From Abditibacteriota bacterium (GTDB lineage Bacteria > Armatimonadota > UBA5829): 64,000 bases of DNA. The notes below the pieces were generated by a model. That model was not told the DNA's origin. It saw only the letters and a program-made list of their open reading frames with translations, and ran no database searches. Location: contig JAFSVJ010000051.1 of NCBI GenBank assembly GCA_017445025.1, positions 1-64,000 of the forward strand. Direction: 5' to 3'. Positions 1-64,000 of the stretch are shown one piece after another. Positions within the stretch are counted from its first letter, which is position 1. Every line of letters begins with the position of its first letter. A program made the translations under genes and the position numbers.

Positions 1-141
1 GGCGGTTCTAACTTCACATTCTGTGACGGTCACGCCAAATACTACAAGTATAAATCAGGTCCTACTCAAGATATAGGCGGCAGCCCTTGTATTTACTCTT
101 GGGGAAGCGGTGCCGAATACTGGGATCCTAAAGTTAACTAA
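1..141 (+). CDS. Pilin-like H-X9-DG protein, C-terminal fragment
   Basis: An open frame enters from the left edge and ends at TAA 139-141, giving 46 residues. It contains [18 protein letters not shown], which closely matches [18 protein letters not shown] in the complete pilin-like protein at 13836-14615, including the DGHAKYYK core. I infer that it is the C-terminus of a third member of the prepilin-type, H-X9-DG family (DUF1559-like). The N-terminal pilin helix would lie outside the window. Its presence upstream of a fucosidase gene repeats the pattern seen twice further right, where pilin-like genes precede GH29-like enzymes. Confidence 0.75.
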   Translation, partial: GGSNFTFCDGHAKYYKYKSGPTQDIGGSPCIYSWGSGAEYWDPKVN

Positions 142-308
142 TATTTAAATATCACCCCCCTTTATCCCCCTCACGTAGTAGGGGGGAGAGATTGGTGGAA
201 AACCCACGAATATTGTGAGTGGGAGGGTATAGATAATATAAGCGTATTGACATCTATACCCATTTTATTTGAATTAGCCTATTAAATGTGTTTTTTATAT
301 TTTTTTTT

Positions 309-336
309 GGACAGTGCAAACTGTCCTTCTTTTTAT
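309..336 (+). terminator. Intrinsic terminator after pilin-like gene
   Basis: GGACAG and CTGTCC form a 6-bp stem around a TGCAAA loop, followed by a T-rich tract; a T run also precedes it. It would end the transcript of the pilin-like gene, 170 bases upstream. The stem is short, so it may be weak. Confidence 0.5.
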
Positions 337-345
337 TTGTTTAAT

Positions 346-374
346 TTGATAAAAATATATATTTTTGGTATAAT
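346..374 (+). promoter_or_regulatory. Sigma-70 promoter for the GH29 gene
   Basis: TTGATA at 346-351 and TATAAT at 369-374 are separated by 17 bases, and the -10 is preceded by TGG (extended -10, TGnTATAAT). AAGGAG follows at 385-390, eight bases before the ATG at 399. Confidence 0.8.
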
Positions 375-398
375 AATTAAGAAAAAGGAGTTTTTACT

Positions 399-1682
399 AT
401 GACTGACAATTGGTTTAATCAAGCTAAATTCGGAATGTTTATCCATTGGTCCTTGTTTTCGGAGCCTGCCAGAAGAGATTGGATTAGACATTTTGAAACC
501 TTAACTAATGAAGATTTTGAGATATACTTTAAATATTTTGATCCGGATAGGTTTGACCCTAAAGCTTGGGCAGAGCTTGCTTGGAATGCAGGCATGAGGT
601 ATATTGTCTTTATTACCAAACACCACGAAGGTTTTTGTATGTGGGACAGTAAATATACTGATTACAAAATTACTAACACGCCTTACGGTAAGGATATATT
701 AAAAGAAACTGTGGATGCATTCAGAGAAAAAGGCTTTAAAATAGGTTTGTATTATTCCTTGTTTGATTGGCACCACCCGGATTATATTATAGACCACCTT
801 CACCCCTTGCGAAATCTCCCACCTTCAGAAATTGAAGAAATCAACAGTAAAAGAGATATGAAAAAATACACAGAGTATTTGCACAATCAAGTTAAGGAGT
901 TATTAACAAATTATGGTGAAATTTCCGAGCTTTGGTTTGACAATTCACTTGACCCTAATCCGGATTATCCTCACCTAAAAGGAAAGGGGGCAAAGGAATG
1001 GGACAGTGCAAACCTTGTGAAAATGATAAGAAAACTCCAACCTAATATTATGATTAACGATAGGCTCTCTCTTGAAGGTTCTTGGGATTTTAAGGCAGCG
1101 GAGCAGTATATGCCAAATGAGTGTATGATGGACAACGGTAAAAAGATACCTTGGGAAGCTTGCCAAACCTGTTTTAACAATTCATGGGCATATTTTAGAG
1201 ATTGTGGGTCAATGAAATCCTTTAAGTATGTTTTACAGATTTTGATTGAAGCTGTATCAAAAGGCGGAAATTTCTTGTTAAATGTGGGACCTACGGGTAG
1301 GGGACAGATAGACCCAAAGACTACTGAAATATTAAACAAATTTGGTCATTGGTTTGAGTATAACAGAGAAGCCATTTACGGTTGCACCGAAGCCCCGGAA
1401 GAGTTTAAAACGGACCCGAGAGAGGTTTTGCTCACATATAATCCAAAAACTAACAGGCTTTATGCTCATATACTCAATTTTCCTTCTCACGGATATTTTA
1501 TACTGCAAGATCCCAATGACAGAATAGAATATGCCCGTTTCCTTCACGACCACAGTGAGATTAAATTTAATGACAGAGAAACCTTTGGGGACACCAACTG
1601 GACAGGAATGCAAATATTTTCTTTCTTGCATATATCTGACCCGGGAGTAGAAATCCCAGTTGTCGAAATTCTGCTTAAATAA
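399..1682 (+). CDS. Alpha-L-fucosidase, GH29, cytoplasmic
   Basis: The 427-residue protein has the GH29 hallmarks: FGMFIHWSLF near residues 11-20, a KHHEGFCMWDSKYTDY block (about 74-89), GLYYSLFDWHHPDY (116-129), and the nucleophile region SELWFDNS with Asp181 in the usual W-F-D position. There is no signal peptide, so it should act in the cytoplasm on imported fucosides, unlike the secreted GH29-like proteins further right. At 427 residues it is near the lower limit for the family, leaving the barrel and a short C-terminal beta domain. It has its own promoter and a good Shine-Dalgarno. It is convergent with the GH1 gene. The exact fucose linkage cannot be read from sequence. Confidence 0.9.
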   Translation: MTDNWFNQAKFGMFIHWSLFSEPARRDWIRHFETLTNEDFEIYFKYFDPDRFDPKAWAELAWNAGMRYIVFITKHHEGFCMWDSKYTDYKITNTPYGKDILKETVDAFREKGFKIGLYYSLFDWHHPDYIIDHLHPLRNLPPSEIEEINSKRDMKKYTEYLHNQVKELLTNYGEISELWFDNSLDPNPDYPHLKGKGAKEWDSANLVKMIRKLQPNIMINDRLSLEGSWDFKAAEQYMPNECMMDNGKKIPWEACQTCFNNSWAYFRDCGSMKSFKYVLQILIEAVSKGGNFLLNVGPTGRGQIDPKTTEILNKFGHWFEYNREAIYGCTEAPEEFKTDPREVLLTYNPKTNRLYAHILNFPSHGYFILQDPNDRIEYARFLHDHSEIKFNDRETFGDTNWTGMQIFSFLHISDPGVEIPVVEILLK

Positions 1683-1689
1683 AAAAAAG

Positions 1690-1850
1690 CCCCCTAAACT
1701 TGCAGAGTTTGTGGGTATCTCCCCTTTTGATATCAGGAACGGTAAATGTGTCCCCCTATTTTTCGAAGAAAAATGGGGGGTGTCAAGCCGAAGGCTTGAC
1801 GGGGGGGATCGTGATTTTTTGTAAAAAAATCACATTTTGCGAAGCAAAAT
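1690..1850. repeat. Tandem triloop hairpins between convergent genes
   Basis: Four inverted repeats stand almost end to end, each closed by a three-base loop: 1752-1780 (13-bp stem with one T-G pair, GAA loop), 1782-1800 (8 bp, GAA), 1811-1833 (10 bp, GTA) and 1834-1850 (7 bp, GAA). An imperfect CCCCTAAACT palindrome lies before them at about 1690-1716. They sit between the 3' ends of two convergent genes. None has the U-tract of a normal terminator. Confidence 0.8.
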
Positions 1851-1875
1851 TAATCGGAATAATTTTTATATTTTT

Positions 1876-3213
1876 TTACTCTTCAAACCATCCTTTTTCA
1901 ATAAGCTCTTTATACCAATAAAAACTTTTCTTCGGTATTCTGTTTAAATCTTTATCTATATATATCAACCCATATTTCCACTCATACCCGCAATTCCACT
2001 CAAAATTATCCATAAGTGACCAATATGTAAATCCTGAAACTTTGTATCCCTCGTCCATTGCCTTTTTAATGGATTTTAGGTGCATTTTCATATAATCTAT
2101 TCGATAATCATCATTTACTTGATAATCTTGGTCTTCACCACGCCAGGCACTACCGCTTTCCGTGATAATCAAATCATTTATGGGATAGTGGTCATATAGA
2201 TATTTTATTGTATAGTAAAAAGCGTCCGGAGTTTGAGGAATTGTGTCCAAAATCCTGTCACTTGGTTTAATGTATACTGAACAGCTTTCAAAGCAAGCGG
2301 CATCCGGCTCTACCACATAACCGAAATAAACATTAAGCCCCAAGAAATCTGTTTTTTGATTTATAAGTTCCATATCACCCGGCATTATGTCCGGAGTGCA
2401 GTCGGGAAGTCCTCTGAAAGTCCTTGTGGGGTATTTACCATAGTATATTGGGTCCATAAAATATCCGTTATCCATTTCCCACAAGTTTTCTATCAATTCA
2501 AAGATTTGTTTTTGTTCTTCAATGGGGTATCGAACCACAGGGTTGAAAACAATGCCCACCTTTGCGTCAGGTCTTGCATTTTCACGAACGGATTTTACCG
2601 CAACTCCGTGACACATTAAAATATTGTGAATAGAGTTTGCCGCACTTTTGTTATCTGATTTTATGGCGGGAGCGATAAAAGCGTCTTTGTAATAAGCAAA
2701 ATAAGAAGAAGCAATGGGTTCGTTTATGGTCATCCAGTTGACTACTCTGTCACCTAAGGCTTTGATTATGGTATCGCAGTATAGTTTGAAGTGGGGGACA
2801 ATTTCTCTTGAAACCATACCACCGAAGGCGTCTGCCAAATATTGAGGGTAATCCCAGTGAAACAGAGTCACGTATGGGGTAATTCCGTTTGCAAGCAGTT
2901 CGTCAACCAAGTTAGAATAAAATTCTATTCCTTTTTGGTTGACAGTCCCATTAATGTCTGTAATGATTCTTGCCCAACAAACAGAAAATCTGTAGTGATT
3001 AACTCCCAATTCTTTGAGAAGAGCGACATCTTCTTTGTATTTGTGATAGTGGTCGCAAGCGATAAAGGGGTTTTCGTTTCTGAGTATTTTCCCATCTCGA
3101 GACAGTTTATCCCAAACCGTGTCAACTTTTCCGTCAATATTTTGAGAGCCCTCTATTTGACATGAGGATGTGGCAGTCCCCCACAAAAAATCTTTAGGAA
3201 ATTCAATTTTCAT
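1876..3213 (-). CDS. Beta-glucosidase / 6-phospho-beta-glucosidase-like, GH1
   Basis: The 445-residue protein starts FPKDFLWGTATSSCQIEG, the conserved GH1 N-terminus. The acid/base is Glu165 in MTINEP and the nucleophile is Glu352 in ITESGSAW, a variant of the usual TENG. The trailing GFTYWSLMDNFEWNCGY and YGLIYID motifs are also conserved. The length is normal for bacterial GH1 enzymes. No signal peptide is present, so it is cytoplasmic and probably hydrolyses imported beta-glucosides or beta-galactosides. The start is supported by AAGGTG upstream and a promoter on the minus strand. Substrate specificity, including whether it is phosphorylated, is not determinable here. Confidence 0.93.
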   Translation of the reverse strand: MKIEFPKDFLWGTATSSCQIEGSQNIDGKVDTVWDKLSRDGKILRNENPFIACDHYHKYKEDVALLKELGVNHYRFSVCWARIITDINGTVNQKGIEFYSNLVDELLANGITPYVTLFHWDYPQYLADAFGGMVSREIVPHFKLYCDTIIKALGDRVVNWMTINEPIASSYFAYYKDAFIAPAIKSDNKSAANSIHNILMCHGVAVKSVRENARPDAKVGIVFNPVVRYPIEEQKQIFELIENLWEMDNGYFMDPIYYGKYPTRTFRGLPDCTPDIMPGDMELINQKTDFLGLNVYFGYVVEPDAACFESCSVYIKPSDRILDTIPQTPDAFYYTIKYLYDHYPINDLIITESGSAWRGEDQDYQVNDDYRIDYMKMHLKSIKKAMDEGYKVSGFTYWSLMDNFEWNCGYEWKYGLIYIDKDLNRIPKKSFYWYKELIEKGWFEE

Positions 3214-3244
3214 TATTTACACCTTTATGAAGTTTTCTATAATT

Positions 3245-3274
3245 ATTATACTATAAACAGGACACAAAAAACAA
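3245..3274 (-). promoter_or_regulatory. Promoter of the GH1 gene
   Basis: On the minus strand TTGTTT (3269-3274) and TATAAT (3245-3250) are 18 bases apart, about 30 bases upstream of the GH1 start codon. Confidence 0.6.
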
Positions 3275-3279
3275 CCATA

Positions 3280-3960
3280 AAAGCCAATTTTGGTATATAA
3301 TTTGTGTTTTTTTAATAATTGGTTTTTCTGCCCCCCTAAGCCAAAAGGCTTGGGGGGTGGATTTTTGCGAAGCAAAAAGACGGGGGGATGGAAATCTCAA
3401 AAATTTAGATTTGCTATGGTTGATTGACTTCACCCTCTTTCTCATCCCAAAAAGTGTCGTAAACTCCACTTTTAGGGAACCCTGAGAATTGAACTGAAAT
3501 TTGCACGTAGTTGAAAATTTCCTTTCAAGGATCCACTCCCAAAAAGTTTCGTAAACTCAACTTTTCGGGAACCCTTGGGTCACCCACCCACCCAGACCAC
3601 AAGGCGATAGCCATTGTGGTGGGTGGTATTTTTGATTTGCATGGAACTGCAAATCAAAAAGATGGGTTTTCGTAGCTACTAATAATCTGTTGACTGTTGC
3701 AAATTTCCTTTCAAGGACCCATTCCTAAAAAGTTTTGCATACAGGTTAGTCCCCCCTACTCAAACCCCTAAAAATTTCGCTTTGCTCAATTTTTTGGGGA
3801 CCCCTGAGTTGCGTGCCATTCTCCAAAAGGTTTCGCAAGCTCAACCTTTTGGAGCCTCTTGGCTACCCACCCACCCGGGATTTAGGGGGGTGATCAAATT
3901 ATAGACAAAACTATTACCTTGCTCTATTTTTTTGGAGCCTTTGGGCTTCCCACCTACTAG
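3280..3960. repeat. Large mosaic of short palindromic repeats
   Basis: This gap of roughly 850 bases between two minus-strand genes has no credible gene. It contains a C6/G6 hairpin at 3331-3357, a perfect TTTTTGC-GAA-GCAAAAA hairpin at 3362-3378 followed by GACGGGGGGATGG, at least four copies of the TCCCAAAAAGTT...AACTTTTNGGGA inverted repeat (about 3444-3486, 3536-3580, 3762-3808, 3818-3862), a CCACAAGGC...GCCATTGTGG palindrome (about 3599-3622), and a 13-bp stem around TGGAAC at 3629-3660. The same modules recur in other gaps of the window. Short open frames here are produced by the repeats and were not called. Confidence 0.8.
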
Positions 3961-4036
3961 GCTACGAGGAGCGAAGCGACCGTGAAGGGGCCGTCAGCTC
4001 ATATTCTGTAGACGTTTATATATAATTTTATATGCA

Positions 4037-4064
4037 TAAAATAAAAGCCGTCCTTTCGGACGGT
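4037..4064 (-). terminator. Intrinsic terminator of the beta-helix gene
   Basis: On the minus strand, six bases after the stop codon at 4071, CCGTCC-GAA-AGGACGG forms a tight hairpin followed by CTTTTATTTTA. This is a typical rho-independent terminator. Confidence 0.8.
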
Positions 4065-4070
4065 ATTTTT

Positions 4071-5828
4071 TTATAACTTATTTGCCAAGACCTGTTTTTC
4101 CTTAGTTCCTTCCATTTTCATTTCAATACTTCTAACCAATATTCCCAATTTTCTTGTGTCTGTATATCCTTCCAAGCATTCAGAGGGCATCCAAGGTTTA
4201 CATTTAAGGAATATTCTTGATATTTCTTCTGTGGTTTCTATGTCTGCCTCCACTTTTTGTGTTCCTATTTCACTAAAAGCTATTATAAGATTGTCTTTGT
4301 AGTAAAAACCTGCTTTGTCTGTGAGAGCAAATTCGGGAACGAAAATGTTAAAGATCACATGATATTTCTTTCCCGGAATGGTGGGAAGGTTAAAACAACT
4401 GTCTCCTCGTGTCCACCTTTGGAAACCTGTCAGTGTGGGGTCTCCTTCCCCAATGGGGTTGGCGGCAGGCTCGGAGCCATAGAGAGCGGAGGAGTATTTT
4501 GTGTCACCCGGTGAACCTATTTGAATTATATAATTTTCTTTTTCTTTTTCTGTCATGCCTCCTGTAGGCGGTTGGTTGTTGCTTAGGTTTATAAAATCTT
4601 TGGATAGGTTTTCAACTTTGAGACCACCATAGGAGAGATTGGATGTAATAATAGTGGGGCCCATATCTTTACCCACTTTAATATCAAGAAGTTTTTCTTC
4701 AAATGTATTGGTATTTACAATAGCTCTTCCTCTTTTAAGGTCAATAGCCGGGCTTCCGTCATAATTCATATCCCAATCGGAGAATGTATTGTTATTAAGA
4801 GACAGAGTGGCGTTAGGGCTGTCGCATCGGACACAGTTTGTTAAGGGGCCCCAGAATGCTGAATTTGATATGTTGATTTTACCATCAACTTTTTCACCTA
4901 TAATGTCAACACCTATGGAGTCGTCACTGCCCCATCTGCCTACAAATTCACCGTTGGTTATTGCCCAACCCATTTTTTGTATGTCTTCCACCACAACACT
5001 TCGTCTTGAACAGTCAGAGCCTACACAAAGCATACTACCGTTGCTTGCACCCTCAGAATTGCTTTTTAGGTGATATCCTATTCCGTATCCAAAGCAAAAA
5101 GTATTTGTCACATATTGCCAGTCAGTCCTGTTAAATTCAAAGGCTGTGGCGTTAAGGTTAATCCATTCGCAATAGGGGTCTCCCGGTGAATATACAACGC
5201 CGAAGGGCCAGAAGTGAACATTTTCAATTCTTCCCACATCGTAACATTTATCTATAACAATACCTCTGTGAGAAGGGTATCCGTGAACATTGTTTATATA
5301 AAATCTTCCCACTTGGTTAAATACAATGGCGTCATATGCGTTGTGAATGTTCATGTTTTCAATACACATATTATCTCCCGGCTTTCCGTATATACAGGGA
5401 GGGTAGGGAGTAGGGGGCACAACATTTTGAGACCATTCGGGATATACAATACAAAAACCTCGAATTGAGGCCATGTGTCCCTGAAGTGTAATGAAGGGAG
5501 TTCCATTAGGGTCACCCTTTCCGGCATAAGCCAACAGGGTAGAGCCCATAAAACCCACTTCTGTGGCGTAGTATAGTGGTGCCTGGGTCCATTCACCTTG
5601 CAGTGTAACGGAAGGCATAATGGAGATGTTTCCTTTGATACAATATTGAGCTGCGGGAGCTTTGACAATACCTCCTCCGGCTTTGTAGGCTTCGGAAATG
5701 GCATTGTTGAAAGCTTGTGTGTCGTCGGTGACACCGTCTCCCTTGGCTCCAAAATCTTTTACATTGTAAGTAGCGGAGAAAGTTGCCACGGAAGCTAAAA
5801 TAAGTAATATTATTAGTATTCTTTTCAT
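4071..5828 (-). CDS. Secreted right-handed beta-helix protein (pectate lyase superfamily)
   Basis: The 585-residue protein begins with a signal peptide (MKRILIILLILASVATFSA) and then YNVKDFGAKGDGVTDDTQAF, the N-terminal signature of the Pectate_lyase_3/glycosyl hydrolase 28-like beta-helix family. The middle has repeated short turns rich in N, G and V (for example NMCIENMNIHNAYDAIVFNQ), as expected of a parallel beta-helix. The last 150 residues look like a separate beta-sandwich. I infer an extracellular polysaccharide lyase, hydrolase or epimerase acting on plant or host glycans. The exact reaction is unknown. It has its own promoter and terminator, so it is a single-gene unit. Confidence 0.8.
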   Translation of the reverse strand: MKRILIILLILASVATFSATYNVKDFGAKGDGVTDDTQAFNNAISEAYKAGGGIVKAPAAQYCIKGNISIMPSVTLQGEWTQAPLYYATEVGFMGSTLLAYAGKGDPNGTPFITLQGHMASIRGFCIVYPEWSQNVVPPTPYPPCIYGKPGDNMCIENMNIHNAYDAIVFNQVGRFYINNVHGYPSHRGIVIDKCYDVGRIENVHFWPFGVVYSPGDPYCEWINLNATAFEFNRTDWQYVTNTFCFGYGIGYHLKSNSEGASNGSMLCVGSDCSRRSVVVEDIQKMGWAITNGEFVGRWGSDDSIGVDIIGEKVDGKINISNSAFWGPLTNCVRCDSPNATLSLNNNTFSDWDMNYDGSPAIDLKRGRAIVNTNTFEEKLLDIKVGKDMGPTIITSNLSYGGLKVENLSKDFINLSNNQPPTGGMTEKEKENYIIQIGSPGDTKYSSALYGSEPAANPIGEGDPTLTGFQRWTRGDSCFNLPTIPGKKYHVIFNIFVPEFALTDKAGFYYKDNLIIAFSEIGTQKVEADIETTEEISRIFLKCKPWMPSECLEGYTDTRKLGILVRSIEMKMEGTKEKQVLANKL

Positions 5829-5856
5829 ATTATATCCTTTGTTTTTATCTAATTAT

Positions 5857-5886
5857 ATTATAACACATTTATGGTTATTATTTCAA
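5857..5886 (-). promoter_or_regulatory. Promoter of the beta-helix gene
   Basis: On the minus strand TTGAAA (5881-5886) and TATAAT (5857-5862) are 18 bases apart. AAAGGA precedes the ATG. The rest of the divergent gap to 6178 shows only the promoter of the next gene and AT-rich filler. Confidence 0.7.
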
Positions 5887-6051
5887 AATAAAGTTTTTAT
5901 TTGAATTTATAGTAGTTTTTTTGTTGGCAGACACTTTTGTCCCTGGTAATGAATTATATAATGACAGATAAACCTAAATCTCTGTCAAAAAGCTGTTAGA
6001 GAACTCTTTACGCTTTTTATTTTTTTTATAAAAAACCCTTTTTTAAAGCTC

Positions 6052-6082
6052 TTAAAAGTTGTTTTTTTTTCTATGGTATAAT
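6052..6082 (+). promoter_or_regulatory. Extended -10 promoter of pilin-like gene 1
   Basis: TGGTATAAT has its TATAAT at 6077-6082. The best -35 is only TTAAAA-like at about 6052-6057, behind a T run, so recognition probably relies on the extended -10. The leader is about 95 bases long. Confidence 0.6.
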
Positions 6083-6178
6083 GTTAATGTAAGATAAAAA
6101 TTTGTTGTTGAGCCAATTAAAGGGTAAAAAACAATATATTTTTGTTGTTACAAAAACACAAATAGGAGGATCATAAAG

Positions 6179-6907
6179 ATGATCACAATGAAAAAAGGAT
6201 TTACCTTAATAGAATTGTTGGTAGTCATCGCTATAATTGCCATTCTTGCTGCAATTCTATTCCCCGTTTTTGCACAAGCAAGAGACAAAGCAAGACAGAG
6301 TGCATGTCTAAGTAACGTTAAGCAAATTGCAACAGCAATTCAGCTTTATACGGACGACTATGACGAAACATACCCGGTCACCAGTGAGCAAGATTGCCAA
6401 TGTATTCCTGCCGGTTGGGGAAACATGACTAATCTAAACGCTCACTCAGTAAAGGTTTTACTTCAACCCTATTGTAAAAGCTTAGATTTATTTGTTTGTC
6501 CCAATGCTTCAAGATCAAGACAATATGATGCTTCTCACGGTTATTGTTCTTATGCTTGGAATGGTGGTGTAATGGATGCAACACACGGAACTCCTGCAAT
6601 GGCTGCTATATCTAATCTGGCTTCATTGATTTTGTCTATTGAAATGACTGCAGCAGATCAATGGAACAGAATGATGCCTTATTGGCATAATAATGGACAC
6701 TGGTGGTGTGGAGTTGCTATTAACTCTGTAGTTCCTATTCACGCCGGAAAGACATTATACAACATGGCATTTGCTGACGGTCACGCTAAAGGTATTAAAG
6801 AAGGTTTAATACAAACAAGTGATTTTGGCTTCTACCAAAACAGCGACGGACAAAGCAGACAATGGAGTACCAACAAGAATATGTCTGATTGTTCTTTCAA
6901 AGGTTAA
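6179..6907 (+). CDS. Pilin-like protein with N-methylation signal, H-X9-DG type
   Basis: The 242-residue protein starts [20 protein letters not shown], with the prepilin peptidase site between Gly and Phe and Glu at position +5 of the mature protein, then [20 protein letters not shown]. The C-terminal part carries [17 protein letters not shown], an H-(x11)-DG variant of the H-X9-DG signature. Such proteins are processed and assembled like type II secretion pseudopilins or minor pilins; their function is poorly known. AGGAGG at 6164-6169 fits the ATG at 6179 better than the one at 6188. Its own promoter and terminator flank it. It stands directly before the secreted GH29-like genes, as does its paralogue at 13836. 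Confidence 0.88.
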
Positions 6908-6923
6908 TTAAACATTCATATAA

Positions 6924-6946
6924 AAAGGATCTTCGGATCCTTTTTT
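6924..6946 (+). terminator. Intrinsic terminator of pilin-like gene 1
   Basis: AAGGATC-TTC-GGATCCTT forms a stem-loop followed by six Ts. The next gene begins about 40 bases later, so its expression would need read-through or its own promoter. Confidence 0.85.
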
Positions 6947-6983
6947 ATTATATTTATATTATTATGTGGTTTTGGGTGATATA

Positions 6984-8561
6984 ATGATTAGAAAAATAAT
7001 ATTTATTTTTGTGATTTTTCTTTTTATAAACATTGCTTTTGCTTCGAGAGATGATTATTTATTGGGAAATCCCAAAAGAGCAGAGTGGATGGTGGGAAAA
7101 TTCGGTTTGATGAATCATTATCTCTTCGTTCCCGAAGGAGAAACAGAAGAAGAAAAAACGGTAAATTTAAATAAAACCGTAGACAATTTTGATATAGATT
7201 ATTATATGGACCAAGTGGAGAGCATAGGGGCAAGTTGGCTCTTTTTTACCGTTGGTCAAAATACTAAATATTATTGTTCTCCAAATTCTGTAATAGAAAA
7301 ATGTTATCCCGGACATACATCAAAGAGGGATTTAATGCTTGAACTTGCCAAAGAATGTCACAAAAGAGGTCTTAGATTTGTATTTTATATTCCTGCAGAC
7401 AGTAGGTGGATGGATGACGGAAGCGGTTTTTATAATACATGGACAGCTGTGTGCAGAGAATATTCTTTAAGGCTTGGAAAATTGTGTGACGGTTGGTGGG
7501 TTGATGGTTGCGATCCAAATTAAATGCAAGGTTCATTCGGTAAAATGCTCTGTGAGGCTTTAAGAAGCGGAAATCATGACACTTGTCTTGGAATATCATG
7601 TCAAACTTTTGCTGCCGGCACTTATGGACAGGAGAGATATTCTTGTCCTTATACGGATTATATGCCGGGGGAAGTTCATCTTGTAGAGGATGGATATATA
7701 AGAACAGACGGAATGTTTGACCCTAATGTATTATATAAAAGTGATGACGGATATGTTAGAACTAAAAACCGTTATCCCAAATATTTTGTTCCGAAGGAGC
7801 AATTCATATTAGGTCAGCAATTACATGCTCTTGTTCCCACTGACAGTTGTTTTCAACCTTTTATAAAATTCTCATGGGTAAATTTTGAGAATAATAAGTA
7901 TGTGGAATTGGCTCACTCTTTTACTGACGTCCATGGTGGTATTACTTCTAACTGTGCCATCGATAAATCCAATGGTCATATTCCGGAAGAAGCCTTTAAC
8001 AGAGTGAAAAAGATAGGGGACAGTTATAAAGGAGAAAATGCTAAAAAGAAATATCCTTTGGATAAGAGTGTTTTAAAAAGAGCTGAAAGAAAAATACCTA
8101 AAAACCCTAACCCTAAGAATATAGCTTATTGTAAACCCTCATATTTAATGAATCCTAATTTGGATATGGAGATTAATTCAAGCGGATTTAATTATGATGC
8201 CTTTTTGGGTAATGACGGGGATTTTGATACCTGGTCTTTTGGTGGTGACGGTTTTTATGCTTATGCATATAAATTGGATTTGGAAAAAGTGACCACAGTA
8301 AAGAAAATATCTCTCTTTTTCGGAAAACCGAATAATAAAGATGTAGGTTTTACCGATGAGTTTTTGGTTAAAATTTCTAATAACGGAAAAGATTGGAAAG
8401 AGGTGGAACACTGTCTAAATCCGGAAAGAAAAACAGAAATTGAATTTAACTATGACAAAGGAATTAAATTTAGATATATAGCAATTATTGCTGTAAAGCC
8501 AAACGGTCCCAATCAACCGGGAGGTCAAATGTATATAAGAGAAATAGAAATTTATAAATAA
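6984..8561 (+). pseudogene. Secreted GH29-like/discoidin enzyme with one in-frame stop
   Basis: Read through TAA 7521-7523, this frame codes for 525 residues and is exactly as long (1578 bases) as its intact paralogue at 17637-19214, with no indel. Codon 180 is Glu (GAG) in the paralogue, in the order WWVDG-C-D-P-K-E-M-Q, and TAA here. A signal peptide (MIRKIIFIFVIFLFINIAFA), a GH29-like TIM barrel with WWVDG, and a C-terminal F5/8C domain are all preserved. The start at 6984 was chosen because the upstream ATG at 6966 only adds residues before the signal peptide. An ATG follows the stop directly (7524), but no Shine-Dalgarno precedes it. It may be a recent pseudogene, a read-through gene or an assembly error. 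Confidence 0.8.
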
Positions 8562-8572
8562 ATATTATAAAT

Positions 8573-8602
8573 TTGATATTTGATTCTTTTTTATGTTATA
8601 AT
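8573..8602 (+). promoter_or_regulatory. Promoter between two GH29-like genes
   Basis: TTGATA at 8573-8578 and TATAAT at 8597-8602 are 18 bases apart, in the 70-base gap before the next gene. It shows that the 8632 gene can be expressed independently of the interrupted one. Confidence 0.75.
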
Positions 8603-8631
8603 ATATATACAAATTAATAGGAGATATGAAA

Positions 8632-10212
8632 ATGAAAATTATATTTACCTTAATTATATTTATGTTGGGAAGTTTGGTCTTTGCTCAGAATTGGGACAAA
8701 GAACCTAATTCTCACAGGGCAGATTTTATGCAAAAGGGTTATGGGATGATGACTCACTACCTTCCTACTCCTCAAGGTGCTACAGAAGAAGAAAAAGCAG
8801 AAGATTTTAACAGAATTATTGATAATTTCAATATTGAAGCCTTTATGGACGCTTTTGATCGCTCCGGTGCCGAGTGGCTTATTTTCACCATCGGTCAAAA
8901 TGTGGGTTATTGGAACAGTTCCAACTCTGTTGTTGACAGTGTAAAGCCGGGACATACTCCAAAAAGAGACCTGGTTTTGGAAATTGCCAAAGAAGTTAAG
9001 AAAAGAGGTAAAAAGTTTATAGCATACCTTCCCGGTGAAGCTGCCGCACTTTGCGGTAACGATCCTTCATTTATTCCTGTTTTCCATTGGACACAGAGTA
9101 TAGGAACACCGGAGTTTTACGCTACTTGGGCTGATTTTTTGAGGGAATATTCTTTGAAATTCGGTAAAGATTGTGATGGTTGGTGGATAGACGGTATTTA
9201 TGCTTCTGTTCATGATAATAGTTATAATTGGTCTATATGGGCAGATGCCATGAGAGCCGGAAACCCTGACAGTGCCATAGCTTTTTCCGATGCATCTTAT
9301 GTTTTGGGATATTTAAACAATCTCACACCTGAAAATGACTACTTCCCCGGTGAAGTTCATGCCATGGAAGACGGTTATGTTAGAATAGATCCTTTGTTTG
9401 GTGAAACATATTTAAGCGATGACGGAAAGATAAGACAAAAGTATTCCTTGCCAAAATATTTTATTCCTAAAGGCCCATTTTTAGATGGTGCACGACTTCA
9501 CGCTCTTGTTCCATTTGATTCAACTTTTAATCCTACAGTTAAAACAGAGTGGGCTTCTTATGATGTGGACAGTCTTTTGAGACTTTGCCATTCCTTCCAT
9601 GCGGTAGGTGGCGGTGTCACTCTTAACTCTCCCATAAATATGGACGGAACCATACCTCCTTCATCTCTTGCCAAGCTTGAAGCTGTTGGTAAAAGTTTCA
9701 AAGATAAAAGTGCTGATAAGAAATACAAATTAGATCCAAAAGTTCTTGACAGAACGGTAAAAGTTATGGGTAAGAACCCTAACCCTAAAAACATTGCTTG
9801 GGGAAAACCGGCTAAATTATATGATGCCAATATGACAAGAGAAGTTGCTTCTTCAAGTTTTGCTCATGATGCTTTTTTAGGTAATGACGGTGATAAAGCT
9901 TCTTGTGCTGTAGGTGGAGACGGTGCTTGGGCATGGACTTATTTTCTCGATTTGGAAAAGTCCACAAAAATTTCTCAAATTAAGCTTACCATGGGTGATT
10001 TTTACGCTACGGAATTTACTGTTAGCACATCAGTTAACAATGTTATATGGGATGAAATTGACCATGTATATAATACAGATAAACAATTGGAATATACTTG
10101 GAAATTAAAGAATAAAAATGTTCGCTATATAAAGATTACATCCCTAAAGCCAAACGGAGCCAACCAAGAAGGCAAACAGCTTGGCGTTTATGAATTGGAA
10201 GTTTATAAATAA
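8632..10212 (+). CDS. Secreted GH29-like hydrolase with C-terminal discoidin domain
   Basis: The 526-residue protein has a signal peptide (MKIIFTLIIFMLGSLVFA), a catalytic barrel of about 330 residues, and a C-terminal F5/8 type C (galactose-binding-like) domain from about residue 385 (NIAWGKPAKL... to LGVYELEVYK). Barrel motifs parallel GH29: GYGMMTHYL, EWLIFTIGQNVGYWNSSNS, EIAKEVKKRGKKFIAYLPG and DGWWIDG, whose Asp is in the nucleophile position. It is a more distant paralogue of the 6984 and 17637 genes. AGGAG at 8619-8623 favours the ATG at 8632 over the one at 8626. It is probably an extracellular or surface glycosidase, perhaps an alpha-L-fucosidase; the sugar is not certain. Confidence 0.8.
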   Translation: MKIIFTLIIFMLGSLVFAQNWDKEPNSHRADFMQKGYGMMTHYLPTPQGATEEEKAEDFNRIIDNFNIEAFMDAFDRSGAEWLIFTIGQNVGYWNSSNSVVDSVKPGHTPKRDLVLEIAKEVKKRGKKFIAYLPGEAAALCGNDPSFIPVFHWTQSIGTPEFYATWADFLREYSLKFGKDCDGWWIDGIYASVHDNSYNWSIWADAMRAGNPDSAIAFSDASYVLGYLNNLTPENDYFPGEVHAMEDGYVRIDPLFGETYLSDDGKIRQKYSLPKYFIPKGPFLDGARLHALVPFDSTFNPTVKTEWASYDVDSLLRLCHSFHAVGGGVTLNSPINMDGTIPPSSLAKLEAVGKSFKDKSADKKYKLDPKVLDRTVKVMGKNPNPKNIAWGKPAKLYDANMTREVASSSFAHDAFLGNDGDKASCAVGGDGAWAWTYFLDLEKSTKISQIKLTMGDFYATEFTVSTSVNNVIWDEIDHVYNTDKQLEYTWKLKNKNVRYIKITSLKPNGANQEGKQLGVYELEVYK

Positions 10213-10225
10213 TTATTTGCCTATC

Positions 10226-10560
10226 CCCCTAAAACTCGTCAGAGTTTTGGGGGTTGCAGTTGCGAAAAATTTCCAAGGGTCTAGTCAAAAATCTTTAATG
10301 TTAAAGATTTTTGCCGTCGGGCACCGAAAAATCGTAGATTTTCCGGCTCTTGCTAAAAACGACCCAAGGGTTCCCGAAAAGTCGTTAAGACTTTTTGGGA
10401 TTTGGGCAAACAGTTGTCGTTTTTACAAAAAAGCGGTGCTTATTTCTCACCCCGAAAAGTTTCGCTTTTAGCTCAACTTTTTGTGGACCCCGAGATTGCC
10501 GCAATTCACCCCGGAAAGTTGAGCATAATCGAAACTTTTTGGGATTTGGAGTGACGGTGA
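10226..10560. repeat. Mosaic palindromic repeats, including an 84-base block
   Basis: The gap holds a CCCCTAAAACTC-GTCA-GAGTTTTGGGG hairpin (about 10226-10251), an 84-base block at 10280-10363 that recurs at 36152-36235 with four mismatches by eye, and three TCCC-AAAAAGT type inverted repeats (about 10362-10405, 10450-10498, 10508-10548). The 84-base block contains AAAATC-GTA-GATTTT, a GNA-loop hairpin. Open frames across this segment, including an in-frame extension of the next gene to 10395, are repeat artefacts. Confidence 0.8.
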
Positions 10561-10601
10561 GATGGAATCCTAATTTCTGTTTTTCTAAACGAGGAAATCT
10601 T

Positions 10602-13253
10602 ATGAAATATTATCTTATTGTTCTTTTTATTTTATTATCCGCAGTTCCAATCTTTGCCGAATACGCAAAGGGGGATGCTCCTTTTGTTAATACTTGGCTT
10701 GTTTTGGGAGCTGTTAAAGGTGATTTTGATAGTGAATTAATACAAGGTCAGCCAACTTTAGCCGAAGAAATTCAAGGTAAAAAGTGGGAATATTTGGACG
10801 ACAGACTATTTTCAAGAAACCTTGATGACTATGTGGATCTTTTTTCTTATTACAGAATTATAAAGAAAGAGAGTATTGACGGAGTTGTGGCATATCTACA
10901 TACTTTTGTTTATTCTCCGGAGGACACAGAGGCTCAAATCCGATATGGGGGAGACAGGTTTTCAAAAGTGTTTTTAAACGGTGAACTTGTTGCTTCAGCA
11001 AAGGTAGGATATTCCGAAAGAGAACATTATGATAATTGGTCCAGTTATTTGTGGAAATCCCAACAGGACAATGCCACCAAAGATACTGTAATTAAAGATG
11101 TAATGTTAAAAAAGGGTTGGAACAGTGTTTTGGTCAAGGTGGGAACGGAAAGAGAGCAGGTTTTCGGCTTATATTTCCGAATTTCCGATAAAAACGGAAA
11201 CAAAATGGATAATATTTCTTATTCCTTATACGGACCATTGTCAGATAAACTTTCAATAGATAATACTTCTATTAAAGGCACTGACAAAAATATGCCTACA
11301 GCCTTTACCGGTTGGACTTATGTGGGAGCAAAATTAGACGAGGATTTTGAACAATACACAAACAGTGCCAAAAAAGAATTGTGGGAAAGTGCTTTAAGTG
11401 CTACGGATTTTTCTTTTACAGCCTCCGGCGGTGTGCCTCCATACAGTTTTTACATAAAAGGAAATCTTCCTAAGGGTTTGGGTTTTAAAGACGGAGTAAT
11501 TTACGGAAAAGTAGATGAAAAGGCAAAATTGGGAGATTATAGTTTTACCGTTACGGTAAAGGACTCCAAAGGTGATACAGTCCATAAAGATTTTTCAATA
11601 ACTTTGAAAGAAAGACCTAACAAATGGATAGAGGCGGGAAGACTTACAGCTCTAATTCACGCTCCCGAAGGTATTCCCGCAGAAGATGTGGCAAAATTGC
11701 CAAAACAGATAAAGAGAGAGGGTTATACTGTTTGTATGCCCATTTCATACAATAACGGACAATATAAATTTAGATTTCCCAATATACTTAATACAAGGCC
11801 GGAATATGATGCGGGAGATGTTATAACTCCCATTTATGAAGCCTTTAAGAAAGAAGGGGTAAATTTTGGAATGTATGTGGGTAATGTTTTGGGCAACCCT
11901 CATTGCACTTATGATATGATTCCCCTTCTTTATGAAGATATGTGTCAAAGATATGAGCTGAAAGTTCTCTGGCATGACTGGCTTGGCGTGGATCACGCTT
12001 CTGTTGACGCTATTTATTCTTTGGTTAAGACCATAAATCCTGACACGGTTATTATAAACAACGGTTTGGAAAGATACACCAACGGTGATTGGGATGTATT
12101 GTGTATTGAAGATTTAAATACTTTTGCAAACCCGGAAAACCTCTGGGAAGGCAGATTTCCTTATAATTACGGAATTCATTATTTCAAACCGCCATATAAT
12201 TGGCCTAAGAATTATTCTCTTGAAACTTGGAAATATATTAGAGAAAAGTCAGAGAAATACCCGAAAGTCACAGACTGGGTTGACTATTTGAAGACTACCA
12301 TAGCCATTAACAGCGACGGAGGAATAACCAATCTCGATCACTCTTGGGTTAATGAGTTTGGTTATTCAACTTATTTGAAATCAGCACATGAAAAAATGGC
12401 AAATTGGTGCAACGGTAAATATGTTTCCGAGCCTTTATATAATGCCTATACAAACTGTTATCCTTTATATGATTTAAGCGGAGATTATGGTTATGCCAAT
12501 GTATCTGTTGACGGAAAAAGTATATATTTGATATTTACGGAAAACCCCAGATATAAGAAAGGTTTAAAAGCTTGCGGTGAATATTTGACACTTAATGATT
12601 TTCCCGGTGAAGTTGTTGATGCAAAATGTATAAATATTAATGTTCCCGTAAAGTTTACACAGGAAGGCAAAACCCTTACTTTGAGAGTAGCTCATCTTGA
12701 ACAGGATAAAATTGCCACAATTGTTAAATTATCTCTTAAAAAGCCTATAGAATATGAATCTGACAGACACGAATTGGAAAGGGGAACTCTTCCTGTTGTA
12801 ATTAAGAAAGGAAACATAGCTTTCGGAAAGCCTTCAAAACTAATGTCAAATGATGGTCTCCGAGAGTTGGAACCATCTTCTTTCAGTGCATTTGCTTTTA
12901 ACGGAAATGACGGTCGTTCGGATACGGTTGCCGCAGGCGCCTGGGAGTGGAACTGGACTTATGAATTGGATTTGGAAAAAGTTGAAAAGTTCGGTGAAAT
13001 AAAGGTATATTTCGGAAAGCCGGATGTGGAAGACGGTCACGGTTTTGCTACAGATTTTGCCATAAGAGTGTCAAAGGATAAGGTAAATTGGACGGAAATA
13101 GCACATTATGAAAACCCGGAGGGTAAAAAGGTCTTTGATATAGTTTGCAAAGACACGGAAGCAAGGTATATCTGCATTGACGGTTTCAAACCTGACGGAG
13201 AAGGTCAATTTGGCGGTCAAATGTCCATCGCCGAACTGGAAATATATAAATAA
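10602..13253 (+). CDS. Large secreted GH29-like multidomain enzyme
   Basis: The 883-residue protein has, in order: a signal peptide (MKYYLIVLFILLSAVPIFA); a jelly-roll carbohydrate-binding module (about 25-210, with KVFLNGE and LKKGWNSVLVKVGTE); an Ig-like He_PIG repeat (about 255-330, GGVPPYSFYIKGNLPKGL); a GH29-like barrel (about 335-640, with VLWHDWLGVDH, Asp in the nucleophile region); a beta domain; and a C-terminal F5/8C domain (about 730-883). The ATG at 10602 was chosen over an in-frame extension to 10395 because GAGG lies seven bases upstream and the signal peptide starts here. It is a paralogue of the 14725 gene. It is probably an exported glycan-degrading enzyme; the linkage is unknown. 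Confidence 0.78.
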   Translation: MKYYLIVLFILLSAVPIFAEYAKGDAPFVNTWLVLGAVKGDFDSELIQGQPTLAEEIQGKKWEYLDDRLFSRNLDDYVDLFSYYRIIKKESIDGVVAYLHTFVYSPEDTEAQIRYGGDRFSKVFLNGELVASAKVGYSEREHYDNWSSYLWKSQQDNATKDTVIKDVMLKKGWNSVLVKVGTEREQVFGLYFRISDKNGNKMDNISYSLYGPLSDKLSIDNTSIKGTDKNMPTAFTGWTYVGAKLDEDFEQYTNSAKKELWESALSATDFSFTASGGVPPYSFYIKGNLPKGLGFKDGVIYGKVDEKAKLGDYSFTVTVKDSKGDTVHKDFSITLKERPNKWIEAGRLTALIHAPEGIPAEDVAKLPKQIKREGYTVCMPISYNNGQYKFRFPNILNTRPEYDAGDVITPIYEAFKKEGVNFGMYVGNVLGNPHCTYDMIPLLYEDMCQRYELKVLWHDWLGVDHASVDAIYSLVKTINPDTVIINNGLERYTNGDWDVLCIEDLNTFANPENLWEGRFPYNYGIHYFKPPYNWPKNYSLETWKYIREKSEKYPKVTDWVDYLKTTIAINSDGGITNLDHSWVNEFGYSTYLKSAHEKMANWCNGKYVSEPLYNAYTNCYPLYDLSGDYGYANVSVDGKSIYLIFTENPRYKKGLKACGEYLTLNDFPGEVVDAKCININVPVKFTQEGKTLTLRVAHLEQDKIATIVKLSLKKPIEYESDRHELERGTLPVVIKKGNIAFGKPSKLMSNDGLRELEPSSFSAFAFNGNDGRSDTVAAGAWEWNWTYELDLEKVEKFGEIKVYFGKPDVEDGHGFATDFAIRVSKDKVNWTEIAHYENPEGKKVFDIVCKDTEARYICIDGFKPDGEGQFGGQMSIAELEIYK

Positions 13254-13269
13254 TCAGAAATCTGTCCCC

Positions 13270-13520
13270 TTAAACTTCATTCCCAAAAAGTCTTGCTTTG
13301 CTACAACTTTTTGGGAACCCTTGAAATTCGCAGGTTTGGGGGGGATTTTTGCCAAAGGCAAAAAGACGGGGGGATGGAATTCTAAGTCTTTAGACTTTCT
13401 TTGAAATTTCGTTCGTCACCTTTCCCTCTATTTTTCCGCGAAAAAGCCCATTCTCCAAAGAGTCTTACAACTTTTCGGAGTCTATTGGCCACCCAACCGG
13501 TCCTTGGCTCTCAGTCCAAA
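13270..13520. repeat. Mosaic palindromic repeats after the large GH29-like gene
   Basis: This stretch holds an AAAAAGTC...GACTTTTTGGGAACCC inverted repeat (about 13276-13315), TTTTTGCC-AAA-GGCAAAAA followed by GACGGGGGGATGGAATTCTA (about 13345-13384), and a degenerate CTCCAAAGAGT...ACTTTTCGGAG repeat (about 13443-13475). From 13520 to 13690 I see only AT-rich DNA. Confidence 0.7.
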
Positions 13521-13693
13521 AGGACTGACAGGGTAGCGTATCACCTGTATTTGACATATTAAACTTAATAGATTATATTTAAAAATATTTATTTACGAGG
13601 TATTTTATTTCATAATTTTCAAAAAAAAACTTAATAAATTTCAAATTTTTATAAAAAATCTTGTTATTTTTGCGATTTTTGGGGTTTTAAAAC

Positions 13694-13723
13694 TTGTTTT
13701 TTTTTTTTTTTATGTGGTATAAT
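13694..13723 (+). promoter_or_regulatory. Promoter of pilin-like gene 2
   Basis: TTGTTT at 13694-13699 and TATAAT at 13718-13723 are 18 bases apart, with TGG in front of the -10. The long T run between them resembles the one upstream of the first pilin-like gene, suggesting that the two are regulated alike. Confidence 0.75.
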
Positions 13724-13835
13724 ATATATGTATGATTTTTTGATACATAAATGCTTTTAAATTCAATGATATGAAGAGTTTTGAGCTTTTAGTATGAAAA
13801 ATGATACAATAAAATATCACAGGAGGATTTTCATA

Positions 13836-14615
13836 ATGAAAATCAGTTTAAAAGGTTTTACCTTGATAGAATTGTTGGTAGTGATTGCTATCATTGCCAT
13901 ACTTGCCGCAATTCTATTCCCCGTTTTCGCACAGGCAAGAGAGAAAGCAAGAGCCGCAAGTTGTCTGTCCAACTGTAAGCAGATAGGAACAGCTATCCAG
14001 CTTTACACAGACGACTACGACGAAACCCTTCCCGGTTCCAACGACTGTGACAAAGCAGTAACTTGGCCCACAGGTTTAAACAACATGTGTCCCGACGGCC
14101 CCAGTGCTATCCCTTATATGTTGAATCCCTATTGTAAAAACTATAAGATTTTTGCATGTCCTTCTGCCGGAAAAGATACTTGGTATTACTCAAGCACAAA
14201 CAGAACTTATCCAATTCATAACAAGATGTGGAATGGTTTAGTTCTTCACAGTGGCAGTTCAACTGAGACATCATACGGTCCTATTTCTATGGCACAGATT
14301 ACCAGATCTTCTGAAATAATTCTTTTTGTTGAAAGAAAGAATAATGATGTATGGCAAAGATATGCTATGATCCCCGCATTTTGGGGATTTTGGGGAACCG
14401 GTTGGACTTATGAAGCATGTTATAAACCTCTTCACAATGGTGGTGAGAACCTAACTTTTGTTGACGGTCATGCCAAATATTACAAAGTGGAAGCCATTAC
14501 TCTTGAAATGTTCGGTGCTAAAGTAAACAACGGTGCCAACAACAAGTGGTATACCGGTGGAACATATATGAACGGTATTGATACCAGAACTTCAAATTAT
14601 GTAATAGAGTTATAG
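13836..14615 (+). CDS. Pilin-like protein with N-methylation signal, H-X9-DG type
   Basis: The 259-residue protein begins [20 protein letters not shown], a class III-like prepilin signal, followed by [20 protein letters not shown] and [13 protein letters not shown]. The C-terminus has [18 protein letters not shown], a perfect H-x9-DG motif. The upstream in-frame ATG at 13794 is rejected, since the AGGAGG at 13821-13826 lies nine bases before 13836. It is paralogous to the 6179 gene and to the left-edge fragment. It probably sits in the inner membrane or in a pseudopilus; a role in a type II secretion-like export of the neighbouring hydrolases is an attractive inference, but the assembly genes are not in this window. 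Confidence 0.88.
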
Positions 14616-14648
14616 TTTTTTGCATTATGACTTAATGCTTATTTAAAA

Positions 14649-14708
14649 GGTTTATTTGAAATTTATTTAAGTTTTTATAATTATTAGATTTCAAATAAAT
14701 CTTTTTTT
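14649..14708 (+). terminator. Terminator or attenuator between pilin-like gene 2 and its enzyme
   Basis: TTTATTTGAAAT and ATTTCAAATAAA pair over 12 bp (about 14 with end pairs), with a loop of roughly 25 bases, and seven Ts follow. The tract ends only a few bases before the AAGGAG of the next gene (ATG 14725), so the downstream gene may be expressed by read-through only. Confidence 0.65.
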
Positions 14709-14724
14709 ATAAGGAGATTTTTTT

Positions 14725-17400
14725 ATGTATAAAAGGATTGTTTTTTGTATTATTCTGATTTTATTATCCTTATGTGTATTTGCAGAATATGCGGATTCCA
14801 TTGCAGACAGTGATAAATATATTAAAGATCCGGCTCCTTTCATAAACACTTGGGCAGTCCTTGGTGTTTTTAATGAAAAAGAAGCTATAGATACGGATAT
14901 TATCGGAGAAGCATCGGTTGAGCCTTATGTGGGCCAAGAAACCGGCGGTAAAACTTGGGAATATTTTGATGACCGACTTTTCTCAAGAAATTATGACGAT
15001 TATGTAGATTTATATTCCTATTATAAAGTTAAGAAAAAAGATAATGTGGACGGTTGTGTTATATATCTTCACAATTATGTTTTCAGCCCAAAGGAACAAC
15101 AAGTTCAAATCCGTTGGGGCGGAGACAGATATTCCAAAGTTTTTCTTAACGGTGAAGAAATAGGAAAAGCCTTGGTAGGTTTTCCCAACAATGTAATTAC
15201 TTATACGGATCCTGACTGGTGGCACGCCGGGGGAAACTGGAAACATCTTCAAGATAATGCCACAAAGGATGCCAATAAAGTCAACGTCACACTTAAAAAA
15301 GGCTGGAACAGAGTTTTGGTTAAGGTTGGAAATGACCGTGAAGGTGTTCTCGGTTTATACTTCCGTATTAGCGGAAACAAGGGTGAGAATTTAAATCTTA
15401 TCACTTCTCCCAACGGTCCCAAATCATCTTTAACCATAGATAATAATGCTTTAATCCTTGACGGAAATAAAAATATGCCCATAGCTTACAGAGGTTGGCC
15501 TTATGTGGGATTTGATTTGGGAGAAACTTTTTACAATTATATTAAATCTGTTCATTTTCCGGCACACTATACTTCAACAGTTTCCGCATCAGATTTTGTA
15601 TTTACAGCCGGTGGGGGCAGTGCTCCCTATTCATATTCTTTAACGGGAAAACTTCCTAAGGGTTTGTCTTTCAAAAACGGAAAGATTATGGGAAAAGTAG
15701 CTCTTCATTGTGAAATAAAAGATTACCCCATTACACTAACAGTGAAAGATGCACAAGGTCAAACAGCTACCAAAGATTTTGTCATAACTGTAAAGGAACG
15801 TCCCAATAAATGGGTGGAAGAAGGCAGAATGACAGCCCTTATCCACTCTCCCGAAACCATTCCTGCCGATAAAATAGAAGAAGCTGCCCAAGTGGTTAAA
15901 GATCAAGGCTATTGTTTGGTAATGCCCATAAACTTTAATAACGGTTTGTATAATTTTAGGTCACAAAATCGTTTTAACACAGTTCCCGAAAAAGACCTCG
16001 GTGACGCATTAACTCCTTTGGTTGAACCTTTTGAGAGTAGGGGAGTTAAGGTAGGAACTTATGTAGGAAATGTTATTCCTGCCCCACAATTTGCTTACGA
16101 TCAAGTGGTGGCAATGTATGAAGATATGATAACAAGGTATATGCCAAAAGCTATATGGCACGATTGGTTGGGAGTATGTCACGGCTCTACTGACGCAATT
16201 TTTTCACTTGTAAAGACCATAAATCCGGACATAGTTATTTTTGAAAACGGTATTCAAAGATTTACCAACGGTGACTGGGATGTTTTGGCAATAGAGTTTA
16301 TGTCAAATACCAAAGACAAAGAAGGAGATATATGGTCTTCTTTTGTATATGACTATGGTAAAAATCTATATCCGTCTGTATATAATTGGCCTAAGGCTTA
16401 TTCTATGGAAACTTGGCATTCTTTGGCTTCCCCGGATTTAATAGAAAAATTTCCTGACAAAGTAGATTGGGATAGTTTTTTAAAGCTCAATATTGCAGTT
16501 ATTTGTGAGGGCGGAATTTCCAATCTTGATCATACAATAGGAACCGCAGAGGAAGAATTCCAAAGATTTGAGCAACACAAAAAAATGGCTGCTTGGTGTA
16601 ACGGAGAAACAGTTTCTGAGCCCCTTTATCACGCTTACACCAATTGTTACCCCGTATATGAAATGGTTGAGGATTGGGGATATGTTAATGTTTCTCTTGA
16701 CGGTAAAAATTTATATGCAATTGCTATGAAAAACCCACGCGGAAAAATAGGTTTGACCGGTAAAGATATTATGATTAATTCTTTCCGAGGTGATGTAGAT
16801 TCTGTTATCAATATGAATAGCGGAGAAAGTGTTAAATTCTTACAAAAGGGTAAAGTTTTGACATTGTCTGTTAAAGATGTTAAGCCTGACCAAGTTGCTA
16901 ATATTTTCAAAATCATACTAAAAGAGCCTATTTCTTATGATGATACTCCAAGAACTTTAAAGCCGGAAAAATATACCAATAAAAAGAATTTGGCTTATCA
17001 AAAAGTGGGATATATGCAAGAAGTAAACGGTAATCTTTGGACACTTTCAAGCGGATTTGACAGATATGCCTCCTACGGAACCGACGGATTTATGGATACA
17101 GACGTGGCAGCCGGTGAAAGATATAACTGGGGATATATGGTGGATTTGGATAATGAATATTCAATCGGAAAAGTTAAAGTATATATGACCGGTGTCACAA
17201 CAAAATACAGATTGGAAGTATCTCTTGACAGTAAGAATTGGGATGTAATTGAAAAAGGTGAGAATCCGGATTTGAATAAGGAATTGGAGTTTTCTTTCCC
17301 AAAGATAAAAGCAAGATATGTTCGTTTTGTTTCATTAAAGCCTGACGGTCCCGGTCAACCCGGCGGTCAAATGGGCCTTAGAGAGATAGAAGTTTACTAA
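14725..17400 (+). CDS. Large secreted GH29-like multidomain enzyme, paralogue
   Basis: The 891-residue protein has the same architecture as the 10602 gene: signal peptide (MYKRIVFCIILILLSLCVFA), jelly-roll binding module with KVFLNGEEIGKALVG and LKKGWNRVLVKVGND, an He_PIG-type Ig domain (GGGSAPYSYSLTGKLPKGL), a barrel with AIWHDWLGVCHG, and a C-terminal F5/8C domain ending GLREIEVY. AAGGAG lies eight bases before the ATG. No promoter is seen in the 109-base gap, so it is probably co-transcribed with the pilin-like gene through the hairpin. The duplicates differ mainly in an insertion near residue 30. It is probably an extracellular glycosidase acting on fucosylated or related glycans. Confidence 0.78.
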   Translation: MYKRIVFCIILILLSLCVFAEYADSIADSDKYIKDPAPFINTWAVLGVFNEKEAIDTDIIGEASVEPYVGQETGGKTWEYFDDRLFSRNYDDYVDLYSYYKVKKKDNVDGCVIYLHNYVFSPKEQQVQIRWGGDRYSKVFLNGEEIGKALVGFPNNVITYTDPDWWHAGGNWKHLQDNATKDANKVNVTLKKGWNRVLVKVGNDREGVLGLYFRISGNKGENLNLITSPNGPKSSLTIDNNALILDGNKNMPIAYRGWPYVGFDLGETFYNYIKSVHFPAHYTSTVSASDFVFTAGGGSAPYSYSLTGKLPKGLSFKNGKIMGKVALHCEIKDYPITLTVKDAQGQTATKDFVITVKERPNKWVEEGRMTALIHSPETIPADKIEEAAQVVKDQGYCLVMPINFNNGLYNFRSQNRFNTVPEKDLGDALTPLVEPFESRGVKVGTYVGNVIPAPQFAYDQVVAMYEDMITRYMPKAIWHDWLGVCHGSTDAIFSLVKTINPDIVIFENGIQRFTNGDWDVLAIEFMSNTKDKEGDIWSSFVYDYGKNLYPSVYNWPKAYSMETWHSLASPDLIEKFPDKVDWDSFLKLNIAVICEGGISNLDHTIGTAEEEFQRFEQHKKMAAWCNGETVSEPLYHAYTNCYPVYEMVEDWGYVNVSLDGKNLYAIAMKNPRGKIGLTGKDIMINSFRGDVDSVINMNSGESVKFLQKGKVLTLSVKDVKPDQVANIFKIILKEPISYDDTPRTLKPEKYTNKKNLAYQKVGYMQEVNGNLWTLSSGFDRYASYGTDGFMDTDVAAGERYNWGYMVDLDNEYSIGKVKVYMTGVTTKYRLEVSLDSKNWDVIEKGENPDLNKELEFSFPKIKARYVRFVSLKPDGPGQPGGQMGLREIEVY

Positions 17401-17545
17401 ATTTGTCTATGACAAATTCTGCTCCCCTAAAACTCACCGGAGTTTTTTGGGGTGGCAGTCCGAAAAAGTTTCAAGGGCTCCCGAAAAATGGAGTTTACGA
17501 CACTTTTGGGGAATGAAACTGACGGGGGGATGGAATTCTATTACC
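17400..17545. repeat. Palindromic repeats directly after a stop codon
   Basis: AATTTGTC-TAT-GACAAATT starts on the last base of the stop codon (17400-17418). A CCCCTAAAACTC...GAGTTTTTTGGGG hairpin (about 17424-17450) and GACGGGGGGATGGAATTCTA (about 17521-17540) follow; these match units at 10226 and 13364. Between 17545 and 17636 I see only the leader of the next gene. Confidence 0.7.
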
Positions 17546-17636
17546 TAAGAAATTTTTAAATTTTACCAACCCCCTTTGATTTTTTGGAATTTGGAGTTGA
17601 TTTGAATAATGGAATTTAATTATTTGAGGTTATAAA

Positions 17637-19214
17637 ATGTTAAATAGAATCTTATTTGTTTTCTTGTTAATTATTTGGTCTGTTTTTGCTTTTTCTGCCG
17701 ATGACAGTTATCTCCTCGGTAATCCCAAGAGAGCTGAATGGATGGTAGGTAAATTTGGTTTAATGAACCATTATTTGTTTGTTCCTCCGGGAGAGACGGA
17801 AGAAGAGAAAACAGAAAATTTAAATAAAATCGTTGACAATTTTGATATAGATTATTATATGGATCAAGTAGAGCAGATAGGTGCAAGTTGGCTTTTTTTC
17901 ACCGTAGGTCAAAACACAAAATATTATTGCTCTCCCAATTCTGTAATTGAGAAATGTTATCCCGGACATACATCCAAGAGAGATTTAATGCTTGAACTTG
18001 CCACAGAATGCCATAAAAGAGGCTTAAGATTTGTTTTCTATATTCCTGCCGACAGCAGATGGATGGATGACGGAAGCGGTTATTATAATACTTGGACTGC
18101 CGTATGTCGAGAATATTCTCAAAGACTTGGAAAATTATGCGACGGTTGGTGGGTTGACGGTTGCGACCCTAAAGAGATGCAAGGTGAGTTTGGAAAGATG
18201 TTGGCTGAGGCTATGAGAAGCGGTAATCACGACACATGCCTTGGCATTTCCTGTCAAACTTTTGCGGCCGGCAGTTATAACAAAGAGTTGTATGCTTGTC
18301 CCTATACGGATTATATGCCCGGTGAAGTTCATCTTGTAGAGGATGGTTACATCAGAACAGACGGAATGTTTGACTCTTCTCTTTTATATCAAAATGAAGA
18401 AGGCTATGTGAGGGTTAAAAATAATTATCCGAAATTTTTTGAACCCAAAGAACAATTTATATTGGGACAACAACTACACGCTCTTGTGCCTACGGACAGT
18501 TGTTTTCAACCTTTTATTAAGTTAGAATGGGTAAATTTTGATAACAATAAATATGTGGAATTGGCTCATTCTTTTACTGATGCCAAAGGTGGCATAACAT
18601 TTAATTGTGCTATTGACAAGTCTAACGGTCATATCCCGGAGGAAGCCTTTAGAAGAGTTAAGAAAATAGGGGACAGTTATAAAGGCGATAATGCCAATAA
18701 AAAGTATCCTTTGGATAAAAATGTTCTGAAAAGAAGCAAACGAAAAATATCAAAGAATCCCAACCCTAAAAACATTGCATATTGCAAACCCTCTGATTTG
18801 ATGAATCCGAATTTGGATATTGAAATATCTTCAAGTGGTTTTATATATGATGCTTATTTAGGAAATGACGGTGATTATGAGACTTGGTCTGTAGGCGGTG
18901 ACGGTTTTTATGCTTACGCATATAAACTTGATTTGGAAGAAATTACCAAAGTTAAAAAAGTGTCTTTGTATTTTGGTAATCCGAATAATAAAGATAAAGG
19001 TTTTGCTGACGAATTTTTGATTAAGATATCAGATAACGGAAAAGATTGGAAAGAATTGGAACACTATGTAAATCCGGACAGAAAAACAGAGATTGATTTT
19101 AATTACAACAAGGGAGTGCAATTTAGATATATAGCAATTATTGCCGTAAAGCCAAACGGTCCCAACCAACCCGGTGGTCAAATGTATGTGAGGGAAATAG
19201 AAATTTATAAATAA
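17637..19214 (+). CDS. Secreted GH29-like hydrolase with C-terminal discoidin domain
   Basis: This 525-residue protein is the intact copy of the interrupted 6984 gene. It has a signal peptide (MLNRILFVFLLIIWSVFAFS), a barrel with KFGLMNHYLFVP, SWLFFTVGQNTKYYCSPNS and CDGWWVDGCD (Asp174 as likely nucleophile), and from about residue 380 an F5/8C domain ending GGQMYVREIEIYK. The C-terminal domain probably binds glycans. The close similarity to the 6984 copy points to recent duplication. TGAGGT precedes the start. It is the last gene of the carbohydrate block. Confidence 0.82.
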   Translation: MLNRILFVFLLIIWSVFAFSADDSYLLGNPKRAEWMVGKFGLMNHYLFVPPGETEEEKTENLNKIVDNFDIDYYMDQVEQIGASWLFFTVGQNTKYYCSPNSVIEKCYPGHTSKRDLMLELATECHKRGLRFVFYIPADSRWMDDGSGYYNTWTAVCREYSQRLGKLCDGWWVDGCDPKEMQGEFGKMLAEAMRSGNHDTCLGISCQTFAAGSYNKELYACPYTDYMPGEVHLVEDGYIRTDGMFDSSLLYQNEEGYVRVKNNYPKFFEPKEQFILGQQLHALVPTDSCFQPFIKLEWVNFDNNKYVELAHSFTDAKGGITFNCAIDKSNGHIPEEAFRRVKKIGDSYKGDNANKKYPLDKNVLKRSKRKISKNPNPKNIAYCKPSDLMNPNLDIEISSSGFIYDAYLGNDGDYETWSVGGDGFYAYAYKLDLEEITKVKKVSLYFGNPNNKDKGFADEFLIKISDNGKDWKELEHYVNPDRKTEIDFNYNKGVQFRYIAIIAVKPNGPNQPGGQMYVREIEIYK

Positions 19215-19306
19215 AATAATTATATTTTCTTTGTTTTCTATATTCAAATATGTGGGATAATGTAATTTTATATTTTTAATACAATTTGTTTTTTTTGATT
19301 ATTAAT

Positions 19307-19336
19307 TTGAAATTATATAATTTTTTATTATATAAT
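19307..19336 (+). promoter_or_regulatory. Promoter of the ABC transporter operon
   Basis: TTGAAA at 19307-19312 and TATAAT at 19331-19336 are 18 bases apart, about 30 bases upstream of the first permease gene. GAGGT precedes the ATG at 19366. Confidence 0.7.
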
Positions 19337-19365
19337 ACTTATGAATTATTTTTATGAGGTAATTA

Positions 19366-20319
19366 ATGGAGAAGTGGAAAAAATTGTGGTCAAACGAAAA
19401 ATTCGTGGGCTACACCTTTATTTTACCTAACTTTTTGGGTTTTTTGCTTTTTACATCTCTGCCTGTTATAGCGTCCCTTATATTAAGTTTTATGAATTGG
19501 GATATTCTTAACGAGCCTGAGTGGGCAGGTTTTGACAACTTTGTCAATCTCTTGGGTTTCCACAGAGATGAAGGAGCAATAGTAGCCAATGATGCGGAGT
19601 TTTGGAAATATTTGTATAACACTGTTTATATGATGTTAATAATTCCCGTAAGTATGGTTGGGTCCCTTTTATTGGCTTTGCTTTTAAACAGAGAAATTAA
19701 GGGAATTGTTGCTTTTAGAGCTATATATTTTCTCCCTTCAATATGTGCCGGTGTGGCAGTTTGTTTGTTGTGGAAATGGCTTCTCAATTCCAATTACGAA
19801 ATAGGTCTTATTAACTCTTCCATTGCAACTGTGGCAAGTTGGTTCGGAATAGATCCAATGTCTGTTAATTATCCCAAATGGTTATCCGACCCTGCTCTTT
19901 CAAAGCCCGCTCTTATGATTATGTCTCTGTGGTCAGGTATTGGTGGAATGAATATGATACTATACCTTGCGGCTCTGCAAAATGTTCCTCAGGAGCTTTA
20001 CGAAGCTGCTGATATTGACGGTGCATCTTCATTCCAAAAGTTTTGGAAGATTACTTTGCCTTTCCTTTCACCCACCACATTTTTCATTACAATTATGAGT
20101 ATTATAGGTGGTTTCCAAGGTGGTTTCACTCAGGCATTTGTAATGACCGAAGGTGGTCCCGCCGGTTCAACCACAACCATTGAATATTATTTGTATAACA
20201 ACGCATATTCCTATTTCCAAATGGGTTATGCCGCCGCCATAGCTTGGGTAATATTTATTATAGTTTTAATATTGACTATGATTAACTGGAAATTCGGCGG
20301 AAAATTGGTTCACTATTAG
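19366..20319 (+). CDS. ABC transporter permease, MalF/UgpA type
   Basis: The 317-residue membrane protein has about six hydrophobic segments (for example ILPNFLGFLLFTSLPVIASL, IIPVSMVGSLLLALLL, AAAIAWVIFIIVLIL). The EAA loop that contacts the ATPase is present as LYEAADIDGASSFQKFWKIT. It belongs to the carbohydrate uptake 1 (MalF) family and pairs with the next permease. Subfamily members import sugars, glycerol-3-phosphate or glycerophosphodiesters. The operon context with a glycerophosphodiesterase favours a Ugp-like role, but no substrate residue can be named. No ATPase gene is nearby, so a shared MsmK/UgpC-type ATPase is probably encoded elsewhere. Confidence 0.88.
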   Translation: MEKWKKLWSNEKFVGYTFILPNFLGFLLFTSLPVIASLILSFMNWDILNEPEWAGFDNFVNLLGFHRDEGAIVANDAEFWKYLYNTVYMMLIIPVSMVGSLLLALLLNREIKGIVAFRAIYFLPSICAGVAVCLLWKWLLNSNYEIGLINSSIATVASWFGIDPMSVNYPKWLSDPALSKPALMIMSLWSGIGGMNMILYLAALQNVPQELYEAADIDGASSFQKFWKITLPFLSPTTFFITIMSIIGGFQGGFTQAFVMTEGGPAGSTTTIEYYLYNNAYSYFQMGYAAAIAWVIFIIVLILTMINWKFGGKLVHY

Positions 20320-20330
20320 GAAGGCATAAT

Positions 20331-21158
20331 ATGAAGAAACAGACTATACTTAATAATACTATAATAATAATTTGTTTGTGTGCAATAGGAATAGGAATGC
20401 TTTTGCCTCTTATTTGGATGCTCTCTACATCTTTAAAAGAAGGTAATGCTGTAAATTCATTCCCTCCGGAATGGATACCTAATCCTATAAAGTGGTCAAA
20501 CTATAAAGATGCTGTGGAAGCTGTTCCCTTTTTCAGATATTTTATGAATTCTGTTATTATTTCTGTGACTGTGACTTTCGGTCAGGTTTTGACCAGTGCC
20601 ATGGCAGCTTATGCATTTTCACGACTTAATTTCCCGGGAAGAGATACACTTTTCTTTGGTTACCTCGCAACTATGATTATCCCCGGTTCCGTCACCATGA
20701 TTCCCACCTTTATTTTGTTCAGGTCTCTTCACTTGGTGGATACATACACAGCTTTGATTTTGCCGGGTATGTTTTCCGCATACGGAACATTTATGTTAAG
20801 GCAATTCTTTATGAGTTTGCCAAGGGAATTGGAGGATGCGGCGAAGATAGACGGTTGCACTCTGCCTATGGTATTTTGGAATGTGATTTTGCCTCTTTCC
20901 AAACCGGGACTGGCAACTCTCGCTACATTTACATTCCTTGGTTCTTGGAACAACTTTATGTGGCCTTTGGTTGTGACAAGCAGTGAGCTTAAGAAGGTAT
21001 TACCTTTGGGACTTATGTCCTTCCAAGGACAATATTCAACTCAGACCAATTTACTTATGGCAGGTTCATTAATAGCCCTTATACCTATTATATTGGTATT
21101 TTTGTTTAACCAAAGATACTTCATTAAGGGTATCCAAATGGGTGCCGTTAAAGGTTAA
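20331..21158 (+). CDS. ABC transporter permease, MalG/UgpE type
   Basis: The 275-residue second permease starts 11 bases after the first, with AGGAAGG as ribosome site. It has the MalG-type EAA loop LEDAAKIDGCTLPMVFWNVI, hydrophobic segments such as IIIICLCAIGIGMLLPLIW, and the C-terminal RYFIKGIQMGAVKG typical of this family. It forms the heterodimeric channel with the 19366 product. Confidence 0.9.
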   Translation: MKKQTILNNTIIIICLCAIGIGMLLPLIWMLSTSLKEGNAVNSFPPEWIPNPIKWSNYKDAVEAVPFFRYFMNSVIISVTVTFGQVLTSAMAAYAFSRLNFPGRDTLFFGYLATMIIPGSVTMIPTFILFRSLHLVDTYTALILPGMFSAYGTFMLRQFFMSLPRELEDAAKIDGCTLPMVFWNVILPLSKPGLATLATFTFLGSWNNFMWPLVVTSSELKKVLPLGLMSFQGQYSTQTNLLMAGSLIALIPIILVFLFNQRYFIKGIQMGAVKG

Positions 21159-21211
21159 TATAAAAATAGAAATCAGATTGTGGTGTTACCCACTACTTAG
21201 GTTGAAATAAC

Positions 21212-22564
21212 ATGAAAAATAAAATCATTCTTTTAATTTTAACTCTTGTTTTTATCTTGGTTTTTGCTACAGGGTGTAATAACTCCGGCGGAGATAAAAA
21301 AGCCAAAAAAACATATCTAAACGTAGCTGTTTGGGCGTCAAACGAGGAGAGAGCTGTCCTTGAGCCGCTCTTTGATAAGTTTGAAGCGGAAAACCCGGAT
21401 ATACAGTTATTTGTGGATTATATTCTTTCTACTCAATATAAGAATAAAATCTTGACTTCTCTTGCAGGCGGAACAGGTCCGGATGTGTTCTTGGTTTACT
21501 GTTCATTGTTTTCTGCTTTTCAAGAGAAAAATGTTTTGTATCCTTTGGAAGAGCTTATTGCCAAAGACCCAACCTTTAAAAAGAGTGATTATTTGGACTC
21601 TGCTTTAAATCAATTTTCAAAAAACGGTGACCTATACTGCATTCCTCGTGATATGCTTCCTCTCTCTTTTATAGCATATAACAAGAAATGTTTTGATGAA
21701 AAAGGGCTTCCTTATCCCAAAGATTTTATGACTTATGATGAAATTATAGATCTGGCTCAAAAGGTTGGTAATAAAAACCAACATCAAATAACAAGATTTG
21801 GTTTGTATTTGGTAGATCCTTATGAAGTAATTCTATCCTATGGCGGAGAGTTGGTGGATAATGTGGAAAATCCCACAAAGGCTGCAATTAATGACCCAAG
21901 ATTTGTGAAAGGCTTGGAATTATATCACGATATGATTTATAAATACAGAATATCACCTACAAAGGCAGAAATAGATGCCATTGGGCAAGATACTATGTCT
22001 ATGTTAAAGTCAGGTAATATAGCTATGTTTTGGAGCGGAACTTGGACATTAAGGTCTTGTTTGGAAAATAAAGAAGATTTGGATTTCGGTTATGTTCAAG
22101 GACCTCATCAACCGGGCATAGAACCTAGATTTTTGCAAGGCGGAGCGGGCTATGGAATAAATGCCAACACAAAGCATCTTGACGAAAGTTGGCGAATGCT
22201 TAAGTTTATAACAGGTTATGATGTTCAATTTGCTATGGCAGATTGTGATTATCTATTCCCCTCAAGAAAGGATGTAATCAAGACTTTATATATTGATAAA
22301 CCTAAAGACCCCTACGGTGACAGAACCGCTCTTTTGAAAGCTGCCGAATGTGTAATTCCTTATCCGAAAGTTTATATTTATGATAAGGTTATGGATGCAG
22401 CGGGCAGAGTCTTTGATAACTATTTTCTTGACACTATCAGTCTTGAAAAAACCGTAAAAGACGCACAAAAAAAAGTAGACGCAGTATTCCAAGAAGAGCG
22501 AGACAAACAAGCTCGCCGAGAAGCAAGAAAAGCAAGAAGAGAAGCTAAAAAGAACAAAAAATAA
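21212..22564 (+). CDS. Extracellular solute-binding lipoprotein, family 1
   Basis: The 450-residue protein starts MKNKIILLILTLVFILVFAT followed by GC, a lipobox, so the mature protein is anchored at Cys22. The rest fits family 1 (MalE/UgpB type) binding proteins: LNVAVWASNEERAVLEPLFD, LTSLAGGTGPDVFLV, and MLKSGNIAMFWSGTWTL. An unusual feature is a C-terminal tail of about 20 residues rich in Arg, Lys and Ala (ARREARKARREAKKNKK). In a Ugp-like operon it would deliver glycerol-3-phosphate, glycerophosphodiesters or a sugar to the permeases. It lies 53 bases after the second permease; no terminator or promoter intervenes. Confidence 0.88.
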   Translation: MKNKIILLILTLVFILVFATGCNNSGGDKKAKKTYLNVAVWASNEERAVLEPLFDKFEAENPDIQLFVDYILSTQYKNKILTSLAGGTGPDVFLVYCSLFSAFQEKNVLYPLEELIAKDPTFKKSDYLDSALNQFSKNGDLYCIPRDMLPLSFIAYNKKCFDEKGLPYPKDFMTYDEIIDLAQKVGNKNQHQITRFGLYLVDPYEVILSYGGELVDNVENPTKAAINDPRFVKGLELYHDMIYKYRISPTKAEIDAIGQDTMSMLKSGNIAMFWSGTWTLRSCLENKEDLDFGYVQGPHQPGIEPRFLQGGAGYGINANTKHLDESWRMLKFITGYDVQFAMADCDYLFPSRKDVIKTLYIDKPKDPYGDRTALLKAAECVIPYPKVYIYDKVMDAAGRVFDNYFLDTISLEKTVKDAQKKVDAVFQEERDKQARREARKARREAKKNKK

Positions 22565-22594
22565 AACCCTTTACCTCACCTTTTGGAGTATAAT

Positions 22595-24211
22595 ATGAAA
22601 GTATGTGTTTTTCAACCGGAATATTCTTATAATACAGACGATGCCGACAGATTATTTCAGTCTTATATTGAAACATTGGACAGTTTGGACAAAAGCTGTG
22701 ATGTTATTGTTTTTCCCGAATATTCCAATGTGCCGGTAAAGGTGGCAAACAGAGAAGAGCTTTTGTCTTGTTTTAACAAATATACGGATTCCCTTCATTC
22801 TAAGGCCATAGAAACAGCCAAGAGATGTAAAGCCAATGTTTTTATAGGCTGGATTTATGGAACGTCCTCAGGTCTCCGAAACACCATAGTTGCTTATAAT
22901 TCCAAAGGAGAGAGGGTAGGGGAGTATTATAAACAACACTTGGTTCCGAGAGAAATGTCTGAATACAAATTGGACAGTCAATATAGTTATGAATCATCTG
23001 AGCCTACCATAATTGAAATTGACGGTGTAAAATATGCTTTTATGATATGCTATGACTGTTATTTTTATGAATTGCTATCAAATATAGGAAGATATGATCC
23101 CGATGTGCTTATAGTTTCTGCATACCAAAGAAGTGATACTCACGACACTTTGGCATTTATGAACCAATTTGCCGCATATAATACAAATGCTTATATTTTA
23201 AGGTCAAGTGTAAGTTTAGGAGGAAGCAGTCCCACCGGTGGCTCTTCCATGATAGTATCTCCCGAAGGCAAAATCCTTGCGGATGCTTATAACAATGTGG
23301 GTGTTATTACTGCGGATATTGACCCTCATAAGAGATATTTAAAGCCGGCAGGTTTCGGAAACCCACCGGCTCCTCATCATAAATATATTGAAGCGGGAAG
23401 AAGACCATGGAAATACAGACCGGCAGGTCCTTTTATCATTCCCGATAATGAAACATTGCCTTATCCGAGAATGTGTGCTCACAGAGGTTTTAATACAATT
23501 GCCCCTGAAAACTCTATGCCCGCATTCGGTGCCGCTGTTGCTCTCGGTGCGGAAGAGATAGAGTTTGACCTTTGGGAAACCAAAGACCATGAAATAGTTT
23601 CCATTCATGACCCAAATTTGGACAGAGTGTCAAATGGCACAGGTTTTGTGGGAAATAAAACTTTGAAAGAACTTAAAGAATTGGATTTCGGTTCTGTTTA
23701 TTCTCCCGAGTTTGAAGGCTTACAAATTCCTACTTTTGAAGAAATTTTAAAGAAATTTACCCGTCTGGTTATAATGAATGTTCATATAAAACACGTGGAT
23801 GATATTAATCCTTTGCCGGAAGAATATTTAAAGAAGATTATTGATTTGTGTAAAAAATATGATTGTGAAAAATATGTATATTTTATGACCGGAAATCCTG
23901 CCATTTTAAGACAACTTGAAGACCTTGCTCCTCATATGGAAAGGTGTGCCGGCGCTACGGAGGATCCTAAGGAAGATTTGGTGGAAAAGGCTTTGAAATA
24001 TGGATGTAAAAAAATACAACTTTTCTCTCCTCATTTTGAGTTTAATCCTCCGGATTATGTAGAAAAAGCAGTAGAAAAAGCTCATAAAAACGGCATAAAA
24101 GTAAATCTGTTTTATTCCGACGACCCTAAGGAAGCCAAGATGTATTTAGACCTTGGTGTGGATACAATCCTAACCAACGATTACCATCGAGTTGGAAGTA
24201 TACTAAAATAA
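22595..24211 (+). CDS. Nitrilase-superfamily amidase fused to glycerophosphodiester phosphodiesterase
   Basis: The 538-residue protein joins two enzymes. Residues 1 to about 265 form a carbon-nitrogen hydrolase with the Glu-Lys-Cys triad: Glu42 in VFPEYSN, Lys113 in YKQHLVP and Cys152 in MICYDCYF. Residues about 290-538 form a GDPD domain with His296 (CAHRGFNTIAPENSMPAF), Glu323 and Asp325 (EIEFDLWE), and His338 (SIHDP). No signal peptide is visible, so it is cytoplasmic. It follows the ABC genes like UgpQ follows UgpBAEC in E. coli. I infer cleavage of imported phosphodiesters that also carry an amide or nitrile. GGAG six bases upstream supports the ATG at 22595, not the upstream TTG at 22583. 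Confidence 0.85.
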   Translation: MKVCVFQPEYSYNTDDADRLFQSYIETLDSLDKSCDVIVFPEYSNVPVKVANREELLSCFNKYTDSLHSKAIETAKRCKANVFIGWIYGTSSGLRNTIVAYNSKGERVGEYYKQHLVPREMSEYKLDSQYSYESSEPTIIEIDGVKYAFMICYDCYFYELLSNIGRYDPDVLIVSAYQRSDTHDTLAFMNQFAAYNTNAYILRSSVSLGGSSPTGGSSMIVSPEGKILADAYNNVGVITADIDPHKRYLKPAGFGNPPAPHHKYIEAGRRPWKYRPAGPFIIPDNETLPYPRMCAHRGFNTIAPENSMPAFGAAVALGAEEIEFDLWETKDHEIVSIHDPNLDRVSNGTGFVGNKTLKELKELDFGSVYSPEFEGLQIPTFEEILKKFTRLVIMNVHIKHVDDINPLPEEYLKKIIDLCKKYDCEKYVYFMTGNPAILRQLEDLAPHMERCAGATEDPKEDLVEKALKYGCKKIQLFSPHFEFNPPDYVEKAVEKAHKNGIKVNLFYSDDPKEAKMYLDLGVDTILTNDYHRVGSILK

Positions 24212-24212
24212 C

Positions 24213-24236
24213 AGCAGGTTTTACCTGCTTTTTTTA
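24213..24236 (+). terminator. Terminator of the ABC/GDPD operon
   Basis: AGCAGGT-TTT-ACCTGCT is followed by a T tract, one base after the stop codon. It closes the four-gene unit. Confidence 0.85.
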
Positions 24237-24294
24237 TTTATTTCAAACAAAAAGGACTTTAGAAATTATTTAAAAAAAAGAGTTTTTAAAACAT

Positions 24295-24323
24295 TTGATA
24301 TTTTTTGTGTTTTATGGTATAAT
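24295..24323 (+). promoter_or_regulatory. Promoter of the secreted transglutaminase-like gene
   Basis: TTGATA (24295-24300) and TATAAT (24318-24323) are 17 bases apart, with an extended TGG before the -10. A leader of about 105 bases follows, ending in AGGAGG before the ATG at 24433. Confidence 0.8.
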
Positions 24324-24432
24324 AGAATTAAGTGATAAAAAGAATTTAGGTATTTAAAATAAAGTTTTAAATAATTTAAATTGTTGAAAGATATTTATTC
24401 ACTCATTATTAATTTAAAAGGAGGAAAAAATA

Positions 24433-27387
24433 ATGAAAAAGATATTTTTCTTTTTTATGTTGATTTTACTCAGCAATTATCTTTATTCATCCGGTTGTTC
24501 CCCTAATCCTGCAATAGAGTTTAATGCGACTTATTCTACCTTTGTATCAAGAGGTGGTAATGTAATATTTATGTGTTCCGCTTATGACAAAGACACATAC
24601 ACCGACAATAATAATAACTCAAATGAAATATATGATTCCTACATAGGTTATAATAATTCCGGTTTTTCTTTTTGGACTTTAAACGATGGTTTAACATTGA
24701 CAGATATGTCTTATTGGAAAGCAGACGGAACATACGAAACAGCAATTACCGGACAAGTATTGAATAATGTAGGTGATTATACTGCCACATTAAATATTTC
24801 AGATTTAGGAGCTATATCACCCGGGGAGACCGGTTCAAAGGATGATACGGATGTAAATGTAAATGTGGATGTGACTGTTGTTGATATAGAAGTGACCTGC
24901 TCTGCTCCTACCACAATTATTAACAATGAAACAGTTTATTTATTGCCTATGAATGATGATGACGATAATGAAAATCAGATAATAGATAATACAGAAACGG
25001 AAAATACAGATGAAGATGATTTAATACCCCTTACTTTTACCATAACCCCCAATAACACAAGAGTTCAAGATTATTGTCATGCTAAAATATATGGCACAGG
25101 TGTTAAAGTTTTTGCAAACAGTGACAGAAGTAATGAATATACATTAACAAATAATGCTTTCGATAATATAGGAATTTTAGATTTTAATTCAACAAATACA
25201 TATACTTTTTATATAGAACCGCAATATACAAGCATTGCCACGTTAAACATACGATTTTTCAGTGACTATCCTATTCCCATTCCCGCACCCACCCCAACTT
25301 ATTTTTCACCACTTAATTTAAATGTAGTAAAAACAGTTAAAATATTGGGCAACAGAATAAATTTAAACTCCGGCATTGCCGATAATATTGAAAACTCTAC
25401 CCCGGGAAAAGTTATACCAAAATACGATTATTTAAACCAAGGAGTAAATAGTTTTTCCTTAAATGTAAACGGTATCAATAATTACAGATCCGATTGGTCA
25501 TCTGTATTACATATTCCCATAAATAACAATGAATGTGATAATGTAGAATTATATTCAAATTATTTATTAAGTAATTTAATATATAATAATACAGAATTTT
25601 CAAGCAATAATACACCAAGTAATATATATGTGAAAGGTGTAAAGCCGGGCCAAGCCACAATAAAAGGATTTTTAAAAGAAAACTCCGGTTCTATTATACA
25701 TAGAGACGAAATCTTATATTCGGTTTGCCAAGTGGATATAAGCCATAATCCGGATCCTTTAAACGGAAATGATTCAGATTTCCCCGATCAAGATATGCCG
25801 GAGTTAAGATATATACAATCCGATACGGTATATCCAATATCTTTAAAGCTTCTTTATGATGAGGATAATACAGATTTAGACAATGATTATTATTTGGAGT
25901 TTGTAGGTAATTATTATATAAGTGTTTATACAGATGTTAATGCAACAAATTCATTGGTATTAGATAATTCCTATAAAAAGACTTGGATTATAGGTCAAGA
26001 TGAAATGCCGGAGATATTATACATAAAATGTAGTCCCATGGCATTTAATGAAATAACATTATCTCTAAATTTAAAGAAAGTTTCTGCTCCTAACACAGTT
26101 ATAGCTAAAGATGAAATTAAATTTAAATTATTGGTAAATAATTATGTATATTCGTTAGAACAAGGTTTTGGAAACACAACGGTTCTTTGGCAAGATTGGG
26201 TAAACGAGATAAAAACCGACAGTCTTCACACTTACAGACAATGTAATACAATTTATGACAGTAGTTGGTTAAATGCAGATAATCCGCCGGATGGTATAGC
26301 TTATGAACCATACCCGGTTTATGATTCATTTAAGCATAATTATTTATTCTTTTTTCAAAACGAAGGAACAATTAGTAAAGATACCCCTTATGAAAAGAAT
26401 CGTCCTTTTTTAGTTCCTAAAGATAAAAAACTCAAAATTATTGAAGGTGATTTTTTTGTTAACAATAATAATCTCAGTAGTGCAACCATAAGTGCAACTA
26501 CCAATTCAACTTATAGTTTTTCTGACATTAATGCTACCGGCGTTCAAAACGGACCACACAGCGTATTAACTATCAATAATGCTGAATCTTCAAACACATA
26601 TAACAGTGTTCGTTACAGAAAATTATATATAGACTGGAAATATAATTCTATTGACATAGGCAGAACATATCATGATTTATATGTGACTTTAAGAGAACCA
26701 TTAAAGGAAACAAATGAATCAACAATAACAGCTTATGATGTCTATTATACTAATAATCCAAATGATAAAAGACTATATGAAACTTGCGTATGGATTGGTT
26801 GCGTTGCGGCAAAAGGTAAATTAACTGAAACAGATGTTTTTAATTCTATTTGGAACAAATTTCAAACAATGAATGTTACTTCAAAAGACGGAGAACAATT
26901 AGGATATTATGTAGCAGGTGAAAATACATTAGGAGTTTTTACAACTTATAATTTATTACGTGTTAAGGACGGACGCTGTGGCTCTTGGGCAAGGTTTTTT
27001 CAAAATGTTTTAGCATGTCAAGGAGTATCTGTTGATTTATATAGTTTTCAATTAAAAAATAATTTTTATGACTATGGTAATGAAAATATAGGTTATTTTA
27101 GAATTGAAGGAAATACAACTTATCAAGTTCAATTAATCCAAAAATTTACTCAATTTCAAAAAAACGGAAAACCAGATAAAATACCTTTTATAGATCATGT
27201 AATCAATAAATACAAAATCAATAATGAATATTATTATTATGATGTGACCGGTAAATATAATTATGGAGATTATTCATTAGAACATTATGTTGAGAATAAT
27301 CTAAAAGTTAGATATACTGATGTTTCTAATCCGGATAACTACTATGAAGAATCTTTAAATACTAACGATATAACATTAAATAATTAA
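24433..27387 (+). CDS. Secreted protein with C-terminal transglutaminase-like domain
   Basis: The 984-residue protein has a signal peptide (MKKIFFFFMLILLSNYLYSS), about 700 residues of Asn- and Asp-rich beta-type sequence with Ig-like stretches, and a C-terminal domain with Cys849 (KDGRCGSWARFFQNVLACQG), His922 (FIDHVINKY) and Asp937 (YYYYDVTGK). The order and spacing fit the transglutaminase/protease-like (TGc) fold. Such domains cross-link, cleave or deamidate proteins or peptidoglycan peptides outside the cell. Acidic clusters such as DDDDNENQ may bind calcium. I do not recognise the rest. It forms an operon with the next gene, 11 bases downstream. Confidence 0.65.
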   Translation: MKKIFFFFMLILLSNYLYSSGCSPNPAIEFNATYSTFVSRGGNVIFMCSAYDKDTYTDNNNNSNEIYDSYIGYNNSGFSFWTLNDGLTLTDMSYWKADGTYETAITGQVLNNVGDYTATLNISDLGAISPGETGSKDDTDVNVNVDVTVVDIEVTCSAPTTIINNETVYLLPMNDDDDNENQIIDNTETENTDEDDLIPLTFTITPNNTRVQDYCHAKIYGTGVKVFANSDRSNEYTLTNNAFDNIGILDFNSTNTYTFYIEPQYTSIATLNIRFFSDYPIPIPAPTPTYFSPLNLNVVKTVKILGNRINLNSGIADNIENSTPGKVIPKYDYLNQGVNSFSLNVNGINNYRSDWSSVLHIPINNNECDNVELYSNYLLSNLIYNNTEFSSNNTPSNIYVKGVKPGQATIKGFLKENSGSIIHRDEILYSVCQVDISHNPDPLNGNDSDFPDQDMPELRYIQSDTVYPISLKLLYDEDNTDLDNDYYLEFVGNYYISVYTDVNATNSLVLDNSYKKTWIIGQDEMPEILYIKCSPMAFNEITLSLNLKKVSAPNTVIAKDEIKFKLLVNNYVYSLEQGFGNTTVLWQDWVNEIKTDSLHTYRQCNTIYDSSWLNADNPPDGIAYEPYPVYDSFKHNYLFFFQNEGTISKDTPYEKNRPFLVPKDKKLKIIEGDFFVNNNNLSSATISATTNSTYSFSDINATGVQNGPHSVLTINNAESSNTYNSVRYRKLYIDWKYNSIDIGRTYHDLYVTLREPLKETNESTITAYDVYYTNNPNDKRLYETCVWIGCVAAKGKLTETDVFNSIWNKFQTMNVTSKDGEQLGYYVAGENTLGVFTTYNLLRVKDGRCGSWARFFQNVLACQGVSVDLYSFQLKNNFYDYGNENIGYFRIEGNTTYQVQLIQKFTQFQKNGKPDKIPFIDHVINKYKINNEYYYYDVTGKYNYGDYSLEHYVENNLKVRYTDVSNPDNYYEESLNTNDITLNN

Positions 27388-27398
27388 GGAGAAATGTA

Positions 27399-28253
27399 AT
27401 GAAAAACTTATTTTTATTAATAATACTTATATTATTATCAAATTTAATGAGCTTTGCCATAGATATGAAGGATGCAACTTCAACTCATGATTATAAAGAT
27501 AAACAATTTACTATAGTGAATAAGTGTCCTTCCTTTTTTAAATCTACCGTAGATTATTATGATTATTCAGATAAATCTATAAATAGTTTTATAAAAACCC
27601 TTGATATAATTTCTGAAAGTAGCCTAAATGAATATAAAGTTATAAATTATTCGATTAATAATTTGTTACTTGATATTAAACCCTATGTAAAATATGCAAT
27701 TAAAATTGATAATCCTTTGGAATATAATATTACTATTGTTAAAAATGAAGATATTATATGGGATATGTTTTATAAAAAAACAAATAAACATTTTGGTGTT
27801 TTAGATATAGTTTCTACAAACAACGGTTGTATATTACTATATACTGACAGCCAATCTTTGTTTATAAATTATATAACAAAAATTTATGAGAAAAGAATAT
27901 GTATAGAATATAGATTACCGTATGATTTATCATTTATTGGCATAAGTTCAGGAATAAAAAGAGATTATAACCTTAAATTAGCGAATATTATATCTTCAAA
28001 TATTATTAGGTGTGAGTTTAATGATGGTAGAGTTGAATATTGGTTAATAAGAGACAGATCAAGGAAAATTCCATCAAAATCTTTATTTGGTGATGTTAGT
28101 CCTATATTAAATCAATTAATATGGTCTAATTATATTGGAAAAGGAAGCGGAAACGAACCTGTTGTTCCACCGGAATTAATATTTAAACAAGATACAGAAC
28201 CAACAATAGAGCAGTTAAAAGAAAAGTTTCCGGATGACACCTTTTTTCGGTGA
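27399..28253 (+). CDS. Secreted protein of unknown function
   Basis: The 284-residue product starts with a signal peptide (MKNLFLLIILILLSNLMSFA). I do not recognise the family. The composition is rich in Ile, Asn, Lys and Tyr with many beta-strand patterns. The last part contains EPVVPPELIFKQDTEPTIEQ. AAGGAG follows the stop codon of the transglutaminase-like gene, so the two are co-transcribed and probably work together at the cell surface. The C-terminus may be cut short by a frame break at the T6 run near 28243 (see finding). Confidence 0.65.
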   Translation: MKNLFLLIILILLSNLMSFAIDMKDATSTHDYKDKQFTIVNKCPSFFKSTVDYYDYSDKSINSFIKTLDIISESSLNEYKVINYSINNLLLDIKPYVKYAIKIDNPLEYNITIVKNEDIIWDMFYKKTNKHFGVLDIVSTNNGCILLYTDSQSLFINYITKIYEKRICIEYRLPYDLSFIGISSGIKRDYNLKLANIISSNIIRCEFNDGRVEYWLIRDRSRKIPSKSLFGDVSPILNQLIWSNYIGKGSGNEPVVPPELIFKQDTEPTIEQLKEKFPDDTFFR

Positions 28254-28446
28254 TGAGGTAGGAGATGGGGATAAAAAGATAAAAGCAAGTTCTAACAGCC
28301 CTATCTTCGAAGGAGTTAACGGTATATCTAATTCAACACAAGCACAGAACCTTAACTCTCATAATAACTTTTTTGTTCAAATCTTTAATAAATGCAAATC
28401 TTTTATTGCAAATTTTATACATCCAAGGGTTCCCGATAAGTCATAA
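28254..28446 (+). other. Possible out-of-frame C-terminal continuation
   Basis: After TGA 28251-28253, the +1 frame stays open to TAA 28444-28446 (GDEVGDGDKKIKASSNSP... to the start of a repeat unit). Removing one T from the T6 run would join it to the preceding gene. Its final residues derive from a palindromic repeat at about 28418-28450. It could instead be untranslated trailer. Confidence 0.3.
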
Positions 28447-28466
28447 GACTTTTTGGAAATGGATTT

Positions 28467-28489
28467 AAGCAGGGTCCTTCCCTGCTTTT
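28467..28489 (+). terminator. Intrinsic terminator before the leucine operon
   Basis: AAGCAGGG-TCCTT-CCCTGCTT with a following T stretch. It ends the secreted-protein operon. Confidence 0.8.
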
Positions 28490-28517
28490 AATTTATATAG
28501 TCTGTTTTAATAATAAG

Positions 28518-28547
28518 TTGATAAAAACCCTTAAAATATGGTATAAT
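28518..28547 (+). promoter_or_regulatory. Promoter of the leuACD operon
   Basis: TTGATA (28518-28523) and TATAAT (28542-28547) are 18 bases apart; TGG precedes the -10. The transcript would have a 5' leader of roughly 65 bases. Confidence 0.8.
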
Positions 28548-28581
28548 ATATTGGTGTATATTCACTATTGTTTCTTTTCGT

Positions 28582-28606
28582 TTGCAAGTATGACATTGAC
28601 TTGCAA
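28582..28606 (+). promoter_or_regulatory. Leader hairpin in front of leuA
   Basis: TTGCAAGT (28582-28589) and ACTTGCAA (28599-28606) form a perfect 8-bp stem with a 9-base loop. It ends four bases before the GGAGG Shine-Dalgarno (28611-28615). It may control translation or mRNA stability, or be an operator. No leucine-rich leader peptide or T-box is evident. Confidence 0.5.
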
Positions 28607-28620
28607 CAAAGGAGGTAAAA

Positions 28621-30144
28621 ATGTCAAAACGTATCTATATTTTTGATACAACTTTGCGTGATGGAGAGCAATCTCCCGGTGCAAGTATGAATTTAGAAGA
28701 AAAAATCCGTGTAGCTCGTCAATTAGAGAAACTTGGCGTAGATATTATTGAAGCCGGTTTTCCTATATCCAGTGTAGGTGATTTTGAATCAGTTAAAACT
28801 ATTGCTCAATCTGTAAATAATGTTCGTATAGCCGGATTGTGTCGAACTAACTTTGAAGATATTGACAGAGCTTGGGAAGCTGTTAAATATGCTAAAAACA
28901 ACGCTATCCATACTTTTATTGCCACCAGTGATTTACACCTTGAAAAGAAACTAAAGAAAACTCGTGAAGAAGTTTACGATATGGCTGTTGCCGCTGTTAA
29001 GAGAGCCAAATCTTATACAGATTGGGTAGAGTTTTCTTGCGAGGATGCTTCTCGTAGTGATATGGATTATATGTGCTCTGTTGTAGAGGCTGTGATTGAT
29101 GCAGGTGCCACTGTTGTCAATTTGCCTGATACTGTGGGATATGCAGAACCCTTTGAATTTTATGAGTTTATAAAAACCGTAATTAATAAGGTCCCCAATA
29201 GTGATAAAGCTATTTTCTCCACTCACTGTCATAATGACCTTGGTCTTGGTGTTGCAAATTCTCTTGCAGCCATTAAAGCCGGTGCCACACAGGTTGAATG
29301 CACAATTAACGGAATAGGGGAGAGAGCCGGAAACGCTTCACTTGAAGAAATAGTTATGGCTCTTAGAACTAAGCCTAAGGCTTTTGACGGAGCTTATACC
29401 AATGTTAATACAAAAGAAATTTATCCATCCAGCCGTCTTGTGTCAAAGGTGACAGGCTTGGCAGTTCAAGTTAATAAAGCTATAGTAGGTCAAAATGCTT
29501 TTGCCCATGAAGCCGGTATTCATCAACACGGTGTTCTTGCGGATAAGAGAACTTATGAAATTATGGATGCCGAATCTGTAGGAATTCCCGAAAACAAGCT
29601 TATTTTGGGTAAACACAGCGGAAAGCACGCACTTCGTGATAAATTAATATCCATGGGCTTTGAGCTCACTGATACGGAACTTCAAGCAGTATTTATTAAG
29701 TTTAAAGAACTTGCGGATAAGAAGAAAATTGTATATGATGAAGACCTTGAAACCATTGTAAATGAAGGTAATTCTTCATATTATGACAAATATACTCTTG
29801 ATCATATCAGTTTATCCACGAGCAGTGATGGATATCCTACCGCTACCATAAAGTTGACTACAACAACTTCTGAAATTCTTGACAGTGGTATAGGTATTGG
29901 ATCCCTTGATGCTGTATTTAAAACAATAAATAAAATGACTCCTGAAGACTTTACTTTGGAAGATTTTAATATTAAATCAGTTACCGGTGGAACGGATTCC
30001 CTAGGTATGGTTCGTGTAAAGATAGCTGATGAAAAGGGTAATATTTTTACGGGTGTTTCAAGTGAACTTGATATTGTTATGGCTTCCGCAAAGGCATATT
30101 TGAAAGCCATTAACAAATTAGCATATGCTAAGAGTAAAAATTAG
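28621..30144 (+). CDS. leuA: 2-isopropylmalate synthase
   Basis: The 507-residue enzyme condenses acetyl-CoA with 2-oxoisovalerate, the first step of leucine synthesis. The N-terminal TIM barrel starts YIFDTTLRDGEQSPGASM; metal and substrate motifs include HCHNDLGLGVANSLAA and the loop INGIGERAGNASLEE. FAHEAGIHQHGVLADKRTYE and ILGKHSGKHALRDKL mark the linker. The C-terminal 120 residues form the regulatory LeuA dimer domain (leucine feedback), ending in GVSSELDIVMASAKAYLKAIN. Its length is normal. GGAGG precedes the ATG. It heads the operon leuA-leuC-leuD. Related synthases such as citramalate synthase are possible, but the leuCD context supports this call. Confidence 0.93.
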   Translation: MSKRIYIFDTTLRDGEQSPGASMNLEEKIRVARQLEKLGVDIIEAGFPISSVGDFESVKTIAQSVNNVRIAGLCRTNFEDIDRAWEAVKYAKNNAIHTFIATSDLHLEKKLKKTREEVYDMAVAAVKRAKSYTDWVEFSCEDASRSDMDYMCSVVEAVIDAGATVVNLPDTVGYAEPFEFYEFIKTVINKVPNSDKAIFSTHCHNDLGLGVANSLAAIKAGATQVECTINGIGERAGNASLEEIVMALRTKPKAFDGAYTNVNTKEIYPSSRLVSKVTGLAVQVNKAIVGQNAFAHEAGIHQHGVLADKRTYEIMDAESVGIPENKLILGKHSGKHALRDKLISMGFELTDTELQAVFIKFKELADKKKIVYDEDLETIVNEGNSSYYDKYTLDHISLSTSSDGYPTATIKLTTTTSEILDSGIGIGSLDAVFKTINKMTPEDFTLEDFNIKSVTGGTDSLGMVRVKIADEKGNIFTGVSSELDIVMASAKAYLKAINKLAYAKSKN

Positions 30145-30175
30145 ATTTATAGTGTTAATTTGAAGGTAAAAAACT

Positions 30176-31435
30176 ATGGGAATGACAATAACTGAGAAAA
30201 TCCTTGCAAAGCATGCTGGAGTAGATTTTGTAGAGCCCGGTGAGATCGTCAAGGCAAATCTTGACCTTGTTCTCGGTAACGATATAACCGCTCCTATTGC
30301 CATTAAGGTTTTTGAGGAAACTGGTGCGAGTGATGTGTTTGATAAAGACAGAATAGCTATTGTGCCGGATCACTCTGTTCCAAATAAAGATATTAAATCT
30401 GCCGAACTGGTAAATATATGCAGAAAATTTGCTAAAAAGTATAATATTACTAATTTCTTTGAACTTTCAAAAATGGGTATAGAACATACTCTTTTGCCTG
30501 ATGAGGGTTTGGTTGGTCCGGGAGATTGTGTTATAGGTGCTGACAGTCATACTTGCACTTATGGTGCTTTGGGAGCCTTTTCCACAGGTGTAGGTTCAAC
30601 AGACCTTGGTTGTGCCATGGCAGTTGGTAATACTTGGTTCAAAATTCCCGAACAGATAAAGTTTGTATATTACGGAAAACTAAACAAATGGGTTTCAGGA
30701 AAAGATTTAATCTTATATACAATAGGAAAAATAGGTGTAGACGGTGCTCTCTATAAGTCTATGGAGTTTACCGGAGAAGTAATAGATGTCCTGGATATGG
30801 CAGGTCGTTTTACCATGTGTAATATGGCAATAGAAGCCGGGGGCAAAAACGGAATAATAGCTCCAGATGAAAAAACTATGGCTTTTGTAAATGGTAGACT
30901 TAAGAGAAGTATGGAAGTTCTTCAAAGCGATAAGGATGCCAAATATTCTCAAGTTGTGGAAATTAACTGTTCGGAACTTGAACCTCAGGTATCTTTCCCT
31001 CACCTTCCGGAAAACACCAAAAATGTCAGTGAAGCAACAGGTATTGAAATTCAGCAAGCTGTCATAGGATCTTGCACTAACGGAAGAATTGAAGACATGA
31101 GAGTTGCTGCCGAGATTTTAAAGGGCAGAAAGGTTAATCCTTCCGTTCGTTGTATAGTTATACCGGGAACTCATGATATTCATCTGCAAATGACAAGAGA
31201 AGGCATAACGGAAATATTGCTTGAAGCCGGAGCTTGTGTTTCCACACCTACATGCGGACCTTGTTTAGGCGGTCATATGGGTGTTTTGGCTAAGGGTGAG
31301 AGAGCTATATCTACCACAAACAGAAACTTTGTGGGAAGAATGGGACATACGGAAAGTGAAGTTTATCTTGCAAGCCCGGCTATAGCCGCAGCCAGTGCGG
31401 TTTTAGGAAGAATCGGTAGTCCGGAGGAATTATAA
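30176..31435 (+). CDS. leuC: 3-isopropylmalate dehydratase large subunit
   Basis: The 419-residue protein is an aconitase-superfamily large subunit. The three Cys ligands for the [4Fe-4S] cluster are in [12 protein letters not shown] and [34 protein letters not shown] and [12 protein letters not shown] are also typical. The length of about 420 is that of the short LeuC/HacA type rather than the 466-residue proteobacterial type. It isomerises 2-isopropylmalate to 3-isopropylmalate together with LeuD. GAAGG precedes the start, and its stop overlaps the leuD start by one base. Confidence 0.93.
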
Positions 31436-31920
31436 TGATAGGTAAAGTTCATAAATTTAAATCAAATGTTGATACGGATGTGATTATTCCTGCCAGATAT
31501 TTAAATACCACAGATCCCAAGGAATTAGCAAGCCATTGTATGGAAGATATTGATGTCGATTTTTCCAAAAATGTGAAACAAGGTGATATTATAGTTGCGG
31601 AAGATAACTTTGGTTGTGGTTCCAGTCGTGAACATGCTCCCATTGCCATAAAGGCATCCGGTGTTTTTTGTGTTATTGCCAATGATTTTGCAAGGATTTT
31701 TTACAGAAACTCCATTAACATTGGGCTTCCTATATTGGAGTGTAAAGAAGCTGTTGCAGGCATAAGCGAAGGCGATGAGCTGGATGTGGATTTAACTACG
31801 GGTGTAATAAAGAACCTAACAACAGGAAAAGAATATAAAGCCAAACCTTTCCCTTCTTATATAATAGAACTGATCAATGATGGCGGCCTTATAAATCACA
31901 TAAAAAAAATGGTTAAGTAA
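31435..31920 (+). CDS. leuD: 3-isopropylmalate dehydratase small subunit
   Basis: The 161-residue swivel-domain subunit has [16 protein letters not shown] at its N-terminus and the substrate loop [14 protein letters not shown], with [19 protein letters not shown] following. It overlaps leuC (TAATG) and has GGAGG eight bases upstream, so translation is probably coupled. leuB (3-isopropylmalate dehydrogenase) does not follow; the pathway must be completed from another locus. Confidence 0.93.
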
Positions 31921-31971
31921 ATTTTTAGCTGTTATTTTTTATATTTATTAAAAACTGTGGAACTATTTTTA

Positions 31972-32007
31972 TAAAAATGTAGTATTTATATATGTAATAC
32001 ATTTTTA
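31972..32007 (+). terminator. Possible terminator of the leu operon
   Basis: TAAAAATGTA (31972-31981) and TACATTTTTA (31998-32007) can pair over 10 bp around a 16-base loop, about 50 bases after leuD. The stem is AT-rich and the trailing U-tract is part of the stem, so the call is weak. Confidence 0.35.
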
Positions 32008-32052
32008 AATCTCCTTTATTCTTTGTATTTGGTGGTTTATTTACTCCGGCAT

Positions 32053-32409
32053 GGGGATGTTTGGAGTCGACGTGCATGATTTAGTTGTATGATGCGTGTC
32101 GTGGGGCCGTTGGCCACGTAAAAAGCGGCAAAAAAATAACTGGCGAATCTTACGCCTTAGCTGCTTAATTTAAAGCAGAGTCTCCCGATAGCTTTCGCCT
32201 GAAAAGCTTTCGGCAGGCTTAAACCCAAATCAGGCTTTACTTTTAGGTTTTAAACGCTCGGATTTAAAAGGACATTTTAAGAAAACGTTAGGTTAAGGAT
32301 TTTCGTGTTCACAGGAGAGCCTTGGCTAAAGTGAAACTGCGAACTACACATGTAGATTTATGCAGCGGACATGTTCGGAAGGGGGAATCGATGCCCCCCA
32401 TCTCCACCA
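32053..32409 (+). ncRNA. ssrA: Transfer-messenger RNA (tmRNA)
   Basis: The 5' end GGGGATG (32053-32059) pairs with CATCTCC before the encoded ACCA 3' end (32407-32409 is CCA), forming the acceptor stem with one G-T pair. GGAGTCGACG follows the 5' end as expected, and the T-arm GTTCGGAAGGGGGAATCGATGC lies near the 3' end. The tag frame runs from GGC at 32127 to TAA at 32166-32168 and encodes GKKITGESYALAA, ending in the usual ALAA degradation signal. The RNA rescues stalled ribosomes together with SmpB. It is a one-piece tmRNA of 357 bases. Confidence 0.95.
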
Positions 32410-32414
32410 ATTTT

Positions 32415-32439
32415 AGGAAGCCACGGCTTCCTTTTTTTT
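32415..32439 (+). terminator. Terminator of ssrA
   Basis: AGGAAGCC-AC-GGCTTCCT followed by seven Ts, five bases after the CCA end. Confidence 0.9.
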
Positions 32440-32504
32440 ATTAAACTTTTGTGTTATTTTTTCGTATATATAAATGTGTAAAAAGTGTTTAGGGAGGCAA
32501 TAAT

Positions 32505-33779
32505 ATGAGTAAATTTTATGAACAGAGTATGTTAGATTTTGTAGCTTGGGTAGCGAAGAAATATTGTTATGGTGCTTCCGTCTTGCTTCCGGTGGGAAAT
32601 TTCGCTCTTCCGGATGATAAAGTATTTAATATAAGCAAAGGGTATAATCATACAAAAGACCATTGTTATGAGGAAGGAAAAGGCTATTGGCTGGACACTC
32701 AAATTAATTTTTTTACGGCAGATACTGAGGATAAAGCCAAAAAACTTGTATATCCGGTTTTGTCCTTTATTAAATTTTTAAATGATAATAATATTAACAC
32801 ACCTCAAATTACTAATACCAATTATTTTGTAAATAATATGAAAGGAGATGACGAACTAAAATATTATACATATACATTAATTAATCTTTATTTTTCTTAT
32901 TTGAGTATGAAAAAACTGTGCAGTTATGATATCTATTTGAGAAGACATTATACTGCAGGTTATATTAAGGATATGTTTGGTAATCAATGCTCTTTGTGTG
33001 GTGAGAAGTTGCCGGAAATTGATCCTAAAAACGAAAACTATTCTCCCCACCAATCCCAAAGGTCATATTTCCAATTGCATCACATAGTGCCTTTGAGCCA
33101 AAACGGTAAGGATGAAATAGATAATTTTATTTTGCTGTGCCCTAATTGCCACGCAAAGATACATTTGGGTGTGACGCCTTTTTCAAGGGAAATGCTTTTT
33201 GAGATCAGTAAGAAAGTCAGAGAAAAATATGAGCAAGATGAGAATGGTAAGTATCAAGGAAAGTATGAAGAATTTGAAGAAGAGTTAAAGTCTTCGGATA
33301 TACCAGTAATTGAGTTAAACAGTCCCAAGAAAAAAAATGTAAATGATAATTCTAAAGAGGCTATTAAACCTCAAACAGATTCTGCCACAAATGAAAAACC
33401 TGAAGAAAACGTTAAGGAAGAGCAAAAAACAGAAGAACAAATAACCATAAAGACAGAGGAGAAACCGAAGGCTCCCGAAGAAACTAAAACAGAAGAAACG
33501 GAAAAGCAGAAGGAAGTTGAAAAACCTGCTACGACTGTAAAAGAAGTTAATGATGTAGTAAAACCGGCAAACCCTCCCAAAAACAAGAATAAAAAAGAAG
33601 ATCCATGGCCAAAGGCTAAAGAATATGACATATATGAAGGTTATTTGGAAGGCTTTGTAGACGAAAGCCAAAGCGAAAGCGAAGTAGATTATGACGAGGA
33701 CGAGGAAGAAGTCGAAGAAATAGGAAGCGGAAATAAAATTGAATTCTCCGACGATATTTTAAAGAAATTTGGATTATAG
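32505..33779 (+). CDS. HNH endonuclease-like protein with acidic tail
   Basis: The 424-residue protein has an N-terminal alpha-helical region (1-150), an HNH/McrA-type domain (about 160-235) with CSLC (zinc), QLHHIVPLSQNGKDEIDNF and LLCPNCHAKIHLG, and then about 180 residues of low-complexity Lys/Glu/Pro-rich sequence ending in a very acidic Asp/Glu stretch (ESQSESEVDYDEDEEEVEE). HNH domains cut DNA or act as nickases. I infer a DNA-cleaving or mobile-element-linked enzyme; the tail may bind a partner or keep the nuclease in check. GGGAGG lies upstream of the ATG. It stands alone just after ssrA. Confidence 0.72.
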   Translation: MSKFYEQSMLDFVAWVAKKYCYGASVLLPVGNFALPDDKVFNISKGYNHTKDHCYEEGKGYWLDTQINFFTADTEDKAKKLVYPVLSFIKFLNDNNINTPQITNTNYFVNNMKGDDELKYYTYTLINLYFSYLSMKKLCSYDIYLRRHYTAGYIKDMFGNQCSLCGEKLPEIDPKNENYSPHQSQRSYFQLHHIVPLSQNGKDEIDNFILLCPNCHAKIHLGVTPFSREMLFEISKKVREKYEQDENGKYQGKYEEFEEELKSSDIPVIELNSPKKKNVNDNSKEAIKPQTDSATNEKPEENVKEEQKTEEQITIKTEEKPKAPEETKTEETEKQKEVEKPATTVKEVNDVVKPANPPKNKNKKEDPWPKAKEYDIYEGYLEGFVDESQSESEVDYDEDEEEVEEIGSGNKIEFSDDILKKFGL

Positions 33780-33781
33780 AA

Positions 33782-33806
33782 TTAAATTTGTCATTGGCAA
33801 ATTTAA
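33782..33806. repeat. TTAAATTTG/CAAATTTAA hairpin after a stop codon
   Basis: TTAAATTTGTC-ATT-GGCAAATTTAA begins two bases after the HNH stop codon. The same AAATTTG/CAAATTT unit follows the stop codons at 17400 and 57573 and lies at 37339-37363. Confidence 0.65.
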
Positions 33807-33813
33807 CTATGAT

Positions 33814-33843
33814 TTGTTTTTTTTTTATAATATATGTTATAAT
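33814..33843 (+). promoter_or_regulatory. Promoter of the MBL-rubredoxin and CDF genes
   Basis: TTGTTT (33814-33819) and TATAAT (33838-33843) are 18 bases apart. A second TATAAT lies at 33826-33831. AGGAG precedes the ATG at 33889. Confidence 0.65.
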
Positions 33844-33888
33844 GTTTATAGACACTAAAACTCTATATTTAAAAATAGGAGAAAAATT

Positions 33889-34830
33889 ATGATTATTAAA
33901 GCTGTTAAGTTTAGAAAAGAGGGTTTCTATTCCCAGCCTATGGTATTTGGTGGTGAAGAGGGACCGGATAAGTTTGATAAGTCTGTCAGATACAGTGGTA
34001 GCTTACAAAATTATTTAATCGATACAGGGGATGAGGTAATCCTTGTCGATACAGGTTTACCCGCCGGAACTCCCGAAGAAGTTCCGAATGAGGAAAGTAT
34101 TTTCTTTACAGGTAAAGATATATGTAGCTATATGGATGCTTTTAAGGCACTTGGCTATAAACCTGAGCAAGTGACCAAGATTCTTATCACTCACAAGCAT
34201 GCAGATCATACAGGGGAATTGAAGTCTTTTCCTAATGCTAAAATATATGTGAACGCAGAGGAAACCTCAGCTGAGGAACTTCAAAATATTCCCAATATTG
34301 TCCCGGTCTCTTTTACAGACGGTCCATATTATAATTTCCCGGAAAGCCAAAAGATTAAAGATGGAATTACCTATATTAAGGCTAAGGGACATACTAACGG
34401 AAACAGTATTGTTATTGTGGAACTTGACGGTTTATTTTATATGATACATGGTGATATTACTTATGTAGATGAGGCTTTGTATGAAAATAAACTTTCTATT
34501 GTCTTTGATGATGTTAAGGCAGCACGGGAAACTCTTGATAGGGTTCGTGAATTTGTAAGCAGTCATCCCACTGTATATTGCGGAACTCATACTCCAAAGG
34601 GTTATGAAAACCTTGAGAATAAGCGAGTGATAGATTTGGATAATCCTACACCTATTCTTTTGGCACAGGTTGATTTTTCAGAAATGAAAGCCAGTGGTAG
34701 ATATGTATGTGGTGTTTGTGGATATGTCTATGATCCTGCAGAACATGATGGAGTTGCATTTGAGGATTTGCCTGAGGATTGGAAATGCCCTCGTTGTAAA
34801 CAGTCAAAAGATAAGTTTAACAGAGCATAA
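33889..34830 (+). CDS. Metallo-beta-lactamase fold hydrolase fused to rubredoxin
   Basis: The 313-residue protein has an MBL domain (1 to about 255) with [10 protein letters not shown], the two-metal H-x-H-x-D-H motif, and a further metal His in [10 protein letters not shown] and Asp in IHGDITY. A rubredoxin domain follows (about 268-313) with Cys274 and Cys277 in [15 protein letters not shown] and a second C-P-R-C pair. Rubredoxin holds one Fe and carries single electrons. Such fusions suggest an oxygen- or NO-reducing or other redox role, but flavodiiron proteins have a flavodoxin domain, absent here. The MBL part resembles lactonase-type hydrolases. It is the first gene of a unit with the CDF transporter. 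Confidence 0.82.
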
Positions 34831-34845
34831 TTTTAGGGGATAGTT

Positions 34846-35970
34846 ATGGGTAGAGTGGAAATGTCCCGTGAAAAAGTCATTGTCAGAACCAGTATCATAG
34901 GTATTATTGCCAATGTATTTCTTGCAGGCTTTAAAGCGGTTGTTGGTTTGATGACAAACTCTATTGCTATTGTTCTTGATGCTGTAAATAATATCTCCGA
35001 TGCGGGAAGTTCACTGATAACTATTATCGGAACAAAACTTGCGGGAAGAGAACCGGATAAAAAACATCCCTTTGGCTACGGACGAATAGAATACCTAAGT
35101 GCCACCATTATTTCTGTAATTGTGCTATATGCAGGTATTACTTCTTTAATTGAATCTGTAAAGTTAATAATTTACCCGGAGACACCGGATTATAATACAG
35201 TATCTTTAATCATAGTGGCTGTTGCTGTTGTTGTTAAAATTCTGTTAGGTCGTTATGTCAAAAATGTGGGTGTTAAGGTGAATTCCGATTCACTAATCAA
35301 TTCCGGTGAAGACGCCAGATTAGATTCTATTATATCCGCATCAACTTTGGTTGCCGCAGGAATTTTCTTGATTTTTCATGTTTCATTGGAAGCTTGGCTT
35401 GGTGCCATTATTTCTGTTGTGATAATTAAATCCGGAATAGAAATGTTGCGAGATACAATTTCTCAGATACTTGGAGAACGTAATGATAAATCTCTTGCCA
35501 AAGGAATTTACGATACTGTTATGAGTTTTCCGGATGTTCAGGGAGCTTACGATCTTGTGTTGAATAACTATGGACCGGATACTTGGAACGGTTCTATTCA
35601 TATAGAGATTCCGGATACCTATTCTATGAATAAGTTAGATTGGTTAACCCGTGAGATTATTCGTAAGGTTTTACAGGAACATAAAGTTATTCTCACAGGA
35701 ATAGGCGTATATTCGGTAAATACACAGGATTTAGATGTTATTGAAACGAAGAAAAAGGTTGAAGAAATTATTTTTGCTAATGAATATGTTAAGCAGATTC
35801 ATGCCTTTTATTTAATGAAGGATAAAAAAATATTACGCTTTGATATGGTGATTAGTTTTGATGCCAAAGATCGCAGAGCTGTATTTAATGAAGTGGTGGA
35901 CCGGGTTCAAAAAGCATTTCCCGATTATGAACTTCAAGTCACAATGGATACAGACTTTGCTGAAGAATAA
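34846..35970 (+). CDS. Cation diffusion facilitator family transporter
   Basis: The 374-residue protein has about six transmembrane helices and the CDF signatures SIAIVLDAVNNISDAGSSLI (metal-site Asp residues in DAVNNISD) and SGEDARLDSIISASTLVAAG. A cytoplasmic C-terminal domain of about 150 residues follows. CDF proteins export divalent metals in exchange for protons; the DAVNN variant cannot be assigned to one metal, with Zn, Mn or Fe possible. It begins 15 bases after the MBL-rubredoxin gene, with AGGGG upstream, so metal supply to that enzyme may be linked. Confidence 0.87.
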   Translation: MGRVEMSREKVIVRTSIIGIIANVFLAGFKAVVGLMTNSIAIVLDAVNNISDAGSSLITIIGTKLAGREPDKKHPFGYGRIEYLSATIISVIVLYAGITSLIESVKLIIYPETPDYNTVSLIIVAVAVVVKILLGRYVKNVGVKVNSDSLINSGEDARLDSIISASTLVAAGIFLIFHVSLEAWLGAIISVVIIKSGIEMLRDTISQILGERNDKSLAKGIYDTVMSFPDVQGAYDLVLNNYGPDTWNGSIHIEIPDTYSMNKLDWLTREIIRKVLQEHKVILTGIGVYSVNTQDLDVIETKKKVEEIIFANEYVKQIHAFYLMKDKKILRFDMVISFDAKDRRAVFNEVVDRVQKAFPDYELQVTMDTDFAEE

Positions 35971-35980
35971 TTAATATTAA

Positions 35981-36020
35981 AAAACCTCCGGGACTATGAG
36001 TAGAACCGGAGGCTTTTTTA
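35981..36020 (+). terminator. Bidirectional terminator after the CDF gene
   Basis: CCTCCGG (35985-35991) and CCGGAGG (36006-36012) form a 7-bp stem with a 14-base loop, preceded by As and followed by CTTTTTTA. Confidence 0.75.
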
Positions 36021-36039
36021 AAAATCAATAATTAAAAAT

Positions 36040-36480
36040 AAAAAATCAAATTCGTGGTGCGAAGCACCAGGTGTTGTGATTTGTAATTTGTGATTTGAAA
36101 GCAGAAAGCAGACGACCCCCCACGGGAAAATCAAAGATTTTCCTCGTAGCTTCTAGTCAAAAATCTTTAGTGATAAAGATTTTTGCCGTCGGGCACCTGA
36201 AAATCGTAGATTTTCCGGCTCTTGCTAAAAACGACAAGTTGTTGTCGTTTTTACAAAAAAGCGATGCTTATTTCTCACCCCTAAAACCCATTCCCAAAAA
36301 GTTTTTGCAAATGCTTCAATTTTTTGGAGCCCTTGGGTTGTTTCGGTATTCGCAAGGCTTTTTGGGGACCCCGAGATTACCGCAATTCAACCCCTAATGC
36401 AGTAGGGGGGACTGACTGTATACCGAAGCCAACCTTAAAATTTAGAGCCCTATAACCATTGTCGAACGCAGTTCGACGTT
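36040..36480. repeat. Mosaic palindromic repeats between convergent genes
   Basis: No gene is visible here. Units are: TGGTGC-GAA-GCACCA (36055-36069); an 84-base block at 36152-36235 shared with 10280-10363; the GCTTATTTCTCACCCCTAAA module with a TCCCAAAAAGTT...TTTTTTGGAGCCC repeat (about 36260-36340); a GACCCCGAGATTACCGCAATTC module leading into GCAGTAGGGGGGACT (about 36367-36413); and GTCGAAC-GCA-GTTCGAC (36461-36477). Several AATTTGTGATTTG-type AT words also occur. Confidence 0.75.
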
Positions 36481-36507
36481 TTTGTGATTTGTGATTTGGA
36501 AAATCTT

Positions 36508-37248
36508 TTACAGGTTTGTCCTGTTGATTTGGTTTGCTATGTATCCGGCGCTGAATCCGTTGTCAATATTTACAACACTAATTCCGTTGGCACAGGAATT
36601 GAGCATAGCAAAAAGTGTGGTAAGTCCCTTGAAATTGGTTCCATATCCTACGCTTGTGGGAACTCCTATGACCGGGCATTTTACCAACCCTCCTACCACA
36701 CTTGGCAAAGCTCCTTCCATGCCTGCAACAGCGATTATAACATTAGCATCTTCAAATTTATCTTTAAAAGATAGAAGTCTGTGTAGTCCCGCCACACCTA
36801 CATCAAAAATTCTGCACACCGGAGAGCCCATTATTTCGCATATACAGGCAGCTTCTTCTGCTACGGGAATATCAGCAGTTCCGGCACATAGGATAGGAAC
36901 CTTTTTTAGATTACTGTCTACAGAAGGTGCCTCTCCGGATATTAAAATCCTTCCGGCTTCATTGTATGTTGGATTTGGTATATAGTCTTTTATCTTTTCA
37001 TATCTATCTTTTTCAAGGCGTGTTCCTATAATACAGGGATTGTTTTCTCTCAGGGAATTAATAATTTTTATAACTTGTTGGTCAGTTTTACCTTGACAGA
37101 AAACAACTTCAGCTTGCCCACACCTTTCTTTTCTGTTTGTGTCAATTTTGGCAAAGCCCAAGTCTTCAAAGCCTTTAATTTCTTTGATAGCTTCTGCTTT
37201 ATCTATTTCATTATTCAAAAGCTTATCAAGTATTTCTTCAATTTCCAT
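36508..37248 (-). CDS. larB: Nickel-pincer cofactor biosynthesis protein LarB
   Basis: The 246-residue protein has the PurE-like fold of LarB: GFAKIDTNRKERCGQAEVVF, GEAPSV and CAGTADIPVAEEAA near the middle, VAGMEGALPSVVGGLVKCPV and GVPTSVGYGTNFKG near the C-terminus. LarB carboxylates the nicotinic acid adenine dinucleotide ring and releases the pyridinium-3,5-biscarboxylate mononucleotide, the first step to the nickel-pincer cofactor of lactate racemase-type enzymes. larA, larC and larE are not adjacent. The frame ends before a repeat-rich gap, convergent with the CDF gene. Confidence 0.87.
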   Translation of the reverse strand: MEIEEILDKLLNNEIDKAEAIKEIKGFEDLGFAKIDTNRKERCGQAEVVFCQGKTDQQVIKIINSLRENNPCIIGTRLEKDRYEKIKDYIPNPTYNEAGRILISGEAPSVDSNLKKVPILCAGTADIPVAEEAACICEIMGSPVCRIFDVGVAGLHRLLSFKDKFEDANVIIAVAGMEGALPSVVGGLVKCPVIGVPTSVGYGTNFKGLTTLFAMLNSCANGISVVNIDNGFSAGYIANQINRTNL

Positions 37249-37261
37249 GTTAATAATTCCA

Positions 37262-37363
37262 TTATCAATTCACAATTCACAATTCACAATGCACAATTGT
37301 CGTGGTGCGAAGCACCACAATTTTATGCTTTATGCTTTTTAAATTTGCGATTAGCAAATTTAA
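37262..37363. repeat. AATTCACA tandem words and two hairpins
   Basis: The word AATTCACA recurs three times at about 37267-37290, ending AATGCACAATTGT. Then come GTGGTGC-GAA-GCACCAC (37302-37318) and TTAAATTTGC-GATTA-GCAAATTTAA (37339-37363), between the start of larB and the end of tilS. Confidence 0.65.
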
Positions 37364-37374
37364 CTTCTGCTTTT

Positions 37375-38634
37375 TTATTTCAATTCCATAAAGTGGGTAG
37401 GGGATTTGGTGCGGGCTTTCTCTCCCATAACCACTCCCGGCACCCATACAGGACAATTCCCCTTATACAAAACAATATTCATATATCTTGTTTCGGTAGG
37501 GACTTTGTTGTCCTTAAGAATATCACTTATTTTTTTGTGTCCTTTTAAGCCCAGAGGCTGGATTTTAACACTTGGCTCTATATTTGTTAAGGAAAAGTCA
37601 AAACCTTCATCTCGGTCAAAGTAAAAGCGTTTTTTATTATATTTAATCTCTTCGTCTATTCGTTTGATTATGAGAGTTTTATTGATTTCCTTTATATATA
37701 TTTCATCCTTGTCAATTATATATGAAAAAGGCTCCGGTTTTTCTATAGACTTAACTTTCTTGATTTTAAAAATCCCGCCTTTAAGTTCCGCAAAGAGTTC
37801 ACCTGTGTCCAAGAATGACACAAATTCTTCTCCCTTATCCAAAAACTCCGATATCCTTTCAATTTCTTTTAAAGAGATATCTTTTGTTGTTCCTTTTACT
37901 TTGACTATCAATTCTCTTATAACTCTGTGTTTAATGGCTTTAGGAAGAGAGTTGATTTGAAGGGGAGATGGAGCATTTTCTAAAGCATTTATAGCTTTTT
38001 GGGTTTCCTCTTCCATATAGTTTTCTGTTTCTTCCGCAATGGATGCCAACCTTGATAGAGAACCGAAAAGATTTTGGTTAATTTCCAAAAGAGAGGGGAT
38101 AATTATATTTCTAAATTTATTCCTTGTGTAATTGTTTTCAAGGTTTGTTTCGTCAAAACAGTATGAAAGGTTGTTTTCTTTAAGGTAATCATAAATCTGA
38201 TCTTTTGTCATATTGATTAGAGGTCTTATGATATTTCCTTTTTCGGCTTTTAGTCCGTTAAGTCCCTCAATTCCCGTGCCTCTCACAATATTCATAAGTA
38301 TGGTTTCACATTTGTCGTTAAGATTATGACCTAAGGCGATTTTATCAAAGTCTGTCTCTCTTAATATATCAAAAAGGTATTTATATCTTAACTCTCTTGC
38401 CCCTTCCTCAAGAGTGGTTTTAGTTGTTTTTACATATTCATAAACATTTAAATGAATAACATTAATTTCCACTCCAAGCTTTTGGCAAAGGTCAACACAA
38501 AAAGCCTCATCTTTATTGGCATTTTCTCTTAAATGATGATTAAAATGCACAGCTAAGGTGAGGTTATCTTTATATAGCTTATGTAGGAGAGCTACGCTGT
38601 CCGGCCCCCCGGAAAGTGAAACAATTATCTTCAT
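37375..38634 (-). CDS. tilS: tRNA(Ile)-lysidine synthase
   Basis: The 419-residue protein starts MKIIVSLSGGPDSVALLHKL, with the SGGPDS PP-loop of ATP pyrophosphatases. LGHNLNDKCETILMNIVRGTG and CFDETNLENNYTRNKFRN are the TilS-specific motifs; a C-terminal substrate-binding domain ends in EKARTKSPTHFMELK. It makes lysidine at C34 of tRNA-Ile (CAU). An in-frame GTG begins at 38640, but ATG at 38634 is preferred. A TATAAT lies only 10 bases upstream of this start, so the mRNA may be leaderless. It is divergent from the first glycyl radical enzyme gene. Confidence 0.9.
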   Translation of the reverse strand: MKIIVSLSGGPDSVALLHKLYKDNLTLAVHFNHHLRENANKDEAFCVDLCQKLGVEINVIHLNVYEYVKTTKTTLEEGARELRYKYLFDILRETDFDKIALGHNLNDKCETILMNIVRGTGIEGLNGLKAEKGNIIRPLINMTKDQIYDYLKENNLSYCFDETNLENNYTRNKFRNIIIPSLLEINQNLFGSLSRLASIAEETENYMEEETQKAINALENAPSPLQINSLPKAIKHRVIRELIVKVKGTTKDISLKEIERISEFLDKGEEFVSFLDTGELFAELKGGIFKIKKVKSIEKPEPFSYIIDKDEIYIKEINKTLIIKRIDEEIKYNKKRFYFDRDEGFDFSLTNIEPSVKIQPLGLKGHKKISDILKDNKVPTETRYMNIVLYKGNCPVWVPGVVMGEKARTKSPTHFMELK

Positions 38635-38644
38635 ATTCACTTAT

Positions 38645-38650
38645 ATTATA
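38645..38650 (-). promoter_or_regulatory. Extended -10 of tilS
   Basis: On the minus strand TGATATAAT is the best promoter element upstream of tilS. No good -35 is seen. The distance to the start codon leaves almost no 5' leader. Confidence 0.45.
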
Positions 38651-38688
38651 TCACATTTTGACCTTTTTTCATAATTATTAGTATTATT

Positions 38689-38718
38689 TTGACAAAAATA
38701 TAAAAATAATGTTATAAT
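38689..38718 (+). promoter_or_regulatory. Consensus promoter of glycyl radical enzyme 1
   Basis: TTGACA (38689-38694) and TATAAT (38713-38718) are perfect consensus boxes with 18-base spacing. The leader is about 60 bases. Confidence 0.8.
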
Positions 38719-38783
38719 ATAATTGAATATAAACAGATAGAATTGTTTTTGTTGGACAGATTAATTCTTTGATAGAGGAGTTT

Positions 38784-40901
38784 ATGGAAAAACGAATAAA
38801 GCATTTATTGGATTTAACCTTAGATGGTAAATTATTTTTAACTCCAAAGAAAACAGAATATGACCCGGAAGATGTGCTTTTGGATCCTATTGATATGTCT
38901 TGCAAGAGAGTTTGCGAGTATATTTTAAACCAAGAGCCTTATCTTTCTGAGAATACAGCCTTGACAGGATTTTTCCATTTTGACGGTAGCGTGGAAGGTG
39001 ATTTCTTCACCCGTGTAGGTCATTATTGGTTTGATGTGGGAATAGAGAATTTTTATGCCAAAGAAGGTCGTTTCGTCAATTTTGAATGGCAACACTCTGT
39101 AGCAGATTTCAATAAAGTTTTAAAAATAGGTATAAAAGGTTTTATCAAAGAAATTAAAGCATCTATTAAGAATCATAAAGGCGAAAGTGATAAAATCAAG
39201 TTTTTAAAAACTCAGTTGAAAATATGTGAAACTGTTATCCTTTGGGCAGAGAAATGTGCCGACAGAGCCGAAGAAAAATCTTCTAAATACAAAGGCGAAA
39301 CCAAAGACCATCTTTTAAAACTTGCCAAAGCATTAAGAAGTGTCCCAAAGAATCCCGCAAAATCTTTTTACGAAGCAGTTTTGTCTATACTCATAATATA
39401 TGCCTTTGTTCCTGATAGTCCCGGCACTCTTGACAGATTTTTATATCCCTATTATAAAAAAGATATTAAGAATAAAACTTTGACTGTGGACGAAGCGAGA
39501 GCCTATTTACAGGAATTGTTTTTGATATTCCAAGGAAAGCAGGTAAAAGGACACTCACATTTTACTCGTGGCGGTCAATGTCATTTTACTGTGGGTGGTT
39601 ATTTGCCTGACGGTAGTGACGGATTTAACGAACTTTCAAAATTAATAGTTGATTCTATGGAAGAATTGCCAACATATATTCCTGAAATTTCTCTTCGTTG
39701 GACAAAGAAGACCCCCAGAGAAATTTTGAGATATATGATGGATATGGAACGCAAGGATCCCAATAAGAGAATAGCTTTCGTTAATGATGAACCCAGAATA
39801 AAAGCCCTTATGGAATTGGGCGGTTTCCCTTTTGAAATAGCCTGTGCTTATACAATGGTAGGTTGCAATGAGCCTCAGCTTCCCGGGGGAATCTTTATGG
39901 GTGGAATAACCGTAGGTATTCCAAAAATCTTTGAAACATTAATGTTTGACAGAGAGAAGGATGTTTTAAAGTGTAAAACCTTTGATGAATTTAAAGTTAT
40001 TTTCCATGAAGAGTGTGTCCGATGGTTCGATAAAGCTGTTTGGTATTATGAAAAGTTTCAAGAGCTCCGTTCAAGAGATACAAACTTGGTTTCCTCTTTC
40101 TTGTTTGAAGGATCTATTGAAAGAGGTGTTTCCATAACTCAAGGTGGTGCAAAATATTGTTTGGCAGATTTTTCTGTAATAGGAATAACAACAGTTATAG
40201 ACTGTTTGACTGTTATAAAACAGTTTGTTTATGATGAGAAAAAATGGTCTATGAAAGATATGTGTAATGCCCTTAAAAACAATTGGCAAGGTTATGAAGA
40301 AATGGAAAGATACATTTTCAACAATGCCAAGTTTTTCGGAAACAATGAATCTATATCAAACGAAATGGGTGACTTGTTTACAAAGGAAATGTATTCTTAT
40401 TTTAAGGGTAAAAAGAGTGGTTTCGGATATCCTTATATAATGGGAAACCTTGTAGGTTATATTCCTCATAACACACTTTTGGGAAAGGGAATAAAGGCTA
40501 CTCCCGACGGACGTCATGATGGAGATATAATATCTTTTGGTATAGGGCAGTCAGAGGGAAGAGATAAGGAAACCCTAACAGCACTTTTACTCTCAGTTGC
40601 CGGATTTGATAAATACGGAATAACAAGAGGGGATACAGTCACCAATGTAATGGTAGACCAAGCTCTTATAAGGGACGATAAACAGTTTGAGAAATTGGTG
40701 GACTTGTTTGAAACCTTCTTTAAAATGGGTGGTATGCATTACCAACTGACCTATGTTTCAAAAGAAGAACTTCTTGAAGCAAAGAAAAACCCGGACAAGC
40801 ACAGAAATCTGCGTGTCCGCGTATCCGGCTTTTCAGATTATTATGTAATTTTGGACGAAAGAATCCAAGATGAGATAATTACCCGAACAGAAAAGCATTG
40901 A
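38784..40901 (+). CDS. Glycyl radical enzyme, PFL-like, unassigned substrate
   Basis: The 705-residue protein has the active-site Cys361 in VGCNEPQLPGG, with Glu363 two residues later as in dehydratase/lyase members, and the radical Gly682 in LRVRVSGFSDYYVILDERIQ. The length is shorter than pyruvate formate-lyase and choline lyase (about 760-850 residues). The Glu after Cys points away from pyruvate formate-lyase, which has Cys-Cys. The substrate is unknown; diol or amino-acid derivatives are possible. No activating radical-SAM enzyme is next to it. GAGGAG lies only three bases before the ATG at 38784, and the TTG at 38769 is a less likely start. It is oxygen-sensitive by mechanism. Confidence 0.85.
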   Translation: MEKRIKHLLDLTLDGKLFLTPKKTEYDPEDVLLDPIDMSCKRVCEYILNQEPYLSENTALTGFFHFDGSVEGDFFTRVGHYWFDVGIENFYAKEGRFVNFEWQHSVADFNKVLKIGIKGFIKEIKASIKNHKGESDKIKFLKTQLKICETVILWAEKCADRAEEKSSKYKGETKDHLLKLAKALRSVPKNPAKSFYEAVLSILIIYAFVPDSPGTLDRFLYPYYKKDIKNKTLTVDEARAYLQELFLIFQGKQVKGHSHFTRGGQCHFTVGGYLPDGSDGFNELSKLIVDSMEELPTYIPEISLRWTKKTPREILRYMMDMERKDPNKRIAFVNDEPRIKALMELGGFPFEIACAYTMVGCNEPQLPGGIFMGGITVGIPKIFETLMFDREKDVLKCKTFDEFKVIFHEECVRWFDKAVWYYEKFQELRSRDTNLVSSFLFEGSIERGVSITQGGAKYCLADFSVIGITTVIDCLTVIKQFVYDEKKWSMKDMCNALKNNWQGYEEMERYIFNNAKFFGNNESISNEMGDLFTKEMYSYFKGKKSGFGYPYIMGNLVGYIPHNTLLGKGIKATPDGRHDGDIISFGIGQSEGRDKETLTALLLSVAGFDKYGITRGDTVTNVMVDQALIRDDKQFEKLVDLFETFFKMGGMHYQLTYVSKEELLEAKKNPDKHRNLRVRVSGFSDYYVILDERIQDEIITRTEKH

Positions 40902-40914
40902 AAATAAAAAATTA

Positions 40915-40942
40915 AAAAAGAGCTGAAAGGCTCTTTTTTTTT
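40915..40942 (+). terminator. Terminator of glycyl radical enzyme 1
   Basis: AAAAAGAGC-TGAAAG-GCTCTTTTT with extra Ts, directly downstream of the stop codon. From 40943 to 41060 only degenerate repeat remnants are seen (GGTTAGGGGGGAGAG near 41048). Confidence 0.9.
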
Positions 40943-41095
40943 GTCGGAATTCAACCCTGTCTTTTGCTTCGCACCCACCAAAGGCAAGGGGTAGCACCAC
41001 TCCACCCCCTATGTCTGCTAAAGTTGTTTGAATAATCTCAAGCAAGAGGTTAGGGGGGAGAGTGTGAGAACTTTGAAAAGGTTTTAAAGGACAAA

Positions 41096-42241
41096 ATGGT
41101 TCTAGGCTTTGTGGAAGGTAAGCCCTACTCTCAAATCATTGAAGAAACGAGTAGAGAACTCAATGTAGAGAAATGGAAAATAGAGAGATTGGTTAGAACC
41201 GAAGCCGCCTTTATTAATAACCAAGCACAACTTTCTGCTTATTATAAATCAGGTATTAAATACTATAAATACTTAGCACGAATAGATGAGAGAACCTCAC
41301 CTGAGTGTAAAGAGCATAATGGTAAGATATATGAAACTGAAAAAGCCGTAGCGGGTGATAACTTTCCTCCCCTACATTGTTATTGTAGGTCTGTTACGCA
41401 AGCCGTTTTTCTTAAACCCGGAGAGAAAGTAGTTGATAATCAGATTGTTAAGTCTAATAAAGAGAAAGAAGAAAAGAAAAGTGATTTTAAAACTAATATA
41501 GATAAAGAAAACATAGATAAAATAAGTAGTGAAGAAGATACGGGTTATTTAGAGAGTAGAAAAAGAAAAGAAGGTAAAGACTACACTATTAAAGGGTCTT
41601 ATAATGGTAGGTTTGATAACTCAAAGGGTAGTGAGTATAAGAGTAATAAGAGTGAGAATTTAGGAGAATTAAAGGATAGTAATACTAACCACAATAACGA
41701 TAAACCTAACAATAGTAAACCTAATAAAAATAATGATGATAAAGTGTCAGGTGTTTTAGGTGGTGGTGATACTAAAGGTTCTAATAGTAATGGAACAAAT
41801 AATGAAAATAAAGAGTCTATTATAAGTATATTAAGAAAGACTTTATTTAATCCTAAATATAAGTATGAATCTAATAAAAAGGCAGAAGCGGCTGCGAATA
41901 ATTATATTTCAACTAATACATTTACTATAAATAAAGGACAAAAAAAGCACCATAAAAGCGGAAAGCCTTTAGAAAATGGAAAAACTTTAATTTTAAGTAA
42001 AGATGGTAAAAGTGAATCTGAAATAGATAAAATGTTAGAAGAGATTGCTAATAATTATAAAGGAACCGGAGAAAAACAAATTAGCAAAGGAAAGTGGGAC
42101 CATAAAGAAGTTATTACGCTTAGCCCTGAAGATGTAAAGAAATATAATTTATGTTTTGAAAGTTATATAAATCAAAATATAAAACAGGGGATATTACTAA
42201 ATTTACTATTCATTATGATAGTGAAGTATCGGTTCATTTAG
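41096..42241 (+). CDS. Phage MuF head-morphogenesis fragment fused to Ntox50-like toxin
   Basis: The 381-residue frame has an N-terminal phage Mu F/SPP1 gp7 head-morphogenesis domain, truncated at its 5' side (KIERLVRTEAAFINNQ, IDERTSPECKEHNGKIYE, FPPLHCYCRSVTQAVF); then a 130-residue Asn/Lys/Ser linker (about 135-245); then a C-terminal Ntox50-like toxin domain (KGQKKHHKSGKPLENGKTLI, ANNYKGTGEKQ). This is the layout of MuF polymorphic toxins carried by temperate phages. One base is apparently missing from the A4 run at 42181-42184: adding an A restores TKFTIHYDSEVSVHLVPDF and stop at 42255, the expected Ntox50 C-terminus. As given, the last residues (about 16) are out of frame. The coding frame continues upstream to about 41060 without a better start. 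Confidence 0.7.
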   Translation: MVLGFVEGKPYSQIIEETSRELNVEKWKIERLVRTEAAFINNQAQLSAYYKSGIKYYKYLARIDERTSPECKEHNGKIYETEKAVAGDNFPPLHCYCRSVTQAVFLKPGEKVVDNQIVKSNKEKEEKKSDFKTNIDKENIDKISSEEDTGYLESRKRKEGKDYTIKGSYNGRFDNSKGSEYKSNKSENLGELKDSNTNHNNDKPNNSKPNKNNDDKVSGVLGGGDTKGSNSNGTNNENKESIISILRKTLFNPKYKYESNKKAEAAANNYISTNTFTINKGQKKHHKSGKPLENGKTLILSKDGKSESEIDKMLEEIANNYKGTGEKQISKGKWDHKEVITLSPEDVKKYNLCFESYINQNIKQGILLNLLFIMIVKYRFI

Positions 42242-42265
42242 TCCCTGATTTTTAGGAGATATGAA

Positions 42266-42526
42266 ATGGATTTTGACCAAGAAGATGAATTATTAAATAA
42301 ATATAGAAATAAATATGTTATAATTTCAACTAATGAAGAAAAAATATATGGTAAAATTGGTAGCATAGGAAGAGCCTGTAATTCAGATTCCGGTAATACT
42401 GAAATACGAGTAACTCCTGTGGGTGAAACTTACTTTATATCTGTAGAATATACAAAAATAGTATCTATTGAAATTGTAAGTAAGGAAGATTGTATAGGAA
42501 AAGCAGAAGAACCTTTAAATAATTAA
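42266..42526 (+). CDS. Probable immunity protein to the MuF-Ntox50 toxin
   Basis: The 86-residue soluble, acidic protein starts 10 bases after the restored stop of the toxin frame, with GGAGAT upstream. Its body is a compact beta-rich fold pattern (KYVIISTNEEKIYGKIGSIG, EIRVTPVGETYFISVEYTKI). I do not recognise the family. Position and size suggest the immunity partner of the toxin. It is followed by a strong terminator. Confidence 0.55.
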   Translation: MDFDQEDELLNKYRNKYVIISTNEEKIYGKIGSIGRACNSDSGNTEIRVTPVGETYFISVEYTKIVSIEIVSKEDCIGKAEEPLNN

Positions 42527-42547
42527 TTAAGTAATACTTACAAGCCC

Positions 42548-42583
42548 AAGCACTTAACTTTAATAAGTTAGGTGCTTTTTTAT
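42548..42583 (+). terminator. Terminator after the immunity gene
   Basis: AAGCACTTAACTT and AAGTTAGGTGCTT form a 13-bp stem with one T-G pair and a TAAT loop, followed by Ts. Confidence 0.85.
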
Positions 42584-42670
42584 TTGTATATAAAAACAGA
42601 ACACAAACCCCTTTATTTGGCTTAAATACAAGAGTTTTAAGTAAAGGGTATTATTTACTCAAACAAACCC

Positions 42671-42716
42671 AAAAACCCCTTAATTTAGCGATATTTTAAG
42701 GGGTTTTTGTTTTTTA
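42671..42716 (+). terminator. Second terminator
   Basis: AAAAACCCCTTAA and TTAAGGGGTTTTT form a 13-bp stem with a 12-base loop, then GTTTTTT. It isolates the next small frame from upstream transcription. Confidence 0.8.
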
Positions 42717-42732
42717 TAAGGAGGTGTTTTAG

Positions 42733-42903
42733 ATGCCCGAATATAGTATGGTAGTGAAAGTCACTCAAACGGGAGCGGACCAAGTCACAGGAAAGATAAA
42801 CGCACTTGAAAAAGCTATGAACGCTGCCAAAGAAAAGGCAGAAAAGCCCAAGGATTTTTTAAATAGAATTTTATTTTTACAATATTTTATAAATATGGTA
42901 TAA
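42733..42903 (+). pseudogene. N-terminal remnant of a phage tail tape-measure protein
   Basis: GAGGTGTTTTAG precedes ATG 42733, and 56 codons follow. The start PEYSMVVKVTQTGADQVTGK then INALEKAMNAAKEKAEKP is like the N-terminus of phage tape-measure proteins. After about residue 42 the sequence changes into AT-rich DNA that serves as promoter for the next gene, so the gene is cut short. It supports a decayed-prophage origin of this segment. Confidence 0.55.
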
Positions 42904-42904
42904 T
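42876..42904 (+). promoter_or_regulatory. Promoter within the tape-measure remnant
   Basis: TTTACA (42876-42881) and TATAAT (42899-42904) are 17 bases apart, with TGG before the -10. The next ATG (42909) is only five bases after the -10, so the transcript would be leaderless. Confidence 0.6.
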
Positions 42905-42908
42905 ATAT

Positions 42909-43277
42909 ATGGGTGGCAGAGGACAATTTTCAGAAAATAAATTTAATGGCGTATATGAATGGTTTACTGTAAGAATAATTGTAGGTAAAAAATATGCTGC
43001 CAAAATATTAGATTCAAATACAAAGCATAAATTACCGGAAGAATCGCACTCTCCTAATGCTATTTATGCACGATTAAATGAAAAAGGAAAAATATACCAA
43101 GTTCGTATATATGAAAATCATATACCGGTATACGATATTGATATAACCCATGAGCATAGTCCTTTTGGAAAGCCACATGTTCATAAATATGAAAATGGTA
43201 AACGCATTGCTATGGAATTTAATGATCATTTTAAAGATATATTAGATGATTTAGGAATTGATTATGATAAAAAATAG
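42909..43277 (+). CDS. MGGRG-type small phage-associated protein, possible toxin
   Basis: The 122-residue protein begins MGGRGQFSENKFN and has LPEESHSPNAIYARLNEKGK, YQVRIYENHIPVYDIDITHE and SPFGKPHVHKYENGK. The N-terminal MGGRG and the later His-rich pattern with PHVH resemble a family of small proteins found near phage capsid/tail genes, which I know only as hypothetical. The conserved His and Glu residues suggest an enzymatic (perhaps nuclease) site. Its position before an overlapping small acidic gene suggests a toxin with its immunity protein. No upstream Shine-Dalgarno is seen, consistent with a leaderless mRNA. Confidence 0.55.
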   Translation: MGGRGQFSENKFNGVYEWFTVRIIVGKKYAAKILDSNTKHKLPEESHSPNAIYARLNEKGKIYQVRIYENHIPVYDIDITHEHSPFGKPHVHKYENGKRIAMEFNDHFKDILDDLGIDYDKK

Positions 43278-43575
43278 TTATTTTAAAATGTTAATTAAGG
43301 AATTTTCAGACAAAACGATTTTAGATTTAGAAGATAATTTAAGAGATTTAGAAGAAGGTGGAAATCAATTAATAAACTATAAAGGTAAATCCTATGATAT
43401 TGGATATGATTATTATACTCCAAGTGATAAAATAGCAGTTTACGAATATGAAGATGATTTTTTAATTCAAAAAGGACCTGATTATTATTTTGAATCTTGG
43501 GAAGATTTGTTTGAAAACTTTAAAATTGACGGAGTTTCTTTTAAACAGATTTATTTATTTGATTATGATAAATAA
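43264..43575 (+). CDS. Small acidic protein, probable immunity partner
   Basis: The 103-residue protein overlaps the previous gene by 14 bases. AGGA at 43253-43256 is seven bases before the ATG at 43264; an in-frame TTG lies at 43258. It is very acidic (for example DNLRDLEEG, YEYEDDF, FESWEDLFENF), as immunity proteins often are. I do not recognise its family. The overlap implies coupled translation with the 42909 gene. Confidence 0.55.
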   Translation: MIKNSYFKMLIKEFSDKTILDLEDNLRDLEEGGNQLINYKGKSYDIGYDYYTPSDKIAVYEYEDDFLIQKGPDYYFESWEDLFENFKIDGVSFKQIYLFDYDK

Positions 43576-43578
43576 CAT

Positions 43579-43690
43579 TGCTACAAAGAATAATCAAAAG
43601 TGATATGATAGAAATAATAAATAAAGAACATTGTAGGTGGAATAACGAAGCTTTTTAGTATAAAAGGCAAACTATGCTACAAGGAATAAT
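43579..43690. repeat. Direct repeats TGCTACAARGAATAAT
   Basis: TGCTACAAAGAATAAT (43579-43594) and TGCTACAAGGAATAAT (43675-43690) are 96 bases apart, directly after the toxin/immunity pair. They could be remnants of a phage attachment site or a segmental duplication. No gene is seen in between. Confidence 0.45.
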
Positions 43691-43730
43691 TTAAATAACA
43701 CCTTTTTTTTGTTAAAAATCATATAATCCA

Positions 43731-43756
43731 AGCCCTCATAACGAGGGCTTTTTTTT
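43731..43756 (+). terminator. Terminator at the end of the phage-derived island
   Basis: AGCCCTC-ATAAC-GAGGGCT followed by eight Ts. Confidence 0.85.
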
Positions 43757-43826
43757 GTGTGTAAAAATTTATTTTATATTTACATTTACTATTCTATTAC
43801 TACTTTTTGCACTAATATAAATTCTA

Positions 43827-43844
43827 AGGGAGCTGTTGCTCCCT
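43827..43844 (-). terminator. Possible terminator of glycyl radical enzyme 2
   Basis: AGGGAGC-AACA-GCTCCCT on the minus strand, 20 bases after the stop codon. The U-tract is poor, so it may be only a stabilising hairpin. Confidence 0.45.
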
Positions 43845-43863
43845 AAATATTTTTATGATTCTG

Positions 43864-46023
43864 TTAGTTAATAACTGCACGGCGAATAACTTCGTCTTGG
43901 ATGTATTCCGGCATAGTGACGAAGTAGGCACTAAATCCATATAACCTAACCGATAAGTTTTTGTGTTTTTCAGGGTGGATTTTGGCGTCTAATAAATCTT
44001 CCTTGGAAGTGTATGTGAGTTGAAGCATATTTCCGCCTTTTTGTATAAAGGATTTTATGACGGCTATAAGAGCATCGGGGCTTTTTGTGTTTGCTATGTT
44101 GGCTTCCAAAACCGCACTGCCGCAAGCAAGATCCATTTGCATAACCGTGCTGTCGTTAACAGCATTTGTTATGGAAGATAGATTCTCCTCATAAGGACCT
44201 ATACCTCGTGAGAGATAGTCATTTGCAAGCCTACCGTCCGGGGTGGCTCCTGTCACTCGTCCCCAAGAGTGAAAGTGACTGTATGTGAAGAAGCTTGGCT
44301 CTGTGACACCATTGCCTCTTCCTATGGGTCTTCCTTGGCAAAGTTCAATAATATCATCGGAAATCTTTCTTGCCATGTCAAGAACTTCTTTATCTCCTTC
44401 GCCGTATTTGGGAACGGAGAGACAGTCTTTTCTTAAATCTTCATATCCGTCAAAATTGACAGACACAGCTTTTTTAATATCATCAAGGGTGTATAAGCCT
44501 TTTTCGTAAACCAAAGATTTTACAGCGAATATAGAGTTGATTAAGGTGCCTAATCCGTTATTCGCAATGGAAGCTGAGTTGTATCTGGCTCCGCCGTCAA
44601 ACATATCTTTGGCATTTTCTATACAATCGTCAATGGTGGCGGAAAGGAGAGGACAGGGGTTTATATTTCCGCAGTCATGCCCGTTTTTCTCTATTTCTTT
44701 GCATAGTATGGAGTAGGTTTCATCAAGTCTGTCAGTCCAACCTTTGTAAAAATTCTTAAATGTGGGAGCGGAAGCGTTTTTGAAATAGTTTTCAAAGACT
44801 TTTACCAAGTTGAGATATACAAAGGCTTTAAAGTTTACTTCACAATTTTGGAGCATAGGTTCATAACAACCGCCTGTGGAGATATAACGACAATCTTCAG
44901 GGGCCTTACTCATAGCTGTGTGAGCTTTGAACATGGCATCTTGATTAATGATTATGAGGGAGTTAAGCCCTGCTGTGAGAACATCGGCACAGTCCTTGTA
45001 TATTCTGTCGTCGTGTTCTTTGGTTATGTGAATATTGAGTTTTACACCAATGATGTTTTCTTCAATGAAACATTCTGTAAACATTCTTGTCAGATCGTTA
45101 TAAATGGGTGAGCCGTCTCTTTCCGTTCCTCCTAAGTCTAAAACCGTGGAGGTTTCACTGGTAATGTTTTTGAGATTGAGACGAACGTCCGTGTAAGCTA
45201 AGAAAGCTTTAATGAGGTCTTTTGCTTCTTCCCTTGTAATTTTCCCTTCTTTAAGGTCTTTTTGGTAGAAGGGATATAGCATTCTGTCTATCATACCATA
45301 TTGAGATATGGCAATACCGTCAGTGGAGGTGCACATCTCTCTCATAAAGTTAATGACAGAAAGAGCTTCATAGAAAGTAGAAGGTGGGTTTAAGGGCACC
45401 TTTTTTGCTGTTTCTGCAATTCTTAAAAGATTTTCCTTTATGGCGGCATCTGTTTCTGTTGATGCAAGACGATAAGCTTCGCAAGAGAATTTGTTGCCAA
45501 AGTCAATGAGAGTGTCTAAACCTGTAATTACAGCTTTTAGAAAAGCAGCGGAACGACTGCCTTCTGGAACAGAAGATAACTTTTGAGAAGCCTTTTCTTT
45601 TAAACCGGAAAGGCCGTATTTAAGAACATTGTCATAACCTACGCAGTGGTGATCCCAGTCTATGAAGTTGTTCCAACGAGATACAGTCTGTTCGAAATCC
45701 GGGATTTCATCAAGAATAATTTCATCTTTAAGGTTTGCGTATCTCATAATGGCACCCACACCGCAAAGTCCCCAGTTTACCCTTGGGCGAGCGAAATATG
45801 CTTCAAAGTAAAAAGGGTTATTGCGAAATATGTGAACAGGGAGTTTTCTCTCGAGGGTATAAAGTAAAGATTTTTTTTCTTCGGGATATGTTAAGCTCTT
45901 AATACCTTCTTTCCATTCTTTTTCTATTTCACAAAAAATAGGTACTCTGTGGTCACACTCTTTATATGTGCTATAATACTCTTCTAATTCTTTTTCATAT
46001 TGTTTTCTGTTAAATTTATACAT
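43864..46023 (-). CDS. Glycyl radical enzyme 2, PFL-like, unassigned substrate
   Basis: The 719-residue protein has the thiyl Cys386 in STGGCYEPMLQNCEV, again with Glu at +2, and the radical Gly696 in VRLYGFSAYFVTMPEYIQDE. It is a distant paralogue of the 38784 protein. The Cys-x-Glu pattern is that of dehydratases and C-C or C-N lyases, not pyruvate formate-lyase. AGAGGA upstream supports the ATG at 46023. It has its own strong promoter. Its activating enzyme is not in the window. The substrate is unknown; a role in sugar- or amine-derived substrate breakdown in an anaerobe is likely. Confidence 0.85.
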   Translation of the reverse strand: MYKFNRKQYEKELEEYYSTYKECDHRVPIFCEIEKEWKEGIKSLTYPEEKKSLLYTLERKLPVHIFRNNPFYFEAYFARPRVNWGLCGVGAIMRYANLKDEIILDEIPDFEQTVSRWNNFIDWDHHCVGYDNVLKYGLSGLKEKASQKLSSVPEGSRSAAFLKAVITGLDTLIDFGNKFSCEAYRLASTETDAAIKENLLRIAETAKKVPLNPPSTFYEALSVINFMREMCTSTDGIAISQYGMIDRMLYPFYQKDLKEGKITREEAKDLIKAFLAYTDVRLNLKNITSETSTVLDLGGTERDGSPIYNDLTRMFTECFIEENIIGVKLNIHITKEHDDRIYKDCADVLTAGLNSLIIINQDAMFKAHTAMSKAPEDCRYISTGGCYEPMLQNCEVNFKAFVYLNLVKVFENYFKNASAPTFKNFYKGWTDRLDETYSILCKEIEKNGHDCGNINPCPLLSATIDDCIENAKDMFDGGARYNSASIANNGLGTLINSIFAVKSLVYEKGLYTLDDIKKAVSVNFDGYEDLRKDCLSVPKYGEGDKEVLDMARKISDDIIELCQGRPIGRGNGVTEPSFFTYSHFHSWGRVTGATPDGRLANDYLSRGIGPYEENLSSITNAVNDSTVMQMDLACGSAVLEANIANTKSPDALIAVIKSFIQKGGNMLQLTYTSKEDLLDAKIHPEKHKNLSVRLYGFSAYFVTMPEYIQDEVIRRAVIN

Positions 46024-46053
46024 AATTATTTCCTCTTCTTATTACCTTTATAA

Positions 46054-46082
46054 ATTATAGCATATTTTAGTTATTTTTGCAA
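46054..46082 (-). promoter_or_regulatory. Promoter of glycyl radical enzyme 2
   Basis: On the minus strand TTGCAA (46077-46082) and TATAAT (46054-46059) are 17 bases apart, with TGC before the -10 (extended -10). It lies in the 140-base gap below the large helicase gene. Confidence 0.75.
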
Positions 46083-46090
46083 ATTAAGAA

Positions 46091-46157
46091 TCCCCCTCTA
46101 AAGTCATTAACCGATAATCTTGTTTTGCATATTTTGGAAATTATGAGAAGAGGGGGA
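46091..46157 (-). terminator. Inverted repeat after the large helicase gene
   Basis: TCCCCCTCT (46091-46099) and AGAGGGGGA (46149-46157) can pair across a loop of about 50 bases. On the minus strand this follows the stop codon at 46164 and is followed by ATTCTTAATTT. It may act as a weak terminator. Confidence 0.35.
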
Positions 46158-46163
46158 ATATTA

Positions 46164-49100
46164 TTATTCATTGGGATTGTTCTTTAAAATTGTAGAACTC
46201 CTGCCTATTCTGAAAACTTTTTTGGCTTTTAAGGCTTTGGAAATGTTGTCATCTACAATTTCTTTGATTTTAGGGCCTGTTTTGGCAAATCCAAATTTAT
46301 GAGCAACTTCAGAAATTAAGTTATCTCTGTCAATCTCTTCGGCTTCACAAACGGCTTCTACAATAGCATTTTCAATTTCCTTTTGTGGAATATCTTCAAT
46401 ATTTCTGTTATTGTATCTGTAAGTTGAATAGGTTTCCGGGTCTATTTCTCCCCAATAGGTAATAACGCCGTTTTCTCTTTTTTTATTTAATTTCATTTTT
46501 TTTATTATGTTTTCAACCTGTTCGCGAATATTTTTACCTAATTGTTTAAATCCCCACAAGTCTTTGATTCTGTAAATTAAATATTCATGTGTGACCGGAG
46601 CTTCATGGGCTATAATTTCCTCTATTTGATTGGAAATTATGGGATAATTTTCTTCGCTGTAAAAATCTTCTTTTCTAACTGGTAAATTAAAGAAAACATA
46701 TTCATAAGAATTTATTTTTCCGGCATTCGTTTCCATACTTTCAATATTGGTAGTATTGTTTTCCGGTGTGGTTTCAGTTGCCTTTGGCTCTTCTTTGTAT
46801 TCTTTCGGTTCTTTAGATATTTCTGTATCATTATTCTCAATAATATCTGTTTTTTCAGGATTTTGTTCAGAAGTGCCTGTGACCTTTTTCTCCTCAATAT
46901 CTAAAGTTGGTTCAGCATTTTCTTGTTCTTCTTGTTTGTCCTTAGACTCAGCTTTATCTTGTTTGGAGGTTTCTTTATTACTTTCATTTGTTTTATTTGT
47001 TTTCACAGAATTTTCTGTTTCCGTGGTTTCTGTATCTTCACTAAAATCAATATCAAAAGTGAATTCTTCTTCGGAATAAGATAATTCTTCGGTTTTGTCT
47101 TCAGAGAAACCGGTTAAAGCTTTTTTGGCGTTTTGATAAGCTTCTTCAATTCTTTCTATTTCTCTCTCCGGATTTGCCCAAAAATCTTGAATCCAAACTC
47201 TGTGAATTTTCCAACCTAACATTTTCAAAACAGAGTTTCTGGAATCGTTTCTGTCTTTTGCGGTTTTTCCTGTTTTGTAGGATTCACCGTCACAAGTTAT
47301 TCCCAATATAAATCTATTGGTATCCTTGTTAATAATGGCTAGGTCGATTCTAAAGCCGGAGAAACCTATTTGGGTTTGGACTTTGTAGCCTTTTTCTGTC
47401 AGCCTGTCTTTTATTTTGTTTTCTATTACAAAGTTTTTACCTAAAGAATCTCCTGTGAGTTTTGAAAGTTTGTCTTTACCGTGTTTTGCAAATTCTAAAA
47501 ATTCTTTTAAATCATGAACTCCGAGAGAGTTAGTTCTCTTTAGATCTATTTGTTCCGGGTCTAAGGTTGAGAATATAATCATTTCATATCTTGCTCTTGA
47601 AATGGCAACATTCAGTCTTCTTTGACCTCCGTCTTTATTCATTGGTCCAAAATTGATAGAAACTTTTCCTTTTTTGTCCGGTCCATAGCAAACTGAGAAA
47701 AGAATAACATCCCTCTCGTCACCTTGAACATTTTCAAGGTTTTTAATGAAAACAGGTTCATTATGCTTTGGATTATTGTATAATGGGTCAAGGTGTGGAT
47801 TTTGAGAGAGCATTTCATCCATTTTGGTTTCAATTAAAATCTGTTGAGCCATAGAGAATGTGACAACACCTATACTTTTGTTTTGAAGTACAGGATGTTC
47901 CAGTCTTCTTTTTACTTCTTTGACTATGGCTAAAGCTTCAACCAAATTTGTTCTTGTTTTGCCTTGGTCGTAATAACCTTTTAATGGAACAAATTTAACA
48001 AATCTATCCACATCTCCTGCAGAAGGAAAGGTCATCATATTGTTATCATAATATCTAAAATTACTGTAAGCAATAAGGTCTTCGTGTTTTGATCTGTAAT
48101 GCCATTTTAAGAAACAACTTGGTATGTTTATGGCAAGACAGTCGTCAAGTATTGATTCAAGGTCTTTTTCAACTTCTAAATCATCACCGTCACCATCGGA
48201 GGAATTAAAGAAGGATGTTGGTGGCATTTGTTTTGGGTCCCCGACTATAACAACGCTTTTCCCTCTTGAAATAGCTCCTACCGCATCAGCTGTGGGAATC
48301 TGACTGGCTTCGTCGAAAATAACCAAATCAAACATGGTGGTATCATCAAGAAATTCAGCGCATGACATAGGACTCATGAGAAAACAGGGTTTTAATTTTG
48401 GGAGAATGTGTTTTGTTTCTTTAAATAATCCTCTTATGGGTTTTGCACTTCGTTTTTTTGTCACTTCTCTTGTTAAAATGCTGTATTCTTGTGCGTTTAT
48501 GACATTTGATAGCTGTGGCTTGTTGTTAAATAACAGCTCTAATATTTTATCTTTGGTATAAGTTTCAGCCTCTTTATTTAATTTTTGGAATTGGTTTATG
48601 GTCTGTTCAAATATAGGGCGTGAAAACTCGTTTAGAGCCGGCTCTGATCCTATGATATATAAAGTCCAAGCTTTGTATAGACTTTTTATAAATACATTCT
48701 TTAACTCTTTATTTTCAATTTTATCCGCTTCATAAAGATTTAACAGTTCGGTTAAGCGGTATTGTTCTTTGTCACTTGTCACTTTTTTGTAATCAGCCCA
48801 TTCGTCCAATGAATTCATATTGTTTTTGTATTTTTCAATTGATTGTTTTATGTAATCAAAATAGTTTTCTTGATTTGAATCTATATTCCAAACAAGAAGA
48901 GAGGCAAGTTTATCTACTTCTTTTAGGGGAGTAAGTAATCTGTCTGTTATGTTTTCAAAGGAATTGTTATTGCTGAAAAAGATATTCTTGTTTTTAATTA
49001 AATCTTCCAAGAAAGAGAGATAAGATTTATATTTCTCTAAATTGTTTTCACAAAATGCAAACGCTTTTTCTTTAAGAGTATTGACCTGTGCCAATGCTAA

Positions 49101-52100
49101 ATCGATTTCTTCAAAATCAATTTTATTGTCTTTAAATATTTCCTTTATTTCTTTGTTTAAGTTATCGTTAAGTTCATTGTAATCTTTGATTTGGTTGATT
49201 TCAATGTAAAAATCTGCGGGATTAATACTTGTTTTGGCGTATTTGCATAATATGTCATATCCACTTTCAATCTTTTTAAATCTTCTGACAAATCCACCTT
49301 TTTCGGATTCTTTTTGGGCATTAATCAATTCGTCCAAATTAAGCTTTAAGACATCACTTGTCCATTTGTTTTCAATATTTGATAGTTTTTGGTTTCTAAC
49401 ATTTATTTTTTCTTTTAAATTACTAAGTTTTTGGGTTAAGTCATCGATATCTGAATTTAATATAAAAACATAATTTGCCGGGAATTCTTTTATAATGTCC
49501 AAGAAGTTTTGTATTTCTTTTATGCTTTCTCTTTTTGTGATTGGTTTTTCGATTTTTAAAGTAGAGCAAATCTCCTTTATATTGTTTTCTTCATCGGTTA
49601 TAGCTTTTGCTGCTGTGTTTAATGCTTTTATTATATCGTCTTTAATTGTCAAGTTATAATTTGATATTCCGCAATCTTTCCAAGGGTTTTCAGCAATAGG
49701 TTCGCAAAGTTTTCCGCAACTCATAATTTGTTCAATTTTAGGTTCCCAATGCTTGATATGACCTAATGTGCATTCTTCAAGAAGATCCGGAGAAAAAGAC
49801 AGAGGAGCCGGGATATCTTTCATTTCAATGAGTTTTGTAATTACTTCATAAACAGAAAAACCTATTTTTCTCTTTTTGTGAAGAGCGTTAACATAAGCAT
49901 TTAATTTATTTCTGAGAGTTTGAATATTTTTGCTTGTTCCGTCAAGGAAAGAGGGATTAATCTTTGTTAAGTTCATTACTTCTTGGAACTGTTCCATTAT
50001 TTCGGCTTTGTTGGATTTATCTGAGTGAAGTTCTAAACAGAAAGGTTTTAATCCTATTTTTGAAAGTCTGTTGTGAACCACATCCAAAGCCGCTCTTTTT
50101 TCTGCTACGAATAAGACGCTTTTGCCTTTTCCTAAAGCATTGGCTATTATGTTTGTAATGGTTTGAGATTTACCTGTTCCCGGTGCACCGTGGAGGATAA
50201 AGCTTTTTCCCATATCTGTTAGAGCTACAGCCAAAAGTTGGGATGAGTCGTATGGAACAGGGCAGAGTAAATCGGAAGCATTAAATTTATAATCTAAACT
50301 GCTTTCGTTTATATTTTCGCTGTCGAGATCACTCCAAACATGAAAACCTTTTACAAGTCCTCCTGTTATTGGGTGTTCTTTTATTGCATCTTTTCTGTTT
50401 TGAAGGTCTTGCCACAGAACAAACTTGTTGAAGGAGAAGTTTCCGAGAAAGGCTTCTTCTATAACGTCCCAACCGGGTTTATCTACAATGGTTTTTCTTA
50501 TTATATTAAATATTTTATTGACATCGGAGCCGAAATCATCTTTGACTTCTTTAGCAAGGTCACCTAATTCTATTCCGTAATTTCTTCTCAAAAGTTCAGT
50601 CAGTGTTATATTCATTTGTGTTTCAAGTTCACCACGTTTTATGGTGTATCCGTGAATACTTTTTCTGATTTCCATATTAAGGAGAAGAATTGGAGCATAG
50701 CGAGGAGCATTGCTTTCTTCATATTCAAAATATCGCAAAAATCCTATGGCAAGGAAAAGGTTGTTGGCACCTTGTTCTTCGAGAGAGTTTTTGGCTTCTC
50801 TGTATATGTTAGCAAGCATTCTGTCAGAATGTTCTTTGTTTAAAGTTACTATCTTTCCTGATTTAAACAAGTTGATAATAAAACTGTTTTCATCATTAAT
50901 GGAAATTTCACTTTCTACAGTAATTCCTTGCACTAACTCGTATTCTTTATCCATTATAAGATTGTCTTCAAGAGTTGCGAGGTTAACCTTAATTAGAGGC
51001 AATCCGTGACGATTAAAATTAAAATTTAATAGTTTGTTTCTCATACTGAGGTCAAGAAGCTTTCTTGACCAAAGATCAATTTTATCTTTAATTTTAGTGT
51101 TAGCAGTATTTACATATTCTGTCTCGTCCACATCTATTTGAATGGCCTTGTTGTCCAAGTCTTCCTTTTCGCTTTCAAGAATAACTTTTTTTCCTGAAAT
51201 TGGAACAATACCTCTATTTCTTGTGGAGTAAACATCAATAGCACATATAAATTTATCGGCATCTTGATATATATGATTTATACCTACATTTACTGCTGCA
51301 ACAAAAGGTATTTGTTTACATAATGCTGTAGCTTCAATTAATACGATTTCATTTAGGTTATTAACTAATCTTTTTTCAATTGCTCCAATGTCTGTGCATA
51401 TTGGATTTTCAAGATAATATTCGATTAGCCAACAACCTACATAAGCATGACCATCCTGATGTATAATTAAAGGGTATAATCCACATCTTTCAAGACAAGA
51501 AGCAATCAAAACAGCTAAGTCAATACAAGTTCCTAATCTTTGTGATAATATTTGTTCACATGTAAATATTTTTTGACCTTTTCCAAAACTTGCGGGAGGG
51601 TCAATATACGTTATGTTTTTGTTTAACAAAGCAGTATATATAGCATTAATCATATTCATAACATGTGTTTTGCTATTGGCTTGATATCCACAAAAATGAG
51701 GAGTTTTAGGGTCAATTTCTTTGAGAATTTTGGTTGCTTCATCAATAATTTGAACAACATAGGGGTCGTTTGGAGTTACGAAGGCAGATGTTATTTCCGG
51801 TGTGATTTCAAAACCGTTCCAAAAGTTAGGAGGATATATGTCCAAGTTACAAACCAGGGGTTCTCCTTTCTCTCCTTCTTCATAGATATTTATTGATATA
51901 CTTTCAGGAACACGTTCTATGAGATCTCTAAAAAACTCTATTTTGGGAACTAATTCTATAATATTGTTATCCAAAACCAAAGTTTCTTTTGCTTTGATTT
52001 TAATACCGATTTTAAAAGGATTGATAAAGTTTGCATTTATCTCTATTATTAGATTGTCAATATCTTTATCTTGATCGTTTTCCAATTCAATGGCTCTTAT

Positions 52101-52172
52101 AATGGGATATTTATTTAGCACCATTGCATAGTTTATAATGGGACTTTCTAAAAGGACTTGAAATTTACTCAT
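46164..52172 (-). CDS. DUF4011/DUF3320 helicase-nuclease, probable antiphage defence
   Basis: The 2002-residue protein carries, in order: a transglutaminase-like fold near residues 150-260 (LGTCIDLAVLIASCLERCGL, QDGHAYVGCWL); DUF4011 around 360-400 (KIDLWSRKLLDLSMRNKLLN); a split superfamily 1 helicase with Walker A GAPGTGKSQTITNI (about 660) and Walker B VIFDEASQIPTADAV (about 1285), plus ENVQGDERDVILFS and LNVAISRARYEM; an MTES_1575/Vsr-like nuclease around 1600-1680 (FRIDLAIINKD, CDGESY, LGWKIHRVWIQDFW); an acidic linker (about 1700-1815); and a C-terminal DUF3320 region. The ATG at 52172 was chosen (MSKFQVLLESP), with AAAGAG upstream; the frame extends further but without support. Similar proteins are associated with defence against phages. 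It is a single-gene unit. Confidence 0.82.
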   Translation of the reverse strand: MSKFQVLLESPIINYAMVLNKYPIIRAIELENDQDKDIDNLIIEINANFINPFKIGIKIKAKETLVLDNNIIELVPKIEFFRDLIERVPESISINIYEEGEKGEPLVCNLDIYPPNFWNGFEITPEITSAFVTPNDPYVVQIIDEATKILKEIDPKTPHFCGYQANSKTHVMNMINAIYTALLNKNITYIDPPASFGKGQKIFTCEQILSQRLGTCIDLAVLIASCLERCGLYPLIIHQDGHAYVGCWLIEYYLENPICTDIGAIEKRLVNNLNEIVLIEATALCKQIPFVAAVNVGINHIYQDADKFICAIDVYSTRNRGIVPISGKKVILESEKEDLDNKAIQIDVDETEYVNTANTKIKDKIDLWSRKLLDLSMRNKLLNFNFNRHGLPLIKVNLATLEDNLIMDKEYELVQGITVESEISINDENSFIINLFKSGKIVTLNKEHSDRMLANIYREAKNSLEEQGANNLFLAIGFLRYFEYEESNAPRYAPILLLNMEIRKSIHGYTIKRGELETQMNITLTELLRRNYGIELGDLAKEVKDDFGSDVNKIFNIIRKTIVDKPGWDVIEEAFLGNFSFNKFVLWQDLQNRKDAIKEHPITGGLVKGFHVWSDLDSENINESSLDYKFNASDLLCPVPYDSSQLLAVALTDMGKSFILHGAPGTGKSQTITNIIANALGKGKSVLFVAEKRAALDVVHNRLSKIGLKPFCLELHSDKSNKAEIMEQFQEVMNLTKINPSFLDGTSKNIQTLRNKLNAYVNALHKKRKIGFSVYEVITKLIEMKDIPAPLSFSPDLLEECTLGHIKHWEPKIEQIMSCGKLCEPIAENPWKDCGISNYNLTIKDDIIKALNTAAKAITDEENNIKEICSTLKIEKPITKRESIKEIQNFLDIIKEFPANYVFILNSDIDDLTQKLSNLKEKINVRNQKLSNIENKWTSDVLKLNLDELINAQKESEKGGFVRRFKKIESGYDILCKYAKTSINPADFYIEINQIKDYNELNDNLNKEIKEIFKDNKIDFEEIDLALAQVNTLKEKAFAFCENNLEKYKSYLSFLEDLIKNKNIFFSNNNSFENITDRLLTPLKEVDKLASLLVWNIDSNQENYFDYIKQSIEKYKNNMNSLDEWADYKKVTSDKEQYRLTELLNLYEADKIENKELKNVFIKSLYKAWTLYIIGSEPALNEFSRPIFEQTINQFQKLNKEAETYTKDKILELLFNNKPQLSNVINAQEYSILTREVTKKRSAKPIRGLFKETKHILPKLKPCFLMSPMSCAEFLDDTTMFDLVIFDEASQIPTADAVGAISRGKSVVIVGDPKQMPPTSFFNSSDGDGDDLEVEKDLESILDDCLAINIPSCFLKWHYRSKHEDLIAYSNFRYYDNNMMTFPSAGDVDRFVKFVPLKGYYDQGKTRTNLVEALAIVKEVKRRLEHPVLQNKSIGVVTFSMAQQILIETKMDEMLSQNPHLDPLYNNPKHNEPVFIKNLENVQGDERDVILFSVCYGPDKKGKVSINFGPMNKDGGQRRLNVAISRARYEMIIFSTLDPEQIDLKRTNSLGVHDLKEFLEFAKHGKDKLSKLTGDSLGKNFVIENKIKDRLTEKGYKVQTQIGFSGFRIDLAIINKDTNRFILGITCDGESYKTGKTAKDRNDSRNSVLKMLGWKIHRVWIQDFWANPEREIERIEEAYQNAKKALTGFSEDKTEELSYSEEEFTFDIDFSEDTETTETENSVKTNKTNESNKETSKQDKAESKDKQEEQENAEPTLDIEEKKVTGTSEQNPEKTDIIENNDTEISKEPKEYKEEPKATETTPENNTTNIESMETNAGKINSYEYVFFNLPVRKEDFYSEENYPIISNQIEEIIAHEAPVTHEYLIYRIKDLWGFKQLGKNIREQVENIIKKMKLNKKRENGVITYWGEIDPETYSTYRYNNRNIEDIPQKEIENAIVEAVCEAEEIDRDNLISEVAHKFGFAKTGPKIKEIVDDNISKALKAKKVFRIGRSSTILKNNPNE

Positions 52173-52356
52173 AATTAATAACTCTTTTTTTGGTTTTCTA
52201 TAAGTATTATAACATAATTTATTGATATATTTCAAATCTTTTTTGTATTATTTTAAAAAAATTATTAAACTGTTGAAAGTCTTGCACAATTTTTGGTATT
52301 TATATATGGTTATATATATTTAGGGATTTAGGTTAGTTGTTTTTAGGACTTTTTAT

Positions 52357-52386
52357 TTGCTTTTTATGTGTGAAAAATGGTATAAT
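52357..52386 (+). promoter_or_regulatory. Promoter of the MutL-family gene
   Basis: TTGCTT (52357-52362) and TATAAT (52381-52386) are 18 bases apart, with TGG before the -10. The divergent gap to the helicase gene holds nothing else clear. Confidence 0.65.
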
Positions 52387-52426
52387 TATAATGGATTGTA
52401 TATGTAAATTATTTTTTTTGTCAGAT

Positions 52427-54103
52427 ATGGAAAATTCTTATCTTATAACAGACTGTGGGTCTACCACAACCAAAGCTATTTTAATATTGAAAGGTGAAGA
52501 CGGCTACTATATGGCAGCACGAGGAGAAGCTCCCACCACTGTGGAGGCTCCTTTTGATGATGTGACCATAGGAGTAGTAAATGCCGCTTTGGACTTGGAA
52601 GAAGTGACCGGCAGAAAGTTGGTAAAGGATGGTAAGATCTACATAACAGATAAGGAAGATGAAGGCGTTAACGCTTATCTCTCCACATCCAGCGCCGGTG
52701 GTGGTCTTCAAATCACAGCTTGCGGTGTGGTGGGCAGGATGTCAGCGGAAAGTGCCACAAGAGCGGCACTCGGAGCAGGGGCTATTGTTATTGATACATT
52801 ATCTGTTGACGATGGAAGAAAGCATTACGAAAAAATAGATAAACTCAGAAAGACCAGACCTGATATGATACTTCTCTCAGGTGGCACCGACGGAGGAACT
52901 CGCAGACATATTACTCAGTTAGCTGAAATTATTCTTTCCTCTGACCCAAAGCCTCGGCTTGGAAATCTCAAATTACCAGTAATCTATTGTGGAAATAAAG
53001 ACGCTGCTAAGGATGTAGCTCAAATATTAGGTGATTTGGTTGAACTTAAGGTTGTAGAGAATATTAGACCTACATTAGAGAGAGAAAACTTACATCCTGC
53101 CAGAGAAGCTATTCATGAGTTATTTCTTCAGCATGTTATGAAACAGTCACCGGGCTATGATAAATTGACCACTTGGGTGTCTGCGGATATAATGTCAACT
53201 CCCAACGCATTTGGCAGTGTTATCACTTCTTATGCCAAGAAAAATAACATTAACATAATGGCTACGGATATTGGCGGAGCCACTACGGATGTTTTCTCCG
53301 TAATGGGAGGGAATTATACAAGAACTGTTTCCGCAAACTTAGGAATGTCATATTCTATAGGAAATGTTTTGTGTGAAGCGGGGGTGGAAAGAATTAAGTC
53401 TTGGCTTGATTTTGAAATATCTGACACGGAACTTCGTGATATTATCAGAAATAAAATGATAAGACCTACCATTGTCCCTATGACCATGAAAAGTTTAAAG
53501 ATTGAACAGGCTGTGGCTCGTGAGGCATTGAGATTATCTTTTGAGCACCACAAATCCTTGGCAAGAAGCCTTAAAGGTGTGAGTGGCTTAGGTGATATGA
53601 CATCTATTGTTAACAGTGCCGAAGAGGATACCTTGGTGGATACTGAAAAATTAGACATGATAATAGGTTCCGGTGGTGTTCTTTCCCATGCTCCGAGACG
53701 ATTGGAAGCGGCTATGATGATGATAGACGCTTATAGTTTGAAAGGTATTACTCTCTTATGTGTAGACTCAGTATTTATGATGCCTCATCTTGGAGTATTG
53801 GCTTCAGTTAACGAAGAAGCTTCAAGAGTAGTATTTGAAAAGGATTGTCTTATAAAATTGGGTTCAGTATATTCCTATAGAAAGTCTAAAATGCCAAACA
53901 CATTTTTAACTGTAGAAATTGATGGAAAGACATATAATTATGATTATGGAACTTTGAATATATTGGAATTGCCCAAGGGTTCATATAAAGCTGTTTTAAA
54001 GCCTAATTCAAGAGTAAATTTAGGTGCCGGAAAAGGAAGACCCTTTGAATGTGAACTTTACTCAGGTGAAACAGGAATTATATTTGATTTGAGAAAGAAT
54101 TAA
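52427..54103 (+). CDS. MutL-family (GlmL-like) ATPase, mutase reactivase
   Basis: The 558-residue protein starts MENSYLITDCGSTTTKAILI, an ASKHA phosphate-1 loop, and has MATDIGGATTDVFSVMGGNY (phosphate-2) and IIGSGGVLSHAPRRLEAAMM. This fits the MutL/GlmL family, which repairs or protects cobalamin-dependent aminomutases and glutamate mutase. Family members that I know are about 460 residues; this one has about 90 extra C-terminal residues (SVYSYRKSKMPNTFLTVEID). No mutase gene is adjacent. The start at 52427 has no clear Shine-Dalgarno; upstream in-frame starts were not chosen, since they only add a hydrophobic stretch. Confidence 0.8.
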   Translation: MENSYLITDCGSTTTKAILILKGEDGYYMAARGEAPTTVEAPFDDVTIGVVNAALDLEEVTGRKLVKDGKIYITDKEDEGVNAYLSTSSAGGGLQITACGVVGRMSAESATRAALGAGAIVIDTLSVDDGRKHYEKIDKLRKTRPDMILLSGGTDGGTRRHITQLAEIILSSDPKPRLGNLKLPVIYCGNKDAAKDVAQILGDLVELKVVENIRPTLERENLHPAREAIHELFLQHVMKQSPGYDKLTTWVSADIMSTPNAFGSVITSYAKKNNINIMATDIGGATTDVFSVMGGNYTRTVSANLGMSYSIGNVLCEAGVERIKSWLDFEISDTELRDIIRNKMIRPTIVPMTMKSLKIEQAVAREALRLSFEHHKSLARSLKGVSGLGDMTSIVNSAEEDTLVDTEKLDMIIGSGGVLSHAPRRLEAAMMMIDAYSLKGITLLCVDSVFMMPHLGVLASVNEEASRVVFEKDCLIKLGSVYSYRKSKMPNTFLTVEIDGKTYNYDYGTLNILELPKGSYKAVLKPNSRVNLGAGKGRPFECELYSGETGIIFDLRKN

Positions 54104-54114
54104 TGAGAAATGCA

Positions 54115-54440
54115 AAATGCATATATCTACCCCCGTCTTTGACCTGGGTTGTTGGCTTAGATTATTAGGCTTCTATTGTAAAATTTGCAGTTTTGCAAAT
54201 TTTACTCCTGACCACCCACCGTCTTCCCAAATCCCAAAAAATTTCGCAAGCTCTATTTTTCGGGAACCTTTGGGTTCGACGGTCCCACCTCCTTCCAAAT
54301 CCCTAAAAGTTTCGCAAGCTCAACTTTTTGGGAACCCTTGGATGAAAGGAATTTGCGAAAGCAAATTCAGTTCAAAGAGGGTGAATTTAACGACTGAGGC
54401 TTTTTGCCGCAATTAAACCCCTAACGCAGTAGGGGGGACT
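54115..54440. repeat. Mosaic palindromic repeats
   Basis: A 78-base block at 54141-54218 recurs at 57741-57818 with seven mismatches by eye; it contains AAATTTGCA...TGCAAATTT. Two TCCC-AAAAATTT/AGTTT inverted repeats follow (about 54226-54275, 54296-54345). A 59-base block (54344-54402) recurs at 57852-57910 with four mismatches and holds AATTTGC-GAAA-GCAAATT. It ends with AACGCAGTAGGGGGGACT. No gene is seen. Confidence 0.8.
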
Positions 54441-54475
54441 ATATGAGGGGAAAACCATAAAAATAGGAGATTATG

Positions 54476-55270
54476 ATGCGAATAGATTTTCATACACATT
54501 GTTTTTTGGACAGTTTAGCAGAAAGAGCTGTTAAGAAGTTAGCGGATAACGCAAGGTTAGAGCCTTTTTTAAAAGGAACTTGTGGGGATTTGTCACGTTC
54601 CACAAAGGAAGCGGGTTTGGATTATTCTCTTGTTTGTCCTATAGCAACCAAGCCTTCACAAGTGAGAAGTATTCACGAATGGGCTTTAGATTTTACCCAA
54701 GAATACCCTAATCTATTATGTTTGGGAACCATGCACCCGGATATGGACAACCCGCAAGAAGAGGCAAAATTCTTAAAAGAAAAGGGATTTAAGGGTATTA
54801 AAATTCATCCTGATTATCAATTAGCTTTTATAGATGATGAGAGATATCTAAAACTCTTTAAGGCTTTGTGTGATTATGATTTATTGGTTTTGACTCATGC
54901 GGGATTTGATGTGGGTTTGCCACCTCCGAGACACTGTACTCCTGAAAGAATGGCAAAGGTTATGAAGGAGCTCCCTAATTTAAAGATAGTTGCCGCTCAT
55001 ATGGGAGGAGTGGAAGAGCAAGAGGATGTGTACAAGTATTATATTGGTAAAAATATATATTTGGACACTTGTTTCACTCATTATTATATTAACGGTGAGG
55101 AGTTGACCAAAGCTATTAAAGCTCACGGTGCTGACAGAATTCTTTTTGGAACGGACAGTCCTTGGACAGACCAAAAGCAACAAATTGAATATATAGAAGG
55201 TTTGGACCTAACAGATCAAGAAAAGAAGCTTATTATGGGCGACAACGCCAAGAAATTATTAGGTTTATAA
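54476..55270 (+). CDS. Amidohydrolase family metal-dependent hydrolase
   Basis: The 264-residue protein starts MRIDFHTHCFLDSLAE, with the HTH metal motif. KGIKIHPDYQLAF, LVLTHAGFDVGLPPPRHCTP, IVAAHMGGVEEQ and DRILFGTDSPWTDQKQQI supply the further His and Asp ligands of the amidohydrolase_2 (decarboxylase/hydrolase-like) fold. AGGAG at 54465-54469 fits the ATG at 54476, although an in-frame ATG at 54473 also exists. The substrate is unknown. It is the first gene of a unit with the next hydrolase (one-base gap). Confidence 0.85.
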   Translation: MRIDFHTHCFLDSLAERAVKKLADNARLEPFLKGTCGDLSRSTKEAGLDYSLVCPIATKPSQVRSIHEWALDFTQEYPNLLCLGTMHPDMDNPQEEAKFLKEKGFKGIKIHPDYQLAFIDDERYLKLFKALCDYDLLVLTHAGFDVGLPPPRHCTPERMAKVMKELPNLKIVAAHMGGVEEQEDVYKYYIGKNIYLDTCFTHYYINGEELTKAIKAHGADRILFGTDSPWTDQKQQIEYIEGLDLTDQEKKLIMGDNAKKLLGL

Positions 55271-55271
55271 T

Positions 55272-56543
55272 ATGAATATAGAAAAAACAGAAAAATATAT
55301 AGTAGATTTTTATAAAAGCAAGTATAAACAACTTCTTCGAGAGTCCGGTGGAGCTTTTAAGTTTCCTTTCATAGCACCATCAAGTTCCTGTTATTCCGAC
55401 CAATTGTGGGATTGGGATTCTTGGTTGTGTGATATCGCTATAAGACAGGGTTTATATCTCTATGATACAGAAGAGGAAATAAAAGACTTTGAAAAGTATG
55501 AGGAAGGCTCAATCAAAAACTATTTATCATTTTCAAGTTATGGCGGTATTGTTCCCATTCTTATTACAAGAGATATGGACAGGAGTGGGTTTTACAAGGA
55601 AAATGAAACCTATAATCACAATATGCACAAACCATGTCTTGCTCAACATGCGGCATTTTTGACAAGGGAAAAAAAAGGAGATATAAGCTGGATAAGAGAT
55701 TATTTGGAATTTCTTATGGGTTATTTGAATGTATATAAGGGACATTTTAGAGATAAGGATACAGGTTTATATTTCTTTGTTAATGATGATAAAATAGGAG
55801 TGGATAATGATCCATGCACATTCTTTCGCCCGGATAGGTCTTCCGCTTCAATTTATCTTAATTGTTTTATGTATAAAGAGCTTTTGGCAGCGGAATATCT
55901 TATGAAACAAGCCGGGTATGATAAGATTGCCGATGATTACAAACAAGAAGCTAAAGCTTTAAAGGACTGTATAAAAAGGGAGTGCTATGACGAAAAGGAC
56001 GGTTTTTATTATTCTGTGGACCTGGCACTCCGAGATAATAAAAATGTGGTAGGCCTTCACAGCGGAATGCCCAGATATTGGAATGGTTTAATACAGAGAA
56101 TAGGTGTTTGGTCCGGTTTTTTGGCTATGTGGGCAGGTATTGCAAGTGAAGAGGAAGCCGAAAGAATGGTTAAAGAGAATTATTTGGATGAGAATGGATT
56201 TAAGGGCAAGTATGGTGTGAGAAGCATTTCCAAATATGAGAAAATGTATAGTTTATATGCTTCAAACAATCCTTCAAACTGGTGTGGTCCTGTATGGGTA
56301 ATATCCAATTATTTTGTATTCAGAGGCTTATTAAATTATAACTATACAGAAGAAGCAAGAGAATTGGCGGAAAGAACAATTGAAATGCTTTCAATGGATT
56401 TGAAGACATGCGGAGAGCTTCACGAATATTACGATCCGGATACAGGAAAGGGAATTATGGGAAAAGGTTTCCAAAGTTGGAATTACCTTGCCATAAATAT
56501 GTTGACTTGGCTTAAAACCGGCAACGCCTTATGGGAGTTTTAA
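55272..56543 (+). CDS. MGH/trehalase-like (alpha/alpha)6 glycoside hydrolase, GH63/GH37-like
   Basis: The 423-residue cytoplasmic protein has LWDWDSWLCDIAIRQGLYLY near the N-terminus, a signature of GH63/GH37 and mannosylglycerate hydrolase-like enzymes, and NPSNWCGPVWVISNYFVFRG plus GKGFQSWNYLAINMLTWLKT near the C-terminus. Those regions hold the Asp/Glu pair used by inverting enzymes of this fold; the exact residues are not assigned here. It probably cleaves an alpha-linked glycoside such as glucosyl- or mannosylglycerate, or a trehalose-like sugar. It starts one base after the amidohydrolase gene, so the two are probably co-transcribed. Confidence 0.75.
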   Translation: MNIEKTEKYIVDFYKSKYKQLLRESGGAFKFPFIAPSSSCYSDQLWDWDSWLCDIAIRQGLYLYDTEEEIKDFEKYEEGSIKNYLSFSSYGGIVPILITRDMDRSGFYKENETYNHNMHKPCLAQHAAFLTREKKGDISWIRDYLEFLMGYLNVYKGHFRDKDTGLYFFVNDDKIGVDNDPCTFFRPDRSSASIYLNCFMYKELLAAEYLMKQAGYDKIADDYKQEAKALKDCIKRECYDEKDGFYYSVDLALRDNKNVVGLHSGMPRYWNGLIQRIGVWSGFLAMWAGIASEEEAERMVKENYLDENGFKGKYGVRSISKYEKMYSLYASNNPSNWCGPVWVISNYFVFRGLLNYNYTEEARELAERTIEMLSMDLKTCGELHEYYDPDTGKGIMGKGFQSWNYLAINMLTWLKTGNALWEF

Positions 56544-56547
56544 TAAT

Positions 56548-57573
56548 ATGAAACTCAGAAAAGGACATTTTACAGGTTTTTTTGCTACTGTTTTGGTCTT
56601 TGGAATAGTATTTTTATATATTTATATCAATACTATGGAGATTGGAAAGCTATATAATATTAAAGAAACTTCCAAGGTCAAATTGGGCAGAAATATATAT
56701 ACAGCCATATTTAATGATAAGGAAGATTACATTGCCTATATCAACTATTCCGGTGTGTTGAAACTTGCCAAAACTGATACTCCTAAGGAAGTTTTATATA
56801 CTCAAAAAGATATAAACAGTGTGTATTTTTATAAAGATTTGTTGGTTATAACGGATAAGACGGGTAAGGCATACAGTTATAATATAAAGGACGGTTCTAT
56901 CACAAATTATACTATAGATTGTTTTAACAAATATGTGTTTGTTATGGAAGGGAACATATATGCTTTGGAATCAGGCAGTATAACAAGGGTGTCTCTCGTA
57001 GGTGATGAGAACAGGAAAGAGTATAAAATTAACGCTTTATACAATTCTTTTGAAGATATTTACAAAGGAGAGGACTATATCTCTGTTTTCACAAAGGACT
57101 GTGCTTATATATATGAATACCCCGATTTTAAAGAAAAGAAAGTTGAGATAAAGGACTATGCCTCTAAAGGAATAATGTCAAAAAATCAAATAGGGGAAAG
57201 GCTTGTTGTTTATCTCAATTCCAAAGGTGAAGCTGTTATAAAAAACGGTGAGCATTACAAAACACTTAAGGATCTTCCAAATCCTCACTCTCTTTATTTG
57301 TCTGAGAAATTGGGTTTAATTTTGGTTGCCGATAATAAAAAAGCTATAAGCTATGATGAATTAGGCGAGATAGAGTGGGAAAAGGATATGCTCTCAGACA
57401 GTATGGTTATGAGCAATAAAGGAGAGATGTTTATCGATATCCACAAGAAGTCTCAAGCTGCAGCTTATGAAGTTCTCTCCGGAGCGGAAAAGTTTTCTTT
57501 GGATAATTTACAAAAAGCTACCTTTTCTCAAAGCGATAATCTTATTTTCGGAATAGAAAAATCTGCTTATTAA
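56548..57573 (+). CDS. Membrane-anchored protein of unknown function, possible beta-propeller
   Basis: The 341-residue protein has one N-terminal transmembrane segment (about residues 10-29, FFATVLVFGIVFLYIYINTM) and a long extracellular part of repeated beta patterns (DLLVITDKTGKAYSYNIKDG, IYALESGSITRVSLVGD, VVYLNSKGEAVIKNG, GLILVADNKKAISYDELGEI). The repeats look like the blades of a beta-propeller, but no family is recognised. It begins four bases after the GH63-like gene and probably shares its transcript. Confidence 0.6.
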   Translation: MKLRKGHFTGFFATVLVFGIVFLYIYINTMEIGKLYNIKETSKVKLGRNIYTAIFNDKEDYIAYINYSGVLKLAKTDTPKEVLYTQKDINSVYFYKDLLVITDKTGKAYSYNIKDGSITNYTIDCFNKYVFVMEGNIYALESGSITRVSLVGDENRKEYKINALYNSFEDIYKGEDYISVFTKDCAYIYEYPDFKEKKVEIKDYASKGIMSKNQIGERLVVYLNSKGEAVIKNGEHYKTLKDLPNPHSLYLSEKLGLILVADNKKAISYDELGEIEWEKDMLSDSMVMSNKGEMFIDIHKKSQAAAYEVLSGAEKFSLDNLQKATFSQSDNLIFGIEKSAY

Positions 57574-58080
57574 ATTTGCCAATTACAAATTTAATCCATA
57601 ATGTTAAATATCACCACCCCCTACGTCTAGTTAAAAAGTCTATTAAATGTCACCCCCCCTTAATCCCCCCTTACGTAGTAGGGGGGAAAGTAGGTCGGTA
57701 GTCCCTTACGTAGTAGGGGGGGGGAAGTAGGTCGGGGTCACTTGGGCTGTTGACTTAAATTAGTAGGCTTCTATCGTAAAATTTGCAATTTTGCAAATTT
57801 TACTCCTGACCACCCACCACAATGGCTAACGCCTTGTGGTCCCCCCTCCTTGAAAGGAATTTGCGGTTGCAAATTCAGTTCAAAGAGGGTGAATCTAACG
57901 ACTGAGGCTTATTTCTCACTCCTAAAACCCATTCCCAAAAAGTCTTGCTATGCTACGACTTTTCGGGATCCCTTGGGTTGTTTTCGCTATTCGCGGGGTT
58001 TTTGGGGGACCCCGAGATTGTCGCAATTTAACCCCTTACGTAGTAGGGGGGAGGGTGATCTTAAATTTAAGAGCAGGTCA
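57569..58080. repeat. Mosaic palindromic repeats with G-rich CGTAGTAGGGGGG words
   Basis: TTAAATTTG...CAAATTTAA overlaps the stop codon (57569-57593). Three copies of TTACGTAGTAGGGGGG occur (about 57671, 57704 and 58034). The 78-base and 59-base blocks shared with 54.1-54.4 kb lie at 57741-57818 and 57852-57910. CCACAATGGC...GCCTTGTGG (about 57817-57841) is the complement of the 3599 unit. AAAAAGTC...GACTTTTCGGGA (about 57945-57980) and a GACCCCGAGATTGTCGCAATTT module follow. No gene is seen. Confidence 0.8.
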
Positions 58081-58141
58081 ACTTAAATGGCAGGTGGCAC
58101 TACCATAATTGTGCATTGTCAATTGTAAATTATAAAATATT

Positions 58142-60214
58142 ATGACAAAACTTAAACAAACAATTCCATATTTGATATTTCTTATTTTGACTGTAGCGTT
58201 TTTCTACAAATGCATATTTTTGGGTCAAGTGATTTTTCCTGTGTCATTATTTAATGAGATGGAGCCTTTTAGGTCAAAAGTGACTCAAGTAGAAAATCCT
58301 CACCAATGGAATCCTCTCACTTTTGACAGTGTTTTGGAGTTTTATCCTTGGCGACATTATCTCGGACAGAGCTACAGAGAGGGCAAGCGTCCCGTTAATA
58401 ACGATTTTTCTTTTAGTGGAAAGTCCTTTTTTATAGGAAACGGTCAGTCTGCTTATTATTATCCTTTAAACTTTTTATATGCCATTTTTTCTACTCCTGT
58501 GGCCTTTACCATTTTTGTTATTCTTCACGTTCTCTTGTTGCAGATATTTATGTACATCTTTCTAAGAAGATTAAAGCTATGTCAGGGGGCGTCTGTCTAT
58601 GGTGCTGTGGCTTTTGGCTTTTGTGGTTACTCTATTTGTTGGTTGGCCCTTCCCACCTTTATTTCCGTTATAACTTATTTGCCTTTGACCTTGTATTTTA
58701 TTCATAGAGCTGTTTTTGTTGCATTTACTGATAAGGATAACGAACAAAATGATAGTAATAAATCACAAAAATCCTTTACCGGAAACAGTTTTTTTGATAA
58801 AAGTTGTTTATATGCTATATTAGCCGGTTTGTCTTATACCTTGTGTATTTTGTCAGGTCACTTGCAAATAGCTTTCTTTGTGGGAATTGGGGCATTAATT
58901 TACGGTCTTTCTTTGGTTTGTCTATATGCCAAAAGAATTGGTTTATTAAAAGTTTTGTTAATGGTGGTTTTAATACTTATTCCCATAATATGTATTGGAT
59001 CTCTTCAATTAATTCCTTCCCTTAAATCAGCCTCTGTGTCTCACAGAAATGAAACGAAGAGCGAAACCCATTATAACTGGGTTATTAACAATTCTATGGA
59101 GAAGTGGAGATTGATAACGATTTTTGTGCCTAAGGCTTTCGGCTCTCCTGACAACTCCAAAAGTCCCTATGGTCTTGTGGGTTTTGCCACCAATAAAAAT
59201 TATCACATAAATTCCACTGCCGATTATATAGAGTTTTCCGCCTATGCAGGAGTTATTACCTTGCTTTTGGTTATGATTTCTTTGGGAAATATAAAGAGAA
59301 AGCAGACCTTGTTTTGGTGGGTGTGGACTTTGTTGTTTTTGTGGATGTCCTGCGGTAGTTTTTTGTATAAGATTATTTTTTACGGTATTCCCGGTGCCTC
59401 AGCTTTTGGTGCTCCTTCGAGAATGCTATGTTTGTTCTTGTTTGGCTTAAGTGTTTTGAGTGCCATAGGTATGGATTGGTTTATAAAATCTGTGGATTTG
59501 CCAAAAGTTGCTCTTGCGACAGGAACAAAGATAAGACCCATTTCAATGGCTTTATGGCTTGGATTAATTGGTTTGTTTATATTGTTTTTTATAGCTTTTA
59601 ATTTGTTTATGAACGGATTGCCCCAACCGATTTTTGCTGTAACATTTGCCAAGTATAAGATTTGTGCCCCTCTTTTCTTTTTGTTTTCTGGTATAGGGGT
59701 GATAATATTATTAATAATGGGTAAAAGGACTGTTTTTAATATTAACTCGGCAATATGCCCTTATCTGTTGGTATTGGTTTTGTTTGTGGATTTGTTTGTG
59801 TTTGGTGCCAATTTCAATGAAACCTGTAAACCAAGCTGGGTATATCCGGATTTGGAGTTGACGGATAAGCTTAAGGAACTACAAGCAGGTAATGATAAAA
59901 CTGTGGCAGTTATTACAGGTAGTTGGAATATGTTTGAAGCACCTCACACTCTCTTGCCCCCGAATATGTTAATGTATTATGGCATAAGGGAAGTAGGAGG
60001 ATATGATTCCCTGTTTTTGGGCTCATATAAGAAGGATTTGGAAGCTTTGGCAGGTGAATCTGTTTCTCCTATTGCCAATGGTAATATGATTATGTTAAAG
60101 AAGTCTTTTGAAGGCATCGAGAAGGTAGCTGATTATATCATTTCTCTTGAAGAACTGGAACAATATGAGAGAATCGGCGTATATAATAATGTAAATTTAT
60201 ATAGGACTAAGTAA
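58142..60214 (+). CDS. Large polytopic membrane protein, YfhO-like
   Basis: The 690-residue protein has about 11-13 hydrophobic segments (for example YLIFLILTVAFFYKCIFLGQ, AFTIFVILHVLLLQIFMYIF, VITLLLVMISL, IGLFILFFIAFNLFM) and an extracytoplasmic C-terminal domain. The N-terminal loop with NPLTFDSVLEFYPWRHYLG and the QSAYYYPLNFLYAIFS motif resemble the YfhO/GT-C family, in which an Asp/Glu of the first loop acts with polyprenyl sugars. I infer a glycosyltransferase-like role in surface polysaccharide or teichoic-acid decoration. The upstream gap is repeat-rich and no promoter is obvious. Confidence 0.65.
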   Translation: MTKLKQTIPYLIFLILTVAFFYKCIFLGQVIFPVSLFNEMEPFRSKVTQVENPHQWNPLTFDSVLEFYPWRHYLGQSYREGKRPVNNDFSFSGKSFFIGNGQSAYYYPLNFLYAIFSTPVAFTIFVILHVLLLQIFMYIFLRRLKLCQGASVYGAVAFGFCGYSICWLALPTFISVITYLPLTLYFIHRAVFVAFTDKDNEQNDSNKSQKSFTGNSFFDKSCLYAILAGLSYTLCILSGHLQIAFFVGIGALIYGLSLVCLYAKRIGLLKVLLMVVLILIPIICIGSLQLIPSLKSASVSHRNETKSETHYNWVINNSMEKWRLITIFVPKAFGSPDNSKSPYGLVGFATNKNYHINSTADYIEFSAYAGVITLLLVMISLGNIKRKQTLFWWVWTLLFLWMSCGSFLYKIIFYGIPGASAFGAPSRMLCLFLFGLSVLSAIGMDWFIKSVDLPKVALATGTKIRPISMALWLGLIGLFILFFIAFNLFMNGLPQPIFAVTFAKYKICAPLFFLFSGIGVIILLIMGKRTVFNINSAICPYLLVLVLFVDLFVFGANFNETCKPSWVYPDLELTDKLKELQAGNDKTVAVITGSWNMFEAPHTLLPPNMLMYYGIREVGGYDSLFLGSYKKDLEALAGESVSPIANGNMIMLKKSFEGIEKVADYIISLEELEQYERIGVYNNVNLYRTK

Positions 60215-60373
60215 AGCATAATATACTTATTATTCTAAATAAAAATATAAAATGTGTAATAGAAGATATTATACTTTAACTAACATCTCCTATTATTGAG
60301 AGACAAATATATTATTCTTTATTTTCTATTTAAGAAAGCTTTGTAATTTGTGATTTAAAAAAAGGATTTTGTT

Positions 60374-61942
60374 ATGAAAAAAATATTTCTTTTAGTTGTT
60401 TTGATTATAATTGCGATTTCCCTTTCTGCTCAGGAAAAGGATTTTGAAATATCCCAAGGAGTTTTACTGAAATATAACGGTATAGGCAAAAATATAGTGA
60501 TACCTAACGGAGTTAAGGAGATAGGTAGCGGAGCTTTTGCTCAGGCAGAGACTCTTCTCTCTGTCACATTGCCCAAAAATTGTCTTGTTATAGGTGATAA
60601 TGCCTTTGTGGACTGTATCAATCTTCAAAAGGTGATTTTAAATCCTCAGTTAAAAGAAATCAAAGATGAAGCTTTTTTCAATTGCAGATCCCTTGAAAAG
60701 ATAACCATCCCTTCCTCTGTGGATAAAATAGGTGAATATGTTTTCAGTTATAATATTTCATTAAAAGAATTTTTTGTAGAACCCGATAACAAAAATTATA
60801 ATTCTTACGAAGGGGTTTTGTTTGATCATAATAATACTAAATTTATCAGCTTCCCCTTGGGCAAAGAGGGAGCCTACACTGTTCCGGATACCATAACCAA
60901 GATAGAAGAAAACACCTTTAAATATGCTTCAAAATTGACCGAGGTGACTCTTTCTCCTTCTGTTAAGTCTATAGGGTCCAATGCTTTTGAATCCTGCGTA
61001 AAATTGGAAAAGGTGAATTTAAATGAAGGCTTGGAAAAAATAGATGCTTGGGCATTTTTTGACTGTCCTTCCTTAACAACAATTACATTCCCAAATTCTT
61101 TGAAAGTTATAGGTGATTATTGTTTTGCTTCTTGCAAAGGTTTGGTAAATTTAAATATTCCGGAAAATGTGAAATCCATAGGTGAGTATGTGACTATGGA
61201 CTGTGTGGCACTTAATAATATTTTCGTTAGCGAAAACAATCAAACTTACTCTTCCGTAGAGGGAGTTTTGTTCTCAAAGAACGGGGAAAAATTGGTTATA
61301 TATCCAACGGGTAGGCAGAGCGAGTTTTATTCTATTCCCGAGGCTTGTAAGGAGATAAAATCCGGGGCATTTTGTTCCGCAAATAATCTTAGGAGCGTGA
61401 ACTTTACGGAAAATGTGGAAGTAATGGGTGACAAGTGCTTTGCTTATATGGATAAACTCTCTTCCATAAAATTGCCCAAGAGTTTGAGCGATATGGGAGA
61501 TGCCACTTTTATAGGCTGTGAAAATCTAACTGATGTGGAATTGGCTGATACAATGCTTATAATTCCTCCTTATACTTTTTCCGGTTGTTTGAGCTTGGAC
61601 AATGTGGATCTTAAAAATGTAAAGATAATAGACCCCAATGGGTTTTTGTCCTGTGCATCCTTGAAAAACATCAATTTTTCAAATGTAGAATTAATATCCG
61701 AAAGTGCTTTTGGAGCATGTGAGGCCTTGGTAATAGCATATTTCCCGGACACTCTTTTGGGAATAGATAATTATGCTTTTAGTTCTTGTTTTGAGCTTAA
61801 GGATGTGTTTATCCCCAAGTCAGTTAAGAAAATGGGTAAGAATATATTTATGGGCACAGAGGATTTGACTGTCACTACCCCCAAAGATTCCCTTGCCGAA
61901 AAATACTGTAAAGAAAATAAAATCAAGGTTAACATTAAATAA
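60374..61942 (+). CDS. Secreted BspA-type leucine-rich repeat protein
   Basis: The 522-residue protein has a signal peptide ([20 protein letters not shown]) and then repeated LRR_5 (BspA-type) units with the pattern IG..AF..C..L..V.LP..L, such as [36 protein letters not shown] and [18 protein letters not shown], running almost to the C-terminus. Such proteins bind host or other bacterial surfaces. No membrane anchor or sorting signal is visible. AAAGGA is placed upstream of the ATG. The gap 60215-60373 shows nothing else. It ends 12 bases before uvrA. Confidence 0.85.
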
Positions 61943-61954
61943 ATAGAAAATAAG

Positions 61955-64000
61955 ATGAATGATAAGATAGTTATACACGGAGCGAGACAGCATAATCTAA
62001 AGAATTTGAATTTAGAAATTCCTCGGGATAAGTTGGTGGTAATTACAGGCCTTTCCGGTTCCGGAAAGTCTTCTTTGGCTTTCGACACCATTTATGCGGA
62101 GGGTCAAAGGCGATATGTGGAGTCTCTGTCTTCTTATGCTCGATTGTTTTTGGGGCAAATGGACAAGCCGGACGTGGACGATATCCAAGGTCTTTCTCCC
62201 GCAGTTTCCATAGATCAAAAATCCACTTCCCGAAACCCACGTTCTACTGTGGGCACCGTGACGGAAGTTTATGACTATATGAGATTGTTTTGGGCAAGAG
62301 TGGGAAAGCCCCACTGTCCTAACTGTGGCGAAGCCATAACCGTTCAGTCCATAGACCAAATAATAGATATGATTTTATCCTATGAGACCGGAACAAAAAT
62401 TCAGATTCTTTCTCCTTTGGTTCGAGGAAAGAAAGGTCAAAATGCCAAGCTTTTTGAGGATTTGGAGAAGGAAGGCTTTTCAAGAGTTCGTGTTGACGGA
62501 AAGGTCTATAATTTTGACGAAGAGGATGAGATAATTCCTTCAAGTGATAAAAATAAGAAGCATAATGTCGAGCTGGTTATCGATAGAATAGTTTTAAAAG
62601 AAGGTATAGAGAAAAGGCTCTCTGAGTCTGTGGAGTTGGCCCTTAAAAAGGGTGGGGGACTTATATATGTGGATGTCATAGGTGATAAGGAAATCCTTAT
62701 GAGTGAGAACTATGCATGTTCTAAGTGTGGTTATGTCCTTGAAGAAGTAGCTCCGAGGATTTTCTCTTTCAACTCACCTTTTGGTGCTTGTCCCGATTGT
62801 AATGGACTGGGCTATCATCAGGATTTAGACCCGGAAAAAATGATACCTAATAAATCCCTTTCCATTAATGAAGGAGCTATTATGAATTTTCCGGGACTTT
62901 CCGGAGAATGGATACAGAATATATTGGAAGAGTTGTCAAAGAAATATGGTTTTAGCTTGGATGAACCTGTAAAGAACTTCACGGAGAAACAGTATAATGC
63001 CATAATGTTTGGTGTTCCGGAGAAAGTTCATATAATATGGCATCCTAAGAGCGGTGGCACAGACTGGGAGTTCAATGCCAACTGGCAAGGTGTTTACGGA
63101 ACCATAAAAAAGAGATTGGCATCTATGCCGGATAATGAGAATTTACAAGCTTTCTTTTCTGAGGAGACCTGTCATACTTGTAACGGAAAGAGACTGAAGC
63201 CTGAGGCTCTGTCGGTTTTCGTGGAAGGCAAAAATATAATGGACATCTGTGACCTGTCTGTAAAGGAAGCTTTTAACTGGTTTGTCAATTTGGAACTCTA
63301 TGGCAGAGATGCCATAATAGCTAAGAGAATAATTAAAGAGATAAAGGAAAGATTAAAATTCCTTTGCGATGTTGGATTGGATTATCTTACACTGTCACGG
63401 GCTGCAGCTTCCCTGTCCGGTGGCGAAGCTCAAAGAATAAGGCTGGCAACTCAGATAGGTTCCGGGCTTACCGGGGTTTTGTATGTTCTTGATGAGCCTT
63501 CCATAGGTCTTCATCAAAGAGATAATGCCAAGCTTATAGGCACTCTGAAGCATTTGAGAGATTTGGGAAATACTATTGTTGTGGTGGAACATGACGAAGA
63601 AACCATGCGAGAAGCGGATTATCTTATAGATATAGGCCCTAAGGCGGGAGACTTTGGAGGAGAAGTGATTTATGCCGGAGAGCCTGAGGGAATAGTGAAC
63701 TGTCCAAACTCTCTTACCGGAGATTTTTTGGCAGGTAGGGAAAAGATACCTATTCCTTTAAAAAGAAGAAAAGGGAATGGACTTAAGATAACTCTTAAGG
63801 GTGCAAGAGAGAATAATTTAAAGGGCATAGATGTGGATTTTCCTTTGGGGAAATTTATATGTGTGACGGGTGTGTCAGGATCGGGAAAATCTTCCTTGAT
63901 TCAAGAGACCTTGTATCCCAGATTACAGGTTGAAGTGAACAGAGCACAGAAGACTTGGGGAAAACATGATAAGATAATAGGGACAAAGAATATAGATAAG
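61955..64000 (+). CDS. uvrA: Excinuclease ABC subunit A, N-terminal 682 codons
   Basis: The frame is open to the right edge and covers 682 codons of a protein that is usually about 940. It has [20 protein letters not shown], Walker [21 protein letters not shown], zinc Cys pairs ([24 protein letters not shown]), the ABC signature [19 protein letters not shown], Walker [17 protein letters not shown], and a second Walker [15 protein letters not shown] near the edge. UvrA binds damaged DNA with UvrB in nucleotide excision repair. The start at 61955 fits the family N-terminus, but the Shine-Dalgarno (AATAAG) is weak. It may be co-transcribed with the leucine-rich repeat gene. Confidence 0.95.

Follow-up and report, generated by a model that had tools for sequence, protein, structure and literature searches.

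A dispersed bacterial repeat with mirror-ordered G-runs and a candidate intrastrand triplex turned by a CGTC-type REP hairpin

Intrastrand triplex repeats and CGTC-tagged REPs are each already known, and both resemble the element described here. The closest triplex repeats are the PIT elements (Hoyne/Maher) and TMECO (Holder et al. 2015, PMC4666352). Like our element, they consist of a C-rich arm, loop 1, a G-rich arm, loop 2 and a second G-rich arm, follow the class II purine-motif code, have a high, patchy copy number, are mostly intergenic and show no strand bias. Some relatives of the PIT/TMECO type even have the same C-arm mismatch, CCTCGCCCC..GGGGAGAGG. In contrast to both, the present element has a hairpin of 13-30 nt (TGG-hp2-GAC) as its second loop. 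It spans more phyla than the proteobacterial TMECO, and some copies lie inside genes. Published searches for intrastrand triplexes used second loops of 1-6 nt (ITxF) or 0-10 nt (Hoyne), limits that excluded the hairpin-looped form.

CGTC-tagged REPs (Di Nocera et al. 2013, PMC3733652) include Neisseria dRS3 and Rickettsia RPE-4/6. The complement of hp2, the second hairpin of our element, reads CGTC-stem-loop-stem-(G)CCA, with CGTC at the end of the stem-loop and a CCA-type unpaired tail, as in these REPs. Variable stems, intragenic units and the lack of a dedicated or associated transposase gene are also shared. However, CGTC REPs have stems of 8-9 bp and loops of 4-5 nt, whereas the stems here are 4-9 bp and the loops mostly 3 nt (TNC). 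In addition, hp2 has a C-arm hairpin and mirrored purine runs around it, and the CGTC REP paper makes no mention of purine runs or triplexes (PMC3733652).

GTAG REPs and BIMEs, which have RAYT transposases, are short dispersed palindromes as well, but the GTAG tag is absent from the element and a Y1 transposase gene from the genome. In mitochondrial double-hairpin elements, too, two neighbouring hairpins have variable stems and conserved flanks. These elements are not known to have a purine-run mirror code.

We describe an interspersed element that probably forms a purine-motif triplex with a CGTC-type REP hairpin as loop; it may be mainly selfish and spread by stalling and copying. A triplex and a CGTC REP in one conserved element were not described in the literature searched, outside which subscription journals mostly lay. 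The element joins two groups of repeats that have been catalogued separately, both without an explained spread.

Four hairpins and two element copies in the window

The window is the 64,000-nt stretch of contig JAFSVJ010000051.1 that was analyzed. At 1752-1850 the first-pass annotation had reported four tandem perfect hairpins with stems of 13, 8, 10 and 7 bp and loops GAA, GAA, GTA and GAA. Positions, stem lengths and loops were all reproduced (Table 1), but the stem of hairpin 1 is not perfect. When folded as single-stranded DNA, the 109 nt with the four hairpins gave -30.9 kcal/mol, compared with a shuffled mean of -11.3 (z = -7.9).

Table 1. Features of the two element copies in the window
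Feature	Position	Strand	Description
Hairpin 1	1752-1780	+	13 bp including one T-G wobble, loop GAA
Element copy 1 (type B), C-arm CCCCC	1752..1756	+	partner of G-run1
Copy 1 hp1 apex ATTTTTC-GAA-GAAAAAT	1757..1774	+	top of hairpin 1
Copy 1 G-run1 GGGGGG	1775..1780	+	Watson-Crick partner of C-arm
Copy 1 hp2 GTCAAGCC-GAA-GGCTTGAC (hairpin 2, 8 bp)	1782..1800	+	second loop of the proposed triplex
Copy 1 G-run2	1801..1807	+	proposed third strand
hp3 GTGATTTTTT-GTA-AAAAAATCAC, 10 bp	1811..1833	+	accessory hairpin of type B copies
hp4 ATTTTGC-GAA-GCAAAAT, 7 bp	1834..1850	+	accessory hairpin; dispersed alone too
Element copy 2 (type A)	3329..3395	+	TGCCCCCC-TAAGCC-AAAA-GGCTT-GGGGGG-TGGA-TTTTTGC-GAA-GCAAAAA-GAC-GGGGGG-ATGGAAAT

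Hairpins 1 and 2 together make up one copy of an interspersed element, ordered C-arm – hp1 – G-run1 – TGG – hp2 (GNA loop) – GAC – G-run2. The conserved unit is more than a GNA hairpin: it runs from the C-arm to G-run2, and its G-runs are mirror-related, which fits a DNA triplex. Type A copies have the layout TGTCCCCCTAA-[hp1]-TTGGGGGGTGG-[hp2]-GACGGGGGGATGGAWWT. Type B copies share this core but differ in their flanks and are followed by hairpins 3 and 4; the full hp1-hp2-hp3-hp4 order was found in 13 of them.

The source genome holds 109 copies with strict flanks and at least 133 with looser flanks, whereas backwards-sequence controls gave 0. In every copy found by pattern GACG adjoins hp2, in part because the search was built that way. 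TGG or TGGC precedes hp2 in nearly all copies, but copy 1 in the window carries TGT there. Pairing of the C-arm with G-run1 amounts to five C:G pairs and one T-G in copy 1 and to six pairs in copy 2. Read on the opposite strand, hp2 of copy 1 is a hairpin of the CGTC-tagged REP type.

The other GNA hairpins named in the first-pass annotation also belong to repeats. The one at 3362-3378 is hp2 of copy 2, and those at 10328 and 36461 are members of further repeat families. The hairpins at 36055-36069 and 37302-37318 belong to a single-hairpin family, GTGGTGC-GNA-GCACCAC, with 44 copies in 1.71 Mb and loops that are almost only GAA and GTA. At 36120-36260 and 10280-10395 lies a separate composite repeat of ~142 bp, CCAAGGGTCTAGTCAAAAATC..GTAGATTTTCCGGCTCTTGC.., with several hairpins. 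It occurs about 33-41 times in the part of the genome sampled, and its GTA loop sometimes holds the triplex element.

An Rfam search of the window matched tmRNA alone. This gene (32053-32409) has a predicted tag, GESYALAA, that is unusually short. Elsewhere in the window, 7065-8569 and 17718-19224 are 82% identical over 1.5 kb and overlap ORFs; they are likely duplicated genes.

Stem covariation and mirror order of the G-runs

Among 12 distinct hp2 sequences of equal length from the source genome, 97.6% of stem cells were paired, compared with 79.3% after shuffling, and double-sided changes numbered 14 against 3.4. Sliding the partners gave nothing comparable to the true pairing. The first-pass observation that stems vary while the loop class is kept was thus confirmed. 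Across species, 167 of 208 hp2 loops were triloops, 129 of these 167 were GNA, and the stems were often 5-7 bp.

In G-runs that contain A, run2 is run1 read backwards, as in GGGGAGG..GGAGGGG, AGGGAGG..GGAGGGA and GGGGGAGG..GGAGGGGG. We searched viral contigs with four patterns of equal composition. The mirror order GGGGAGG..GGAGGGG occurred in at least 120 stretches, the direct order in 5, and the other orders in 4 and 1; none of the 10 non-mirror stretches was a hairpin-confirmed element. GGAGAGG..GGAGAGG was also observed, which is self-mirrored and so cannot tell mirror from direct order.

The opposed bases were compared in 208 hairpin-confirmed elements, for which an hp1 of at least 5 bp was a selection criterion. 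Opposite a run1 G stands G, and opposite a run1 A stands A or T, at nearly every position within the hp1 stem up to position 7; exceptions are more frequent at position 8. At many loci part of the runs was set by the search pattern, and the tests were confined to the free positions. Of these, 93.5% were triad-compatible, compared with 68.5% in shuffled pairings (z = 8.7), and a second figure gave 83.7% against 56.7% (z = 7.8), both against shuffles that ignore relatedness among the elements. At least six consecutive triads are kept in 31 distinct run-pair classes, including AGAAGGGGG/GGGGGTTGT, GAAAAGGGGG/GGGGGATTTG and GGGGGAGAGG/GGAGTGGGGG. Watson-Crick pairing of run2 with the C-arm side was rejected: of 138 distinct elements, 124 had triad runs longer than any such pairing. 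The source genome has almost uniform G-runs (5/6/6). Mirror covariation is therefore seen in copies from other species, and the triplex proposed for the window copies, with 5-6 triads, depends heavily on these relatives.

Run1 is the Watson-Crick partner of a complementary C-rich arm, and run2 mirrors it in antiparallel order with G*G.C, A*A.T and T*A.T triads. This argues for a purine-motif intrastrand triplex, and hp2, a hairpin of the CGTC-tagged REP type, would be its second loop. The DNA-level structure of the element is well supported by these sequence comparisons. When the G-rich strand becomes single-stranded, the C-arm would pair with G-run1. hp2 would then close as a GNA mini-hairpin and turn the chain back, and G-run2 may lie antiparallel on G-run1 as the third strand of a class II (purine-motif) intrastrand triplex. 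With a hairpin of 13-30 nt in place of a short second loop, the element is a variant and not a plain member of the class II intrastrand triplex repeats.

Second-loop lengths were counted in a scan that required the C-arm, run1 and a triad-compatible run2 but not TGGC/GAC. Loops of 1-6 nt were found 36 times, loops of 7-12 nt 15 times and loops of 13-30 nt 333 times; these numbers are no census, because the scanned loci had been chosen as carriers of the element. Of the 333 long loops, 284 held a hairpin of 4 bp or more, and the reversed-sequence control of the scan gave 2. The valley between the length classes is informative and suggests two ways of turning the chain, with a few bases or with a closed hairpin.

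The triplex is open to direct test with short oligonucleotides. The covariation of the proposed triplex can be followed base by base through many phyla and is evidence from evolution that triplex DNA is under selection in bacteria.

Distribution, gene context and spread

Named genomes with the same architecture belong to Burkholderiales, Oscillospiraceae, Propionibacteriaceae, Bacteroidales, Ignavibacteriales, Endomicrobium and Kiritimatiellaeota, and Sphingomonas plasmids carry it as well (92%). Not all cross-phylum matches are elements; a match was called hairpin-confirmed with a stem of at least 4 bp. Of 291 genomes of the phylum, only a handful had hairpin-bearing matches among the matches listed. 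Of 18 other genomes of the order, two had matches, neither with a hairpin, and none was recognizable as the element. One 25-bp motif is common to a genome of the phylum and a Kiritimatiellaeota record. Matches in many phyla but few relatives indicate a patchy distribution, with high copy number in individual species. E. coli genomes had no match to the element, and a search of paper texts for its sequence returned unrelated papers only.

Copies are mostly intergenic, but at least three occur in frame within long ORFs, which encode a GH3 beta-glucosidase, an M16 peptidase and a CBM9-domain protein. The GH3 protein has an insert of ~20 residues relative to five homologues at the element copy. 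In the M16 peptidase the copy falls within a variable interdomain linker. These in-gene copies resemble the palindromic elements of Rickettsia, which include two CGTC REPs (PMC3733652).

An ordinary REP could have been moved in trans by a Y1/IS200-type (RAYT) transposase, with the G-runs as mere recognition flanks. The CGTC-like tag, the short variable stem and the CCA-like tail do look like CGTC REPs, and of 34 carrier genomes 14 encode a Y1 transposase. However, the other 20 carriers have none, published CGTC REPs lack a dedicated transposase (PMC3733652), and the mirror order and the A-to-T exchange in run2 are left unexplained. The source genome, with its at least 133 copies, also yielded no Y1_Tnp, while controls were detected; this assembly is a 122-contig draft, 91.6% complete, so a collapsed or unbinned mobility gene is possible. 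On balance we consider mobilization by RAYT unlikely. Genes for IS110, reverse transcriptase and TnpB were likewise not found in the source genome, and these candidate mobilizers were rejected. With so many copies and no detectable transposase candidate of the four kinds, it is a good genome for asking how repeats multiply.

We looked for traces of the spreading process. Target-site duplication gave no signal above shuffled pairs, and there was no leading/lagging-strand bias (32 vs 27). Tandem copies exist, and in two repeat families a few copies replace loops of other hairpin repeats, but neither is the rule. Loop insertion showed no excess over all type A copies, of which 0 of 45 had an 8-bp flanking stem.

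We infer that fork stalling and copying spread the element. The fold would stall DNA polymerase, a weaker proposal than the structure itself, and copying or template switching during restart may spread copies and nest them in other repeats. The element would be mainly selfish, tolerated between genes and sometimes in frame within them. This mechanism is favored because of a closely related repeat with a TTA second loop, whose very stable triplex was proven in vitro (Tm 70-82 C), which causes a polymerase stop, and which marks unstable loci in E. coli (PMC4666352). More tentatively, such elements might be phylum-spanning, enzyme-less DNA parasites, in which a triplex with a self-folding REP-hairpin turn spreads by fork stalling and restart copying; we regard this as possible rather than probable. 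If true, it would explain both CGTC REPs without a transposase and triplex repeats at unstable loci.

DNA folding and the genome-wide hairpin excess

Every copy carries several G-tracts on one strand, and the tracts of run1 and run2 could stack as a G-quadruplex. A quadruplex needs neither a complementary C-arm, nor mirror order, nor T/A opposite a run1 A, and NMR ruled it out for the related E. coli motif (PMC4666352). This reading is improbable.

Still less probable are transcribed RNA hairpins that act as terminators or mRNA stabilizers. Such a role would suit the mostly intergenic copies and the convergent sites that some of them occupy, and GNA loops are compact in RNA as well. However, copies also occur within ORFs, orientation relative to genes shows no preference (19 vs 24 co-directional), and no T-tract follows the stem in the direction of the upstream gene, which upholds the earlier view that these are not ordinary terminators. 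Moreover, G*G.C triads are a DNA-type motif. Tetraloops, in small numbers, were GNYA in 10 cases and GNRA in 9, and this similar frequency fits DNA better than RNA. The first-pass annotation had proposed selection or copying acting on DNA or RNA structure; the results favor the DNA part, while the dispersed-repeat copies had been overlooked.

The hairpin excess was measured over 1.71 of 2.85 Mb, with stems of at least 7 bp in non-coding DNA, gene calls approximated by longest ORFs and three first-order Markov simulations. Non-coding triloop hairpins numbered 438, compared with 65-79 in the simulations (about 74 expected). The loop was GNA, or TNC (a GNA hairpin read from the opposite strand), in 187 of the 438 (43%), compared with 4-6 simulated (7% expected). 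A C-G pair closes 151 of the 187. In coding DNA, 43 of 277 triloops were GNA/TNC. The 187 hairpins are not all independent; they have 64 distinct arms, and most lie in interspersed repeat families. From these counts the triloop excess and the GNA preference are real, and they are carried largely by dispersed repeats.

Many different hairpin families stand side by side, as expected if quasi-palindrome correction made perfect short-loop hairpins anywhere, but such a chance or mutational by-product is scarcely credible given this enrichment with its GNA preference, dispersed near-identical flanks in all those copies and TGG..GAC conserved across phyla.

Repeats with at least 10 matches elsewhere make up about 3% of the 1.73 Mb sampled and are mostly short and hairpin-rich. 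The sample held no near-identical repeats of insertion-sequence size, and the median over all repeat matches was 83 bp. Many hairpin repeats of the source genome stand next to short tandem runs, for example AATGCACAATGCACA and TTCTGCTTTCTGCTTT.

What the first reader, a model, noticed from the sequence alone, without database searches (positions are those of the whole stretch)
22595..24211. Nitrilase-glycerophosphodiesterase fusion at the end of a Ugp-like operon
A carbon-nitrogen hydrolase domain (Glu42, Lys113, Cys152) is fused to a GDPD domain (His296, Glu323, Asp325, His338), both with catalytic residues intact, and sits directly behind two permeases and a binding lipoprotein. In E. coli the equivalent place holds UgpQ, a stand-alone GDPD. 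The fusion suggests that the imported compound has both a phosphodiester and an amide, for example N-acyl- or peptide-linked glycerophosphoethanolamine. I do not know of a described enzyme of this kind.
Basis: partly seen in the sequence, partly recalled or inferred. Interest (0 to 1): 0.7.

Follow-up and report, generated by a model that had tools for sequence, protein, structure and literature searches.

The report
Fused amidase–phosphodiesterase enzyme from gut bacteria
One gene encodes two different hydrolases joined end to end, a nitrilase-type amidase and a glycerophosphodiesterase-like enzyme; the same joined protein turns up in dozens of gut Clostridia genomes, and we found no paper that describes it and no known substrate.

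Summary
Window 22595-24211 encodes a 538-residue protein with a CN_hydrolase (nitrilase) domain followed by a GDPD domain, behind two permeases and a binding lipoprotein and closed by a terminator-like hairpin. It is not a misassembly: 48 full-length copies of the same fusion occur in 41 of 394 genomes of one Clostridia order, and three of 291 genomes of the window's phylum have it. The window copy groups inside the Clostridia copies (100/97) and is absent from its two same-genus genomes, so it was probably acquired horizontally. Nitrilase Glu-Lys-Glu-Cys residues are invariant in 52 of 52 copies; GDPD His/Glu/Asp/His in 51 of 52. The 'Ugp' reading fails: the transporter resembles oligosaccharide importers, and no other fusion examined has that transporter beside it. 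Fusion alone does not prove one shared substrate (compare NitFhit). Best reading: a bifunctional hydrolase for small nitrogen-containing phosphodiester metabolites, substrate unknown; an undescribed variant of known families.

The parts
22595..24211 (+). Nitrilase-GDPD fusion gene, 538 aa from ATG 22595 (TTG 22583 possible)
   Evidence: 51 homologues aligned with it
22613..23329 (+). CN_hydrolase (nitrilase) domain; Glu42 22718-22720, Lys113 22931-22933, Glu120 22952-22954, Cys152 23048-23050
   Evidence: Pfam PF00795 4.3e-23; residues invariant 52/52
23330..23479 (+). Conserved linker; Arg269, Pro271, Tyr274, Arg275 invariant
23480..24181 (+). GDPD-like domain; His296 23480-23482, Glu323 23561-23563, Asp325 23567-23569, His338 23606-23608, His397 23783-23785 in place of the metal-ligand Glu
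   Evidence: Pfam PF03009 5e-37
22585..22588 (+). GGAG ribosome-binding-like site before ATG 22595
   Evidence: read directly
24213..24229 (+). Intrinsic-terminator-like hairpin followed by a T run, closing the gene group
21212..22564 (+). Solute-binding lipoprotein, sugar type
   Evidence: PF01547 8.7e-30; best solved relative arabino-oligosaccharide-binding protein 6rjy, 1e-27
20331..21158 (+). ABC permease (CUT1-like)
   Evidence: PF00528 4.9e-20
19366..20319 (+). ABC permease (CUT1-like)
   Evidence: PF00528 6.1e-17
17637..19214 (+). Secreted alpha-L-fucosidase-like protein with F5/8C domain
   Evidence: PF00754; solved alpha-L-fucosidase 9pnj 5.2e-16
14725..17400 (+). Secreted He_PIG / F5/8C protein

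Best explanation
A cytoplasmic bifunctional hydrolase. The N-terminal nitrilase domain cleaves a C-N bond (amide or carbamoyl) with Glu42-Lys113-Cys152 and Glu120. The C-terminal GDPD-like barrel cleaves a phosphodiester, probably through a cyclic phosphate, with His296 and His338 and one metal held by Glu323, Asp325 and His397. The two steps most likely act in sequence in salvage or catabolism of small nitrogen-containing phosphodiester metabolites, from lipid head groups or sugar phosphodiesters, in gut bacteria. The window's genome probably acquired the gene from this Clostridia order, and it now ends an oligosaccharide-uptake gene group. Shown here: the fusion, its conservation, its spread, the conserved site residues, the His replacement, the nested position in the tree. 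Inferred: that both sites are active, that they work in sequence, the class of substrate, the direction of transfer.
For: Both domains are found by Pfam. 48 full-length copies in 41 of 394 genomes of one Clostridia order (my count of its rows), two of them in the genome that holds L024, and two more distant copies in the window's phylum besides the window. Nitrilase residues are invariant in 52 of 52 and GDPD residues in 51 of 52, which argues that selection keeps both sites. In the loci held, this nitrilase type never occurs without the GDPD half: the only stand-alone nitrilase matches are remote, 151.7 bits (L051) and 73.7 bits (L048), against 276 bits or more for the fusions. In one genome (L099) the fusion follows, in the same direction, a gene best matched by the type 2 glycerol-3-phosphate oxidase and GlpA models (below their cut-offs), a pyridine-nucleotide oxidoreductase and DUF1667. 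In L122 a glycerol-1-phosphate-dehydrogenase-like gene (below cut-off) lies two genes downstream. Both fit release of a glycerol phosphate. Immediate neighbours include glycoside hydrolase family 2 (5 of 78), AraC (4 of 78) and Gfo/Idh/MocA (3 of 78), none of which is among the 25 families listed for 78 genes four or more places away. Transfer: window and L087 pair inside the Clostridia copies with support 100/97; no fusion in same-genus G001 and G002, while the neighbouring leuA is native (74% and 72% identity to G002 and G001).
Against: No substrate is known and nothing was assayed. No gene is a constant partner, so no pathway is fixed. Near relatives such as L095/L101, L109/L111 and L114/L115 inflate the neighbour counts. 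His397 could mean a substrate other than a glycerol phosphodiester, or a changed activity. L130 has lost the GDPD active-site stretch yet keeps the nitrilase residues, and six stand-alone GDPDs fall in the same clade, so the two activities can part. The structure model was too poor (mean pLDDT 59.1) to tell whether the sites face each other.
Confidence: 0.45

Rival explanations
1. NitFhit-like case: both domains are active but on unrelated compounds, joined for co-expression, oligomer assembly or damage repair. The nitrilase half would be a metabolite-repair amidase.
For: NitFhit joins a nitrilase to a nucleotide hydrolase, and mammalian Nit1 was later found to hydrolyse deaminated glutathione (passages of PMC9913352). 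The nitrilase half's best solved relatives are Nit-type proteins (3p8k, 1f89; NitFhit 1ems at 4.6e-13). Gene neighbours vary from genome to genome.
Against: The Arg in the CYDxRF stretch of 3p8k and 1f89 is Tyr156 in all 52 copies, so a Nit1/omega-amidase substrate is unlikely. Stand-alone genes of this nitrilase type were not found in the loci held.
Confidence: 0.3
2. The GDPD-like half acts on a sugar phosphodiester rather than a glycerophosphodiester, as AccF does on agrocinopine after ABC import. This overlaps the best explanation and is not exclusive of it.
For: His397 replaces the Ca2+-ligand Glu152 of B. subtilis GlpQ, whose Ca2+ also binds the glycerol hydroxyls (passages of PMC7086022; alignment). 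The window transporter is of the sugar type, the same-genus genomes have a CUT1-type transporter and a GH38 mannosidase before leuA, and sugar-catabolism neighbours recur. [quoted passage not shown]
Against: AccF was not compared by sequence here; that it belongs to the GDPD family is recalled. The glycerol-phosphate dehydrogenase-like neighbours of L099 and L122 favour glycerol phosphates.
Confidence: 0.25
3. One half is mainly structural or regulatory and only the other is an active enzyme.
For: L130 keeps the nitrilase residues with a broken GDPD half. L129, nested among fusions, is a GDPD alone.
Against: 51 of 52 copies keep every catalytic residue of both halves.
Confidence: 0.12
4. Misassembly of two genes.
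For: None found; the source is a 122-contig assembly.
Against: Collinear homologues over the whole length at 32-60% identity in more than 40 other genomes.
Confidence: 0.01

Closest known systems
UgpQ / GDPD family (Pfam PF03009), nearest solved structures 2pz0, 2otd, 5t91 (GlpQ)
   Same: Fold family, HRG, ExD and catalytic His motifs, probable metal dependence; cytoplasmic like UgpQ (recalled)
   Different: Fused behind a nitrilase; third metal ligand Glu (Glu152 in GlpQ) is His397; not above the cut-off of any GDPD equivalog model in NCBIfam (best 121.3 bits against 264)
Nit1/Nit2-type nitrilase superfamily members (3p8k, 1f89) and N-carbamoyl-D-amino-acid hydrolase (6led)
   Same: Glu-Lys-Cys with the second Glu, C-x-D stretch followed by Glu
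   Different: Arg of CYDxRFPE is Tyr156; distinctive invariant Gln178-Arg179 and RxPxxYR linker; below every equivalog cut-off
NitFhit (1ems)
   Same: A nitrilase domain fused to a phosphoester-bond hydrolase
   Different: Partner is a histidine-triad nucleotide hydrolase, not a TIM-barrel GDPD; eukaryotic (D. melanogaster and C. elegans)
AccF, agrocinopine phosphodiesterase of Agrobacterium
   Same: Cytoplasmic phosphodiesterase for a compound brought in by an ABC transporter (PMC4526662 passages)
   Different: No nitrilase domain is mentioned in the passages read; sequence relation not tested here

Membership tests
GDPD (PF03009) | Significant profile match over the domain | tested here: met
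   128.8 bits against cut-off 23.6
GDPD (PF03009) | Catalytic His pair and ExD metal ligands | tested here: met
   His296, His338, Glu323, Asp325 in 51 of 52
GDPD, canonical GlpQ/UgpQ-type site | Third acidic metal ligand (Glu152 of GlpQ) | tested here: not met
   His397 in 52 of 52; ligand role of Glu152 from PMC7086022 passages. So: GDPD fold family, but not a canonical three-acid site
GDPD (PF03009) | Glycerophosphodiesterase activity | not testable with these tools
   needs assay
UgpQ equivalog (NF006989) | Score above the curated cut-off | tested here: not met
   121.3 bits against 264
Nitrilase superfamily (PF00795) | Profile match and Glu-Lys-Cys triad | tested here: met
   82.4 bits against 23.2; 52 of 52 residues
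Nit1/Nit2 omega-amidase or deaminated-glutathione amidase | Equivalog score; Arg after the catalytic Cys | tested here: not met
   38.3 bits against 355; Tyr156 in place of Arg
Ugp (glycerol-3-phosphate) transporter | UgpA/UgpE equivalog scores; UgpB-type binding protein | tested here: not met
   97.9/335 and 163.2/297 bits; the binding protein's solved relatives are sugar binders

The most novel reading that the evidence does not exclude
A widespread, undescribed gut-bacterial enzyme family that degrades a not yet recognised class of amide-bearing phosphodiester metabolite, with a GDPD barrel whose metal site has been rebuilt with a histidine so that it no longer needs a glycerol moiety.
Probability: 0.25. 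Interest if true: 0.65.

Novelty: new variant of a known kind. Interest (0 to 1): 0.42.

Why it matters
Both halves are common enzyme families, but their fusion recurs in about one tenth of the sampled genomes of one Clostridia order (41 of 394), with both sites kept. That makes it a tractable lead to a metabolite that carries both an amide and a phosphodiester. The conserved His metal ligand makes a direct prediction about metal and substrate preference that one purified protein can test.

Tried and rejected
Misassembly: rejected by collinear homologues.

Ugp operon: rejected as above.

G028 stand-alone GDPD as a relic of a split fusion, suggested by a match running through a TGA: rejected, the sequence upstream shows no nitrilase.

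Plasmids and phages: no record with one place covering 80% of the query, and the hits listed match the GDPD half only (5 of 6 and 5 of 47 records listed).

Conserved gene neighbourhood by sequence clustering: apart from the fusion itself the widest clusters reached 5 loci.

Rows dropped: A2 left out contig-edge or partial matches (two in G543, one each in G393 and G445) and the GDPD-only genes L129, L131 and L132. The fusion tree left out L130. The GDPD tree used 19 of the 52 fusions and 30 stand-alone genes, chosen by hand. The neighbour tallies left out L049, L050 and L096-L098 (doubtful gene calls in GC-rich or near-copy loci), genes under 150 or over 1200 aa, and the far set was a random 78. 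Gene calls in scripts were my own heuristic, so some neighbours may be spurious. The numbers 48 copies and 41 genomes are my count of the full-length rows.

Full report
What is there. The ORF from ATG 22595 to 24211 encodes 538 residues with no signal peptide visible at its N-terminus. Pfam finds CN_hydrolase (82.4 bits) and GDPD (128.8 bits), each far above its cut-off. NCBIfam gives only sub-threshold matches to named enzymes (UgpQ-type 121.3 of 264; deaminated glutathione amidase 38.3 of 355). The gene follows two permeases and a lipoprotein with short gaps and ends at a hairpin with a T run.

How widespread. A scan of genome contigs gave one full-length relative (L024, a Clostridia metagenome genome from roe deer colon, 52% identity). 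Among 291 genomes of the window's phylum, three carry the fusion: the window's own, G042 and G064. In the order of L024's genome, 48 full-length copies lie in 41 of 394 genomes (my count); seven genomes have two. In a sample of 398 genomes of that phylum at large only the centre genome itself has it at E up to 1e-45. The fusion is therefore concentrated in one Clostridia order with rare outliers. The closest copy is L087 at 60%. The tree pairs it with the window at 100/97 inside the Clostridia set, with the G042/G064 pair on a long branch (midpoint root). The same-genus genomes G001 and G002 have only GDPD-half matches and no match to the binding protein at E up to 1e-60, whereas leuA next door is 72% and 74% identical there. 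This fits horizontal acquisition of the fusion by the window's lineage; the direction is inferred.

Active sites. On the 52-row alignment A2, Glu42, Lys113, Glu120 and Cys152 are invariant in 52 of 52. His296, Glu323, Asp325 and His338 are kept in 51 of 52; L130 has lost the GDPD active-site stretch. The residue aligned with Glu152 of B. subtilis GlpQ, one of three protein ligands of the Ca2+ (passages of PMC7086022), is His397 in all 52; the same column is Glu in 2pz0, 2otd and 5t91 (the numbering offset of 25 between 5t91 and GlpQ was worked out from the HRG motif). Over 95 distinct GDPD stretches in hand the column is His in 69, Glu in 22, Tyr in 2, Trp in 1 and a gap in 1; the 69 include the fusions, and at least one (L004) is doubtfully aligned. 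So His marks a sub-family wider than the fusion. Published work on LpgD supports a two-step cyclic-phosphate mechanism for GDPDs with two histidines and a metal (passages of PMC10404611). In the nitrilase half the Arg of CYDxRFPE in 3p8k and 1f89 is Tyr156 in all copies, so Nit-type substrates are not expected; the Arg's role in carboxylate binding is recalled.

Are the halves coupled? In the loci held, this nitrilase type is always fused; the only separate nitrilase matches are remote. The GDPD halves of fusions form a 100/99 clade together with six stand-alone GDPDs, so fusion and separation have both happened; one origin with losses is neither excluded nor shown. NitFhit warns against reading a fusion as one substrate: Nit1 proved to act on deaminated glutathione (passages of PMC9913352).

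Surroundings. In the window the gene closes a group with secreted fucosidase-like and F5/8C proteins and a sugar-type importer. A GH29 fucosidase and a GH1 enzyme lie further upstream. In G001 and G002 the place before leuA holds a CUT1-type transporter, an AraC-like gene (my reading of the translation) and a GH38 mannosidase (only the G002 genes were scanned); whether this is the same locus replaced, or chance, is open. Elsewhere the neighbours differ: GH2, AraC, Gfo/Idh, nucleoside hydrolases, a glycerol-3-phosphate-oxidase-like group (L099) and a glycerol-1-phosphate-dehydrogenase-like gene (L122). A modest tilt towards sugar and glycerol-phosphate catabolism is all that can be said. The window's own transporter has no homologue in the stretches held around other fusions, so it should not be used to infer the substrate of the family.

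Literature. Four full-text searches for the combination of the two families found no paper on the fusion (none; three papers, seen only as listing and start of abstract, on other subjects). The library is open-access only, so earlier mention elsewhere is possible.

Verdict. Real, conserved, catalytically plausible in both halves and apparently undescribed; the operon-based substrate idea is not supported beyond this one genome. New variant of known enzyme families.

Noticed in passing
window 6966-8561: A close paralogue of the secreted protein at 17637-19214 is split by an in-frame TAA at 7521-7523.
   Followed up: partly
window 6179-17400: Tandem paralogues: fucosidase-like/F5-8C proteins and He_PIG/F5-8C proteins, with two pseudopilin-like ORFs (6179-6907, 13794-14615; the second matches DUF1559 and N_methyl) among them.
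   Followed up: partly
window 38769-40901 and 43864-46023: Two large ORFs that look like glycyl-radical enzymes by eye; not scanned.
   Followed up: no
L129 2097-2882: A stand-alone GDPD nested among the fusions in the tree that has Glu where the fusions have His397.
   Followed up: partly
L130 8998-10479: A fusion with intact nitrilase residues whose GDPD half has lost its active-site stretch.
   Followed up: partly
L140 7241-10153, L141 7699-10611: In both same-genus genomes a GH38 mannosidase-type gene behind a CUT1-type transporter lies just before leuA; only the L140 copy was scanned.
   Followed up: partly
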